From Planctomycetales bacterium (GTDB taxonomy: Bacteria; Planctomycetota; Planctomycetia; Pirellulales; JAEUIK01), in the NCBI GenBank assembly GCA_020426575.1, contig JAGQPT010000004.1, positions 1 through 48,994 of the forward strand: 48,994 nt of DNA, given 5' to 3'. The translations under genes were made by a program, and so were the position numbers. Positions 1-48,994 of the stretch are shown here, one piece after another. Position 1 is the first letter of the stretch. Each line of letters starts with the position of its first letter. The notes under the pieces were generated by a model, which made no database searches, had not been told where the DNA came from, and saw only the letters and a list, made by a program, of their open reading frames with translations.

Positions 1-1413
1 AGCGGTTTTCCAGGCCCGCCGTGGCGATGGTTCGGGCCCCGTCATCAGCGCGGCTGTCCCGACACCGGCCAACACCCAGACCGCCGGTACCCAACTGTGC
101 AGGAAGCGACTCTTGCGATTGGGGTGGTTCATCGTGAGCAGGCAAGAGAACAGCACGAACACCACGATCGCCAATGCCGCGCGCCGGCGAAACAAAGTGC
201 AACAGCCGAGCGTGGCGGCCACGAGGACGACGGCCGCCGCCAGCGGCACCGCGTGGTAGGTGCCGGCGAACTCGCTGGCGTAGTATTGTGCCGCGGCCAC
301 GACGTTGCCGTCGCTGTTGACACCGTTGCGCGGGCTGAGAAACCAGATGAAATAGCCGAGCCGCTTCGGCAGCAGAAACCACAACAACACGGGCAATCCG
401 TGCCAAAGCGCCATTTTCCTTGTCGTGGGCGCGAGTCGCTGCCAGATTTGCCGGCCCTCGGTGGGCCACGCCATCGCAACCCGCAACACGGCGACGATCA
501 ACGTGACGTGCAGCAAGTTGTCGCTCCGGGCGGAAAAAACGATTTCGCGCCCTGCGAATGCAACAGACAAGCCACCGCAGATCACGACGACCGCGGACAG
601 CAACAGCAGCGCGGACACGAGCCACGTGAGTGGGTTCTTCGCCTGGGTGAGCCACCAACCGCCGTTGCGCAACGCCGTCAGTCCGGCGGCAACCACTGCC
701 AAGGCCCGCTGGCGCAAAAGCCACAGCGTGTGGCCGCTGAGGGCGCCGGCCACTAACAGCCAATAGTTGTATTTCAGAAAAAACAGCAGTACGAGGGCAA
801 CGGCCAGGGCGCGGACGCCGCCGTCGAAACAGCGAAACCGCACGTACAGATAGAGGCACGTCATCGAGAGGCAGGCGCCAAGCGATTCGAGCATCAGATC
901 GGTGGCAAAGGCACGGTGGCCCGGACTGCCCAGGGCAAAACCCGCGGCGACGAAGCCGGCAAGATTCGCGGCAAACACGCTCGACCGATCGAATGTCCGC
1001 ACCGTCGCCCGTGTCAGCAGGAAAATCACGACGCAAGTTGTGGTCCAGGCGACGAGGTTCGGCAGCACCGCGACGCGAAAGTCGGGGCCGGCGAAAGTGA
1101 CAACCGCTCCCACGAGCAGGGCGTGTAGCGGCGGCCACGTGCGGATGTGCCGAAGATCGTCGAACAGCGACGGCATATTGAAGTGGCGAACGTCGTCGGC
1201 CAGGGCGAGGGCCACGCCGTAGTGATAGTTGCGGTCGTGGTCGAGTCCGGCCCAGAGGCGGTCCGCGTCGCGCCAGAACGCCACGTAGACAAATACGGCC
1301 GTCACGACGGCGACGAGAATGACCAACGCCAAGCAGAGACGATCGACGACTGGTCTCGCATGCGCAGCGTTGTCGAGAATGGCGACATCCGTGCCGCCGC
1401 TGGTCACAGCCAT
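1..1413 (-). CDS. GT-C (PMT/ArnT-like) membrane glycosyltransferase, 3' end beyond window
   Basis: This is a polytopic membrane protein of the dolichyl-phosphate-mannose/ArnT type, which moves sugars from lipid-linked donors on the outer face of the inner membrane. I translated the minus strand from ATG at 1413: 471 codons stay open to the window edge, so the C-terminus is missing. After a short cytoplasmic N-terminus comes a membrane segment (LALVILVAVVTAVFVYVAF). An acidic first loop follows (WAGLDHDRNYHYG), in the place where GT-C enzymes carry their catalytic acidic residues, and then many further hydrophobic helices. The gene starts 12 bp after the stop of the VanZ-like gene, so the two are probably cotranscribed. 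The acceptor is unknown. The long plus-strand frames over this region are antisense shadows. Confidence 0.75.
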   Translation of the reverse strand, partial: MAVTSGGTDVAILDNAAHARPVVDRLCLALVILVAVVTAVFVYVAFWRDADRLWAGLDHDRNYHYGVALALADDVRHFNMPSLFDDLRHIRTWPPLHALLVGAVVTFAGPDFRVAVLPNLVAWTTTCVVIFLLTRATVRTFDRSSVFAANLAGFVAAGFALGSPGHRAFATDLMLESLGACLSMTCLYLYVRFRCFDGGVRALAVALVLLFFLKYNYWLLVAGALSGHTLWLLRQRALAVVAAGLTALRNGGWWLTQAKNPLTWLVSALLLLSAVVVICGGLSVAFAGREIVFSARSDNLLHVTLIVAVLRVAMAWPTEGRQIWQRLAPTTRKMALWHGLPVLLWFLLPKRLGYFIWFLSPRNGVNSDGNVVAAAQYYASEFAGTYHAVPLAAAVVLVAATLGCCTLFRRRAALAIVVFVLFSCLLTMNHPNRKSRFLHSWVPAVWVLAGVGTAALMTGPEPSPRRAWKTA

Positions 1414-1425
1414 GTCACCATCATC

Positions 1426-1917
1426 TCATCCCTGAGCTTCGATCTGCGCGGCGTTACCGGTGGAAATCCCCGCCGAGGTACCGCTACCTTGGGAAGTTGA
1501 GTTCGCCCCCAACCGGCGAAAGAAGAAGCAGGCGATCGCCAGTCCCGCGATCGTACCGATCACGTCGGCGACCCAGTCGGTCCAATCGGCGATGCGGTGG
1601 AAATACGGTTGCGTCACCTCGTCGAACACGCCGTAGAACGCGATCACCAGCATGATGCCGAGCGCAACGCGCAAGACCGAGGGAGCCCGCCGGCTCAAAT
1701 GCACCGCGCCGAAAACCAACACGGCCAGCACCAGGTATGCGGAGAAGTGAAGAAACTTGTCAAAGTGCTGAGGCGCGCCGTAGCGGCGGAACTCGACCTT
1801 TGGCCAATGGGTGCTGATGAACATTACGATCCAATACACGGCCGCGAGCAGGACAAATAGACGGGCGCCGCCCCCCTCGCCAACTCGAGAATCCGCTCTA
1901 CTCGATGCGTTTGCCAT
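1426..1917 (-). CDS. VanZ-like family membrane protein
   Basis: A 163-aa protein with four predicted membrane helices and the VanZ-family pattern: an early DKFLHFSAY motif and, later, YGVFDEVTQPYFHRIADW followed by a helix and a basic C-terminus. VanZ-like domains are linked to glycopeptide tolerance in enterococci, but in planctomycetes the function of these small proteins is unknown. I chose ATG at 1917 because the extension back to 1962 (beginning MCYHFNVTNS) is not family-like; neither start has a clear ribosome binding site. It lies just upstream of the GT-C gene and is probably in the same transcript. Confidence 0.8.
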   Translation of the reverse strand: MANASSRADSRVGEGGGARLFVLLAAVYWIVMFISTHWPKVEFRRYGAPQHFDKFLHFSAYLVLAVLVFGAVHLSRRAPSVLRVALGIMLVIAFYGVFDEVTQPYFHRIADWTDWVADVIGTIAGLAIACFFFRRLGANSTSQGSGTSAGISTGNAAQIEAQG

Positions 1918-2243
1918 GCGATGCCAGTCAACTGAGTTCGTAACGTTGAAATGATAACACACCGGCGCCGGACGGGGCGGCTAACATCTCCACGCCGTTG
2001 CCACGCCGACTATTGTACCCCGTCGTGATCGGCGAGCCGACGCCAGTCCCCCGGGGCGGATCCCGACTCAGACACCGTCGGGCGGCATCGTAGGACAACA
2101 TCCCGGATGGGGCAACCGCCGTTAAGCGAATCTTCAAGGCGTCGCCGCCGTGCCAGCAAGCCGACACAAGCATGGCATAATTAGCGGTGTCGAGTCGCGG
2201 GGTCGCTAGAAACGCGCGAAACGGCAAGATGCCACCGGCGGAG
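1918..2243. other. Intergenic region, no supported feature
   Basis: This 326-bp gap lies between the TPR gene and the VanZ-like gene. It contains one open frame of 99 codons on the minus strand (1928-2227), but its composition and lack of recognisable motifs do not support a gene. I see no terminator hairpin with a T-tract, no repeat and no RNA gene. Confidence 0.5.
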
Positions 2244-4031
2244 TTAGTTCGACGGTCGCCCCGCGGCCGCGTCCCCTTCTTCGACCGCCTGCCGCAGCGC
2301 CCGGCTCAGCGGATCGTCTGCAACATCGGGTAGCAACGGCGTGCTGGCAGCACGCGGTCGTGTTGACGACGTCGTGGGGGGCCCTGTGCGTTCGACGGCT
2401 GCAGGGGAGTCGGGGCCGCCTTCGTACGTCGGGGGACCAACGACTTTGCGCCGTGATTCGTGACGGGCAGGTTCGTGCGCGTCATATTCGTCAGGATCGG
2501 CGTAGGGGCCGGGCTGACGCAGGTCCGCAGGAATGTCAAACTGGTCGCCCGGCTGTCGTAGTTCGACGTCAGGACTCGCCGTATCGGCGCTGCCGTAAGG
2601 ATTGCGAGCACTGCGGAACGTTGGCGGCCCCGATTGAATAGCAGGTTCACCATTGACCGTCCCCTGCACGACGGCGCCGGGGCCCCCCTGTGGACGAGGG
2701 CCCCCAGGCATCACCTGCTGCTGTGGAACTCCCAGGCCGTATGCCGGCGCGGGATCGTCGGCACGCGGTGGTTCAGCCGGCGGTGTGTAACGTGGCGCCG
2801 TGGCAACGCCATGGGCAGGCGGCGCGGCACTCCGCGCCACTCGCTGCGACACACCCCCATCGGCCGGTCCGGCAATTCCCCGATCCGGAGAGTACGACTC
2901 GTGGGCGAGCGAACCTCGCGGAGGATAGGCCGTGTCGCCCTCTTGAGCCAGCGGCGCGCCAACTTGGTCCGACAACATGCTCAAAGCAATGCGGGCTTCT
3001 TCGAATTGAGGATCGAGCTGCCAGGCGGTGCGAAAATATTCGATCGCCTCGTCGGTTCGACCCCGCTCTTTGAGCAAAAAGCCAAGCGAATAATGCGCGA
3101 TGGCCGGTGGATGCACGGCCTGCAACTGCATGAGCGCCTGATTGGTTTGACCACTGTCGACAAGGAATGTCGCAAGATTATTGCGGTAAAGGTCGCGATC
3201 GGGCGCAAGCGCCACGGCGCGGTTCATCGCGCGAATCGCTTCGCGGCTGTTCCGCCGTTTCGCTTGAAACATCCCCAGGTCGTTCCAGGCCATCGCCTCT
3301 TCGGGGTGATGCTTTGTCGCATCGACAAAGAGTTTGAGGGCCTCGTCGTCGTTACCTTCTCGTTCGCGCAGGCGTGCCAGCCCCGTGGTGGCAAGCAAAT
3401 GGTGCGGTTCGACTTCGAGCGCCCGCTGATAACTCTCGATCGCCTTGGGGAGGTTTTCCTCGGCCTCCTGGCGGCGGGCCACGATCACGTACACATCGGG
3501 ACCGACCGTTGACTTGGAGAACACGGACACGGCGTCGTCGGGCAGCGAGTCGGACGATTTGCCGAAAAGCGAAAAGGGCTTTTTGCCGGCGCCGCTAGCC
3601 GGGGCCGCGTCTTTCTTGCTAAAGGCCGACTTGATGCCAGTGACAAACCCCGAACCGGCGACCGCCGAAGTCAGTTTTTTGAACCCAGTCGGCTCGCCCT
3701 GGGGCTCCGGATAGCCGATCCGCGGCGAAACCACGCCGGTGCTGGAAAAGTCCGACTGCATTTCGCTGTACGACTTTTCAAAGGGGGCGGGCGGCGGTGC
3801 GTCTTTCTTGCCCGTGAAAAGCGATATCATGCGACTGGAAAACGTCTCGCCGGAATCGGCGCTCGACGCAGCACGTCCCCCGAGTGTCTGGGCAAAACTT
3901 GGCGAACGGGTGACGGCCATGAAAGTCGTCGCGGCGAGGAGGATCGCCGTAGCGGATGCGGCACGTCGGCAGGTGACGCGACGTCGCACGTCTGCCGTGG
4001 CGCGTCCGTGATCGTTGCTCGTTGCGCGCAT
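2244..4031 (-). CDS. Exported tetratricopeptide-repeat protein, TadD-like
   Basis: A 595-aa protein whose N-terminus carries a signal-like hydrophobic stretch (SATAILLAATTFMAV) ending at SFAQ. Residues about 190-350 hold four to five TPR units (for example PKAIESYQRALEVEPHH and EAIRAMNRAVALAP). The long proline- and glycine-rich C-terminal half is of low complexity. TPR lipoproteins called TadD assist secretin assembly in Tad systems, so the position at the end of the Tad locus supports a pilus-assembly role. The frame stays open upstream to 4565, but that part would overlap the preceding gene and reads as arginine-rich noise, so I start at ATG 4031, just before the signal sequence. A terminator at 4337-4376 separates it from the upstream Tad genes, so it probably has its own promoter. 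Confidence 0.75.
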   Translation of the reverse strand: MRATSNDHGRATADVRRRVTCRRAASATAILLAATTFMAVTRSPSFAQTLGGRAASSADSGETFSSRMISLFTGKKDAPPPAPFEKSYSEMQSDFSSTGVVSPRIGYPEPQGEPTGFKKLTSAVAGSGFVTGIKSAFSKKDAAPASGAGKKPFSLFGKSSDSLPDDAVSVFSKSTVGPDVYVIVARRQEAEENLPKAIESYQRALEVEPHHLLATTGLARLREREGNDDEALKLFVDATKHHPEEAMAWNDLGMFQAKRRNSREAIRAMNRAVALAPDRDLYRNNLATFLVDSGQTNQALMQLQAVHPPAIAHYSLGFLLKERGRTDEAIEYFRTAWQLDPQFEEARIALSMLSDQVGAPLAQEGDTAYPPRGSLAHESYSPDRGIAGPADGGVSQRVARSAAPPAHGVATAPRYTPPAEPPRADDPAPAYGLGVPQQQVMPGGPRPQGGPGAVVQGTVNGEPAIQSGPPTFRSARNPYGSADTASPDVELRQPGDQFDIPADLRQPGPYADPDEYDAHEPARHESRRKVVGPPTYEGGPDSPAAVERTGPPTTSSTRPRAASTPLLPDVADDPLSRALRQAVEEGDAAAGRPSN

Positions 4032-4336
4032 GAGTCGGGGCAGCCGGGCTGAGAAAAACGGTGAAGCGGCGGTACGACCGGTCGACCGCCACGCGGATGT
4101 TCTCGCCCTATTGATCGACGTGCCGGCACGGACGTCTGTAGCGATTCTGCCGGTTTGTGACGGTTCGAGTGAGATTGCCGGCCGCTGGCGATCGGTGCCG
4201 TCACGAGGCGATAGCGACAACGGCGAGCACGGCCATGACTCTGATACGAGCACTATCACGACGGTGGTGCAAGCACACTGGTCCGGGCCGTGGGTGCGGC
4301 TGGAGCCGTCTGTGAGCAACGAAAAACGCTCAACAA

Positions 4337-4376
4337 CAAAAAGACCCGTGCCCCGCCGGTGTGGCAGAGGCACGGG
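4337..4376 (-). terminator. Rho-independent terminator after the 4429-4998 gene
   Basis: On the minus strand the perfect 8-bp stem CCCGTGCC/GGCACGGG (4369-4376 and 4345-4352) with a 16-nt loop is followed by TCTTTTTGTTGTT. It begins about 53 bp past the stop of the small exported protein, so it should end transcription of the main Tad operon before the TPR gene. Confidence 0.8.
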
Positions 4377-4428
4377 TATGTAAGGTTCAACAGCGAATCG
4401 GGCCGTGCGGCAGAGCCGCTGGCCGCGG

Positions 4429-4998
4429 TCAGTTGAGTCCCTGTCGCGACGGCAGTCGGGGGTTCGGCATCGACTTGTCCCACTGGCGTTCGATCGAATC
4501 GATGCGGTCGGCGGGCCAGCCGCGAACGCCGTCGGACGTTTCGACGACCTGCGGCGGCGAGGCATCGAGCGTCAGCGAATCGATATATGAACGGACCGAG
4601 TCGAGCCGTTCTTCCGTGGCGGCGGGGTCACCGGCCTGCTCGACGAACACCGTGCGATACGGCTCGTTGGCATGGTTGGCGATCCAGAAGATCCGCATCC
4701 GACCGGCTTCCGTCAGCTCGGCGGAGTTTTCCTGGAAGTGGTGCGAGCCCAGCGTATTCTGCTGCCGCCAGCCCTTGGCGATCATGATGGCAAACGGCTC
4801 GCGGACCGCCTGCTTATCTTCGTGATAGTACGGCTCGGGCCAATCCCGATTCATCTCATAGCCGCGGCAGATACTGTCATACGCGTAGGCAATGTCGCAT
4901 TTCAGGCGTGCAAACCAATCGCCCCGGGCCGACGGAACGTTCATTGCACCGGTTGCAACGACGCCGACGGCGATCGACAAAGACCAAATGTAACGCAT
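4429..4998 (-). CDS. Small exported protein of unknown function in the Tad locus
   Basis: A 189-aa protein starting at ATG 4998, behind a good ribosome binding site (AAGGGGAACGCG). Residues 1-26 form a signal peptide (IWSLSIAVGVVATGA, cleavage near SARG). The mature part is rich in Trp, Tyr and acidic residues, with no membrane helix. The stretch SAELTEAGRMRIFWIANHA followed by TVFVEQAG and a SYIDSL segment is faintly like the OmpA/peptidoglycan-binding fold (search for a periplasmic anchor), but I cannot assign it. It lies downstream of tadC on the same strand and just before a terminator, which suggests it is the last gene of the Tad transcript. Confidence 0.75.
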   Translation of the reverse strand: MRYIWSLSIAVGVVATGAMNVPSARGDWFARLKCDIAYAYDSICRGYEMNRDWPEPYYHEDKQAVREPFAIMIAKGWRQQNTLGSHHFQENSAELTEAGRMRIFWIANHANEPYRTVFVEQAGDPAATEERLDSVRSYIDSLTLDASPPQVVETSDGVRGWPADRIDSIERQWDKSMPNPRLPSRQGLN

Positions 4999-5218
4999 CG
5001 CGTTCCCCTTGTGTCGTGACGGTCGCGCACCGTGCGCGCGATCCGAAGGCGCCAGTGCGGCCGAGTCCGTGCCCGATCCCGGTTTCCTCCCGGGGGCGCC
5101 GGACTTGGCTACCGTTTCTATTTATCGGCAGCAGGGGGCGATGGCTGGAAGCCGTTTTCCGCCTCTTATCCAATTACCGCAATTTGCCGTTTGCGACGGT
5201 TGGAGGAAGCGACGCAGA

Positions 5219-6205
5219 CTAGCCCGACATCGAGGGGAACAGTTGCCGTACCATCGTGATGGCCGCCGGTCCGACGAGCACCACGAAAATACCGGGGAAA
5301 ATGAAGATCACCAGGGGAAAGATGAGCTTCACGGCGGTCTTGGCGGCTTTTTCCTCGGCAATCTGGCTGCGGCGCGTCCGCATCGCGTCGCTCTGCACAC
5401 GCAGCGCCTGGGCGATGCTCGTGCCGAACTTCTCGGCCTGGATCAGGATCCGCGTCAAGGCGCGCACGTCGTCGACGCCGGTACGGACGCCGAGTTCATG
5501 GAGCACTTCGTTACGGGGTCGCCCCATCTGCAACTGGAAGTTTGCCAGCGCGAATTCCGAGGCGATCACGGGAGTGGAATTTGTCATCTCTTCGCTCACC
5601 TTGCGCATAGCCTGGTCGAGGCCGAGACCGGCTTCGACGCAGACAACAAGCAGGTCGAGCGCGTCGGGCAGTCCGAGGAAAATTGCCTGGCGACGTTGAT
5701 GCGAGATGAACGTCACGGCGAGTTCCGGCAGGTAGAAGAACCCGCCGGCAATCAGCACCGTGCCGACAAGCGCCTTTTGGCTGAAGCCGTACATCACCGA
5801 TAGCGAGGAACCGCCGATCAGCAGGCCGCCCAACAGCAGCGCGATTTTCAGCCCGAGGAAGATGCTCGGCGCCGACTCGCCACGGAAGCCGGCCGAGCTG
5901 AGCCGTTGTTTGAGCCTGTTGGCTTCAAGCTCACTCTTCGGCTGCAGCGGTTTGGCCAGAGTTGGCGAAGCCTTTTCGAGCACCTTGGCGACGGCGTCCG
6001 ATTTGCCGGGAACTTTCCCTCCCGGCTTGTCGGAGTCGCGGTTGCGACGACGGTACGGATCGCGAATCTCTTCGAGACGTTCGGTGGCGCGGTTGGAACC
6101 GCCCGCGATCATGCTCAACACCCACCAGGCACCAACGGCAAACAGGCCGAACAGCGCAAACGGCAGCAACGACTCGAAATCGATCAATGACGATGTGGCG
6201 AACAC
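5219..6205 (-). CDS. tadC: Type II secretion F-domain protein TadC
   Basis: A 328-aa inner-membrane platform protein of the Tad (type IVc) pilus. It has an N-terminal membrane helix (LLPFALFGLFAVGAWW), a charged linker, a paired helix region around residues 110-155, and the T2SSF domain with the family pattern LPDALDLLVVCVEAGLGLD. It ends with a hydrophobic pair (KLIFPLVIFIFPGIFVVLVGP). The start is GTG at 6205, 7 bp after the tadB stop, which points to translational coupling. TadC works with TadB as a heteromeric platform that couples the CpaF ATPase to pilin extraction. Confidence 0.92.
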   Translation of the reverse strand: MFATSSLIDFESLLPFALFGLFAVGAWWVLSMIAGGSNRATERLEEIRDPYRRRNRDSDKPGGKVPGKSDAVAKVLEKASPTLAKPLQPKSELEANRLKQRLSSAGFRGESAPSIFLGLKIALLLGGLLIGGSSLSVMYGFSQKALVGTVLIAGGFFYLPELAVTFISHQRRQAIFLGLPDALDLLVVCVEAGLGLDQAMRKVSEEMTNSTPVIASEFALANFQLQMGRPRNEVLHELGVRTGVDDVRALTRILIQAEKFGTSIAQALRVQSDAMRTRRSQIAEEKAAKTAVKLIFPLVIFIFPGIFVVLVGPAAITMVRQLFPSMSG

Positions 6206-6212
6206 GGCTCTG

Positions 6213-7181
6213 TCACACCTTAATGCTGATGATTTTCTTGATCACGATGGCCCCTAACAACTGCAGAACCACACCACCGGCCAACATCTGTTTGCCCATG
6301 GGATCCTGGAAAAGCGGCATAATGTAGTCCGGATTCAGCCGATACACGGCCAGGAACAACACCGGCGGCAGGGCCAACAGCACGACGCCGGAAAGCCGGC
6401 CTTCACCGGTGAGCGCTTGAATCTGCCCGTAGATCTTGAAGCGGGCGCGAATCAGGCTGGCGATCTTATCGAGGATCTCGGCCAGGTCACCACCCGTCTG
6501 CCGCTGCAGAATCACAGCGGTCGAGAAGAAGCTGAGGTCGAGGTTGGGCACGCGGTCCGTCATGCCACGCATGGCCTCGTCCAACGGCACGCCGAGGTTT
6601 TGCTCTTCAAAACAACGCCCAAATTCAGTGGCGATCGGGTCGCTCATTTCCTGGCCGACCATGTGAAAGCCAGACTGCAAACTTTGGCCGGCTCGCAGCG
6701 ATCGAGCCATCAAGTCGAGGGCATCGGGCAACTGTGAAGCGAATTTCTTCATGCGGCGGCGGCGGCGAAACAACAGCCATAGGAACGGCAACACGCCGGC
6801 CATCGCAGCCATGAAAGGCATCAACGCCAGTGGAATCCCGGAGGCGATGCTCACGGCGCCACCAGCCACGGCCAACCCGCCGCTGAGTCCAAAGAAGGTC
6901 GGTGCTGTAAGGTTCGTGTTGGCCTGCTGAAACAACAGCCGCAGCCGGGCGAACCGCGTCACCAGCGTCTCGAAAAATCCGTGCCCCCCGTCGAGCGACT
7001 CATACAGGGCGGCCTCGCGCGCTTTGAGCTTGGCCGCGTTTTTGGTGCGCTCCGGGTCGATGATCATCCCCAACCGCTCTTCGACCTTCCCCTCGCGACT
7101 ACCGAGGGCGTAGACGGCCACGGCACCAATCAGTGCGGAGACGCCGACGAAGGCGGCGATGGTAATCATAAACGGGCTCAT
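6213..7181 (-). CDS. tadB: Type II secretion F-domain protein TadB
   Basis: A 322-aa inner-membrane platform protein. It begins with a membrane helix (MITIAAFVGVSALIGAVAVYAL) and a charged region, followed by two hydrophobic segments around residues 95-140. The T2SSF domain carries LPDALDLMARSLRAGQSLQ and GGDLAEILDKIASLIR, both typical of TadB. The last helices are LSGVVLLALPPVLFLAVY and a C-terminal hydrophobic tail. It starts at ATG 7181 and lies upstream of tadC with a 7-bp gap and about 93 bp after the cpaF stop. Confidence 0.92.
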   Translation of the reverse strand: MSPFMITIAAFVGVSALIGAVAVYALGSREGKVEERLGMIIDPERTKNAAKLKAREAALYESLDGGHGFFETLVTRFARLRLLFQQANTNLTAPTFFGLSGGLAVAGGAVSIASGIPLALMPFMAAMAGVLPFLWLLFRRRRRMKKFASQLPDALDLMARSLRAGQSLQSGFHMVGQEMSDPIATEFGRCFEEQNLGVPLDEAMRGMTDRVPNLDLSFFSTAVILQRQTGGDLAEILDKIASLIRARFKIYGQIQALTGEGRLSGVVLLALPPVLFLAVYRLNPDYIMPLFQDPMGKQMLAGGVVLQLLGAIVIKKIISIKV

Positions 7182-7274
7182 CGTTGTACTCAGCCTGCTT
7201 TAGCGTTGTTGGCGGTGGTGAATTAGTCCGTGCACGGGGAAGAGCCGACGCCGGTCGCGGTAGCACGACGAGGG

Positions 7275-8648
7275 TCAGTCCTCCATGAGCGTGCGCTGGC
7301 GGAAAATGCTTGCCGGTAGGCGCACGCCTGCGGCCTCGAGTCGGTCCATGAACGTGGGGCGAATCCCGGTGGCGTGGAAGCGGCCGTAAGCCCGACCGCT
7401 TTCGTCGATCCCCATTTTCTCGAAGCGAAAGATGTCCTGCATGACGATCGTGTCTTGTTCCATGCCGACCACTTCGCTGATATGCGTGATTTTGCGGGGG
7501 CCGCCCTGCAATCGGTTCGCCTGAATAATCAGGTCAACGGCACTGGCGACTTGCGAACGCATGGCTTTGAGCGGCAGCTCGAAGCCGGCCATCGTGATCA
7601 TCGTTTCGATACGGGCCAGGCCGTCACGTGGCGTGTTGGCGTGGATCGTCGTCAACGACCCTTCGTGACCGGTGTTCATCGCCTGAAGCATGTCGAGTGT
7701 TTCCGGTCCACGACATTCGCCGATGATGATGCGTTCGGGACGCATACGCAGGGCGTTGCGCACCAGGTCGGTCGCCGTCACGGCGCCCTTGCCTTCGATG
7801 TTCGGCGGGCGGGTTTCCAGGCGCACGACGTGGTCTTGCTGCAACTGCAGTTCCGCCGCGTCTTCGATCGTGACGATACGATCCTTGTTCGAGATGAAGC
7901 TCGACAGCGTGTTCAGCAGCGTCGTCTTACCGGAGCCGGTACCACCGGAGATGATGATGTTCAATTTCGCCTTGATCGCGCCCTCGAGCAGCATCACCAT
8001 CTCGGGCGTGAAGGCCTTGTAGTTGAGCAGGTCTTCAAGCTTGAGCGGATTGGCACCAAAACGGCGGATCGAAACCGAGGCTCCGTCAAGCGCCAGTGGC
8101 GGAATGATCGCGTTCACACGAGAGCCGTCCGGCAATCGGGCGTCGACCATCGGCGAGACTTCGTCGACGCGACGCCCCACCTTCGAGACGATGCGGTCGA
8201 TGATTTGCAGCAGGTGGTCGTTGTCGCGGAACGTGACGTTCGTCTTTTCCATCACGCCTTTGCGTTCCACGTAAATGCTCTTGGGACCGTTGATGAGGAT
8301 ATCGCTGATCGACGCGTCCTTGAGCAACAATTCGAGCGGCCCAAGACCGAACGTTTCGTCCAACACCTCTTCGACGAGCTTGTCGCGCTCGGCACGGTTG
8401 AGCAGCGTGTCTTCCGTGTCGCAAAGGTGCTCGACGACGAGGCGGATTTCGCGTCGGAGCGTATCCCCTTCGAGTTCGCCGACGCGCGAAAGGTCGAGCT
8501 TGTCTACGAGCTTGCCGTGGATACGTCGCTTGAGCTGTTCGTAGTCTTGCTCTTTCGTCGCTTCCGGTGTGCGTGTGGTAGCCATGGGAGTCTGTGCTTG
8601 ATAACCCGCGGTGTTTGGTTTTTGCCCGGCGTTGGCGGGAGCCATCAT
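7275..8648 (-). CDS. cpaF: CpaF/TadA secretion ATPase
   Basis: A 457-aa hexameric VirB11/TadA-type ATPase that powers Flp pilus assembly. The N-terminal part is the family N-domain ([20 protein letters not shown]). The Walker A motif GGTGSGKTT lies near residue 235. The Asp box is followed by [20 protein letters not shown], and the His box is [12 protein letters not shown] start at the ATG pair 8646-8648. The frame remains open to 8720, but that extension (MAHRHTQAT) has no family features, and a later ATG at 8585 is also possible. The preceding cpaE gene ends about 391 bp upstream, an unusually wide gap for this operon. Confidence 0.93.
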
Positions 8649-9039
8649 CAGCGACTTCTCGCCGCCAGGAAGCTCCGATTGCCCGCTGCACACAGTGGCT
8701 TGCGTGTGTCGATGCGCCAACGGTCAAGAAAACATAGCTCACCTCGTGGCGCCGGGTACAAACAAGTCGAGAAAAGTCCACACGGGTCCACATCGCGCGG
8801 CTTTCAGCGATCGTGTCGATCGTAGGGTGGGGCTGCCGGGCCGGCAGGGCGTTCCGGGGACGATTCACACCCAGTCGCTGAACGGTACGTTCAGTCGCCG
8901 AATGCTTTATCGCTCAAGGCGGAGAACTGGGAGCGGTCCGCGTGCCGGCGAAGAGACTTTCCCCAAATTCGACGCATCACCCGCAGTCGCCGCGCGACGC
9001 TGTCGCGCGGGTTGACGCAAGGTTGTTCGCGAAGACGCG
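8649..9039. other. 391-bp spacer between cpaE and cpaF
   Basis: No supported gene lies here; frames on both strands are arginine-rich shadows. The only structure I see is the GC-rich hairpin at 8990-9010. The spacer could contain a secondary promoter for cpaF-tadB-tadC, but I cannot point to convincing -35/-10 elements. Confidence 0.5.
8990..9010 (-). other. GC-rich perfect hairpin just after cpaE
   Basis: CCGCGCGAC and GTCGCGCGG form a perfect 9-bp stem with a 3-nt loop, centred about 40 bp after the cpaE stop. There is no T-tract, so it is not a standard intrinsic terminator. It could be an mRNA-stabilising 3' hairpin or a Rho-related pause site; by chance a GC-rich genome can also produce such stems. 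Confidence 0.45.
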
Positions 9040-10248
9040 CTACCTCTGGCGCGAGGGGAACAGGCTCATCAAACGCGAGATAGACGACCCGCCTTCGACT
9101 GCCTCGCCGATCAAGTCCGAGCCGGAAAGTGCGGCCGCCAGCGAGAAGATCGAACTGGTGATTTTGGCCTTGGGCGCTTCGTCGACGAGCGGCACGCCAT
9201 TATTGCGGCATTCGACCATCGTACGATAGTCGTTCGGCAGTTGCCAGAAGATCTCTTTGCCGATCGTCTCCTGGGCCTTCTTCAACGTGATTTGCCCGCT
9301 GTCGATGCCTTGACGATTCACGATGACGCGTACCTTCTCCTTCACGCCATCGAGTTCGGCGAAGAACGCCATTAGGCGGACCACGTTGCGCAGACAGGGC
9401 AGATCGAGCTGAATCACCAACAAGACTTCGTCGGCCCGCTGCATCGCTGCAAGATCGGTTTTCGTATATCCCTTGGAAAGGTCGAGAATCACGTGCGTGA
9501 ACGTCGCCCGCAACAAACCGATCACGCGCTGCAGGTCCTCAGTCGTGATCTGGTCTGAGTCCTGTATGTGCACCGGCCGCGGCAGCAAGAACAGACCCGA
9601 CGAGTGCTTCGTGAGCGAGCGTTTGAGCAATGTGAAGTCGAGTCGGTCGGCGTTCTCGGCAACGTCCGAGAGGGTGTAGTCCGGAATCGCATCCAGGAAC
9701 ACGTCGGCGTCGCCCAACGAGAGGTCCAAGTCGACCAACACGACCGACTGGTTGGTGTCCTGCGCCATGGCGCACCCCAGATTGACGGCCAGGCTCGTTG
9801 AGCCGACGCCACCGGTGGCACCTGCGACGGCGTACAGTTTGCTGGAACGGCTGCGACCGCTGTCGCGTCCAAACCTTTGCGCCGAAATGCGTTCCAAGGC
9901 GGCGACGAAGTCTTCGATCGGCAGCGGCGAGGTGAGGAACTCTTTCGCCCCGGCACGCATGGCTCGAAGGATCAGGTTTCCGTCGCTCGACGAGCTCACG
10001 ACGGCAACGCTGACGTTGGGGGTCGTTTCCGAAACCTTCTTGACCAGCGCGATGGCCTTGTCGCTGTCGTGGTCGATTGTCACCAGGCCGATGTCCGGCT
10101 TGGTCTGTTCGACGACGTCGGCGAAGAACTCGTAGCGCGAGCACTCTGCTTCGAGCCAGATCCGGTCGAGCCCCAACAACATCGCCTTGAGCGATTCGCG
10201 CGAGGAGTCATCGGGATCGGCAATCGCGACACGTAGTACGTCCGACAT
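9040..10248 (-). CDS. cpaE: CpaE/TadZ-like pilus localisation ATPase with receiver-like domain
   Basis: A 402-aa protein with two parts. Residues 1-125 resemble an atypical response-regulator receiver (VAIADPDDSSRESLKAML, then AVVSSSSDGNLILRAMRAGA and KEFLTSPL). Residues 135-390 are a MinD/ParA-like ATPase. TadZ/CpaE positions the Tad machine at a cell pole. The P-loop reads GATGGVGSTSLAVNLG near residues 141-156, so the usual signature Lys before the GG and the Lys before T/S are both replaced. This matches the degenerate Walker motifs seen in some TadZ proteins. VVLVDLDLSLGDADVFL is the Walker A' Asp region. Start ATG 10248 has AGGA about 10 nt upstream. A terminator at 10346-10375 lies between this gene and the secretin gene. 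Confidence 0.9.
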   Translation of the reverse strand: MSDVLRVAIADPDDSSRESLKAMLLGLDRIWLEAECSRYEFFADVVEQTKPDIGLVTIDHDSDKAIALVKKVSETTPNVSVAVVSSSSDGNLILRAMRAGAKEFLTSPLPIEDFVAALERISAQRFGRDSGRSRSSKLYAVAGATGGVGSTSLAVNLGCAMAQDTNQSVVLVDLDLSLGDADVFLDAIPDYTLSDVAENADRLDFTLLKRSLTKHSSGLFLLPRPVHIQDSDQITTEDLQRVIGLLRATFTHVILDLSKGYTKTDLAAMQRADEVLLVIQLDLPCLRNVVRLMAFFAELDGVKEKVRVIVNRQGIDSGQITLKKAQETIGKEIFWQLPNDYRTMVECRNNGVPLVDEAPKAKITSSIFSLAAALSGSDLIGEAVEGGSSISRLMSLFPSRQR

Positions 10249-10345
10249 CGGCTGAGAATCCTGCTGGTCGTTGTCATCGCCAGTCGAGGGTCCGCCGTGC
10301 AGCTAGCTGACGTCGGCTGATGCGCCCATGGCGATTGCTCAGTAC

Positions 10346-10375
10346 AAAAAGGCGGCCAGGTGGGCCCTGGCCGCC
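10346..10375 (-). terminator. Rho-independent terminator after the secretin gene
   Basis: On the minus strand GGCGGCCAGG and CCTGGCCGCC form a perfect 10-bp stem with a 5-nt loop, followed directly by TTTTTG. It starts about 22 bp after the secretin stop. It should divide the Tad locus into an upstream pilin-to-secretin part and a downstream motor part, unless readthrough is regulated. Confidence 0.85.
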
Positions 10376-10396
10376 ATGGCATTAGGAAACGCTACT

Positions 10397-12241
10397 TTAA
10401 TTATCTACGTCATAGCCGACCGGGCCGAGCAACCGGGGCAGTTCATCCCCACCGGAGGCGACGGGCTGGGCGTAGCGGTTGTCCGCACTAGCCTGGTCAG
10501 CACCGTCCCAGTGGGGGGCCTTGAACTGGTTCCCCTGAATCACCGGAGAGCTTGCCGCGGGATTGCGCGACTCGCTCCGGCGTGCCGAGGCCGGCCGCAT
10601 CAGCGCCCCTGCGTCGGTCGCGGTCGCCTCGCCGCCCAGCGACATCGCGTCGGCGTCGCGGTCAACCGACGCCCCGAAGTAGGGCGTCGGTGCGATCACG
10701 TCCGATGACCGCGCTTCGCTGTCGATCACCTCGCTGCCGGGAACGACTTGTTCGATCGTGCCGTTTTCGCCGGGCGGGGTGTACATGCCGGGATGGTCGG
10801 TGTCCATGTAGGGGTTCGGATAGCCACCCGTTCTCAGGTGCTTCTTGCCGCACTGGCCGCAGTTGCCCATGCCGCAGGGAACCTCGATGTGGCCACGCAA
10901 GTACAGTTCGTGGTCGGTCGGCGAGCAGGTGCCGTCGCCGGGGCCACCTTGCGGCACCTCGTGCGGGTCCATCGCTTCGACCAACTGTGGCGTGACCAGC
11001 ACGAGCAGTTCGACCTCGTTGACCTTTTCGTGAACGCGGCGGAACAGAGCACCGGCGTAGGGGATCTCGCCCAACAGCGGAATCTTGCGGGTTTCCGCTT
11101 CGACGCGGTGTTCAATCAGACCACCGAGGGCCAACGTCTGGCCAGCCTGCAATTCGGCACCCGTTTCGATCTCACGAACCCGGAAACCAGGCGTCGTGAT
11201 GTTGTTGAGCGAAACGGCCAGCGTCTCGTCGATTTGGCTGACGCGAGGACGAACTTCCAGGCGGATGCGGGCATTTCCCAGCACGATCGGCACGAAGTCG
11301 AGTTGGGTACCGAACTCTTTGAACTGGATCGAGACCGTACCCAAGCTCTGCGGTACGAGAATCGGCACTTCACCGCCGACGATAAACCGAGCCGGGCGGC
11401 CACTGACGGTGAGCAGCTTGGGCTCGGAGAGCATCTTCAACAGGTTGTCCTGCCGGAGCGCTTCGATCTCGAACAACAGGTCGGTGTTGCCGTCGATCAC
11501 GTTGAGCAGGATGTTCTTATCACGACCGGCGATGGACGTGGCAAAGGTGTCGTCGCCGAAAATGAAGTCGAGGTCGACGCCGAGGTTACGAAGTTTGGTC
11601 CGCGAGACTTCCATCACCTTGACCTGCAACAGCACCTGCTGCACGCCGGCCAGTTCAACGTTGTTGATGACCTTGGGATAGTAGTCGCTGGCAATCTCGA
11701 CGACCTTGTTCACGTGTTCGGCGTGCGTGACGTAGCCGCCGATGATCACGCTGTTCTCCAGCGGAGAGACGGTGAGCGAAGCATTGGGGAATTGTGCTTC
11801 GAGAATCATTTCCAGTTCGCGGCCGTCCCCCGTCACAATGACGTCGACCGTGTGAATCTGGTTGTTTTCGTCCCAGAGGTTCACCTGGGCGATGCCGGTG
11901 CTCTGGGCGAAGATCTGGATCCGCTGCGGATCCAGAGGCGTGGCCTTCACCACGTTCTGGTTGTTCACCTGAACGTAGGGAATTGGGTGGTCGAGCGTGA
12001 GAATACGGCTCGAATTTGTGAGCATGTGGAGCCGCTGATTCGCGAGCTCGACACGTTCGACCACTGAGTTGTCACCACCAGGCGGAAGATTAAGGCCGCC
12101 GGCGGCCGCATAGCTAGTTGGACCGGTGCGCGTGGCGGCACCGTCATCTGGAGCAGCGGCCCTGATGACAGTGGGTGCCATTACGACCGATGCGAGCGCG
12201 AGAGTCGCGGCAGTGCGCCGCCAAAGGCGTCGAGCGAGCAT
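10397..12241 (-). CDS. cpaC: Tad secretin CpaC/RcpA
   Basis: A 614-aa outer-membrane channel for the Flp pilus. It has a signal peptide (RRTAATLALASVVMAPTVIRA), a pilus N-domain (RILTLDHPIPYVQVNNQNVV) and a BON-like region (LTVSPLENSVIIGGYVTHAEHV). The secretin domain is seen in VGGEVPILVPQ, PRVSQIDETLAVSLNN and TLALGGLIEHRVEAETRKIP...GALFR. Beyond the secretin domain is a tail of about 190 residues with a cysteine cluster (CGMGNCGQCGKKH, near 10845-10885), followed by low-complexity sequence. Start ATG 12241 sits behind a clear ribosome binding site (GGAAGGTCAAGG); seven extra codons upstream are unlikely. It is followed by a strong terminator. Confidence 0.92.
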   Translation of the reverse strand: MLARRLWRRTAATLALASVVMAPTVIRAAAPDDGAATRTGPTSYAAAGGLNLPPGGDNSVVERVELANQRLHMLTNSSRILTLDHPIPYVQVNNQNVVKATPLDPQRIQIFAQSTGIAQVNLWDENNQIHTVDVIVTGDGRELEMILEAQFPNASLTVSPLENSVIIGGYVTHAEHVNKVVEIASDYYPKVINNVELAGVQQVLLQVKVMEVSRTKLRNLGVDLDFIFGDDTFATSIAGRDKNILLNVIDGNTDLLFEIEALRQDNLLKMLSEPKLLTVSGRPARFIVGGEVPILVPQSLGTVSIQFKEFGTQLDFVPIVLGNARIRLEVRPRVSQIDETLAVSLNNITTPGFRVREIETGAELQAGQTLALGGLIEHRVEAETRKIPLLGEIPYAGALFRRVHEKVNEVELLVLVTPQLVEAMDPHEVPQGGPGDGTCSPTDHELYLRGHIEVPCGMGNCGQCGKKHLRTGGYPNPYMDTDHPGMYTPPGENGTIEQVVPGSEVIDSEARSSDVIAPTPYFGASVDRDADAMSLGGEATATDAGALMRPASARRSESRNPAASSPVIQGNQFKAPHWDGADQASADNRYAQPVASGGDELPRLLGPVGYDVDN

Positions 12242-12532
12242 CCTTGACCTTCCTTGCAGCAATCCGTATGTGTTTGTTCGTAACCATGAGGCGTCGACGA
12301 TCTCGGATCGTCAACGATTCTCATGCACCGTTCCGACTCGATCGACGCCGTTCCATCAAATCCGCGTAGCGTCGAGTCGTGTAACGCTGGTCTTGCCTGG
12401 CATCTAAACCGACGTTCCTGCGACCACTGTGTCACAGTCACCTCGGCACCCGTCCACGCCACCCTTTCCCGATGGCGTCACAAGGCCGGACGGTGCGAAC
12501 AATTCCCTTTGTGCGCTCCTGCGTGTCTTGTT

Positions 12533-13774
12533 TCAGCCCCTTTGGTCCCCAGGCCGTCGGCCAAGCGACGGCTCAATCCCCTCGGCATCGATACCTTCGT
12601 TATCGATCCCCTCCGCATCGATACCTTCGTTATCGATATCATCGTCATCAAAATGGAATTCGTCGAAGTCGAAGTCGTCGCCTTCGTCCGAGTTGTTTCC
12701 GGTGCTGGCACCGCCGTAGGGGGTCGTGCTAGCTGCACTCGTGCCAACCTGACTCGTCGAACGCGTGGCCGACGACGCCGGCTGGCTGCCTACTCCTTGT
12801 TCCAGCGGCACGACGTGGACGAACCCGTCGACAAACGTCACCCGGCTGGCAACGCCGTCTTGCAGCAGCGTCATCGTCCAGTCGGGTTCCTTGTCAGCCG
12901 GCGGCTCCACGACGGCGGGGGCCTGGGCAAGCGCTACCGGCTGGGCCTTCGTCTCGGGCTGCTTGTTGATCAGGGAAAGCAGGTCGCCGTCTTCGCCGTC
13001 TCTACTCTCGTCGACCAGCTTCTCGGAGTCCCGGTTGCCCGCGCCCGCCATGTCGAGAATGTCATTGGCGGTGCGGCCCGTGAGGTCCTTGACGATCTTG
13101 TTGTCTTCCGGGCTGCGGAGCACGAGTTGTAGCTCGCCCATATTGGCGGCCAGGGTTACCATCTCAGCCTGGTCAGGCGTCAGCAACAGCGACACGGTCT
13201 TGGCCATGCTCATGCCGTCGTTCTCTTCGTTTTCACGACGGAACTGGGCGTTGACGGCAAAGACGCGAATGTCCTGCAACAACGTCATGGCGCTAGAGAT
13301 CGCAATCCCCTTGGATTCGTTCTTGTCGAGGAACACGAGCACGTCGACGCGGTCGCCGGGCTGCAGGAGGCCTGAGCCACCCGAAACGACGTCGACCTTC
13401 ACCGGCGTGACGCGGTGTCCGTCGGGGATCAGCACCGTCGGGCCAGCCGTGCTGTCACCCTTGCTGAAGAGTTTATTGGCGAGAATAGGTTCGCCGGGAT
13501 AAATTCGCGTCTTGGTCACGCGACCTTCGACATCGCCCAGATTCTTGATCGCACCGGCGGGTACCAGGTCGGTCGGCCAGGGCTCGAGTTTGAGCATTTC
13601 GGCCGTGACCGGTACGCCGAGTTCGACCTGCGTCTGCACGACGTAAATCGGCGTCGTGTCCTGGACGGGTGCCTGCTGAGTGGCGCGATTGGCCAACACC
13701 TGGTTGATGCCGATCGAGGCGATCAGGCCACATCCCAGGGCCAGCATGAGCAGGACAATCGACTTGGGTCGCAT
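12533..13774 (-). CDS. cpaB: Flp pilus assembly protein CpaB/RcpC
   Basis: A 413-aa periplasmic protein, membrane-anchored by MRPKSIVLLMLALGCGLIASIG, with an SAF domain (ELGVPVTAEMLKLEPWP, then RIYPGEPILANKL) and the RcpC/CpaB domain (LLQPGDRVDVLVFLDKN, TLLQDIRVFAVN, SLLLTPDQAEMVTLAANMG). In other Tad systems it contacts the secretin. Start ATG 13774 has an AAGGAGA site 5 nt upstream. The last 60 residues are very acidic (EGDDFDFDEFHFDDDD) and include a tandem duplication in the DNA (12581-12640). The C-terminus is therefore likely disordered, and is longer than in typical family members. Confidence 0.92.
   Translation of the reverse strand: MRPKSIVLLMLALGCGLIASIGINQVLANRATQQAPVQDTTPIYVVQTQVELGVPVTAEMLKLEPWPTDLVPAGAIKNLGDVEGRVTKTRIYPGEPILANKLFSKGDSTAGPTVLIPDGHRVTPVKVDVVSGGSGLLQPGDRVDVLVFLDKNESKGIAISSAMTLLQDIRVFAVNAQFRRENEENDGMSMAKTVSLLLTPDQAEMVTLAANMGELQLVLRSPEDNKIVKDLTGRTANDILDMAGAGNRDSEKLVDESRDGEDGDLLSLINKQPETKAQPVALAQAPAVVEPPADKEPDWTMTLLQDGVASRVTFVDGFVHVVPLEQGVGSQPASSATRSTSQVGTSAASTTPYGGASTGNNSDEGDDFDFDEFHFDDDDIDNEGIDAEGIDNEGIDAEGIEPSLGRRPGDQRG
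12581..12640 (-). repeat. 30-bp tandem duplication within cpaB
   Basis: Two adjacent 30-bp units, 12581-12610 and 12611-12640, share the core GCATCGATACCTTCGTTATC and differ at only about three positions. In the protein they encode an acidic repeat (GIDNEGIDAE twice) near the C-terminus. Units of 30 bp keep the reading frame, so copy number could vary without breaking the gene. Confidence 0.85.
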
Positions 13775-13844
13775 GGTCTCTCCTTACGTCGTTGTATTCG
13801 CCGAAAAAGGTGTTCTCACCAACGGGCCCGGCCATACAACGGGG

Positions 13845-14345
13845 TCATTGTGTGTTCTCGCGACGCATGACCGACGTGGCCGTTAGCGTCTTTCCCCCTA
13901 GGAATAACGGCGACGGCAGCCAACTTACTTGATCGAACGGAACTGAGACCGTAACAGTGATAGCTCCGACATAATCGTCCGAGGTCGGTAGAGCCGGACT
14001 AACGGTACGAGTAGCACCGGAGGAGGACACGGCGGCGCTGTCGAGATACGTATCGACGGCGGTGTATACCTCCGAAGTCGTTGCGCCGTCGAGAATTGCC
14101 ATCCGGGCACCCTCGCGCGACGCGTTCGTCAGCACTTGTTGCACCATCACCATCCGACCGAACTCGATGATTCCGAAGGCGAGCAGAAACAGCACGGGCG
14201 CAATCAGGGCGAATTCCACGACAGCGGCCCCCCGTCGATTTCTTCGGCACAGTCGACACAGTCTCTCCAGTCGCAAACCGCGCCCTGGTGCGGACGACGC
14301 CAGCGTGGCCGGGCTAGCAGCAGTCGAATTCGCGTTCGTTTTCAT
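13845..14345 (-). CDS. tadE: TadE-like pseudopilin
   Basis: A 166-aa minor pilin-like protein. It has a long basic leader (residues 1-38), then GAAVVEFALIAPVLFLLAFG with the TadE-type G-x(4)-EF pattern and a membrane helix. Next is EFGRMVMVQQVLTNASREGAR, a very typical TadE sequence, and then a soluble domain. TadE-like proteins are cleaved by TadV and prime or modulate pilus assembly. It starts at ATG 14345, 39 bp after the prepilin peptidase stop, and ends 70 bp before cpaB. Confidence 0.92.
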   Translation of the reverse strand: MKTNANSTAASPATLASSAPGRGLRLERLCRLCRRNRRGAAVVEFALIAPVLFLLAFGIIEFGRMVMVQQVLTNASREGARMAILDGATTSEVYTAVDTYLDSAAVSSSGATRTVSPALPTSDDYVGAITVTVSVPFDQVSWLPSPLFLGGKTLTATSVMRRENTQ

Positions 14346-14384
14346 CGTTCTGGTCCCTGTGGTTCTGATCCCTGAGTGAGTGCC

Positions 14385-14945
14385 TCAGCCCAGCATGCCA
14401 GCCCAGGCGAAATAGGCGATCGTGCCAATAGCGATCGGGATGCCGTACGGCAGCAGCAGCATCGAACTCTTCCGCTCGGCAGCGATCGCCGAGAGCTGGT
14501 TCGGATCGCGAATCGTGAACAGCTCGTTGACAATGACGTAGAACTGGTTCTTGTGATGCGACCAGGCGCGGCGTGACAGCACCATGCCGACGGCGATCAC
14601 GGCACCGACAATGGCCGAGAGGCAGAAGGCATAGAAAGTGTTGGTGGCCCAGACCCAGGCGCCGACGCCGGCGAGCAGCTTGACGTCACCGGCCCCCATG
14701 CCGCCGATGGCATAGGCGGGCAGCAGCAGGGCGAGCCCGACAAGCGTGCCGACGAGGCTCCATCCCAGTCCGGCCCAACCGAAGGCGGCGGTGCTGTAAA
14801 CCCAACCGCTGACGACCATCGGAAAGGTCAGCCAGTTGGGAACCTTGAGCATGTAGCCGTCGATCACCGCGGCCACGATCAACGTGACCGTGACGAACCA
14901 GATCGGCCAATGTTGGGCAAAGTCACTTGTGAGCAAGTCAGGCAT
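14385..14945 (-). CDS. cpaA: A24 prepilin peptidase TadV/CpaA
   Basis: A 186-aa polytopic aspartic protease that cleaves the leader from Flp and TadE-like pilins. The two catalytic Asp regions are visible: AAVIDGYMLKVPNWLTFP in the first helix and the hallmark GxGD as GGMGAGDVKLLAG near residue 80. About six hydrophobic segments are present, and the protein lacks the N-terminal methylase domain of PilD, as usual for TadV. I chose ATG 14945; the frame is open to 15281, but that 112-codon extension is Arg-rich and has no family match. Confidence 0.92.
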   Translation of the reverse strand: MPDLLTSDFAQHWPIWFVTVTLIVAAVIDGYMLKVPNWLTFPMVVSGWVYSTAAFGWAGLGWSLVGTLVGLALLLPAYAIGGMGAGDVKLLAGVGAWVWATNTFYAFCLSAIVGAVIAVGMVLSRRAWSHHKNQFYVIVNELFTIRDPNQLSAIAAERKSSMLLLPYGIPIAIGTIAYFAWAGMLG

Positions 14946-15094
14946 GGTATCGTATCCGTTCGTGATGGGGCGCGACGCGTCGCGCCGGGTGTCGAGTGGT
15001 GGAGTCAAAGTCTCGGGCTGCCGCGGGCCGTACTCCGGCACGGCGTGGGGGCGAGCGTTGCGGCGAGCCTGACGCATGGATCGATTGCGTGTCG

Positions 15095-15202
15095 CTAGCG
15101 ACCCATTACTAGATAGCTCACAACGGCGGCCACGCTGGCAAAAAAGCCCAGCAGCAGCGGCACCGCGCTTCCCGAGATTTCGATTGGCAACAAGTAGTAC
15201 AT
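15095..15202 (-). CDS. Possible 35-aa single-helix micropeptide
   Basis: An open frame from ATG 15202 encodes 35 residues: a short polar N-terminus (MYYLLPIEISG), a hydrophobic segment (PLLLGFFASVAAVVSYLV) and a Met-Gly-Arg end. It lies between the pilin and prepilin peptidase genes, on their strand. The ribosome binding site is weak, and the frame is open further upstream to 15478 with Arg-rich sequence. A small membrane protein of the pilus locus is plausible, but this may be noise. Confidence 0.35.
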   Translation of the reverse strand: MYYLLPIEISGSAVPLLLGFFASVAAVVSYLVMGR

Positions 15203-15420
15203 GTTCAACTCGCATGACAGATGACGTGAACTCACCGGCACGCCGAACCCGTCGGCGCCGACGATTCGCTGCATCGTGCAAATCGCCCGCGTCGCAGGGT
15301 GCTCGTTCCCGATGGCGTTCCTGGAGAGCGACGCAGGCCGTCGGACCGCGTTCACCTCAAGGACCGCATTGACCACGGTGACCTTCCAGCACGTGACACC
15401 GGCTGGCCGGATAGTGGAGA

Positions 15421-15453
15421 CACCTCGAGGTCCAGGAGCTGGACCTCGAGGTG
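15421..15453. repeat. Perfect 15-bp inverted repeat (hairpin) after the pilin gene
   Basis: CACCTCGAGGTCCAG (15421-15435) and CTGGACCTCGAGGTG (15439-15453) are perfect reverse complements around a 3-nt GAG loop. GTGG at 15414-15417 and CCAC at 15455-15458 can extend the stem. ACCTCGAGGT is itself palindromic, so the structure is nested. It lies 75 bp past the pilin stop and has no T-tract. A 3' stabilising stem or attenuator for the abundant pilin transcript is the simplest reading; a protein-binding operator is an alternative. Confidence 0.85.
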
Positions 15454-15528
15454 GCCACTTGATTCGTACCGCCGCCACGCGGCGCCGAGGGTGACCCCGG
15501 CGCGGTTGTGAACGGCCACTAACAAGCC

Positions 15529-15711
15529 TTAGCTCGCACCACCGATCGAGTCGGCGACGTTTTGGAAGGTCGTGTTAGCGTTGGTACCAATGGCATTGAT
15601 CGCCGTCAGGCAGACGATGATAATCAAGGCCAGCATCACGGCGTACTCCACTGCTGTGGGGCCGTCTTCCGATTTGAGGAAACGATGCATCTTCTTAGCA
15701 AGCGACTTCAT
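15529..15711 (-). CDS. flp: Flp family type IVb pilin
   Basis: The 60-aa major pilin of the Tad system. The leader is 17 residues and ends in KSEDG; TadV should cleave after Gly17, leaving PTAVEYAVMLALIIIVCL, with Glu at +5 and Tyr at +6 as in Flp pilins. The hydrophobic helix is followed by a short Asn/Thr-rich tail. It starts at ATG 15711 behind a strong GGAGGA ribosome binding site 4 nt upstream, fitting high expression. It is the first gene of the locus. Confidence 0.95.
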   Translation of the reverse strand: MKSLAKKMHRFLKSEDGPTAVEYAVMLALIIIVCLTAINAIGTNANTTFQNVADSIGGAS

Positions 15712-16173
15712 AACATCCTCCGGTTATCCCGGTGACCTAGCCGACCGTTCACACTGAACGACCACGCCAGCTCACCCACGACACACAAGGAAAAACAACC
15801 CTCGAGGCCGCCGCTTCCACGTCGTCGTCGACCCGTGAGCCGACCACCACGCGGTGAACAAACAACCTCGTCACACACCTAAACAATAGCTTTTGATAAA
15901 CGCGCCACGGGCTGCTTGCGCAGGCGATTCTTTCTTACGAGCGGCGCGATCATTTATCGTCTTGATCCGAGCACTGCCGGGTCACCGCTGCGGAACCGAG
16001 CAAGCCCTGGGGAAAAGATTCGTGAATTGCGTTGAAGAGATTCGTCTCGGTGAAGCAGGATGTTTGCTTTCACCTCTGCCCTTCACTGGAAACCTACGTC
16101 ATCCATACACACTGTCAAACGTCGCTGTTTAGCAAATCCCCAAAATTTCGCAGGTCATTCCAACACGTCGCCT
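15712..16173. other. 462-bp upstream region of the Tad locus
   Basis: No credible gene lies here. It separates the pilin gene from the GT-C gene (both minus strand) and must hold the Tad promoter. The AT-rich patch around 15880-15900 is the most likely promoter area, but I cannot name a convincing -35/-10 pair or activator site. Confidence 0.5.
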
Positions 16174-18000
16174 TCACTCAACGTGTTTAATCCCGTCGGC
16201 CGTCATCATCCTTACGGGCGTCATCGGCCATAGCGCCGCCTCGCCACGTTTTTCATTGCACCGCGGTGCGCTCGGCGGCGCGGCGTCGCGGGGCACGTAA
16301 ACGGCGATCAAGGGCTCGCCCTCGTCGTCGGGCAGTACGACGCGCTGATGGCTCGCCCCCTGACCTGAGAAGCGGGACCGCAGGATGCGATCCCCCTGGC
16401 TACCGTCAAATTCGACAAACCAGGTGTGACCGTCGGCATTGGGCGCAACGTCACGTTCGTTCCCGAGGGACGAGCCCGTTGCCAAGTGGCGCACGACGTG
16501 GTTGCGAACGATCGCGTTGCCGCCCGCCGCGCCAGCGTCTTCAGTCACGGCGGCCAGCGTGCCGCCGACCACCTCGATGCGCGGATACCGACTGGCGAAA
16601 TACCTGAGCGGCCAATAGGTCCACCACTCGGTTGTGACGACCTGCGTGGGTGTGTCGCTCGACGCCGCGATCCAATCGAGTGCGGCCTGTTTCGGTTCGA
16701 CCCGTGCGGTGCGAAAGGCGCGGTGGGCCCCGCGTGCCCCGTCTTCGTCAAACTCGGAGAGATAATTTGCGTAGAAGCCGAGCAGCATTGCCGCCGCAGT
16801 GGCCAGCACGAGGCCTCGCCCCCAGGCGGAGCATCGCTCCCCCTGTTGCATGACCAGTGCCGTCAACCGGCCGGCGATGATCACGATCGGCGCAATCATC
16901 CACATGCCGTAGCGGTCCGTATGGGGCGCGATCGCGTTGGGCCCGGCAACGACGTAGAACGTCAACAAACTGGTGGCAAGGCCGGCCATCAGCCACGTCT
17001 CTTCGCTTTGGCGCCGCAGGCCGCCCCACCGCCAAGTCACCACGAGAAGCAGCAAGGCCAGTGCCCAGAACGCCACGTCGTACGGTTCGACGTCGGCGGC
17101 GAGGGATACTGGGCCGTCAACAGATTGGAGCCGGGTGGCGGGAATGAACTGATAAACCGTGACCCCCGAGAGCAGCCGGCTGACACGGTGCATGAACAAG
17201 ACGACCTGCTGAGTGCGGGCGAGGCGGTCGGCCACTTGGGGAAACGACAGCGTCAGCACGGCGACTCCCAGTGCGAGCGAAACTGCAGTCGCAACGAAAA
17301 GTCGGTCCGGGCCGAATTTGCCGATATAATGTCGAGAGCGGCGATCGCCCCCGCTGTACCACCAGCGACGGGCAAAGGGAGCGGCCGCCAATGGAACGAG
17401 AAATACGCACGTCGGGTGCACGATCAGAACGGCCAGCAGACTCGCCAGCGTGGCGACGTACCACCAGTCTCGCCGTCGCTGGGAACGCGCTGCCAATAAC
17501 GACACGTAGACGAGTACGACCGAGGCGAGAACGCACTGGCTCGTGTCCCAGGCAAAACGACTGTAGGCGATCGACTGGGGCAGCACGGCCAGCAACAGCG
17601 TCGATACTGTCGCGGTAGTTCGGTCAAACGCCCGACTGCAGAGTAGGAAATTGACGAGCAACGCGAGGACGCCACTGGCGACCGCCGTCACCCTCAGCGT
17701 CGCAACGCCCGGCCCACACCATGTGTGTACTGCGACCTGAGGCAGTAGAAAAAACGGATTGACGAGGTTCCCCGTCGGCGTGCGCCAGACAAACGCGCCG
17801 CCGTCACCGCGGGCGGCCGCGGTCCACTGCATGGCCTGAACGCCATACCAGGCCTCGTCGCCGTTGAGCCCCGGCACCGAGTCAATCCGCCAGACCCGCA
17901 TGATCACGGCGACCGTGATAAGCATCACAACGCCTGCGACCCAAGTCCGCCGCACGGTGCGAGACCGGAACGACGTCGGCTGGATGGGCGACTGGGACAT
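16174..18000 (-). CDS. ArnT/PMT-like GT-C glycosyltransferase
   Basis: A 608-aa polytopic membrane protein with about 11 helices. After the first helix comes RIDSVPGLNGDEAWYGVQA; the DE pair is the catalytic acidic signature of ArnT/PMT enzymes, which use polyprenyl-phosphate sugars in the periplasm. YSRFAWDTSQCVLAS is the second conserved part. The C-terminal 170 residues form a soluble domain. The donor and acceptor are unknown; pilin, S-layer or envelope glycans are possible given the neighbours. Start ATG 18000 has no good ribosome binding site. Confidence 0.85.
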   Translation of the reverse strand: MSQSPIQPTSFRSRTVRRTWVAGVVMLITVAVIMRVWRIDSVPGLNGDEAWYGVQAMQWTAAARGDGGAFVWRTPTGNLVNPFFLLPQVAVHTWCGPGVATLRVTAVASGVLALLVNFLLCSRAFDRTTATVSTLLLAVLPQSIAYSRFAWDTSQCVLASVVLVYVSLLAARSQRRRDWWYVATLASLLAVLIVHPTCVFLVPLAAAPFARRWWYSGGDRRSRHYIGKFGPDRLFVATAVSLALGVAVLTLSFPQVADRLARTQQVVLFMHRVSRLLSGVTVYQFIPATRLQSVDGPVSLAADVEPYDVAFWALALLLLVVTWRWGGLRRQSEETWLMAGLATSLLTFYVVAGPNAIAPHTDRYGMWMIAPIVIIAGRLTALVMQQGERCSAWGRGLVLATAAAMLLGFYANYLSEFDEDGARGAHRAFRTARVEPKQAALDWIAASSDTPTQVVTTEWWTYWPLRYFASRYPRIEVVGGTLAAVTEDAGAAGGNAIVRNHVVRHLATGSSLGNERDVAPNADGHTWFVEFDGSQGDRILRSRFSGQGASHQRVVLPDDEGEPLIAVYVPRDAAPPSAPRCNEKRGEAALWPMTPVRMMTADGIKHVE

Positions 18001-18338
18001 GAGCGGGACGATAACTAATGGAGATGCAAATGCAGGTCACGCAAAGTTGATGGTTAGGCCGAGGCTTCCTGCCTTCGACGCACCGCCCGGCAGCGGCACG
18101 CCGCGAGGCCTATCGCATATTTAGCTCACAACGAGCCCCCTCGTGTGAGCCGAGGCCGGTAACGATTGTTCCGCTCAGGTAAGAGCGAACTGACAAAAAG
18201 GTACGTTTACATCAGGACGGTGGCCGAAACGCGAGCCGCCGGACTTTGCGGCATACGGTATTGCCACGCCAGCGTCCGTCGGTGGAAGGACACCGAGGCG
18301 GTTCGGCCGACCAACTCTTGATCCTTTTCACTTTTCGA
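18001..18338. other. Divergent intergenic region
   Basis: This 338-bp region lies between the divergent GT-C and toroid genes and should hold promoters for both. I see no hairpin, repeat or RNA gene. The downstream frame is open back to 18246, but those 31 codons look unlike the rest of the protein. Confidence 0.4.
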
Positions 18339-19244
18339 ATGAGCAAGACGAGCAACCACGAATGGAAGACGGTGGCTTTGGACAGCCTGGCTCAACGTCC
18401 GCGCTGTGGCTACAAACCCGACGGCGCCGTATGTGCTGAGCCAACGGCCATGGCGGCGTTGGCACTGGCGGCGCACGATCGCCCCGATCCCGCAGCGGAA
18501 GCCGTCAAACAGCTCGCCCAGATGCAGCAGCCCGACGGTGCGGTCGGTGTCAGCATCGAGCAGAACGAGCCGGTGTGGCCAACGGGCCTGGCCGTGATCG
18601 CCTGGCAGGTGTGCGGCGCCGGTGACGACGGTTTGAATCGGTTCCAATCGCAGATTGACCGAGCCATCGCGAAGATTCTCGAAGTCAAGGGACAGACCCT
18701 GCAGCCGAGCGATGTATTGGGGCACGATGTGACGCTGCAGGCCTGGCCCTGGGTCCAGGGCACGCACTCCTGGATAGAACCGACGACGTACCAGGTCTTG
18801 GCCCTGAAGCTCAGCGGGCTCTCCGACCACCCACGCTGCCGCGAAGCCGTGGATTTGCTCATCGACCGTTTGTTGCCCGACGGTGGTTGCAACTACGGCA
18901 ACACGTTCGTGTTGGGCAACAAGCTGCGTCCCCACCTGCAGCCAAGCGGGCTCGCACTGTTGGCACTTCGCGGTGAAAGCGATGACTCCGGAAGGTTGGC
19001 CAAGACCGTCGACTACGTGCGTGACCAGCTTTCGCCGCAAACGACACCCCTGTCGCTCAGTTTCGCCCTGCTCGGGCTTGCCGCCCAAGGTGTCGACGTG
19101 CCCGCCGAGGAGTGGCTCGCAGCGGCCTATCGAGCGAATCCTTCGACGCGAACGTCGCCGTATAAATCGGCAATGTTGTTATTGGCGGCGGCCCGCGACC
19201 GTTGTCCGCTTACCCAGGGCAACCAGCAGGAGGCCTCCGCATGA
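18339..19244 (+). CDS. Prenyltransferase/squalene-cyclase-repeat (alpha-toroid) protein
   Basis: A 301-aa soluble protein with several repeats of the terpenoid-cyclase-like toroid: QLAQMQQPDGAVGVSIE, WPTGLAVIAWQ, PTTYQVLALKLSG, LIDRLLPDGGCNYGN and PSGLALLALRG. The Q-x-PDG-(G/A) motif recurs. It lacks an obvious DxDD or DCTAE active-site motif, so it may be a structural relative and not an active cyclase. Start ATG 18339 is my choice; the ORF continues to 18246. Its stop overlaps the next ATG (ATGA), so translation of the DUF362 gene is coupled to it. Confidence 0.7.
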   Translation: MSKTSNHEWKTVALDSLAQRPRCGYKPDGAVCAEPTAMAALALAAHDRPDPAAEAVKQLAQMQQPDGAVGVSIEQNEPVWPTGLAVIAWQVCGAGDDGLNRFQSQIDRAIAKILEVKGQTLQPSDVLGHDVTLQAWPWVQGTHSWIEPTTYQVLALKLSGLSDHPRCREAVDLLIDRLLPDGGCNYGNTFVLGNKLRPHLQPSGLALLALRGESDDSGRLAKTVDYVRDQLSPQTTPLSLSFALLGLAAQGVDVPAEEWLAAAYRANPSTRTSPYKSAMLLLAAARDRCPLTQGNQQEASA

Positions 19245-20305
19245 CATCCCACGAGGAGCAACATTCCTGCGACAACAACCAGCCGGCAACGACGCCTTGT
19301 GGCCGCCCACTTCAGGAGTCAAACGGCGGGCTGGACCGCCGCGCGTTGTTGGTCGGAGGCGGCGCGGCGGCACTGGGCCTAACCGCCTGGGCGGGTGTCC
19401 GCCACTGGCTCCATCGCCCAGAGCCCGTGTTTGTCGCCAAAAACCAATCGTATGACGGCGATCTCCGCCGCACGATCCGCGACGGCCTGCTGGCCACCGG
19501 GGTGACGCCGTCAAACGTGGGCGGTCGCCGCGTGCTGCTCAAGCCGAACATGGTCGAGCCCGACCGGCACTCTCCCCACATCACCACAAACCCGGCGGTG
19601 CTGTTGGCGGCGGCGGAAGTGTTCATCGAGTGGGGTGCCCAGGTGACCGTCGGCGAGGCACCGGGACACGTGCGCGACACGGACATGGCCCTGGTCGAAT
19701 CGGGCATCGCCGATGCGCTGCGTGACGGTCGGCTGCCGTTTGCCGACTTGAACTACGACGACGTCGGCTGGCGCGAAAACGCCGGTCACGTGAGCCGGCT
19801 CGCAGGCTTCTTTTTTCCGCAGAGCGTGCTCCAGGCCGATCTCGTCGTCTCGATGCCAAAGCTCAAGACGCACCACTGGGTGGGGATGACGGCATCGATG
19901 AAAAACCTTTACGGGACGTTGCCCGGCATCAAGTACGGTTGGCCCAAGAACGTGTTGCACTATGCCGGCATCCCTAAGACCGTGGTCGACATCACCGCGT
20001 CGCTGCCGAAAACGATTGCCATCATCGACGCCATACAATGCATGGAGGGTGACGGCCCCATCATGGGCACTCCCAAGGACCTGGGAGCGATCGTCATCGG
20101 CCGCAACACCGTGGCCGTTGACGCGACCTGCGCGCGGATGATGCGGATCGAACCGATCGACCTGCCGTACCTGAGTCTCGCCGAGGGCCGGCTGGGTTCC
20201 GTTTCCGCGCAAAGCATCGATCAACGCGGCGACGACTGGCACGATCTGGCCACGCGTTTTGAACTCATCGACGCCCCCCACCTGCGTTCGATCCGGCGCA
20301 CGTAG
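19241..20305 (+). CDS. DUF362 family protein, probably exported by Tat
   Basis: A 354-aa protein. The N-terminus has a hydrophilic stretch, then LDRRALLVGGGAAALGLTAWAG, which looks like a Tat signal. The body has DUF362 features: RVLLKPNMVEPDRHSPHITT, EWGAQVTVGEAPGH, VVSMPKLKTHHWVGMTASMKNLYG, IDAIQCMEGDGP and VAVDATCARMM. DUF362 proteins sometimes carry iron-sulfur domains, but no Cys cluster is seen here. Function is unknown. The ATG overlaps the toroid stop by 4 bp, with AGGAGG 7-8 nt upstream, so these two genes form a tightly coupled pair. Confidence 0.85.
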   Translation: MTSHEEQHSCDNNQPATTPCGRPLQESNGGLDRRALLVGGGAAALGLTAWAGVRHWLHRPEPVFVAKNQSYDGDLRRTIRDGLLATGVTPSNVGGRRVLLKPNMVEPDRHSPHITTNPAVLLAAAEVFIEWGAQVTVGEAPGHVRDTDMALVESGIADALRDGRLPFADLNYDDVGWRENAGHVSRLAGFFFPQSVLQADLVVSMPKLKTHHWVGMTASMKNLYGTLPGIKYGWPKNVLHYAGIPKTVVDITASLPKTIAIIDAIQCMEGDGPIMGTPKDLGAIVIGRNTVAVDATCARMMRIEPIDLPYLSLAEGRLGSVSAQSIDQRGDDWHDLATRFELIDAPHLRSIRRT

Positions 20306-20486
20306 CCCGATGTGAAACGTCAGACACACATCACAAGCCGCGCCGTCGCTACAACCGTGTCACACGCGTTATCGGGGCCAGGATCAGCAGAACGGCGATT
20401 CTGGCCACGCCGCTTGCCGCCGGCTCAGCAGCGCGATGACCTATGTTTGCTGGAGGACTTACCAGCACACGAGTTAGGTCACCACG

Positions 20487-22808
20487 GTGAATCAACCGTC
20501 CCCCGCTCCCGCCGTTTGGCTCTTGCCGAAGATGCTCGGCAAACGTCGCGTCGTCGCGCGCGCGGTGCCCGACACCTGCCAAGTCACCGAGCGGCGACGC
20601 CGTTTCGACTGGCTGCTGCTCGGCTGCGTGTTGCTGATGGCCGTCATGGCCGGACCTTTTTTTGCCGGTCGCATCTACACGGCCGACGACCTGGGCGCGT
20701 TCCACATTCCGGTGCGGGTGTTCTACGCGGCGTCGCTCAACGCCGGCGAGAGCTTCGACTGGATGCCGCAGATTTACAACGGCTTCTATCTGCTCGGTGA
20801 AGGGCAGGCCGGCACTTACCACCCGTTGCACCTCGTGGCGTACCGCCTGCTGCCTTTCAGGGTGGCGTTCTGCCTGGAGACGCTGGTCAGTTACCCGGCG
20901 ATGCTGTTGGGCATGTACCTGCTGTTGCGGCGCAGGCTGGCACGCCGCGACGCGGCTCTGTTCGGCGCCCTGGCATTCACGTTCTGCGGCTTCAACACGC
21001 TGCATTTCGTGCACGTCAACGCCGTGGCCGTCACGGCCCACATCCCCTGGGCCCTGCTGCTGATCGACCGCTTGGTCACGACCGACGCCAAACGCTGCTG
21101 GCGCTGGGCCGTGCTATTGGCCTTGCTGACCGCCTCGCAATTGCTGTTGGGCTATCCCCAGTACGTGTGGTTCTCGCTGCTGGTGGAAACCGGCTATGCC
21201 GGCTGGCGGCTGCATGATTCTCGCGCGGCGGGCGCGGCGAGTCCCACGCACGCCGTCGCCGTACTTGCCTGGTTCCTCGCGGCGAAAGTCACCGGCGCAC
21301 TGCTCGCCGGCGTGCAGTTGTTGCCGACGGCCTCGGCCTTGATGGCGGCGGCAAGAAGCGATGCCGGAGCCGATTTCCTTGCGAGCGGTTCGCTGCATCC
21401 CTTGAATCTCGCGCAGCTCGTGGCGCCGTACTTGAGCAATAGCCGCGTACTGGGCGACAACACCCACGAACTCGGGCTCTACGTCGGAGCCGTGCCACTG
21501 TTGCTCGCCGTCAGGGCGGCGTTCGATCCCACGCTTTCGCTGCGGCTGCGGCGGTTGGTGCGGTTCCTGCTCGTCGTGGGATGCGTGGCGCTGGTGCTGG
21601 CGTTCGGTCATTTCACACCGCTGTCCCACCTGCACGCCTGGCTGCCGGTGGTGGGGCGCTTCCGCTTTGCCGCGCGGTACTCCGTGCTCTTCGCACTTGC
21701 GATGTCGGCCGTGGCGGCGGTGGGGTTCACACAACTCTGGCGACGGCAAAGTCGCGCTCACGACGATCACCGCAGGATCCTGCGGCGGCTCACCTGGAGC
21801 GTTGCACTGCTCAGCGTGCCGGTCGCGCTCGTCGGGCCGCTGGTGCTGCCGGCGTCGCTGCGCAGCCCCTGGTGGGCCGTCATGTATGGCCCGGCGTGTC
21901 TGCTGCTGGCCGGTTGGCTGCTCGTATGCACCGACAATCTCGCGTGCACTGACAACCAGAGCGCCGACCGGCGGCGGCGGTTGCTGGCCGTCCTGTTGGT
22001 CGCGTTCACGTGTGTCGATCTGGCCCTTTACGGGTTCAGCTACGGCGTTTTTCCGGCAAGCTACACCAGTGAAGAATTCCTCGCCTCGCTGTATGCGCCG
22101 CCGGGGGAGGTCGACGGGCGACTCGCTGCCGATCTGATCGCGTTCGACTCGAAGGCGCCCCGCACCGGCGACGCGTTTATGCTGCGCGGCTGGTCACGGG
22201 CCGACGGTTACAGCGGGCTGGTGCCGAAGCGACAACTCGACCAGCGCACCATTCCCGCGCTGCGGTTGGCCGCGGTCCATTGGGTGTTGGACACGCCCGG
22301 TTCGGCGGACATCGCGGGACTCGTGCCGTTCGACAAACATTGGCGCCGGGTGCCCGCCCCCCTGCCCCGGGCCCGTTGTCTGGGCGATATCCGCGTCAGT
22401 AGCGACCCCCGGCACGAACTTGCCGAGATCGACATCGAAACGACGGCCCTGGTCGATCGGCCCGTCACTTGCGAACCAACGGCCGGCGGCACCGCCGAAA
22501 TTGTCACCGACCGGCCGGGTCACGTCGCGGTGCGCACCGATTGCGACGGTCCCCAGTTGCTCGTCGTGTCGGAAAGTTTTCACCCGGGATGGCGAGTCAC
22601 GGTTGACGGCCAGCCCACGGATGTCGTCCGCACCAACGGCGACTTCCTCGGCTGCGGCGTGCCGGCGGGTACGCACACGGCCGAATTCGTATTTGACCCG
22701 GACAGCCGCCGCTACGGAGCGGCCACGACGCTGGCCGGCGCCGCGCTGCTGGTCGGCATGTGCGTCGTAGGAGTTCGGCGCTCAGGAACGCCACGAGACT
22801 CGAAATAA
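20487..22808 (+). CDS. YfhO-like polytopic membrane protein
   Basis: A 773-aa membrane protein with about 12 helices. The first periplasmic loop reads GRIYTADDLGAFHIPVRVF, with the acidic residues of GT-C enzymes, and is followed by YNGFYLLGEGQAGTYHP, a classic YfhO pattern. The C-terminal region is soluble and ends with HPGWRVTVDGQPTDVVRTNG and a last helix. YfhO proteins add sugars to teichoic acid in Firmicutes; in planctomycetes a role in envelope glycosylation is only inferred. It starts at GTG 20487; ATG 20532 is an alternative. A GT2 gene 45 bp downstream could make its lipid-linked sugar donor. Confidence 0.85.
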   Translation: MNQPSPAPAVWLLPKMLGKRRVVARAVPDTCQVTERRRRFDWLLLGCVLLMAVMAGPFFAGRIYTADDLGAFHIPVRVFYAASLNAGESFDWMPQIYNGFYLLGEGQAGTYHPLHLVAYRLLPFRVAFCLETLVSYPAMLLGMYLLLRRRLARRDAALFGALAFTFCGFNTLHFVHVNAVAVTAHIPWALLLIDRLVTTDAKRCWRWAVLLALLTASQLLLGYPQYVWFSLLVETGYAGWRLHDSRAAGAASPTHAVAVLAWFLAAKVTGALLAGVQLLPTASALMAAARSDAGADFLASGSLHPLNLAQLVAPYLSNSRVLGDNTHELGLYVGAVPLLLAVRAAFDPTLSLRLRRLVRFLLVVGCVALVLAFGHFTPLSHLHAWLPVVGRFRFAARYSVLFALAMSAVAAVGFTQLWRRQSRAHDDHRRILRRLTWSVALLSVPVALVGPLVLPASLRSPWWAVMYGPACLLLAGWLLVCTDNLACTDNQSADRRRRLLAVLLVAFTCVDLALYGFSYGVFPASYTSEEFLASLYAPPGEVDGRLAADLIAFDSKAPRTGDAFMLRGWSRADGYSGLVPKRQLDQRTIPALRLAAVHWVLDTPGSADIAGLVPFDKHWRRVPAPLPRARCLGDIRVSSDPRHELAEIDIETTALVDRPVTCEPTAGGTAEIVTDRPGHVAVRTDCDGPQLLVVSESFHPGWRVTVDGQPTDVVRTNGDFLGCGVPAGTHTAEFVFDPDSRRYGAATTLAGAALLVGMCVVGVRRSGTPRDSK

Positions 22809-22853
22809 AGCCATTACATCGAAAATTCAAACCGCCCACCGACGGACATCACC

Positions 22854-24089
22854 ATGAGCTACCCCCTGCCCGAACAATACCCGCTTCCCGACCTGGCACA
22901 TCGCCCTCCGCTGGCCGAGACGGTCGTGAGCGTCGTACTTCCCGTGTTCAACGAAGAAGCGGTGCTTACGCAGTTGGTCGATGCCATCCGTCAAGCCGTC
23001 AGCGGCGCCGGTGCGGACTACGAAATCGTGTTTGTCGACGACGGTTCAACCGACCGCAGCGGGTTGTTGCTCGACGGCATGGCGGCCAAAAACGAGCGCG
23101 TGCGCGTCGTGCACTTCTCGCGCAACTTCGGGCATCAAGCGGCCGTACTGGCGGGGCTGGTCCATGCGACTGGCGACTGTGTCGTGCTGATGGATTCAGA
23201 CCTGCAGGACGCGCCCGACGCCATCCCTCGCTTCCTTGCCGAGTGGCAAGGCGGCTACGATGTCGTCTACGCCGTGCGCACGCAGCGCAAAGAACACGCC
23301 GTCAAACGGCTGTTATTCACTACGTTTTACCGCCTGCTTGCGAGTATCTCTTCGACGCCGCTGCCGCTCGACGCCGGCAACTTCGGCTTGATTGACCGAC
23401 GCATCGTGCGTGAGATCGTCGCCCTGGGCGAACGTGATCGGTATTTTGCCGGCCTGCGCAGCTGGGTGGGTTTCCGCCAACGCGGCGTCGTCGTCGAGCG
23501 GCTCGCGCGGTACGACGATCAACCCCGCGTTTCGCTCCTCGGGCTACTGCGGTTGGCCAAGACCGCCGTCTTCAGTTTTTCCACGCTGCCCGTGCGGGCC
23601 TTCACCTTGATCGGATTCACGGCCCTGGGGGTGTTCACGTTGCTCGGCGGGTTCTCGCTCTTCTGCCGCCTGTTTACCAACCTGGCCATCCCCGGTTGGA
23701 CGTCGGGTATCCTCAGCGCGTCGTTCTTCGGGGCGCTGAACGCACTGGGAATCAGCATCCTCGGCGAATACGTGATCCGTATTTACGACCAGGTGCGCGG
23801 TCGGCCCGTGTATATTGTCGACCGCACGGTGAACCTCGCCGGCAGTGAACGTGCCGGCGCCACCACAGGCGGCGGGTCGTACCGAAACGCACCGGCCGCA
23901 CCAACTCAGGCGCAACTCAACGCCTTGGCTGACGCGACGCGAGGCTGTGTCGAGCAAACAGCGCTCGACGTTGCGGGGGACATCGCTGCCACTGCGTCCG
24001 CGTGTGATCTCCGCACGCCGCTCTCAACGCCCGGCGACGACGCGGTCAGCGTGGCCGACGCTCGTGCGAGCATCGTGCCACCAACCTGA
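22854..24089 (+). CDS. GT2 glycosyltransferase of the DPM1/GtrB/ArnC type
   Basis: A 411-aa protein. Residues 20-250 are a GT-A fold: VSVVLPVFNEEAVLTQLV, then VFVDDGSTDRSGLLL, RNFGHQAAVLAG, VVLMDSDLQDAPDAIP (DxD-type metal site) and YAVRTQRKEH. Two C-terminal membrane helices follow (RAFTLIGFTALGVFTLLGG; SASFFGALNALGISILGEY). Such enzymes load a sugar onto polyprenyl phosphate, which suits the neighbouring YfhO/GT-C proteins. The C-terminal 85 residues are Ala/Thr-rich and poorly conserved in look. Its last 66 bp overlap the end of the convergent gene 24024-25169. Confidence 0.92.
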   Translation: MSYPLPEQYPLPDLAHRPPLAETVVSVVLPVFNEEAVLTQLVDAIRQAVSGAGADYEIVFVDDGSTDRSGLLLDGMAAKNERVRVVHFSRNFGHQAAVLAGLVHATGDCVVLMDSDLQDAPDAIPRFLAEWQGGYDVVYAVRTQRKEHAVKRLLFTTFYRLLASISSTPLPLDAGNFGLIDRRIVREIVALGERDRYFAGLRSWVGFRQRGVVVERLARYDDQPRVSLLGLLRLAKTAVFSFSTLPVRAFTLIGFTALGVFTLLGGFSLFCRLFTNLAIPGWTSGILSASFFGALNALGISILGEYVIRIYDQVRGRPVYIVDRTVNLAGSERAGATTGGGSYRNAPAAPTQAQLNALADATRGCVEQTALDVAGDIAATASACDLRTPLSTPGDDAVSVADARASIVPPT

Positions 24090-25169
24090 CGCCTTGAGCA
24101 GATCGCCCACGGCGGCCACAGATCGGGCCAAGGCGAAGCAGAGCAACGGGGCGTAGAGACATCCCCAGTATTGATTGAACGGCTGTCCAACGGCGGCGAA
24201 CGTAGCCAGGTAGGCTGCCAGGGTCCAGGCGAGCCGCTTGCCGGCCGGCGAATTCCAGCCCGCGGCGCCCAACAGCGCGAGCACCAGGCAAACCGCCGAC
24301 AGCCATTGCGGCAACACCAGCAGGTAGGCGTTCATTTGAGCGGTCGATATCACGAAGCCGGCACCGCCGAGTTGCAGCCAGCCTTCGTCGTGTGCCCGCG
24401 CGGCCGTGTCGACCAGCGTGCCGACTTGCGACATGTGCACGGCATAGAATATGGCGTAGGCGATCATGCCCAGCGTCCAGCCGGCGACCAGTCGCCAGCG
24501 CCGCTCCGAGAGGTCCAACAGCCAACAGACGACGCAATAGAGCGCCGCCAACTCGCGAAAGAACAAGGCGGCGATCCCCGCGGCCAGTCCCAATCGCTGG
24601 CGTCCCAAGCCGAACGCCACGACCGAAAGCGCGATCAGCACGCCGGACCAGAGCACGGGCATCACAAAGAGGTCGCCAACCACGGTTAACAGCAGGACGC
24701 CTGTCAGCGCGAGCGCCGCCAGCAGCGCTTGGCCGGTGCCGGCTTCGCGTTCCATCCAGGCAAAACCGGCCGCGATCAACAGGCCGGCCAGTCCGGCTAG
24801 CAGGGCTTTACCGAGCGCCGGGTCAGGCAACCGGCCGATGAGCCACATCGGCAGCGGCGTGCGCCAGTTGAACACGCTGCGGGTCGGATACCCCCGCTCG
24901 ACGAGTTCGGCCGCAGCAGCGGCGTAATAGCCCTGGCCATCGGCAATTCGGTCGACCTCGGCGCGGTACAACTGCACGTCGCCCGGCCGGTCACGCGTGA
25001 CGTCGGCAAAACCACTCGCCAGCGACGAAACGCTTACGGCGACGCCGCCTAGCAGCGCGAGCACGAAGACCAGCAACACGGCCCGCGCCGCCGCCGGCGT
25101 GAGTCGGGCCAGTGACGTCGGGCGGGGCGAGTGATTCGAACGTGGTGCGGGCGCGGCGTTCACAAACAT
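24024..25169 (-). CDS. Polytopic membrane protein, GT-C-like, unknown function
   Basis: A 381-aa protein with eight to ten hydrophobic segments (AVLLVFVLALLGGVAVSV, LLAALALTGVLLLTVVG and others). The first loop, RDRPGDVQLYRAEVDRIADG, then FNWRTPLPMWLIG, recalls DUF2029/GT-C mannosyltransferase-like proteins, so a surface-glycan role is possible, but I cannot name the family. ATG 25169 is my start; GTG 25199 is possible and neither has a good ribosome binding site. Its 3' end overlaps the GT2 gene on the opposite strand by 66 bp. Confidence 0.7.
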   Translation of the reverse strand: MFVNAAPAPRSNHSPRPTSLARLTPAAARAVLLVFVLALLGGVAVSVSSLASGFADVTRDRPGDVQLYRAEVDRIADGQGYYAAAAAELVERGYPTRSVFNWRTPLPMWLIGRLPDPALGKALLAGLAGLLIAAGFAWMEREAGTGQALLAALALTGVLLLTVVGDLFVMPVLWSGVLIALSVVAFGLGRQRLGLAAGIAALFFRELAALYCVVCWLLDLSERRWRLVAGWTLGMIAYAIFYAVHMSQVGTLVDTAARAHDEGWLQLGGAGFVISTAQMNAYLLVLPQWLSAVCLVLALLGAAGWNSPAGKRLAWTLAAYLATFAAVGQPFNQYWGCLYAPLLCFALARSVAAVGDLLKASGWWHDARTSVGHADRVVAGR

Positions 25170-25311
25170 TCTCCGGTGCGAGTCGGGCAACTGCGTCACC
25201 GAAAAAATAGCTTGCCGTGCACAAATCTGTCAGAACAAAACCGCACAGTTGTCACGATTGTCCCAACTGGCACGTCCAACGCGTGAACATTTGCAGGAAA
25301 TGCGTCATTTC

Positions 25312-26622
25312 TCAGGCAAGTTCCTCGGCCGCGGCGGCCTCGGCCACGTCGGCTAAGTCGACGTCAGCATCGTCAGCCGCGCGATCGTTAAACAGCAGAG
25401 CGAACAACACCATCACAATTCCCGCCGCGGCGGCCGGTATCAGCCAGATCGTGCGCCAATCGAAGCCACTTGGAAAATCGGCTGACGTGTTCGCGGCAAC
25501 CGTCACACCCTGGAGGTATGAACCGATTACGGCGCCAAAACCAAGCGTTACGAGCGCGATGAACCCCTGCGCTGACGCACGCAGATCGCGCGGTGCTTTA
25601 TTGTCAACGTAGATTTGCCCGGTCACGAAGAAGAAGTCATAGCAGACACCGTGAAGCAGAATACCAACCCAAATCATCCACATGCCACTGCCGGCATTAC
25701 CGAACGCGAACAGAGTGTAGCGAAGCACCCAACAAAGCATGCCGACCAGTAGCATCTTCTTGACACCAAGCCGGGCAAAGAATAGAGGCATAATCAACAT
25801 GAACACAATTTCAGACATCTGTCCTGCGGTCATCTTCCCCGCAGCGTTTTCAACTCCAATTGTGTTGAGAAACAAATTGGCGCTTGCGTAATAAAACTGC
25901 AGCGGAATGCAGATTAGAAACGAGCCGATGACGAAGACGGTAAACGACCACTCTTTCATCAGTTTCAAGGCATCGAACCCCAATAGACTCAGAAGACTTG
26001 ACTTCTGGCCAGCGGCGCTAGGTGGCGTGTGAGGAAGGACAAAGCAGAACAAACCCAATAACAGCGACGAACCTGCCGCCATTAGGATTGGTGCATTCGT
26101 CCTTTCGACATCGGCTCCGACGAACTGGTCCCTTCCCAGCACAAAGCTGATAGACAAGCCGGCAGCGATCCAGCCAATTGTTCCGAGCACCCGAACTCCT
26201 GGGAACTGTCGTGACGGGTCACTCATTTGCCGCATCGAAAGCGAGTTTGTTAGTGCCAGCGTGGGCATATAACAAGCAAAATAGACGAGCATCGCCGGAT
26301 ACAAAATCGCAAAGTCATGAAGTCGAGAAATCGCAAATAAGACCAATCCGCCAGCAAGATGCAGTATGGCAAGAATTCCCTGCGTCGGGAAAAACCGATC
26401 TGCCACCATTCCCACCAGGATCGGGGAAAAGATTGCCGCGATTCCCGCGGTACCATAGGCAAGACCGATCTTATCTGGGGCAATGCCAAGTCCCTCACCA
26501 AGATACGTGGCCAATGTCACGAACCACGCCCCCCAAATGAAGTACTGCAGAAACATCATGACTGACAGCTTGATCCGAATCACGGGATCAAGTGCCGTGG
26601 CTGGCATTTGGGAGTTGAGCAT
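25312..26622 (-). CDS. MFS transporter, nucleoside permease-like
   Basis: A 436-aa protein with 12 predicted helices. Motifs fit the nucleoside:H+ symporter branch: FLQYFIWGAWFVTLATYLGEG at the N-terminus, then IFSPILVGMVADRFFPTQ, FPGVRVLGTIGWIAAGLS and LLHGVCYDFFFVTGQIYVD. A nucleoside or similar substrate is inferred from family resemblance. The last 25 residues are an Ala/Asp/Glu tail (AADDADVDLADVAEAAAAEE). The middle of the gene is much more AT-rich than its neighbours: 26281-26340 has 25 G+C of 60, against 41 of 60 in 22861-22920. That hints at acquisition by transfer, or at a different evolutionary history. Confidence 0.88.
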   Translation of the reverse strand: MLNSQMPATALDPVIRIKLSVMMFLQYFIWGAWFVTLATYLGEGLGIAPDKIGLAYGTAGIAAIFSPILVGMVADRFFPTQGILAILHLAGGLVLFAISRLHDFAILYPAMLVYFACYMPTLALTNSLSMRQMSDPSRQFPGVRVLGTIGWIAAGLSISFVLGRDQFVGADVERTNAPILMAAGSSLLLGLFCFVLPHTPPSAAGQKSSLLSLLGFDALKLMKEWSFTVFVIGSFLICIPLQFYYASANLFLNTIGVENAAGKMTAGQMSEIVFMLIMPLFFARLGVKKMLLVGMLCWVLRYTLFAFGNAGSGMWMIWVGILLHGVCYDFFFVTGQIYVDNKAPRDLRASAQGFIALVTLGFGAVIGSYLQGVTVAANTSADFPSGFDWRTIWLIPAAAAGIVMVLFALLFNDRAADDADVDLADVAEAAAAEELA

Positions 26623-27013
26623 CGCCGCTACCTATTCGACGGATTCTTATTTAAACCAGACCGCAAGCACTATTGCCCACCGTGTCGGCAGCCATCGGAG
26701 TTAGCCGGGTATTGTATGTGCCCGGCAGGCGTGACGGAAGTGATTTAATCACCAACGGTTCGGCAATTTGATCCCGAGCCGAAACGGCGTCGTATTTGCC
26801 GCACCGCGGTCCCCGATGCCATGAACTGCGAGTTTCCAACTAGCCGATCACGTGCCAAGTAAAAAACGCGAAAATTTTCGCCAGCCTGCAAGATTTTACT
26901 TGCTGAGCGACATTCTGCCGCTAGAATCCGTGATATCGAGGCGGAACAGCAGAGGCTGGCGCGTCATGCGCCACGGAAGTTACCCAATCACTGCTGATCC
27001 GGAAGCCCGCCCG
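26623..27013. other. Divergent intergenic region, AT-rich in places
   Basis: This 391-bp region lies between the MFS and PEP-CTERM genes, which diverge, so it should contain two promoters. The PEP-CTERM frame is open back to 26852, but the signal peptide starts at 27014. I see no hairpin or repeat that I could support. Confidence 0.4.
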
Positions 27014-27808
27014 ATGAAACGCACACGCCTTTTTGCTCTCCTCGCCGCAGCGATGGTTTTGAGCATCGCGCCGAGTGTTGTTCGCGCTACCCCCGTCAAC
27101 CACGGGACCTTCATGGGTGACGACGTCTGGTACGTCGACGTCACCGAGGACTCCGGGACAGATCCCGGCTCGCTTCCGTTGTACGGTACGCCCACCGTTA
27201 CCGGCAACTCGATCGATTTCAGCCCGACGGGCTTCAACGCCTACGCCGACGACACGGGTCAGTCCGACACGACCGACGGCACCTTGAGCTTCATGCTCCA
27301 GGCGAAAGACGGGTTTTATTTGGCCACGCTCTTCCTCAGTGAGGCCGGTGACACGTCGCTGGGTGGGTTCAGTGGCGACGCGTTCACGTCGGTGACGGCG
27401 AGTGTTTTCATCGACATCCTCGAAGTCGACGGCGTCCCCATTTCGAGCGTCAATGTGCCGCCCGTCAACATGGTGTTCACTCCGTCAAACGGCGATTACC
27501 AACTCTCGACCGATGGCGGTGGAGGTCCCGCGTACGACACGACCTGGACCGGTTCGGTCGTGGTCGATCTGGGACAAGCCCTGATGAACGGCGGCCAGCC
27601 GTTCAAATACGGTGCCACTAAGGTCACGGTCACCATGGACAACACCCTCAAGGCCCTCAGCCAACCCGGCGCCGAGGCATTCATCGCCAAAAAGGATGTG
27701 GACGGACTCTCGATCACACCCGAAATCCTCGACATCCCCGAACCGGCCAGTGCCCTGCTGCTGATCGTGGGAATGACGACGCTGGGAGTATCGCGTCGTC
27801 GTCGCTAA
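27014..27808 (+). CDS. PEP-CTERM sorting-domain exported protein
   Basis: A 264-aa secreted protein. It starts at ATG 27014, with GGAAG 9 nt upstream, directly before a signal peptide (RTRLFALLAAAMVLSIAPSVVRA). The middle is Thr/Asp/Gly-rich beta-type sequence without a family I recognise. The C-terminus is a typical PEP-CTERM tag: IPEPASALLLIVGMTTLGV followed by SRRRR. Such proteins are processed by an exosortase and tied to the envelope or exopolysaccharide; no exosortase is in this window. A terminator follows at 27873-27914. Confidence 0.88.
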   Translation: MKRTRLFALLAAAMVLSIAPSVVRATPVNHGTFMGDDVWYVDVTEDSGTDPGSLPLYGTPTVTGNSIDFSPTGFNAYADDTGQSDTTDGTLSFMLQAKDGFYLATLFLSEAGDTSLGGFSGDAFTSVTASVFIDILEVDGVPISSVNVPPVNMVFTPSNGDYQLSTDGGGGPAYDTTWTGSVVVDLGQALMNGGQPFKYGATKVTVTMDNTLKALSQPGAEAFIAKKDVDGLSITPEILDIPEPASALLLIVGMTTLGVSRRRR

Positions 27809-27872
27809 AGCGATGCGGCCTGTGCCCCAAACGGCTTCACCGTTGAAGGTGCCCAGCAACTGGCAAAACACG

Positions 27873-27914
27873 AAAACAGCCGGCAATTGCATCGCTGCAA
27901 TCGCCGGCTGTTTT
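27873..27914 (+). terminator. Rho-independent terminator after the PEP-CTERM gene
   Basis: ACAGCCGGC (27876-27884) pairs with GCCGGCTGT (27903-27911). An inner ATTGCA/TGCAAT pair extends the stem beyond a single A-C mismatch, around the loop TCGC. The sequence continues TTTGC on the plus strand and is preceded by AAAA, so it can act in both directions: after the PEP-CTERM gene, and after the tRNA-like gene on the minus strand. Confidence 0.85.
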
Positions 27915-27964
27915 GCTTCGGTCGCAACCACCCAAGCAATGCTGCCCCAGGGCGGTAATACAAG

Positions 27965-28037
27965 TGGAGGATAGGGGACTCGAACCCCTGACCTTCTGGC
28001 TGCCAGCCAGACGCGCTCCCATCTGGGCGGATGCCCC
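27965..28037 (-). tRNA. tRNA-Ala(GGC)-like gene, degenerate or possible pseudogene
   Basis: The minus strand folds as a 73-nt tRNA. The anticodon arm is TCTGG-CTGGCAG-CCAGA, giving anticodon GGC with T33 and A37. The T arm is perfect (AGGGG-TTCGAGT-CCCCT) and the discriminator base is A. However, the acceptor stem GGGGCAT/ATCCTCC has a C5-C68 mismatch and a G-U pair, the D stem GCCC/GCGC has a C-C mismatch, and position 8 is C, not the near-universal T. No CCA is encoded. It could be a decayed tRNA, or a functional divergent one. Confidence 0.6.
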
Positions 28038-28372
28038 GCGTGTCGTAGTCTGCCGGCACGTCATCGCACCGGCTCGGGGTCGCCGCCCTGGTCGAGCCCG
28101 CGAAACCCCGCGAAACCATGTTGGCCCGATTGAGCAAAGTCGCACTCTAAGTTGAGCGACGGTGCTCAATGTGGGCGATGCCGGCACTGACCTCGGTTCG
28201 GCCAAAAACGTGGCGTCACGGCGGTCACTTCGCAGCACGGCGTATCGGCGAACGCCGCTCCCATGCTATCGCGCAAACCATGTTCGCAATTGGGGTTGTC
28301 GCTGCAAGTCCCCCAGGCTATCACTGGGCGCAAACCGTGTCAAGACGCCGCCGTGCCGCGAGAACTCCGCGC
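28038..28372. other. Intergenic region before the flippase-like gene
   Basis: This 335-bp stretch holds the 5' flank of the tRNA-like gene and the upstream region of the YbhN-type gene. The downstream frame is open back to 28169, but that part is basic and unlike the family. No other supported feature. Confidence 0.4.
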
Positions 28373-29437
28373 GTGAAAAAATACCTCGCCAACGCCGCCA
28401 AAGTAGCCGTTTCGCTCGGCCTGATCGCCTACCTGGTCGCTAGCGCGCGAAACGACCCGACGTTCCAGCGCATCGACTTCAGCGACCCTAATTTCAATTG
28501 GTGGCTTCTCGCCGCCGCCGCCGCGTGTTGGATGACCTCGCTGACCTGCGGCATCGTCCGCTGGTACTTCCTGGTACGGGCCGTGGGTCTGCCGTTTCGA
28601 CTTCGCGACGCGTTTCGCCTCGGCCTGCTGGGCTACATGCTCAACTTCGTGTCGTTGGGCAGCGTGGGGGGCGATGTCTTCAAGGCCGTCTTTCTTGCCC
28701 GCGAGCAACCGGACCGCCGCGCCGAGGCCGTGGCGACCATCGTCGTTGATCGCATCCTTGGCCTCTACTCGCTGTTCATCGTCGCCGCCGCCAGCGTGCT
28801 GCTGACCGGCACACTGTATTCCGACGTCGAGGAGGTCCGCGCCATCAGCCGCTGGACGCTGATCCTCACAGGACTGGCGGGGATCTCCGTCGTGATGGTG
28901 ATGGTGCCCGGCTTCACCACCGGTGCCGTGTCTGAGTTCCTCCAGGGGCTGCCCCGCATCGGCACGGTTCTGGGAAAACTGATCGCGGCCGTGCGCGTCT
29001 ATCGCCGCCGTGTGGGGGTGATCGCCGGCAGTGTGCTGCTAAGCATTGGCGTTCACTCGCTTTCGACGGTGACGATTTATCTTACCGCTCGGGGCATCCT
29101 GGGCACGGTCCCCAGCCTGAGTGCCCATTTCATCATCGTGCCGTTGTCCATGCTCGCCGGTGCGTTGCCGCTGCCGATGATGGGTCTCGGCGCCTTTGAA
29201 GCGACCCTGGGATTCCTCTATGCAGCGATCCCGGCTGCGCACGCGCTGAGCGGCGGGCAGAGCCTGCTCGTAGCGTTCGGTTATCGCATGATCACAATCT
29301 TTGCCGCGATCGTCTCCGCCCTGGCGTTCCTCGCTTTGAGACGCGACGGCGAAACGACCTGGGAGGCCGCCCGCAAATCGGCTCACGGCGACTTGCTCAA
29401 CGACGAATCGGTGAAAATGGCCTCCGGTGCCCCGTGA
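28373..29437 (+). CDS. YbhN/LPG-synthase TM-domain (flippase-like) membrane protein
   Basis: A 354-aa polytopic protein of the UPF0104/lysylphosphatidylglycerol synthase transmembrane family. It shows RWYFLVRAVGLPFRLRDAFR followed by GYMLNFVSLGSVGGDVFKAV, the most typical part of the family, then EAVATIVVDRILGLYSLF. Later come PLSMLAGALPLPMMGLGAFE and a YRMITIFAAIVSAL end. Relatives are thought to flip or bind lipids; no aminoacyl-transfer domain is present. I chose GTG 28373 because the sequence becomes family-like there; the frame is open to 28169. Confidence 0.85.
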   Translation: MKKYLANAAKVAVSLGLIAYLVASARNDPTFQRIDFSDPNFNWWLLAAAAACWMTSLTCGIVRWYFLVRAVGLPFRLRDAFRLGLLGYMLNFVSLGSVGGDVFKAVFLAREQPDRRAEAVATIVVDRILGLYSLFIVAAASVLLTGTLYSDVEEVRAISRWTLILTGLAGISVVMVMVPGFTTGAVSEFLQGLPRIGTVLGKLIAAVRVYRRRVGVIAGSVLLSIGVHSLSTVTIYLTARGILGTVPSLSAHFIIVPLSMLAGALPLPMMGLGAFEATLGFLYAAIPAAHALSGGQSLLVAFGYRMITIFAAIVSALAFLALRRDGETTWEAARKSAHGDLLNDESVKMASGAP

Positions 29438-29530
29438 CAGAGTGAACATCGTGCACCGCGAGGGCCGGCCCCGATGCGTTGCGTCGGCTGTGCTGGCGCA
29501 TTGTCGCGCTCGCCCCGCGACGTTCCCCGA

Positions 29531-30937
29531 TCACGGTGGCCGTTTCGTTCGCTGCAACAGCGCTTCGGCGGCATCGTCCCTCAGCAGTTCCGCTTCGTGA
29601 TCGGGGGCGAACACGGCGACAACGACGAACCCTCGACCAGCGAGCGCCATTGCGATCAAGTCCTCGGCCGAAAGCGTCAGGCGTCCCAACCGCGGCGTAA
29701 GTTCAAACGACATGCCGCCGACGCCGTCGTAGGTGCGGTAAACCACCTCGGTGCATACGAGCCGCTGCGACTGCGTGAAGTCGAAGTCGAAATCATACGG
29801 CTTACCTTCGTGGACGAGCCCACGGCTGAGAGCCTCGGCCACCTGGGACGCCTCCAATTTTGGCCGCAACACGCAGATCGCGTCGACGGCAAACGGCGAG
29901 GCCAATGAACGCACACGAACGCCGTCCTTGAGCGCCTCGAAGACGCGGAGCGGAGTAGACCGATCGAGATCGCCCCAATGCGCCCGCACCGCAATCTCCG
30001 GCCCAAGTTGTCGCGGATCGCCAAGAAACAGTGCCGCGTGGGGCCAGTATCCCGGCAGGAAATAGTTCGTCAGTGCATGTGCCTTGCGCGTGATCATCAC
30101 GTCGCCCGGCTTCAACAGCATCCGCAAGCGGTCGGCCACGTCTTCGGGGAGTCGCGGTTGATGCCCCGGTCGGGTGTACACGTCGGCGATCATCGACGAC
30201 GTCACTTTTTGCACTCCGAACATCGGACGGTGGAGCAGATGTCGGTACGCCGAATCGGTCCAACGTCGCGCGCGAATACGAGTTGCCGCCCAAAAGTAAC
30301 GGTACGCCGCTACGTCGAGCCGATGGTCGAACCGCTCGATCGCATTGAATAGCGTGGCCAGCGGCTCGTGTTTTGCTACTTCGCTGAGCTGTTGCCGGTG
30401 GGCGCGAAAATAGCGATGCGCCGCTGCCAGGTGCCAGACGTTGGTTGGGTTGGTCAGTGACCGCTGGACGGTTTCGTACACGCGCGGCGGAATGCCGTAT
30501 AACTCGTCCGGCTCGTTGAGCTTCTTTTTGATAACGGGCGACTTGCCGAACGATTCGCGCAAGTAACGCGCCGCATCGACAAGCAGCAGCGCCGCGGCAT
30601 ATCCGACGAGGAACTGCTCCGGGCAGTGACGCTGGTCGAACTGAGCTTCGTCCCGGTGAGCCGCCTGCTGCCGTACGAGGTCGTCGTCGCGCCGCAACGA
30701 GTGCACGAGATCGAGCAGCGCGTTGCGGGCTTTCCAGTACGACACGAGCAGGTGACGGATTGACTCCTCTTCGCTCGGTGTGAAGTAGCCTCGCGTGCTG
30801 CCTCTGATGGCGTCGCGTAGTTCCCCGGCCCGGACGCGGAGCCGTTCGAAGTGAGCCGCCAATTCGATGACGGTTCGAGCACCGGCTTCCGCTAGGTCGT
30901 CGGCGCAGCCATCAACGGCGTTCGGTATCTCGGTCAT
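29531..30937 (-). CDS. YiiX-like permuted papain-fold amidase
   Basis: A 468-aa protein. The N-terminal 270 residues are helical with no family I recognise (ERLRVRAGELRDAI and so on). The C-terminal domain is a permuted NlpC/P60 fold of the YiiX/YebB type: LKPGDVMITRKAHALTNYFL, the catalytic His in YWPHAALFLG, and the Cys in RLVCTEVVYRTYDG, plus KPYDFDFDFTQSQ. Such enzymes act on lipids or peptidoglycan-like amide bonds. I start at ATG 30937, with AAGGTG about 8 nt upstream; a GTG at 31039 would add 34 codons. No signal peptide is seen. Confidence 0.75.
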   Translation of the reverse strand: MTEIPNAVDGCADDLAEAGARTVIELAAHFERLRVRAGELRDAIRGSTRGYFTPSEEESIRHLLVSYWKARNALLDLVHSLRRDDDLVRQQAAHRDEAQFDQRHCPEQFLVGYAAALLLVDAARYLRESFGKSPVIKKKLNEPDELYGIPPRVYETVQRSLTNPTNVWHLAAAHRYFRAHRQQLSEVAKHEPLATLFNAIERFDHRLDVAAYRYFWAATRIRARRWTDSAYRHLLHRPMFGVQKVTSSMIADVYTRPGHQPRLPEDVADRLRMLLKPGDVMITRKAHALTNYFLPGYWPHAALFLGDPRQLGPEIAVRAHWGDLDRSTPLRVFEALKDGVRVRSLASPFAVDAICVLRPKLEASQVAEALSRGLVHEGKPYDFDFDFTQSQRLVCTEVVYRTYDGVGGMSFELTPRLGRLTLSAEDLIAMALAGRGFVVVAVFAPDHEAELLRDDAAEALLQRTKRPP

Positions 30938-31124
30938 GCCGTTCACCTTCGCGCTATCGTCCGCCCGGAGCTCTCGCGTTTCCGGATTATAGTCAACGAC
31001 CACGCCGAACGTGAAACGTGGAAAGAAGGCGTACGACACTCGCGCCCGTGAATCATGCTATACTCTTCCCTTCGAGAGAGTTGAGAGTCTGGTCCCGTCA
31101 CCGGCCCAGCGAAGGGAGGATCCT

Positions 31125-31523
31125 GTGCGTACCGTCCTGCAACCGCTCGCGTATCTTTGGGCTATGCCTTACACGCTACTCGGCCTTGCCATTGGGCTCG
31201 TGGGGCTCGTCAGCGGGGGATCCGTTCAGTGTCGCAGCGGTGTGCTGGAGTTCTTCGGTGGCGGCACCCGCTGGTTCGTGCGACATCTGCCCCTCGGTGA
31301 GTTCACCCTGGCGCTGACGCTGGGCCACACCATCCTCGGCCAAACCTCCGCGGCGCTCGACGTCGCGCGCACACACGAATGGGTGCACGTGCGGCAATTT
31401 GAACGCTGGGGTCCGCTGATGGGACCGGCATACCTTGGCTGCTCGCTCTGGCTGTGGCTACGAGGTGGCCGCCCCTACCGCGACAACCCCTTCGAACGCG
31501 AGGCGTACGACGAGGCCGGCTGA
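31125..31523 (+). CDS. Small membrane protein with an HExxH motif
   Basis: A 132-aa protein starting at GTG 31125, with a perfect GGAGG site 5 nt upstream. A hydrophobic N-terminus (MPYTLLGLAIGLVGLVSGG) is followed by a glycine-rich turn and LGHTILGQTSAALDVA. Then comes RTHEWVHVRQFERWGPLMGP, with an HEWVH zinc-binding pattern, a further helix (AYLGCSLWLWL) and NPFEREAYDEAG. The HExxH plus a downstream Glu resembles a minimal zincin, but catalysis is unproven. A TATACT at 31059-31064 may be its -10 element. I recognise no named family. Confidence 0.75.
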   Translation: MRTVLQPLAYLWAMPYTLLGLAIGLVGLVSGGSVQCRSGVLEFFGGGTRWFVRHLPLGEFTLALTLGHTILGQTSAALDVARTHEWVHVRQFERWGPLMGPAYLGCSLWLWLRGGRPYRDNPFEREAYDEAG

Positions 31524-31608
31524 ACACATCACCGCGTAATTTCATCACGTAACAGCGAAACTCACCACGCCTGACCGTTAATCCCGCCAGACTTTCTGGA
31601 AGAATGAT

Positions 31609-33111
31609 ATGCGCTTACGTACGACTACCTGCATCATGTTCGGCTTGCTGGTTTCCCTTTCAGCCCGCGCCGACGACCAACACACAGCGGTACCCATCGA
31701 CATCGGTTCGCGGCGCGAGCTGTTCGTGGACGACCACCTGATCGAACGCATGACCGGCGCGATCGAACTTGTCCTGCATCACCCCACGCCGCGCGAGGTG
31801 GTCGTTGTGCACGACGCCCCCTGGGAGGGCAGCGGCGGTGGTTATCACACAATCTTCCGCGACGGTGAACGTTACCGCATGTATTACCACGCCTGGCAGA
31901 TCCTCAACGACGAGGGGACGGCCGTGACACCGTATCGGCTCACGATCGGTTACCTGGAGAGCCCCGACGGCATTCACTGGACGAAGCCGAACCTCGGCCT
32001 GCATGAATTCGACGGCTCGACCGAGAACAACATCGTTTGGACCGGCAACAAGGCCCACGATCTGAACCCCTTCATCGACACGAATCCGGCAGCCGCGCCC
32101 GAGGGCCGTTATAAGGCGATCGGACTGGAACTCGATCCCCACGAGCTTCGTGCCTATCAGTCGCCCGACGGCATCCACTGGAGCGTAATGAAAGAGGCAC
32201 CGATCATGACGACCGGCGCGTTCGACACGCAAAACGTCGCCTTCTGGGACGACGCACGTGGTGAATATCGGGCCTACATCCGCGACTTCAAGGACGGCAT
32301 CCGCGACATCCGCACGGCCACGTCCCAGGACTTCCTCAACTGGACCGAGCCGGTGTGGCTCGACTACGGCGACGCGCCGGTCGAACACCTCTACACGAAC
32401 CAGGTGCGGCCCTACTACCGCGCGCCGCATATCTACATCGGCTTTCCCAGCCGTTACACCGAACGAACCTGGGGCGAATCAAGCCGGCAACTTCCCGGCT
32501 GGCAATGGCGGGAAAAGCGCCACGGTGTCTCCCCGCGCTACGGCACGGCGGTCACCGACGCGCTGTTGATGACAAGCCGCGATGGCCTGCACTTCCGTCG
32601 CTGGGGCGAGGCTTTTCTGCGGCCGGGAATGCGCGACAACAACTGGGCGTACGGAGACAACTACATCGCCTGGCAGGCGGTCGAGACCGTCAGCGACGCG
32701 CCGGGCCAGCCACCGGAACTGTCGCTCTACGCCACCGAAGACTATTTCACCGGCAAGAGCAGTCAGTTGCGCCGCTACACGCTCCGCCTCGACGGCTTCG
32801 TCAGCGCCCAGGCCAAACTCGCCGGTGGCGAGCTTGTCACCAAACCGCTCACGTTCCCCGGCAACCGGCTCTCGCTCAACTACGCCACCAGCGGCGCCGG
32901 CAGTATCCGCGTCGAACTTCAAACACCCGACGGCGAACCGATCGAGGGTTATGCGCTGGCCGACTGCGACGAAATCTTCGGCGACCAGCTCGACCGCACG
33001 GTCAGCTGGTCGGGCAAAGCCGACCTCGGTCAACTCGCCGGCACACCGCTGTGCCTGCGACTGGCCCTCAGCGACGCCGACGTCTATTCGTTTCAGTTTG
33101 AGGCAGAATAA
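31609..33111 (+). CDS. Exported glycosidase-like beta-propeller protein
   Basis: A 500-aa protein with a signal peptide (TTCIMFGLLVSLSARA). It shows repeated blades of a five-bladed propeller as in GH32/GH43/GH130-type proteins: GSRRELFVDDHLIERMTG, RMYYHAW, YLESPDGIHWTKPNLG, KAIGLELDPH, YQSPDGIHWS and AFWDDARGEYRAYIRDF. The S-x-D-G-I-H-W motif occurs twice. A beta-sandwich follows from about residue 400. It is probably periplasmic or surface-exposed and may bind or cut glycans; the catalytic residues are uncertain. Start ATG 31609. Confidence 0.75.
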   Translation: MRLRTTTCIMFGLLVSLSARADDQHTAVPIDIGSRRELFVDDHLIERMTGAIELVLHHPTPREVVVVHDAPWEGSGGGYHTIFRDGERYRMYYHAWQILNDEGTAVTPYRLTIGYLESPDGIHWTKPNLGLHEFDGSTENNIVWTGNKAHDLNPFIDTNPAAAPEGRYKAIGLELDPHELRAYQSPDGIHWSVMKEAPIMTTGAFDTQNVAFWDDARGEYRAYIRDFKDGIRDIRTATSQDFLNWTEPVWLDYGDAPVEHLYTNQVRPYYRAPHIYIGFPSRYTERTWGESSRQLPGWQWREKRHGVSPRYGTAVTDALLMTSRDGLHFRRWGEAFLRPGMRDNNWAYGDNYIAWQAVETVSDAPGQPPELSLYATEDYFTGKSSQLRRYTLRLDGFVSAQAKLAGGELVTKPLTFPGNRLSLNYATSGAGSIRVELQTPDGEPIEGYALADCDEIFGDQLDRTVSWSGKADLGQLAGTPLCLRLALSDADVYSFQFEAE

Positions 33112-33302
33112 CGACGTTCCGTCGAACCACGTCTTCGCGTGTGTCGCTACGGCATTCGGTGGGCGGGGACATTCGGCGACCGGCCCCTCGAAGCCGACTA
33201 CGTTCACGCGTTATATTCGGACGCCGGCAACGCCAAATGGTCGACCCGCAGTACTGACACTTCGCCCGCCACTACATTCCTTCAGCGCGACACGCGAAAG
33301 CT

Positions 33303-34052
33303 ATGCCCGACCAAGAGGATTCACCTGTCAACGTCACACGGGGGCCCGGTACAACGCCCGCGCGCTGGACGATGCTTGCCCTGGCGCTTTCGTTTCCCAC
33401 GCTGATCACCTGGCTGTATTTCGACGTGCTGGCCGGCAGTGCCGCGATGCAGCCGGCGTACCTGGTGGGAAAGACCGTGCAGTTTCTGCTGCCGGTCATC
33501 TGGGTCGTGTTCGTCGCGCGGGACGGTTGGCAACTGCGGCGGCCAAGCACGTCGGGGGCCGGGCTGGGGCTCGCTTTCGGAGCGGCCGTCTGCCTTGCCG
33601 GCGGTGCGGTCTATTTTCTCGCGATGCGGCACTTCGCCTACTTCGACGTCGCCACCGAAGTGCTCCGTGGCAAGCTCGACGGCGCCGGCATCACCACGCC
33701 GTTGCGCTACGTCTTGCTGGCCACGTTCTATTCGCTGTTCCACTCGGCGCTCGAGGAATACTACTGGCGGTGGTTCGTCTTAGGCCGACTGATGCACACC
33801 TGGCGGCTCTGGCCCGCGGCCGTCGTCTCGAGCCTCGGCTTCATGGCCCACCACGTGTTGCTGCTCGAATCGTTCTTCACGGGTCGCCCTGAACTCTGGC
33901 TGCCGTTGTCACTGGCGATCGCCGTCGGCGGCGTGTTCTGGGCCTGGCTCTACCGCCGTAGCGACTCACTCGTCGGCCCCTGGCTCAGCCACCTCGTCAT
34001 CGACGCCGGCATCATGGTGATCGGGTATGATCTGCTTTTCGTGCGGGGGTGA
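33303..34052 (+). CDS. CPBP-family intramembrane protease
   Basis: A 249-aa polytopic protein with the CPBP/Rce1-like motifs: EEYYWRWFVLGRL (motif 1, Glu-Glu-x-x-x-Arg), FMAHHVLLLESFF (motif 2 with His) and GPWLSHLVIDAGIM (motif 3). Six to eight helices. Start ATG 33303, in the frame MPDQEDSPVNVTRG. Natural substrates are unknown. It is preceded by a 191-bp gap and is followed by a toxin-antitoxin locus on the other strand. Confidence 0.9.
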   Translation: MPDQEDSPVNVTRGPGTTPARWTMLALALSFPTLITWLYFDVLAGSAAMQPAYLVGKTVQFLLPVIWVVFVARDGWQLRRPSTSGAGLGLAFGAAVCLAGGAVYFLAMRHFAYFDVATEVLRGKLDGAGITTPLRYVLLATFYSLFHSALEEYYWRWFVLGRLMHTWRLWPAAVVSSLGFMAHHVLLLESFFTGRPELWLPLSLAIAVGGVFWAWLYRRSDSLVGPWLSHLVIDAGIMVIGYDLLFVRG

Positions 34053-34073
34053 GGGTGAAGGCATTTAATACAT

Positions 34074-34376
34074 CTATCGACGCCGCAAATGGTCTCGATA
34101 GTCGCGGGCACCGTCGACAACGGAAAGAACCTCGATTCCTTCGTCAATCGGTCGAAAAAACACGACCCACCTTTCAAAAGAAAACACCCTTACATTGTCA
34201 CCGATATCGGGACGCGCTTCGCCGGCCAGCTGATTGGCGGCATACAAATCGCATGTGCTGTGCAACTCCCGAGCGATCCGGTCGCCAACCAAGGGTCGTC
34301 ACTCGATGACCGAAATGTAGTAGACTATCTCTTCGAGCTCTCGCTCAGCATCGGGAACCCACCTTGCCCTCGCCAC
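34074..34376 (-). pseudogene. RelE/ParE-type toxin gene interrupted by an in-frame TGA
   Basis: The minus-strand frame from GTG 34376 reads ARARWVPDAERELEEIVYY-ISVIE, then TGA at 34299-34301 (codon 26), then continues in the same frame with RPLVGDRIAREL, and later FERWVVFFRPIDEGIEVLSV and VDGARDYRD. Together the two parts make a typical 100-residue ParE/RelE fold, so the ancestral gene is split by one nonsense codon. A restart at TTG 34292 would make only the C-terminal two thirds. The antitoxin gene ends 3 bp upstream. The lesion suggests loss of toxin activity; a sequencing error or stop readthrough is possible. Confidence 0.8.
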
Positions 34377-34379
34377 AAG

Positions 34380-34634
34380 CTAACCGCCCTTCTCGCGTTC
34401 AATGCGCTGGTGGACACGATCCAAGAGAGCGTCTATGTCGAGCGGTTTGGCCTCACCACGATCGGCTTGGTCGATTGCAGGTTGAAGATGGGCCTTGAGA
34501 CGGGCAAGGTCGCGTTCGTAGGCACGAAAGTCGGCCAGCGCATCTTCTAACGACATGTTGTTGAGATCACCACCGTAACGCCGGTCGACAAAAGCGGTGA
34601 ACGCGTCAAACTCGCTGGGCTGGTCGGTACTCAT
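34380..34634 (-). CDS. Antitoxin partner of the broken RelE/ParE toxin
   Basis: An 84-aa acidic protein. The N-terminal half is DRRYGGDLNNMSLEDALADF, then a helix (RAYERDLARLKAHLQPAID) and a C-terminal AKPLDIDALLDRVHQRIE, the kind of end that wraps a RelE/ParE toxin. It starts at ATG 34634, with AGGAG 9 nt upstream. It is directly upstream of the toxin frame (3 bp), which is the classic type II order. The antitoxin is intact although the toxin has a stop. I assign the role from context and general pattern, not from a firm family match. Confidence 0.65.
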   Translation of the reverse strand: MSTDQPSEFDAFTAFVDRRYGGDLNNMSLEDALADFRAYERDLARLKAHLQPAIDQADRGEAKPLDIDALLDRVHQRIEREKGG

Positions 34635-34673
34635 AGCGTTCGCTCCTGAAACTCGATCATACCACAGATATCG

Positions 34674-36404
34674 TCACTCCCCCAACAACCGCAGTGCCGT
34701 GTCCTTGACCACTGGTGCGGCGGCGGGGCCGACGGACATCGTTTCTTCGTATTCGTCGTCACGGAAGTCGTCCGGCGGGATGATGTAGCCCAACTCGTCG
34801 TTGGCCAGCCCGATCAACATGCGCGGGAAGCCGGTCATCCGCTCCAGAATCTCGAACGAGACTTCCGGCAACAGCTCGCCGGGCAGCGTGAGCATCTGGC
34901 ACTCGCCCAGCGTGATCAGCGACATCTCCGTGACCACGCGGCCGCGGCTGGTCGGACGCCGCGCGTCGGGCCCCATCAGTCCCTTGAAGCGAGGATTCGT
35001 CACCGGTATCTCGATGCGGCGCGTCCGGGCCGAGAATTCGAACGTCGCCGGCGGCTGTGCCGTCTTGGCCAATTCGGCGACGATTTCCGCCAGGCCCAAC
35101 CCAGTGACTTCGGCCTCTTCGTGGTTCCGCTCGCGATTATCGCCGCTGACCATGCCACCGACGGCCCCGTTGAGAAAAACGGCCTGACCGCCGCCGTCGC
35201 GGGCGATCTGGTCGCACATGTAACCGGGGAAGTCGGCCGTCATTTCGCGAACGCCCATCTCGATCCCCTCGACGTGACAGGCGAAGTTGACCAGCGTCGT
35301 GATCACCCGACCGTCTTCGCCCACGGCCTGCAACAACGAGATCGTCGGATCGATCAACCCCGTGTTGCGGGCATTGCGGAAGTAACCGATCACCCGGGCG
35401 CCGTCCATCGGCAACGCGCGCGAGGCGCCGCGCAGCGACGCCACCGGCACCGCCGCTTCGCGGGCGGCCAGCACACTGTCGACCACCTGCTGCTGGATGA
35501 ATTCGATGTGCCGCTCGGGAAAGTAGCCGTACACGCCGATCGTGTCAGGCGCCGCGTGATTGTGCGACATGGCCAGCACGAAGTGTTCGACGCCGGCGTC
35601 GGCAAGTTGCTGCTTGATCGGCAGGACCTCCGAATAGCTCATACCGAACAGGTCAGCCCCCACCAGAGCGATGGTTTCACCGCCATGCTCGAACACCGCG
35701 GTGCGGGCCCAGATGTCGTCGTGCGGGGTGAACCGACCGGCGTAGCGCGGGTCCACCCAATCAGGCTGCGGCGAGAGTTTCCGCTGGTCGGTCCCGCAAC
35801 TCAGGCCGGCGACGCTGGCGGGCCTTTCCGGCGCCGGCTGCGGCCCTTCACGCAGATGCGTGAGATCAACGAGTTGCCGTGCGCCCTCGTGCACCCGGCG
35901 GCGCATGTGCGGAAACAATGCCGTGCCGATCGTGCGGCCATCGCGATCGACAATGAAGCGGGCCCCCTGCTCCGCGTAATCGAGCATCGAAAACGTCGGC
36001 GTCCGCAGGACGAACTCGGGCGGACCGAGACTGTCCACGATCGTGGCTTCGTTGTCGTAGCCGTCGATGACCGTGACGAGTTCGGCCGAGGCGTATTTGC
36101 CGTCGTGGCCGCGCGTGTGAATCGAGTCAAACAATCCGTCGCGCGCCGGGTAAAGCCGCTTGTAGGCGTACCACTTCCCGGCGTGTGCGGGTTCGCCGAG
36201 TTCACGCAGCACGTCGTCAGCCGTTGAAAGGCCGGGAACCAAACCGTGATAGGTGACGGGCGGCGGCGGATCGTCGGGCGAGACGTCGCCGTCGACCGCC
36301 TGAGCCAGCGCGAGTGGCGATCCTGCTACGAACGCCAATGCCACCGCACCCATTAACATCGCCACACGCCGCCAAGGACTGCTTCGTTCAATCACGTCGT
36401 TCAT
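34674..36404 (-). CDS. Exported ceramidase-N-domain-like protein
   Basis: A 576-aa protein with a signal peptide (AMLMGAVALAFVAGSPLALAQ). Residues about 50-180 contain LSTADDVLRELGEPAHAG and DSLGPPEFVL, SmpA/OmlA-like lipoprotein patterns. The larger part resembles the neutral/alkaline ceramidase N-domain: FVLAMSHNHAAPDTIG and LVNFACHVEGI supply His ligands, and FLNGAVGGMVSGDN is also typical. Start ATG 36404, with GAGG 6 nt upstream; an open frame to 36716 is false because it runs through tRNA-Leu antisense. A lipid or amide hydrolase in the periplasm is likely, but the exact substrate is not known. Confidence 0.75.
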   Translation of the reverse strand: MNDVIERSSPWRRVAMLMGAVALAFVAGSPLALAQAVDGDVSPDDPPPPVTYHGLVPGLSTADDVLRELGEPAHAGKWYAYKRLYPARDGLFDSIHTRGHDGKYASAELVTVIDGYDNEATIVDSLGPPEFVLRTPTFSMLDYAEQGARFIVDRDGRTIGTALFPHMRRRVHEGARQLVDLTHLREGPQPAPERPASVAGLSCGTDQRKLSPQPDWVDPRYAGRFTPHDDIWARTAVFEHGGETIALVGADLFGMSYSEVLPIKQQLADAGVEHFVLAMSHNHAAPDTIGVYGYFPERHIEFIQQQVVDSVLAAREAAVPVASLRGASRALPMDGARVIGYFRNARNTGLIDPTISLLQAVGEDGRVITTLVNFACHVEGIEMGVREMTADFPGYMCDQIARDGGGQAVFLNGAVGGMVSGDNRERNHEEAEVTGLGLAEIVAELAKTAQPPATFEFSARTRRIEIPVTNPRFKGLMGPDARRPTSRGRVVTEMSLITLGECQMLTLPGELLPEVSFEILERMTGFPRMLIGLANDELGYIIPPDDFRDDEYEETMSVGPAAAPVVKDTALRLLGE

Positions 36405-36633
36405 ATCAGCCTCGGTCCAGGCAGTTGCGCGGGAAATGGCACCATAATACCCCAGAACGAGGCAAGCGACGATCCAGACGCGGGAAATGGCCGAATCAGA
36501 TGACGGCCGTACAGACAACGCCCGGTCACACCAAGGCTGGGCCGCTCGCTGCTGTGCACTTGACGGCGGGAATGCTAAAATGGTCAAGATGCTGCCGATA
36601 CCCAACCGCACGACATTGAGGCAGCAGGCGGCA

Positions 36634-36715
<82 letters not shown>

Positions 36716-37221
36716 TTCGTCGGTGCAGTCCGATGCAACACCGCGCGACGCAGCGTCAATTGTTGCGTTTTTCTCGACGGTTGTGCCCTAGTCGTCCGTT
36801 TGCTCTGCGCGACCGCCAGGGCCATTGTCCGTGCGATTTGGCGCGATCGGTATCATTGGCGAAGCGTGTTCGACGGCACCGTTTTCGGCACCACGCGGCA
36901 CCATAGTGGGCACCTCGCCGGGCGTCGCTTGGTCGTCGAGTGACGGGGACTTCCGCCCATTTATGTCCGTGGTGGCCAACACCGCCTCCTCGACCACCAG
37001 CCCAGCGTATTTGCGCGTAGGCGCTGGCGCAGCCAGCGGGCCGCCAAATCGGCGCTGGCGGATTTGGTACGACATTCGTATCACTCTGTGATTCGCCGTG
37101 GGTTCGCAAGAACCGTCTTCGGCAACGTTCAACCCTCTCGACCAGTCGACCTATTGCGACGGTTACATTTGCCGAGTCGAACGGCACAGAAATTGCAAGA
37201 AATAGCATGGAGGGTAACGCC
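36716..37221. other. 506-bp region after tRNA-Leu, no supported gene
   Basis: Frames on both strands are Arg-rich and lack recognisable motifs. I found no integrase fragment, no obvious repeat of the tRNA 3' end and no inverted repeats. It contains the upstream region of the PCMT-Ere fusion gene. Confidence 0.45.
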
Positions 37222-39237
37222 ATGCACATTATTCGCTTTGATCGACAACGGGACGAGTTAGTCGAAAACGAGTTGCGAATGCTCGGAATTCGCGATGACG
37301 CCGTGCTCGAGGCGATGCATGCCGTCCATCGCGAGCAGTTCGTCTCCGAATTCCTGCACGAATTCGCCTATCGAAACGCGCCGCTACCGATTGGTTCCGG
37401 GCAAACGATTTCTCAACCGCTGATCGTGGCGCTGATGGCCGAAGCCCTCGAGTTAGGGCCGGAGGACCGTGTGCTCGAGATCGGCACGGGATCGGGCTAT
37501 GCGGCTGCGGTGTTGTCACGCATCGTCAAGGAAGTGTTCTCCGTCGAAAGGCTTCCGGCGCTAGCGAACGAAGCGCGAAATCGACTCGATCGACTTGGCT
37601 ATCACAACGTCCACGTGTTGGAGGGGGACGGCACGCGTGGCTGGCCGGAGCACGCCCCATACGACGCCATCACCGTGGCCGCCGGCGGTCCTGGTATTCC
37701 CCCGGCACTGCTCGAGCAGCTTCGGATTGGCGGGCGACTGGTAATGCCGGTCGGCGAAGAGCGCGACACACAGACACTGATTCGTGCGGTGCGTCGAGGC
37801 AACGACCATTTTGACTACGAAGAACTCGGCGCCGTCCGCTTCGTTCCGCTGGTAGGTGAGGCTGGCTGGCAGGAAGAGGACGCACTTCGACAACCCACGC
37901 CTTCGAGGAGTGACGTGCGGCGACGCACCGGACTGCCTGACCTGATTCGCCAGGCGGCCGAACCAATCATTTCAGTCGACCAACCCAACCTCGTTGGACT
38001 ACTCGAACGGATTGGGGATGCGCGACTCGTACTTATCGGTGAGGCAACTCATGGGACGTCAGAGTTCTATCGACTCCGCGCCGCGATCACGAAGGCGCTG
38101 ATCACGCGCAAGGATTTCGATTTCGTGGCGGTAGAAGCTGATTGGCCCGATGCCTACCGCATTCATGACTTCGTCACGCATCGCCAGCGCCGAGAGCCTC
38201 ACGAATGGGAGTCGTTTGCTCGGTTCCCCACCTGGATGTGGCGCAACCACGAAGTCCTCGACTTCATCCATTGGCTGCGCGATTACAATATGCATTACCG
38301 GGCAAGCGACCGACGCGCCGGCTTCTACGGCTTGGACCTTTACAGCATGTTCACGTCGATCCACTGTGTACTGGAGTACCTCGATCGCGTCGATCCTGAC
38401 GCGGCGGCAGTGGCACGAGTACGATACGGTTGCTTGTCGCCGTGGGAGGCGGATCCGGCGAGCTATGGCCGCGCTGTGCTCACCGATCGCTATCGCAGTT
38501 GCGAGACCGAGATCGTCGAAATGCTTGAGAAACTCACGCAGCAGAGAATCGAGGCCGCCGTGCGCAATGGAGAAGACCTGTTCGACGCACAATTAAACGC
38601 GCGTCTCATCACCGACGCGGAACAATACTACCGCATCATGTACTACGGTTCCGACGAGTCATGGAATCACCGCGACACCCACATGTTCGAGACGTTAAGG
38701 CTACTTCTTGAACGACACGGCCCCGGTGCGAAAGCCGTGGTCTGGGAACACAACTCGCATTTGGGGAACGCCGCAGCGACGGAATTCGGCAAACGAGGTC
38801 AAATCAATGTCGGGCAACTGTGCCGCGAGACGTACGGAAGTCAGGTGTATGCGATCGGACAAGGGACGGATCATGGCACGGTCGCGGCGGCGTCGCAGTG
38901 GGAAGGCCCCATGGAGATCAAACAAGTCCGGCCGGCGCTTCCCGACAGTTATGAGCGGCTGATGCATCTGGCGGAAATGGAACGTTTCTTCTTGCCGCTG
39001 ACAAAGTCGACCAATCAGCAACTTACTTCGGCGCTGGCACTAAGGCGATTGGAGCGGGCGATTGGCGTGATCTATCGCCCCGAAACGGAACGTTTGAGCC
39101 ACTACTTCGACGCTTCACTCGCGCGTCAGTTCGACGAGTGGATTTGGCTGGACGAAACATCAGCACTACGGCCGCTGACGACAAAACAGGCTGCCGAGCA
39201 TGAGCCGCCGCATCCATTTGCTGTTATCGACGAGTGA
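37222..39237 (+). CDS. Protein-L-isoaspartate methyltransferase fused to erythromycin-esterase-like domain
   Basis: A 671-aa two-domain protein. Residues 1-215 are a PCMT repair methyltransferase: IGSGQTISQPLIVALMAE, then the SAM motif LEIGTGSGYAAAVLSRI near 84-100 and VAAGGPGIPPALLEQLR. A linker leads to an EreA/erythromycin-esterase-like domain from about residue 250: LIGEATHGTSEFYRLRA, VEADWPDAYRIHDF, FPTWMWRNHEVLDFI, FYGLDLYSM and VWEHNSHLGNAAA near 508. Start ATG 37222 is chosen because GGAGG stands 8 nt before it; ATG 37207 is upstream of that site. The esterase part may use a different natural substrate, as many family members do not confer macrolide resistance. The next gene follows after 24 bp. 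Confidence 0.9.
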   Translation: MHIIRFDRQRDELVENELRMLGIRDDAVLEAMHAVHREQFVSEFLHEFAYRNAPLPIGSGQTISQPLIVALMAEALELGPEDRVLEIGTGSGYAAAVLSRIVKEVFSVERLPALANEARNRLDRLGYHNVHVLEGDGTRGWPEHAPYDAITVAAGGPGIPPALLEQLRIGGRLVMPVGEERDTQTLIRAVRRGNDHFDYEELGAVRFVPLVGEAGWQEEDALRQPTPSRSDVRRRTGLPDLIRQAAEPIISVDQPNLVGLLERIGDARLVLIGEATHGTSEFYRLRAAITKALITRKDFDFVAVEADWPDAYRIHDFVTHRQRREPHEWESFARFPTWMWRNHEVLDFIHWLRDYNMHYRASDRRAGFYGLDLYSMFTSIHCVLEYLDRVDPDAAAVARVRYGCLSPWEADPASYGRAVLTDRYRSCETEIVEMLEKLTQQRIEAAVRNGEDLFDAQLNARLITDAEQYYRIMYYGSDESWNHRDTHMFETLRLLLERHGPGAKAVVWEHNSHLGNAAATEFGKRGQINVGQLCRETYGSQVYAIGQGTDHGTVAAASQWEGPMEIKQVRPALPDSYERLMHLAEMERFFLPLTKSTNQQLTSALALRRLERAIGVIYRPETERLSHYFDASLARQFDEWIWLDETSALRPLTTKQAAEHEPPHPFAVIDE

Positions 39238-39261
39238 CGCAATTGGCAGGGGTGACAAAGC

Positions 39262-40395
39262 ATGAGACACGAGCTTGTCCAGCGATTGATGGACGAATTC
39301 GCCGAGTCGACCGGATTGACATGTCGGTCGGAACCCCGCCGTTATCTCTGGACCGATGCCTTTGCTGTTTGCAACTTTCTCGGCCTTCGTCATGAATCGG
39401 GCCGAGAGCGCTACTTGCAACTGGCACGTGACTTGGTCGATCAGGTGCACCACATTTTGGGACGGCATCGACAGGATGATCCCCGCAGCGGCTGGATTAG
39501 CGGCCTTTCGGAAGCAGATGGAGCACGTCACCCCACGTACGGCGGTCTGAGAATCGGTAAGAGACTGAACGAACGCGAGGCAGGCAAGCCAGCAAATCCT
39601 CGCCTGGAGTGGGACCAGGATGGTCAGTATTTTCATTACCTGACGAAATGGATGCACGCGCTCACGCGAATGAGTCAGGACACAGGCGACACCTCGTACT
39701 TGCGCTGGGCTGCCGAACTTGCAGTCGCAGCTCACCGATCATTCGTATATCCAGTTCGTCCTCACGGTCCCAAACGGATGTTCTGGAAGATGAGCATCGA
39801 CTTGCGCCGACCGCTCGTCGACTCGATGGGCCACCATGATCCTCTGGACGGCATGGTCGGCTTTTTCGAGCTGCGAATCAGTGATGGCATTCCGGCAGAC
39901 GTCGCCGCCAATCTGGATGCCGCAATCGACGACTTTTCGCAAATGTGTGACCGCGCACATTGGGTGACCGACGATCCACTGGGGATCGGTGGACTTTTGG
40001 ACGATGCGTTGCGGCTGGCAGAGTTGGCCGCTCACCGCGGAATCGATCGTCGCGAACTGCTCTTGCAGTTGCTTGGCGACGCGAGAGCTTCTCTTCAGGG
40101 ACTTTGCCAGTCATCGATGCTCGACCAGGCGGTCTCGCAACGCCTAGCGTTTCGCGAGTTGGGTCTGTCGATCGGACTCCGCGCAGTGCCTTTGATCGTC
40201 GAACTCGTTTCGCCGGACGCGGAGCTGGCGCGACTTGCACAATGCCTGACCAAGTATGAACCACTCCGTGGGCGAATTGAAACGCTGTGGACTCAGCCCG
40301 TCCACAGGGAGAGCCGCACGTGGCAAGAGCACCATGACATCAACACCGTCATGCTTGCCACGAGTCTGGCGCCTGATTCGTACCTGGCGGCTTAA
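39262..40395 (+). CDS. Alpha-helical protein of unknown function, partner of the PCMT-Ere gene
   Basis: A 377-aa soluble protein beginning at ATG 39262, with AGGGG about 9 nt upstream, 24 bp after the PCMT-Ere stop. The sequence is alpha-helical and Trp/His-rich, for example DQDGQYFHYLTKWMHALTRM, LRWAAELAVAAHRSF, RMFWKMSIDLRRPLV and HHDINTVMLATSLAPD. This resembles (alpha/alpha)6-barrel, glycosidase-like proteins with repeated helical pairs, but no catalytic motif is clear. Co-transcription with the fusion suggests a shared process. Codon use is like the neighbouring lower-GC genes. Confidence 0.7.
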   Translation: MRHELVQRLMDEFAESTGLTCRSEPRRYLWTDAFAVCNFLGLRHESGRERYLQLARDLVDQVHHILGRHRQDDPRSGWISGLSEADGARHPTYGGLRIGKRLNEREAGKPANPRLEWDQDGQYFHYLTKWMHALTRMSQDTGDTSYLRWAAELAVAAHRSFVYPVRPHGPKRMFWKMSIDLRRPLVDSMGHHDPLDGMVGFFELRISDGIPADVAANLDAAIDDFSQMCDRAHWVTDDPLGIGGLLDDALRLAELAAHRGIDRRELLLQLLGDARASLQGLCQSSMLDQAVSQRLAFRELGLSIGLRAVPLIVELVSPDAELARLAQCLTKYEPLRGRIETLWTQPVHRESRTWQEHHDINTVMLATSLAPDSYLAA

Positions 40396-40407
40396 TGATG
40401 CCAACAA

Positions 40408-40608
40408 TCAGACCCGTCGCGTTCGAATCAGATGGAACGTGGGCATGCACCAGGAATCCTCCATCGTAATCACGACAACTCTACCCAGTTCGGTCCAGAA
40501 CTCGCAAAATGCATCGTCGTCAAAACGAACCATACGGAAATTCGTTTGACCTTCCTGAGCCTCTCTTCTCACATCGAACGCGATTGACGTGAGAATTACG
40601 CCATTCAT
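40408..40608 (-). CDS. Small protein of unknown function downstream of uvsE
   Basis: A 66-aa open frame from ATG 40608 on the strand of uvsE, 34 bp after its stop. It reads as ordinary protein (NGVILTSIAFDVRREAQEG, RMVRFDDDAFCEFWTELGRV) with no membrane segment, and not as the Arg-rich shadow type. No good ribosome binding site is visible. It could be a real small gene at the end of the tspO-uvsE transcript; I recognise no family. Confidence 0.4.
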   Translation of the reverse strand: MNGVILTSIAFDVRREAQEGQTNFRMVRFDDDAFCEFWTELGRVVVITMEDSWCMPTFHLIRTRRV

Positions 40609-40642
40609 GCGCACAGCAAGAAGGGTTCCCAGCTTCGTGGCG

Positions 40643-41563
40643 TTAGCAATTCTCCAGTTGGTTCTTCAGCAAAAGCACAGCGCGCTCTTTTGCTTTCGCT
40701 TCGACTTCAACAGTCAATCGGCGGTTGCGCCAACAGCCAGGGAAGTCGGAAACCTCGACGAAAGCGTCGTGCCGCTTTGGGTTCGTGCCGTCCCAGCCGT
40801 CGAGCGGACTTGACACGTGAAACAACGGCTCACGATTCCACGTCGCGGCGGCCTGCTCTGAGGCCTCTTCGACTGACATCGCGTCCGGATTACATCGATG
40901 ATGATGCACATCGTAGACGAGCGGGATACCCTCGGCCGCGCACAAGGGCAAGAGGTCGGCGGGAGTGTAGGTGGTATCATCGTTTTCGATCGTCAAACGA
41001 AGTCGAACCCGGTCGGACAGCCGTGGCAGACACGTGGCGAAGCGAGACAATGCCACTGTCTTGTCGCCATACGCTCCTCCACCGTGGATGTTGATGACGT
41101 CGGCTCCCACCCACTCAGCAATCTCGGCTTGATACTCGAGTTCTGCGACGGACCGGTCGACAACCTCAGGGCGCGGTGAATTGAGGACTACAAACTGGTC
41201 GGGATGGAAAGACATTCGAATGCCGCGCGTCTTGGCGAAATCGCCGCACGATATGAAACGCTGAACGATCTCGTCACCTTTCGGCAAATCCCCCATGCCA
41301 TAGCCACATTCTTGGTGGGTCTTTAGAGGAAGAACCTGGCTGTTAATGCGAAAGCAACCAATTTGATTCGTGGCACAAAAAGCAAGCGATTTGCCCAAGG
41401 CATCGGCGTTGTGGGTGCACAACTCCGCAAGTTTCGCCAACGCCGGGCGACGCTTCATGCTGCTGACAGCTTTGACCGTGGTATTGCGGAACTTGATCGG
41501 CTGATCCAAAAAAGAACAACAGAGACCGAGACGAAGCTTGCCGGCAACTGGGAGTTGCGCCAT
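40643..41563 (-). CDS. uvsE: UV DNA damage endonuclease UvsE
   Basis: A 306-aa TIM-barrel endonuclease of the Endo IV superfamily, which nicks DNA 5' to UV photoproducts such as cyclobutane dimers. Motifs: LRLGLCCSFLDQPIKFR, FRINSQVLPL, MSFHPDQFVVLNSP (metal His near residue 116), INIHGGGAYGDKTV, LTIENDDTTYTPADLL and VYDVHHHRCNPDA, which supply the metal-binding residues. Start ATG 41563, 2 bp after the tspO stop; the open frame upstream to 41956 is false because it overlaps tspO. With tspO it forms a two-gene operon. Confidence 0.93.
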   Translation of the reverse strand: MAQLPVAGKLRLGLCCSFLDQPIKFRNTTVKAVSSMKRRPALAKLAELCTHNADALGKSLAFCATNQIGCFRINSQVLPLKTHQECGYGMGDLPKGDEIVQRFISCGDFAKTRGIRMSFHPDQFVVLNSPRPEVVDRSVAELEYQAEIAEWVGADVINIHGGGAYGDKTVALSRFATCLPRLSDRVRLRLTIENDDTTYTPADLLPLCAAEGIPLVYDVHHHRCNPDAMSVEEASEQAAATWNREPLFHVSSPLDGWDGTNPKRHDAFVEVSDFPGCWRNRRLTVEVEAKAKERAVLLLKNQLENC

Positions 41564-41565
41564 TG

Positions 41566-41961
41566 TCAATGGTTCCAGAAGGTAATTGATAACTGGAGAA
41601 CAGTTGCAATGGACACCCAGACAAAATAGGGCAGCTGTGCCAACGCGATCCAGCGATAATGCCTCCAAACAGCGATGACGATCCAAATAATGGACGCCCA
41701 GACGACGAGTATGTCCACCGCTGCCAACGCCAGGTTGCGCAGGCCGAATTGAATGGGAGTGAAGGCAACATTGGCCACCAGATTGACAACGAACGGCACC
41801 GTAATCTTCCACGGCACCTTGCCCCGAAACGCCTGCACGAATGTGAATCCGAAAGTGACCACAATTATTGGATAGAGGACTTGCCAGATCAGTCCAATCG
41901 TGGCCGGCGCGGGCGTCCACGACGGTTTCGCAAGGCTGTTGTACCAATCCATCCACGTCAT
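41566..41961 (-). CDS. tspO: TspO/MBR family membrane protein
   Basis: A 131-aa protein with five hydrophobic segments. Family signatures: WYNSLAKPSWTPAPATIG at the N-terminus, then LIWQVLYPIIVVTFGFTF, PFVVNLVANVAFTPIQFGL and DILVVWASIIWIVIAVW. TspO proteins bind porphyrins and take part in light and oxidative stress responses. The protein is slightly short for the family (about 150-160 aa). Start ATG 41961, with GGAG about 9 nt upstream. It is coupled to uvsE with a 2-bp gap. Confidence 0.9.
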   Translation of the reverse strand: MTWMDWYNSLAKPSWTPAPATIGLIWQVLYPIIVVTFGFTFVQAFRGKVPWKITVPFVVNLVANVAFTPIQFGLRNLALAAVDILVVWASIIWIVIAVWRHYRWIALAQLPYFVWVSIATVLQLSITFWNH

Positions 41962-42216
41962 GCTTGGTACTCCATCTCTATTGCGCGTTGTCGCTCACAA
42001 TGTTCACGCATGTTGGCGATGGCCCTGGCTGATGTCGTCCGTCGGCTGGGAATCCGCCCCGAGTTCTCTCGGCCCGCCCTGGTAGTCAACATCGTCGCGT
42101 AGTAGTGGCACTTCTTTCCCGAAGCGGCAATTAATAGGACCCGGACTCCACTCAATGGCGCGTACGCTGGGGAATCGACGATGGGTTGCGACACTCAGGG
42201 GATATTTTGCATTCCG

Positions 42217-42993
42217 TTAGGACAGCCTGCGCGGGCGGCGAGGGAAGAAGGCACTAGTCCGGGCGATGTATTCTTGGTACCCGGGACGGTGCCGCATCGT
42301 CTGTTCCAACAGGGATACTCCGGAGACGCGGATCAACAACACAGACATGAGCGCCGGACTAAAAACGGTCCACCAGGCGCCCCCGGCCGCAGCCACGAGA
42401 TAGAGCCCCCACCAAATCAAAGAATCGCCAAAATAATTGGGATGACGCGTGTACCGCCACAATCCCCGGTCGCACACTCGTCCGATGCTCTCGGGACGAC
42501 TTTTGAACGACGCCAACTGCCAATCGCCAACGGCTTCAAAAAACAGTCCGGCCGACCAGCAGGCGATCCCCAAAACGTCCACGATTCCCAACTCCGAAGA
42601 GCTGTATCGCCCCGCCACCACCGGCACGGCAACAAGCCACATCACAACTCCCTGCAGTAGAAAGACGCGGTACAAACTCGTGACCGCAAACCGTGGGCCA
42701 TGCCGATTGCGCATCGCGCGATACCTGGAATCCTCGCCACGGCCTAGGTTGCGGTGGGCAAGATGTCCTGCCAGTCGCAGCCCCCAGACGGTCGTGAGCA
42801 GCGTGAGCAGCCAACCCCGGGGATAATTGACCTGGGTGCACAGTTGCGCACACCAGGCGATAGCCACGAAGCCCAGACCCCAGGCGATATCAACAATGCT
42901 GACATCACCCATCAGGATGCTCAACAGCCAGAGCAAGATCATCGCTAAGGCGACGAGGGCGAGCGTGACACCGAGCAGTGGCACAACGTCCAT
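42217..42993 (-). CDS. DUF1295 (steroid 5-alpha-reductase-like) membrane protein
   Basis: A 258-aa polytopic protein with the DUF1295 pattern: SIVDIAWGLGFVAIAW, GWLLTLLTTVWGLRLAGHL, then GLWRYTRHPNYFGDSLIWWG near the end, and YQEYIARTSAFFPRRPRR. It belongs with steroid reductase/ICMT-like enzymes; the substrate is probably a lipid. I start at ATG 42993, with AGGAG 9 nt upstream; GTG 42999 is too near the ribosome binding site. It diverges from the Cfa-like gene at 43199, so the 205 bp between them can hold shared control. Confidence 0.9.
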   Translation of the reverse strand: MDVVPLLGVTLALVALAMILLWLLSILMGDVSIVDIAWGLGFVAIAWCAQLCTQVNYPRGWLLTLLTTVWGLRLAGHLAHRNLGRGEDSRYRAMRNRHGPRFAVTSLYRVFLLQGVVMWLVAVPVVAGRYSSSELGIVDVLGIACWSAGLFFEAVGDWQLASFKSRPESIGRVCDRGLWRYTRHPNYFGDSLIWWGLYLVAAAGGAWWTVFSPALMSVLLIRVSGVSLLEQTMRHRPGYQEYIARTSAFFPRRPRRLS

Positions 42994-43198
42994 ACCCACG
43001 GGCTCCTAATTACGAATGGCGTCAGCAACGTCCAAAACAGCGAGGATCGCGCATGACACTCTACCGCAGCGGCCAGTCCCACTTACAGATTTTGCCAGTC
43101 TAACACACTGCCCATTCTTGCCGGTGAGTCTAAAGTGCCACGGGCGCGTATCGCCTGTGCAAGCTCCGCCCGCTCATGTTTCCCGAGGGTTTCAAATC

Positions 43199-44353
43199 AT
43201 GAATGTGATCAGACTTGCCGAACAGCAGTTGCTGCCGGACTGGTTGATCCGTTGGGGGATCCGACGGCTGCTTGCGCAACGGATACGACAAATCACGCAC
43301 GAGACACCGGAAGCGCGATCCAAGGATGCCGCCGACATGCAGAAGGCGCTTTCGGTGAGCCCGATCACCATCGACGTCACCACGGCGAATGACCAGCACT
43401 ACGAGGTCCCGCCAGAGTTTTTTCGCAGCGTATTGGGAACGCGGCTCAAATACAGTTGTTGTCTCTTTCCCCGCGGTAGTGAGAGCCTCGACGAGGCCGA
43501 AGAACAAATGCTGGAGTTGGTCTGTCGACGCGCCCAGCTGTTCGACGGCATGCACATCCTCGATCTCGGGTGCGGCTGGGGGTCACTGACACTTTGGCTG
43601 GCAAGTCACTATCCGCGGGCGGTCGTTACGGCACTTTCGAATTCCAGTAGCCAGCGGCAATACATTGAGAAACAGTGCCGCGAAGCGGGGCTTAACAACG
43701 TTCGTGTCTTCACTGGCGATATCGGCACGACCGAATATCTATCAAGCACAGCAGGTCGACGTTTCGACCGAATTGTTTCGGTGGAGATGTTCGAACACGT
43801 CCGCAACCACGGCACGCTGTTGCAGCGCTTGTCGAATTGGCTCACCCCGGATGGCAAACTGTTTGTGCACATCTTTTGTCACCGCGATACGACGTACCTG
43901 TTCGAGAACGACGGCCCCACGAGTTGGATAACGCGACAATTCTTCGCCGGAGGAATGATGCCCGCCGACGATCTGTTGCTACGCTATCCAGACAACGTGT
44001 TCCTTGAGCGGCAATGGCGTGTCAGCGGTCTGCAATACGCGCGCACTTGCGAACATTGGCTGCATCGCCTTGACACAAACAGGCCGCAAGTGGAACTATT
44101 GTTCGACCATCTCAGCGGCAATGGACGCGGCGACGCCGGTGGCAAGGTACTCGTGCAGCGCTGGAGGATGTTTTTCATGGCTTGTGCGGAGCTCTTTCGC
44201 TACCAGGGGGGCAATGAATGGTACGTTTCGCATTACCTCTTCAAGAATCGCCAGTCAGCAACGCCCCAGTCGCATCCGTCATCCGTCACGGCACACGGAC
44301 GGCCGCTCACACTGCCGACCTCGCCGGATAGGTCTGCAACGGCGATTGAATAA
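43199..44353 (+). CDS. Short Cfa-type SAM-dependent fatty acid methyltransferase
   Basis: A 384-aa enzyme of the cyclopropane-fatty-acid-synthase family without the usual N-terminal domain. SAM motif ILDLGCGWGSLTLWLASHYP near residues 120-140, then SVEMFEHVRNHGTLLQRL and LFVHIFCHRDTTYLFEN. Methyl or methylene groups are added to unsaturated acyl chains of membrane lipids. Start ATG 43199, with GAGGG about 10 nt upstream; the frame is open to 43016 but that part is not family-like. Its 3' end overlaps the convergent Cfa gene by 47 bp. Confidence 0.9.
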   Translation: MNVIRLAEQQLLPDWLIRWGIRRLLAQRIRQITHETPEARSKDAADMQKALSVSPITIDVTTANDQHYEVPPEFFRSVLGTRLKYSCCLFPRGSESLDEAEEQMLELVCRRAQLFDGMHILDLGCGWGSLTLWLASHYPRAVVTALSNSSSQRQYIEKQCREAGLNNVRVFTGDIGTTEYLSSTAGRRFDRIVSVEMFEHVRNHGTLLQRLSNWLTPDGKLFVHIFCHRDTTYLFENDGPTSWITRQFFAGGMMPADDLLLRYPDNVFLERQWRVSGLQYARTCEHWLHRLDTNRPQVELLFDHLSGNGRGDAGGKVLVQRWRMFFMACAELFRYQGGNEWYVSHYLFKNRQSATPQSHPSSVTAHGRPLTLPTSPDRSATAIE

Positions 44354-45704
44354 AGTCTGGCAGGCGAGATGCTGGTTTAGTCAGCACGAGTTGCGCGGCG
44401 CCAATCTGACGCTCTGCAAATCCTGCCTCACAATAGCGCAGATAATACTCCCATAATCGGACGAACCGATCGTCAAATCCTAGTGCCCGTACGTCACTCA
44501 CATTTTGGCGAAATGCCTGGCGCCAACGCCGTAACGTTTTCGCATAGTGCGGTCCAATTTCTTCCCAGCTGAACATGCGAAAGTCAGTCTGCCGCCGCAG
44601 GCAATCACCGATGGCTGCCGAACATGGCAGAAACCCGCCGGGAAACACGTGTTTCTGGATAAAATCGACTGACCGCCGGTAGTGGTCGTATCGGTGATCG
44701 GGAATCGTGATCGCCTGCAACAACATTGCCCCGTCGGGACGCAGCAACTCACAACACTTGTTGAAAAAGATGGGGAGATAGCGTTCGCCGACAGCTTCGA
44801 TCATCTCAATCGAAACGAGTTTATCGAATCGTCCTTCGAGTTGCCGATAGTCACGCTGCAACAGTGTCACACGATCGCCGACACCGGCGTCTTCGAGCGA
44901 TCTTCTCGAGTATTCAAACTGATTCTGTGAGATGGTCGTTGACGTGACGTGACAGCCAACATTGAGCGCTGCATAGCGCGCAAAGCCTCCCCAGCCCGAA
45001 CCGATTTCCAAAACTCGATCCGACGGGTGCAAGCGGAGCTTTTGGCAAATGCGTGCGTACTTACTGAGTGATGCTTGCTGCATCGTCGCATCAGGCTGTT
45101 CGAAAACGCCACATGAGTAGGTCATCGTGGGATCGAGAAACGTCGCGAAGAACTCGTTGCTGAGGTCGTAGTGGGCAGCGATGTTGCGCCGACTGCCAAT
45201 GATCGTGTTGGACCTCAAACAGTGCCAAAGGATGTCCCGCCAGCGAGCGATGCTCGACACACCGCCGTCCACAGCCGTCGAAACGCCGAGGTTACGTGCC
45301 AACACCCGCAGCACGGCAGTGAGGTCGTCCGACTCGATATCGCCGTCGACATAAGTCTCTCCCATCGCCAAGCTCCCTCCCAGCGCCAAGCGACGCCAGA
45401 AACGTCCGCGAAGCACGCGCAACGTCGCTGACATCCCGTCGGATCCTTTGCTGCCGTAAACACGGTGCCGACCGTTCTCCACAACCTGCAGTTCCCCATT
45501 GCGGATGGACTCAAGTTGCCGCTCGACTAGCGATCGCAGCAGCCGCTCGACCGCCGTCGGCGCCGTTGATGCGGCTTTGCAACAGGCGTCTGACGAGACA
45601 ACCTCCGGGCAGGTGTCGACTAGTGCAGGGCCGTTTCGGTAGGACGTGTGTTCTGTGTGCGCGCGTTGCGCGGGTGTGGATAGAATGGACATCGCCTTAA
45701 CCAT
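44307..45704 (-). CDS. cfa: Cyclopropane-fatty-acyl-phospholipid synthase
   Basis: A 465-aa full-length Cfa enzyme. The N-terminal domain includes LGGSLAMGETYVDGDIESDD. The C-terminal domain includes AHYDLSNEFFATFLDPTMTY, the SAM motif VLEIGSGWGGFARYAAL near residue 230, LVSIEMIEAVGERYLPIFF and DFIQKHVFPGG. It turns cis double bonds into cyclopropane rings or adds a methyl group, using SAM. I start at ATG 45704; ATG 45692 is also possible. The frame is open to 45854, but that part overlaps the DUF1365 gene. Even at 45704 the gene overlaps the end of that gene by 85 bp, suggesting translational coupling. Confidence 0.92.
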   Translation of the reverse strand: MVKAMSILSTPAQRAHTEHTSYRNGPALVDTCPEVVSSDACCKAASTAPTAVERLLRSLVERQLESIRNGELQVVENGRHRVYGSKGSDGMSATLRVLRGRFWRRLALGGSLAMGETYVDGDIESDDLTAVLRVLARNLGVSTAVDGGVSSIARWRDILWHCLRSNTIIGSRRNIAAHYDLSNEFFATFLDPTMTYSCGVFEQPDATMQQASLSKYARICQKLRLHPSDRVLEIGSGWGGFARYAALNVGCHVTSTTISQNQFEYSRRSLEDAGVGDRVTLLQRDYRQLEGRFDKLVSIEMIEAVGERYLPIFFNKCCELLRPDGAMLLQAITIPDHRYDHYRRSVDFIQKHVFPGGFLPCSAAIGDCLRRQTDFRMFSWEEIGPHYAKTLRRWRQAFRQNVSDVRALGFDDRFVRLWEYYLRYCEAGFAERQIGAAQLVLTKPASRLPDFIQSPLQTYPARSAV

Positions 45705-46411
45705 AATTGAAGTGCCTGAAAATAGATCGCGGCTGTCGTGCGACCCGACGCTAGCGGATACCTCCAACTCAGACGCCTGAGACAGGGGCGATCGAGTGGC
45801 CTTCGCCGGAGCGACATTCGCGCCGAGAAGAGTCGTTTCGCACCGTCTAGACAATCGATACCGACACTGAGGGACTCATTCGGAGCGCTCACACGCCAAC
45901 GATACTGCAGCCCCATGGGCATGAATGGCGAAACGTGAAACTGTTTGGCGTGCTCGCTTTGCATGATCGTTTGAGCCGTGGCGAACTCAACGTCGTCGAG
46001 CACGTACCAGTGGCGTTCACCCCACGGCGTGTTGTTCACCTCCACCACAATCGTTTGCAATGTGCGACCGTCGACTTGGTAGCAGAAGTAGAGATTGAGC
46101 GGACTAAAGTAGTAGCCAAAATGCCTAAAGGGCGAGAGCAAACGCACGGGTCCGTCGAATTCGATGTGGGCACTGTTGGAAAGAAAACGTCGCACTTGGC
46201 CAAGCAGGTCGTCACCTTGGCCCCAGCCCATGTCAGTAGCATCGAACGACGTAGCGGCAAAACGCCGGTCGGAAATGAGGCGGTCGCTGCCCACGATTTG
46301 TGGAAGCTCCGCGAGATCCAGGTATCCCAAATAGATCCGGTACGCAAACCGATGCTTTATGGGGCCATAGCGCTGATGCGTGATGTAGCCTTCGTAGATA
46401 CAACTCTGCAT
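45620..46411 (-). CDS. DUF1365 family protein
   Basis: A 263-aa protein of the DUF1365 family: SCIYEGYITHQRYGPIKHRF at the start, FGYYFSPLNLYFCYQVDG, VVEVNNTPWGERHWYVL, KQFHVSPFMPMGLQYRWRV and YFQALQLWLRRCPFYPHP at the end. Function is unknown, but it is almost always found between an FAD oxidoreductase and a Cfa enzyme. Start ATG 46411; it overlaps the FAD gene by 55 bp and the cfa gene by 85 bp, so the set is tightly coupled. Confidence 0.93.
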   Translation of the reverse strand: MQSCIYEGYITHQRYGPIKHRFAYRIYLGYLDLAELPQIVGSDRLISDRRFAATSFDATDMGWGQGDDLLGQVRRFLSNSAHIEFDGPVRLLSPFRHFGYYFSPLNLYFCYQVDGRTLQTIVVEVNNTPWGERHWYVLDDVEFATAQTIMQSEHAKQFHVSPFMPMGLQYRWRVSAPNESLSVGIDCLDGAKRLFSARMSLRRRPLDRPCLRRLSWRYPLASGRTTAAIYFQALQLWLRRCPFYPHPRNARTQNTRPTETALH

Positions 46412-47679
46412 GGGCGGAGGTCGCGTAGTTCGTCCAGATTTCGGCCGAAATAGTTTGCCACGTTTAAGGCACTGCGTACCCCATCCTCGTGAAATCCATA
46501 ACCCCAGTAGGCACCACAAAAGTGCACGCGATGCCGGCCGCTGATCGCAACATGTTGCCGTTGCGCTGCAAGCGATTCAGCTCGGAAGCTGGGGTGAGAG
46601 TATTGGAATGTACGCAAGACCTTGCTTTGATCTATCCTTCCGTCGTCGTTCAGCGAGAGAAGGACCGGCACTGGTGTGCTGAGGCGTTGAAGACGCCGCA
46701 GGTCATAGGTCACGCAAGCAACGGAGTCAGCGCAGACACGATAATTCCAGCTTGCCCAAGCACGACGCCGCCTCGGCAGCACCGACGAATCAGTGTGCAA
46801 GACTGCGTGATTTTGTTGATAGTCGAAGGCCCCCAAAATGCGCCGTTCCCGCGCGTCGGCGTCACCCAACAGACGAAGCGTTTGATCTGCGTGTGTGGCA
46901 AACACAACGTGTTCGAAGGACTCGACCGTACCGTCTTGTGTCTGCACGTGCACGCTACCGCTAGTGCGGGTAACTCGCGCCACAGTCGTACTGAGTCGAA
47001 GGCGATGTGATATCGGCTGCAGAAGTGCGTCCACGTACCGCCGCGCACCTCCTGGAATTGTGAGCCACCGCGGACGATCACGCAGTTGCAGCAGCCCGTG
47101 GTTGTGAAAAAACCCCAGCAAAAAAACCAATGGAAACTCAAGGACACGATCAGGCCGCGTCGACCAGATCGCCGCAACCATCGGCAGCAAATAGCGCTCA
47201 ACAAATGGCTGGCCAAATCGGTTTTGATTGAGAAAGTCACCGACACTCGTTGCGTCGTCGACGCTCCGCCCGCCTCTGACGATGCAGGTAGCTTCGCGGT
47301 TGAAGCGGGCGATGTCGCACAGCATAGCCCAGAAGCGGAAGCGCGCAAGGTTATGCCGTTGCGCGAAAAGACCGTTGATTGAGCTCCCTTGGTATTCCCA
47401 GCCGCTACGATCGCAACGAACGCTAAAGCTCATGTCGCTGGGTTGCACGCCTATGCCCAACAGCTCCAACATTCGGCAGAAACGTGGATAGGTACGACGA
47501 TTGAAAACCATGAACCCGGTGTCCGCCGCATAAGTCTGGCCATCCAGTTCAAATTCGACGGTATTCGTGTGCCCTCCCGCGTAGGAGGCGGCTTCGTACA
47601 AGTGCAGGTCGTTTCCACGGGCGAGCAACCGTGCCACAAGATTCCCGCTAATGCCGGCCCCGATCACAGCGATTCGCAT
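46357..47679 (-). CDS. FAD-dependent amine-oxidase-like oxidoreductase
   Basis: A 440-aa flavoprotein with the N-terminal dinucleotide fold RIAVIGAGISGNLVARLLA, then YEAASYAGGHTNTVEFELDG and DTGFMVFNRRTYPRF. The amine-oxidase/phytoene-desaturase type body contains LLPMVAAIWSTRPDRVLEFP and IPGGARRYVDAL; near the end VHFCGAYWGYGFHEDGVRSA is the FAD-binding C-terminal motif. A role in oxidation of fatty acyl chains is inferred from the DUF1365-Cfa context. Start ATG 47679 is 12 bp after the desaturase stop. Confidence 0.93.
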   Translation of the reverse strand: MRIAVIGAGISGNLVARLLARGNDLHLYEAASYAGGHTNTVEFELDGQTYAADTGFMVFNRRTYPRFCRMLELLGIGVQPSDMSFSVRCDRSGWEYQGSSINGLFAQRHNLARFRFWAMLCDIARFNREATCIVRGGRSVDDATSVGDFLNQNRFGQPFVERYLLPMVAAIWSTRPDRVLEFPLVFLLGFFHNHGLLQLRDRPRWLTIPGGARRYVDALLQPISHRLRLSTTVARVTRTSGSVHVQTQDGTVESFEHVVFATHADQTLRLLGDADARERRILGAFDYQQNHAVLHTDSSVLPRRRRAWASWNYRVCADSVACVTYDLRRLQRLSTPVPVLLSLNDDGRIDQSKVLRTFQYSHPSFRAESLAAQRQHVAISGRHRVHFCGAYWGYGFHEDGVRSALNVANYFGRNLDELRDLRPCRVVSTKATSRISAMAP

Positions 47680-47691
47680 CGTTGGCTCCTT

Positions 47692-48570
47692 TCAGAATCG
47701 CTGCCGATCCGTCGTCGGACGGCTTTCGACGACGAGCACATGATTAGGCACGACGTTCAAGTCCCAAATGATCCCGCACCATGCCATCGCGCGAAGCAGG
47801 TAATACGTCAGATCGACTTCCCACCAGTAAAAACCTTGCCGCACGGAGTTGGGATAGTAGTGGTGGTTGTTGTGCCACCCTTCGCCCATCGTGACCATCG
47901 CAAGCAGAAAGTTGTTCCGACTGTCGTCGTTCGTGGGGAATCTCCGTTGCCCAAACCTGTGTGCGAGGGAATTGATGCAAAATGTGACGTGGTAAAGTGC
48001 AACGGTCGAAAGCACAAAGCCCCAGACGAACATCTGTGGACCATTGACGTTCAATTCGGGTGCGTAGCGTTGGAGGACCGAGCCGAATAAGAAAACGGAG
48101 GTCGCCAGAAGCATCGGGGCCACGAAATCAAACCGATCGATCAGTCGAAGCTCGGGGTATCTCAGCCAGTCTTTCACGTACTTGCGAGGCGTGAAGTAGT
48201 GTTCGTGGGTCATGAACCACAACATGTGACTGTAGCAAAAGCCCTGTTGGTTCGGAGAATGCACGTCATTCGCGGTGTCCGAATGCTGGTGATGAAGTCG
48301 ATGATGCGCCGACCACCAGATGGGGCCTCGCTGGCCCGCGGAATTGCCGAGCAATGCCCCGAGAAACTGCACCGTTCTCGACGTCTTGAAGGTGCGGTGC
48401 GAAAAATAGCGGTGATAGAACGCAGTAAGTCCAAACACCCGTGCAAAGTAGATTGCCACAGCGGTTGCAACGGACATCCAACACCAGCCCACCCAAATCG
48501 CGGCGAAGCAAGCTAGATGCAGAGCAAAAAAAGGCGTCACACGCAACCAGTTTACTTTTGACCGGGCCAT
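47692..48570 (-). CDS. Delta-9-type fatty acid (acyl-CoA) desaturase
   Basis: A 292-aa membrane di-iron desaturase. Histidine boxes: HRYFSH (about residue 53-58), HHRLHH (about 89-94) and HNNHHYYPNSVRQGF (about 225-240). Several membrane segments, such as FFALHLACFAAIWVGW. It introduces a cis double bond into an acyl chain, giving the substrate that Cfa-type enzymes need. I start at ATG 48570; a TTG at 48579 lies upstream. It is the first gene of the desaturase-FAD-DUF1365-cfa operon. Confidence 0.93.
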   Translation of the reverse strand: MARSKVNWLRVTPFFALHLACFAAIWVGWCWMSVATAVAIYFARVFGLTAFYHRYFSHRTFKTSRTVQFLGALLGNSAGQRGPIWWSAHHRLHHQHSDTANDVHSPNQQGFCYSHMLWFMTHEHYFTPRKYVKDWLRYPELRLIDRFDFVAPMLLATSVFLFGSVLQRYAPELNVNGPQMFVWGFVLSTVALYHVTFCINSLAHRFGQRRFPTNDDSRNNFLLAMVTMGEGWHNNHHYYPNSVRQGFYWWEVDLTYYLLRAMAWCGIIWDLNVVPNHVLVVESRPTTDRQRF

Positions 48571-48994
48571 ATCAGCCAACGCACTTGCTCGCGCTCACGT
48601 CTTATCGCACAACAACAAGGTACTCTAGCGACGTGCCTGTTATTGACCAGCCACAAAACGAGCGCGATTCGGATTTCGGTTGACGAGTAGCCCCCCCGAG
48701 CCGGCGATATGTACCCCAAGCTGAGAGCGGGCCAAGGCGGACCGTTGCGAACATCGACAATTGACCGAACGACCAACTGATTATGCGGCCGGGCAGTCGT
48801 ATTGCTCTAGCACTACGACCAGGTGCTGTTACTGGGGCGGCCACGGCGTCGGTGTGACCTACAAATCGGCGTGATTGTCAAATCGGCGTGATTGTGCAAG
48901 CTGGACACGGCCCGCCACTCACCCGAGCGCTCACACATTGGACTATGCCGCGGCTGACATCCCCCCGGGCGTCTGGTAGATTCAGAGGGTTGTC
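48571..48994. other. Upstream region of the lipid operon
   Basis: 424 bp without a supported gene, up to the window end. It should contain the promoter of the desaturase operon. I see one perfect 17-bp tandem duplication (48862-48895) and no hairpin terminator. I could not identify an ECF-type promoter with confidence. Confidence 0.4.
48862..48895. repeat. 17-bp perfect tandem duplication
   Basis: The 17-bp unit CAAATCGGCGTGATTGT occurs twice in a row (48862-48878 and 48879-48895). It lies about 290 bp upstream of the desaturase start. It may be a recent slippage event or two adjacent protein sites. Confidence 0.85.

Follow-up and report, generated by a model that had tools for sequence, protein, structure and literature searches.

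Furan fatty acids (FuFA) are found in bacteria, plants and fish. The characterised genes for their biosynthesis that we found in the literature all belong to alphaproteobacteria. In Rhodopseudomonas palustris, RPA2571-2570-2569 (ufaD-ufaO-ufaM, with UfaO being a DUF1365 protein) are jointly sufficient for 9M5-FuFA formation, and RPA0924 (FufM) adds the step to 9D5-FuFA (PMC7380195). FufM is 38% identical to AT4G33110/LIME1 (PMC10940516). Rhodobacter sphaeroides cells without FuFA synthesis are killed by singlet oxygen. A matching nine-gene cluster of Stenotrophomonas maltophilia was up 165-697-fold in a chrR deletion, and its activation gave tolerance to menadione (superoxide), not to singlet oxygen.

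The window, i.e. the whole stretch of 48,994 nucleotides analysed here, carries genes of the same protein families, and we consider this gene block a probable planctomycete FuFA cluster of the dimethyl type (probability roughly 0.8, judged from sequence comparison).

Host and gene organization

The host genome contained 27 copies of PSD1 (PF07587), while the 14 control genomes had none, which identified the host as a planctomycete. Profile searches and translation of the window recovered, by domain, every gene named in the first-pass annotation: tspO-uvsE, a DUF1295 protein, a short Cfa enzyme and a desaturase-FAD oxidoreductase-DUF1365-Cfa operon.

47692..48570, minus strand: des, membrane fatty-acid desaturase (PF00487, 2.2e-16)
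46357..47679, minus strand: ufaD homologue, FAD/amine-oxidase fold (PF01593/NAD_binding_8)
45620..46411, minus strand: ufaO homologue, DUF1365 (PF07103, 6e-71, 239 bits)
44307..45704, minus strand: ufaM homologue, full-length Cfa/CMAS SAM methyltransferase (PF02353, 2e-85, 287 bits)
43199..44353, plus strand: fufM homologue, short CNMT-type CMAS (PF02353, 3e-41, 142 bits)
42217..42999, minus strand: DUF1295 membrane protein (PF06966, 2e-72, 244 bits)
41566..41961, minus strand: tspO, TspO/MBR tryptophan-rich sensory protein (PF03073, 5e-24)
40643..41563, minus strand: uvsE, UV damage endonuclease (PF03851, 1.4e-57, 195 bits; TIGR00629 above cut-off)

By its junctions, des-ufaD-DUF1365-long Cfa is a tight, operon-like unit: des and ufaD are separated by 12 bp, ufaD overlaps the DUF1365 gene by 55 bp, and the latter overlaps the long Cfa gene by approximately 85 bp. 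The fufM homologue lies on the strand opposite to the long Cfa gene, the 3' ends of both overlapping, and tspO and uvsE are spaced by 2 bp. The contig ends at 48994, 424 bp upstream of des, where the visible upstream region stops.

The ufaD-ufaO-ufaM triad and the FufM homologue

The FAD enzyme, DUF1365 protein and long Cfa have the domains and the gene order of ufaD-ufaO-ufaM; we judge their putative orthology, and that of the FufM homologue, by domain, order and subfamily. Using open reading frames with trimmed starts plus tblastn, the three genes were found to be contiguous in all same-order DUF1365 genomes examined (n=40 including the window, one locus being cut at a contig end), a grouping far above chance. 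A UfaM-type CMAS, a UfaD-type FAD enzyme and DUF1365 are thus encoded together not only in the window but also at the remaining same-order loci. The ufaD homologues of the 39 other loci were 47–58% identical to that of the window and always followed by DUF1365, and in five of these genomes a des homologue (62–66% identity) was located immediately 5' of ufaD. Co-conservation of the genes, on which the first-pass annotation had made its proposal depend, was observed, with the same gene set in 39 other same-order genomes, and its lipid-remodelling reading was supported.

The des translation, read directly, contains three His boxes (HRYFSH, HRLHH and HNNHH). Alignment of DUF1365 revealed four invariant residues (H12, R14, N127 and K156); a PDB sequence search with this protein gave no match, and a fold search returned a weak nitrobindin/fatty-acid-binding-like barrel (Z 7.3). 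CMAS-family proteins vary in product.

The best PDB match of the short Cfa was coclaurine N-methyltransferase (CNMT; 6gkv, 6e-74, vs 1e-26 for the Cfa 6bqc); this match spans residues 5–349, and the N-terminal domain of Cfa is absent. In being CNMT-type the protein resembles FufM, and it is proposed to perform the second furan methylation.

Comparable gene sets were present at 80 FufM loci from several phyla, fufM being linked to DUF1295 at 68 of them, and the cluster recurred in planctomycetes, Lysobacterales, Burkholderiales, Verrucomicrobia, Bacteroidota and on Acinetobacter plasmids. Two Stenotrophomonas loci (L080 and L081) had the arrangement des-ufaD-ufaO-ufaM-X-DUF1295-fufM, matching the order of smlt2375-smlt2367. 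In the nearest alphaproteobacterial cluster compared (Mesorhizobium, L145), the triad was 37–43% identical to that of the window and stood beside a sigma factor and ChrR; photolyase genes were located near the triad in L146 and L147 and adjoined the cluster on an Acinetobacter plasmid. Together with the literature, these loci agree with the proximity of the triad to rpoE/chrR and photolyase genes that the first-pass annotation described for proteobacteria.

The tspO-uvsE pair

UvsE and TspO had initially been regarded as neighbourhood substitutes for the sigma factor and ChrR. The UV association gained support: UvdE was present in 12 of the 40 cluster-positive and in 4 of the 58 cluster-negative same-order genomes (Fisher p 0.004, kinship ignored), and in three other families the neighbours of the cluster included uvsE or tspO (L025/L026, L034 and L036); uvsE itself adjoined it in L034 and L036, and also in L026, where the contig ends. 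A functional replacement of sigma/ChrR did not hold, neither UvsE nor TspO being known to us as a regulator of such genes. A PF03441 search detected no photolyase in the host genome.

The light/UV link suggested by this comparison competes with the possibility, to which we give somewhat less than even odds, that the lipid genes do form a FuFA cluster but tspO-uvsE came to lie next to it by chance, with no shared function. Such a coincidence would fit the lack of uvsE in 28 of the 40 cluster-positive genomes, and also the tspO gene itself: the copy located directly after fufM in L025 and L026, from another family, is 74–75% identical to that of the window, in comparison with only 37–51% for the neighbouring genes, as if tspO had moved separately. 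The enrichment of UvdE, the repeated adjacency in three other families and the photolyases adjoining the proteobacterial clusters speak against it.

Regulation

None of the 23 sigma-70 region 2 matches of the genome was located on the contig of the window, and no ChrR was found on this contig of the approximately 90% complete MAG, confirming the earlier remark that neither is visible there. The genome-wide ChrR search gave a single candidate, the only Cupin_7 protein of the genome, which was rejected: it is a 179-aa secreted-looking cupin, not ChrR, with no anti-sigma domain by eye. Dyad counts upstream of the cluster at 40 loci gave only compositional GATCGA-type matches, and the sigma-70 and terminator scans stayed at chance level.

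In relatives, as judged from sequence, the place of the regulator is taken by a LitR/CarH-like protein, whose gene associates with the cluster. The LitR-like gene of the MAG (L062) is located on a different contig from the cluster, and its product is 43–56% identical to eight LitR-like relatives. HTH_17 (MerR-type) and B12-binding_2 domains were detected in the relatives L044 and L046, and a B12-binding_2 match in L062 itself. In the alignment of nine sequences (L042 and L029 were left out), D-x-Y and E-R-R replaced D-x-H, with its cobalamin lower-ligand His, and W-x9-E-H in all nine. A B12-dependent light sensor was therefore rejected for the planctomycete LitR-like proteins, the cobalamin-ligand motif being missing.

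DUF1295 as a companion of the pathway

A new observation is that DUF1295 tracks DUF1365 across Planctomycetota: it was present in 66 of the 69 DUF1365-positive, but in only 7 of the 177 DUF1365-negative genomes. Its structure model (pLDDT 94.9) matched members of the steroid 5-alpha-reductase/sterol C14-reductase superfamily (4quv, Z 15.2; 7c83, Z 15.1; 7bw1, Z 13.8) and, more weakly, ICMT methyltransferases (Z 11–12), so that by fold it is predicted to be a membrane reductase of the NADPH type. DUF1295 D159, K166, N188 and D192 align with the NADPH-site residues D164, R171, N193 and E197 of SRD5A2 (PMC7815742), a comparison that covered these four residues. Among the DUF1295 sequences aligned, D159 and N188 are invariant, and in nearly all sequences position 166 is K/R and position 192 is E/D, most commonly E. 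Despite the shared fold and aligned NADPH-site residues, identity in the structural alignments is only 13–15%. The Q-E-Y enone-activating motif (Q56, E57, Y91) is not identifiable by sequence; the conserved D37, where the second helix starts, and Y93 are no more than positional candidates for it. The fold is common to enone and alkene (delta-14 sterol) reductases.

UfaM, UfaD, UfaO and FufM suffice for synthesis; therefore, DUF1295 probably acts on an oxidised furan (ene-dione) or another late product, in a repair or recycling role. The singlet-oxygen genes of Chlamydomonas that depend on SAK1 include CFA1, CFA2, DUF1365 and DUF1295, and DUF1295 homologues are probably induced with the pathway in Stenotrophomonas as well. 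More speculatively, and on balance unlikely, DUF1295 may generally be part of FuFA metabolism in bacteria and perhaps green algae, performing an NADPH-dependent reduction of the ene-dione to a 1,4-dione that re-closes to the furan; if so, the furan lipid would be a regenerable membrane antioxidant instead of a single-use one.

The versatility of the fold leaves a small chance for a route to methyl-branched saturated chains, in which UfaM methylates, DUF1295 saturates the methyl-alkene and the furan is a side branch, and DUF1295 is indeed linked to the triad even at loci without fufM; however, DUF1365 and the FAD enzyme would have no role in such a route, yet always accompany the triad, and the studied homologues produce furans.

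Predicted product and pathway

An ordinary cyclopropane pathway plus accessory genes, the reading given to the Stenotrophomonas cluster, is still less probable: the nearest solved structures of the long Cfa are cyclopropane fatty acid synthases and both Stenotrophomonas Cfa copies were named CfaS by the authors, but E. coli-type Cfa needs neither a FAD enzyme nor DUF1365, the short copy belongs to the CNMT rather than the Cfa type, and the conserved gene neighbourhood is the one seen with ufaD-ufaO.

Among the cyclopropane, methyl-branched and furan products offered by the first-pass annotation, the homologues favor the furan, and a dimethyl-furan acyl chain, not a cyclopropane, is the likely product. 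The annotation's reading of the gene order as the pathway order was not supported, since the known reaction sequence (UfaM, UfaD, UfaO, FufM) is different. In the proposed FuFA pathway, the desaturase would supply a monounsaturated acyl chain, which UfaM would methylate on the phospholipid; UfaD would add a second, conjugated double bond, UfaO would insert an O2-derived oxygen, closing the furan ring, and FufM would put the second methyl on the ring. The furan acyl chain may then be sacrificed in quenching singlet oxygen and radicals, with DUF1295 probably reducing its oxidised form or another late product, UvsE would repair UV-damaged DNA and TspO may handle photosensitising porphyrins, so that the whole block would act as a sunlight/photo-oxidation kit.

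The cluster predicts makers of dimethyl-furan lipids among planctomycetes, Verrucomicrobia, Bacteroidota and Lysobacterales, and names DUF1295 as a near-constant companion enzyme whose chemistry is directly assayable. The Stenotrophomonas stress operon, earlier read as cyclopropane-type lipid modification, can be reinterpreted as a furan cluster.

Comparison with known systems

The R. palustris (RPA2571-2569; fufM RPA0924) and R. sphaeroides (RSP_1091, RSP_1090, RSP_2144) genes represent the same protein families as the window, which shares with R. palustris the ufaD-ufaO-ufaM order and a FufM-type methylase. In contrast to both, the window combines the desaturase, DUF1295, fufM and tspO-uvsE in one block, and does so without a linked rpoE-chrR. 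The S. maltophilia cluster smlt2375-smlt2367, a sigma-Ec/ChrR target, encodes a desaturase, a FAD oxidoreductase, a hypothetical protein, a Cfa, two membrane proteins and a second Cfa; unlike the window, it has an adjacent sigma/ChrR pair as the driver and a lipocalin gene after the cluster, and its authors considered membrane lipid modification, not furan synthesis. The light-regulated pmlR1/pplR1 (class II LitR) region of Pseudomonas, with phrB, a FAD oxidoreductase and ufaM, resembles the window in joining light/UV repair with ufa genes, but there the repair enzyme is a photolyase and a LitR-type regulator lies in the neighbourhood, whereas the window has uvsE and its LitR-like gene is not adjacent.

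Gene content and identity of the cluster

Judged by gene content and order, the block at the right end of the window is a genuine cluster for furan fatty acids, and one with wide conservation. A check against Pfam and NCBIfam recovered all eight genes of the first-pass annotation with the same coordinates:

Genes of the block (Pfam/NCBIfam)
47692-48570 (-) desaturase
46357-47679 (-) FAD/amine-oxidase-fold enzyme (UfaD-type)
45620-46411 (-) DUF1365 protein (UfaO-type)
44307-45704 (-) full-length Cfa (UfaM-type)
43199-44353 (+), opposite to the rest, short Cfa-family gene (FufM-type)
42217-42999 (-) DUF1295
41566-41961 (-) tspO
40643-41563 (-) uvsE

The first four overlap or almost abut in an operon-like manner, with 424 bp of contig left upstream of the desaturase. 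The host is a planctomycete, since its genome contains 27 copies of the PSD1 family against none in 14 control genomes.

In the characterized route, UfaM (SAM methylase), UfaD (FAD enzyme) and UfaO (DUF1365) build a methyl-furan fatty acid from vaccenoyl chains, with oxygen that originates from O2, and FufM puts on the second methyl group (Lemke et al., 2020; PMC7380195). The furan product, rightly among the options in the first-pass annotation, is the likely one: gene set and order match ufaD-ufaO-ufaM, arranged in R. palustris (RPA2571-2570-2569) as in the window (PMC7380195).

The best solved relative of the short Cfa was coclaurine N-methyltransferase (6e-74) with Cfa far behind (1e-26), and its assignment as a true Cfa was rejected on this ground. 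Arabidopsis AT4G33110/LIME1 is presumably coclaurine-N-methyltransferase-like. FufM is 38% identical to this protein (PMC10940516) and thus resembles the short Cfa in its closest relatives, so that each enzyme of the dimethyl-furan route has a candidate gene in the block, with the desaturase as the putative supplier of the alkene. The reaction order is taken over from the homologues UfaM, UfaD, UfaO and FufM, and the product is a predicted one. A literature search found no report of a furan fatty acid cluster in planctomycetes.

Several other features of the window were recorded. The tspO product (41566-41961) is 74–75% identical to its counterparts in two compared loci (L025, L026) against 37–51% for the neighboring genes, which suggests that tspO moved separately or is under strong constraint. 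A Tad/Flp pilus operon (5219-13774, minus strand; RcpC/CpaB, secretin, TadZ/CpaE-like ATPase, T2SSE ATPase and T2SSF protein) spans a further gene at 5219-6205. In a single ORF at 37207-39237 (+), a protein-L-isoaspartate methyltransferase is joined with an erythromycin esterase domain, and immediately downstream a 377-aa protein (39262-40395, +) had no match in Pfam, NCBIfam or PDB. The true start of a 680-aa ORF (34674-36716) must lie further in, because the listed one falls inside an opposite-strand tRNA-Leu gene (36634-36715).

Conservation in other genomes

A search of 98 same-order genomes found DUF1365 in 40, counting the genome of the window. The ufaD-ufaO-ufaM triad was contiguous in the 39 other loci (one cut by a contig end), most of them with DUF1295 and a FufM-type gene in the same neighborhood, and five with a desaturase immediately upstream of ufaD as in the window. 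Scanning of species genomes with a short-Cfa profile produced 80 loci, in several cases cut by contig ends, with DUF1295 (68), ufaM (53), ufaD (50), ufaO (49) and desaturase (40) nearby. They belong to Proteobacteria, Verrucomicrobia, Bacteroidota, Planctomycetota and other groups; picked for FufM, they inform on arrangement, not prevalence. Plasmid records also carried the ufa set: in Acinetobacter it adjoins a photolyase, in Cupriavidus it occurs with a photolyase, and in Mesorhizobium its neighbors are a sigma factor and ChrR.

DUF1295 as a partner of the triad

Among the new leads, DUF1295 is the most useful. Its cluster-type profile was found in 39/40 DUF1365-positive and 2/58 DUF1365-negative genomes of the order, and in 66/69 and 7/177, respectively, phylum-wide (kinship ignored in both tests), the near-absence in negative genomes being the informative part of a profile made from cluster members. 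The gene was within 8 kb in 59 of the 66 positive genomes possessing it. Five genomes (G017, G036, G065, G072, G088) keep DUF1295 with the triad, with no FufM-type gene found, indicating that DUF1295 is tied to the triad and not to FufM. Separately, a same-family genome lacking DUF1365 and FufM retains a cluster-type DUF1295 (L148, G004:C32).

The structural model (pLDDT 94.9) matched a delta-14 sterol reductase at Z 15.2 and steroid 5-alpha-reductases at Z 15.1 and 13.8, the ICMT fold being a weaker match (Z 11–12). D159, K166, N188 and D192 align with the NADPH-site residues D164, R171, N193 and E197 of SRD5A2, conserved or conservatively replaced; steroid 5-alpha-reductases reduce an enone C=C (PMC7815742). 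UfaM, UfaD, UfaO and FufM are enough for synthesis in R. sphaeroides (PMC7380195), although that host might have a DUF1295 of its own. DUF1295 therefore most likely acts after furan synthesis. A furan that traps singlet oxygen opens to an ene-dione; DUF1295 might reduce it to a 1,4-dione, which would close to the furan again. Such recycling of oxidized furan is a speculative and rather unlikely role. The tabulated R. sphaeroides RpoE regulon does not include DUF1295, which counts against the idea and means that the step is not universal.

Light, UV and regulation

Proteobacterial ufa genes are associated with rpoE-chrR, LitR and photolyase. No sigma-70 gene was present on the window's contig, and neither ChrR nor a PF03441 photolyase was found in its genome; the earlier suggestion that UvsE and TspO stand in for the regulator was wrong. 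UvdE occurred in 12/40 cluster-positive and 4/58 negative same-order genomes (p 0.004, kinship ignored), and three loci have uvsE next to the cluster: L036, L034 and L026. In L026 it sits at a contig end, and the order fufM-tspO-uvsE resembles that of the window.

A LitR/CarH-like regulator was found in 28/40 cluster-positive against 14/58 negative same-order genomes (p 9e-6), located about 10 kb or less from the cluster in 11 loci and adjoining uvsE in G004; the window's genome has a single copy, on a different contig from the cluster. This regulator is probably not a B12 photoreceptor, because the cobalamin-ligand His is missing (D-x-Y and E-R-R in 9/9 sequences). Three loci (L024, L028, L030) have a sigma-factor-like gene immediately upstream instead; it encodes a 287-aa sigma-70-like protein with regions 2 and 4 (one member scanned) and is oriented divergently from ufaD. 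By association, a light-related function of the cluster is plausible.

Comparison with known stress responses

R. sphaeroides cells unable to make the furan fatty acid are killed by singlet oxygen. A nine-gene S. maltophilia cluster of the same make-up was upregulated 165–697-fold on chrR deletion and conferred tolerance to menadione but not to singlet oxygen, furans not being mentioned in that paper (PMC11832516). For the cyclopropane-synthase genes, a 2021 review already pointed out the parallel with Chlamydomonas, and it described furan modification in that alga as under investigation (PMC8491031). As a side observation, a LitR-like gene in L143 (G000:C37, 3335-5030) is adjoined by a gene reading as a fasciclin-domain protein. 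The SAK1-dependent singlet-oxygen genes of Chlamydomonas include CFA1, CFA2, DUF1365 and DUF1295, together with DUF2177 and a fasciclin protein (PMC4067076), and the latter two are shared with the neighborhood of the Mesorhizobium ufa cluster.
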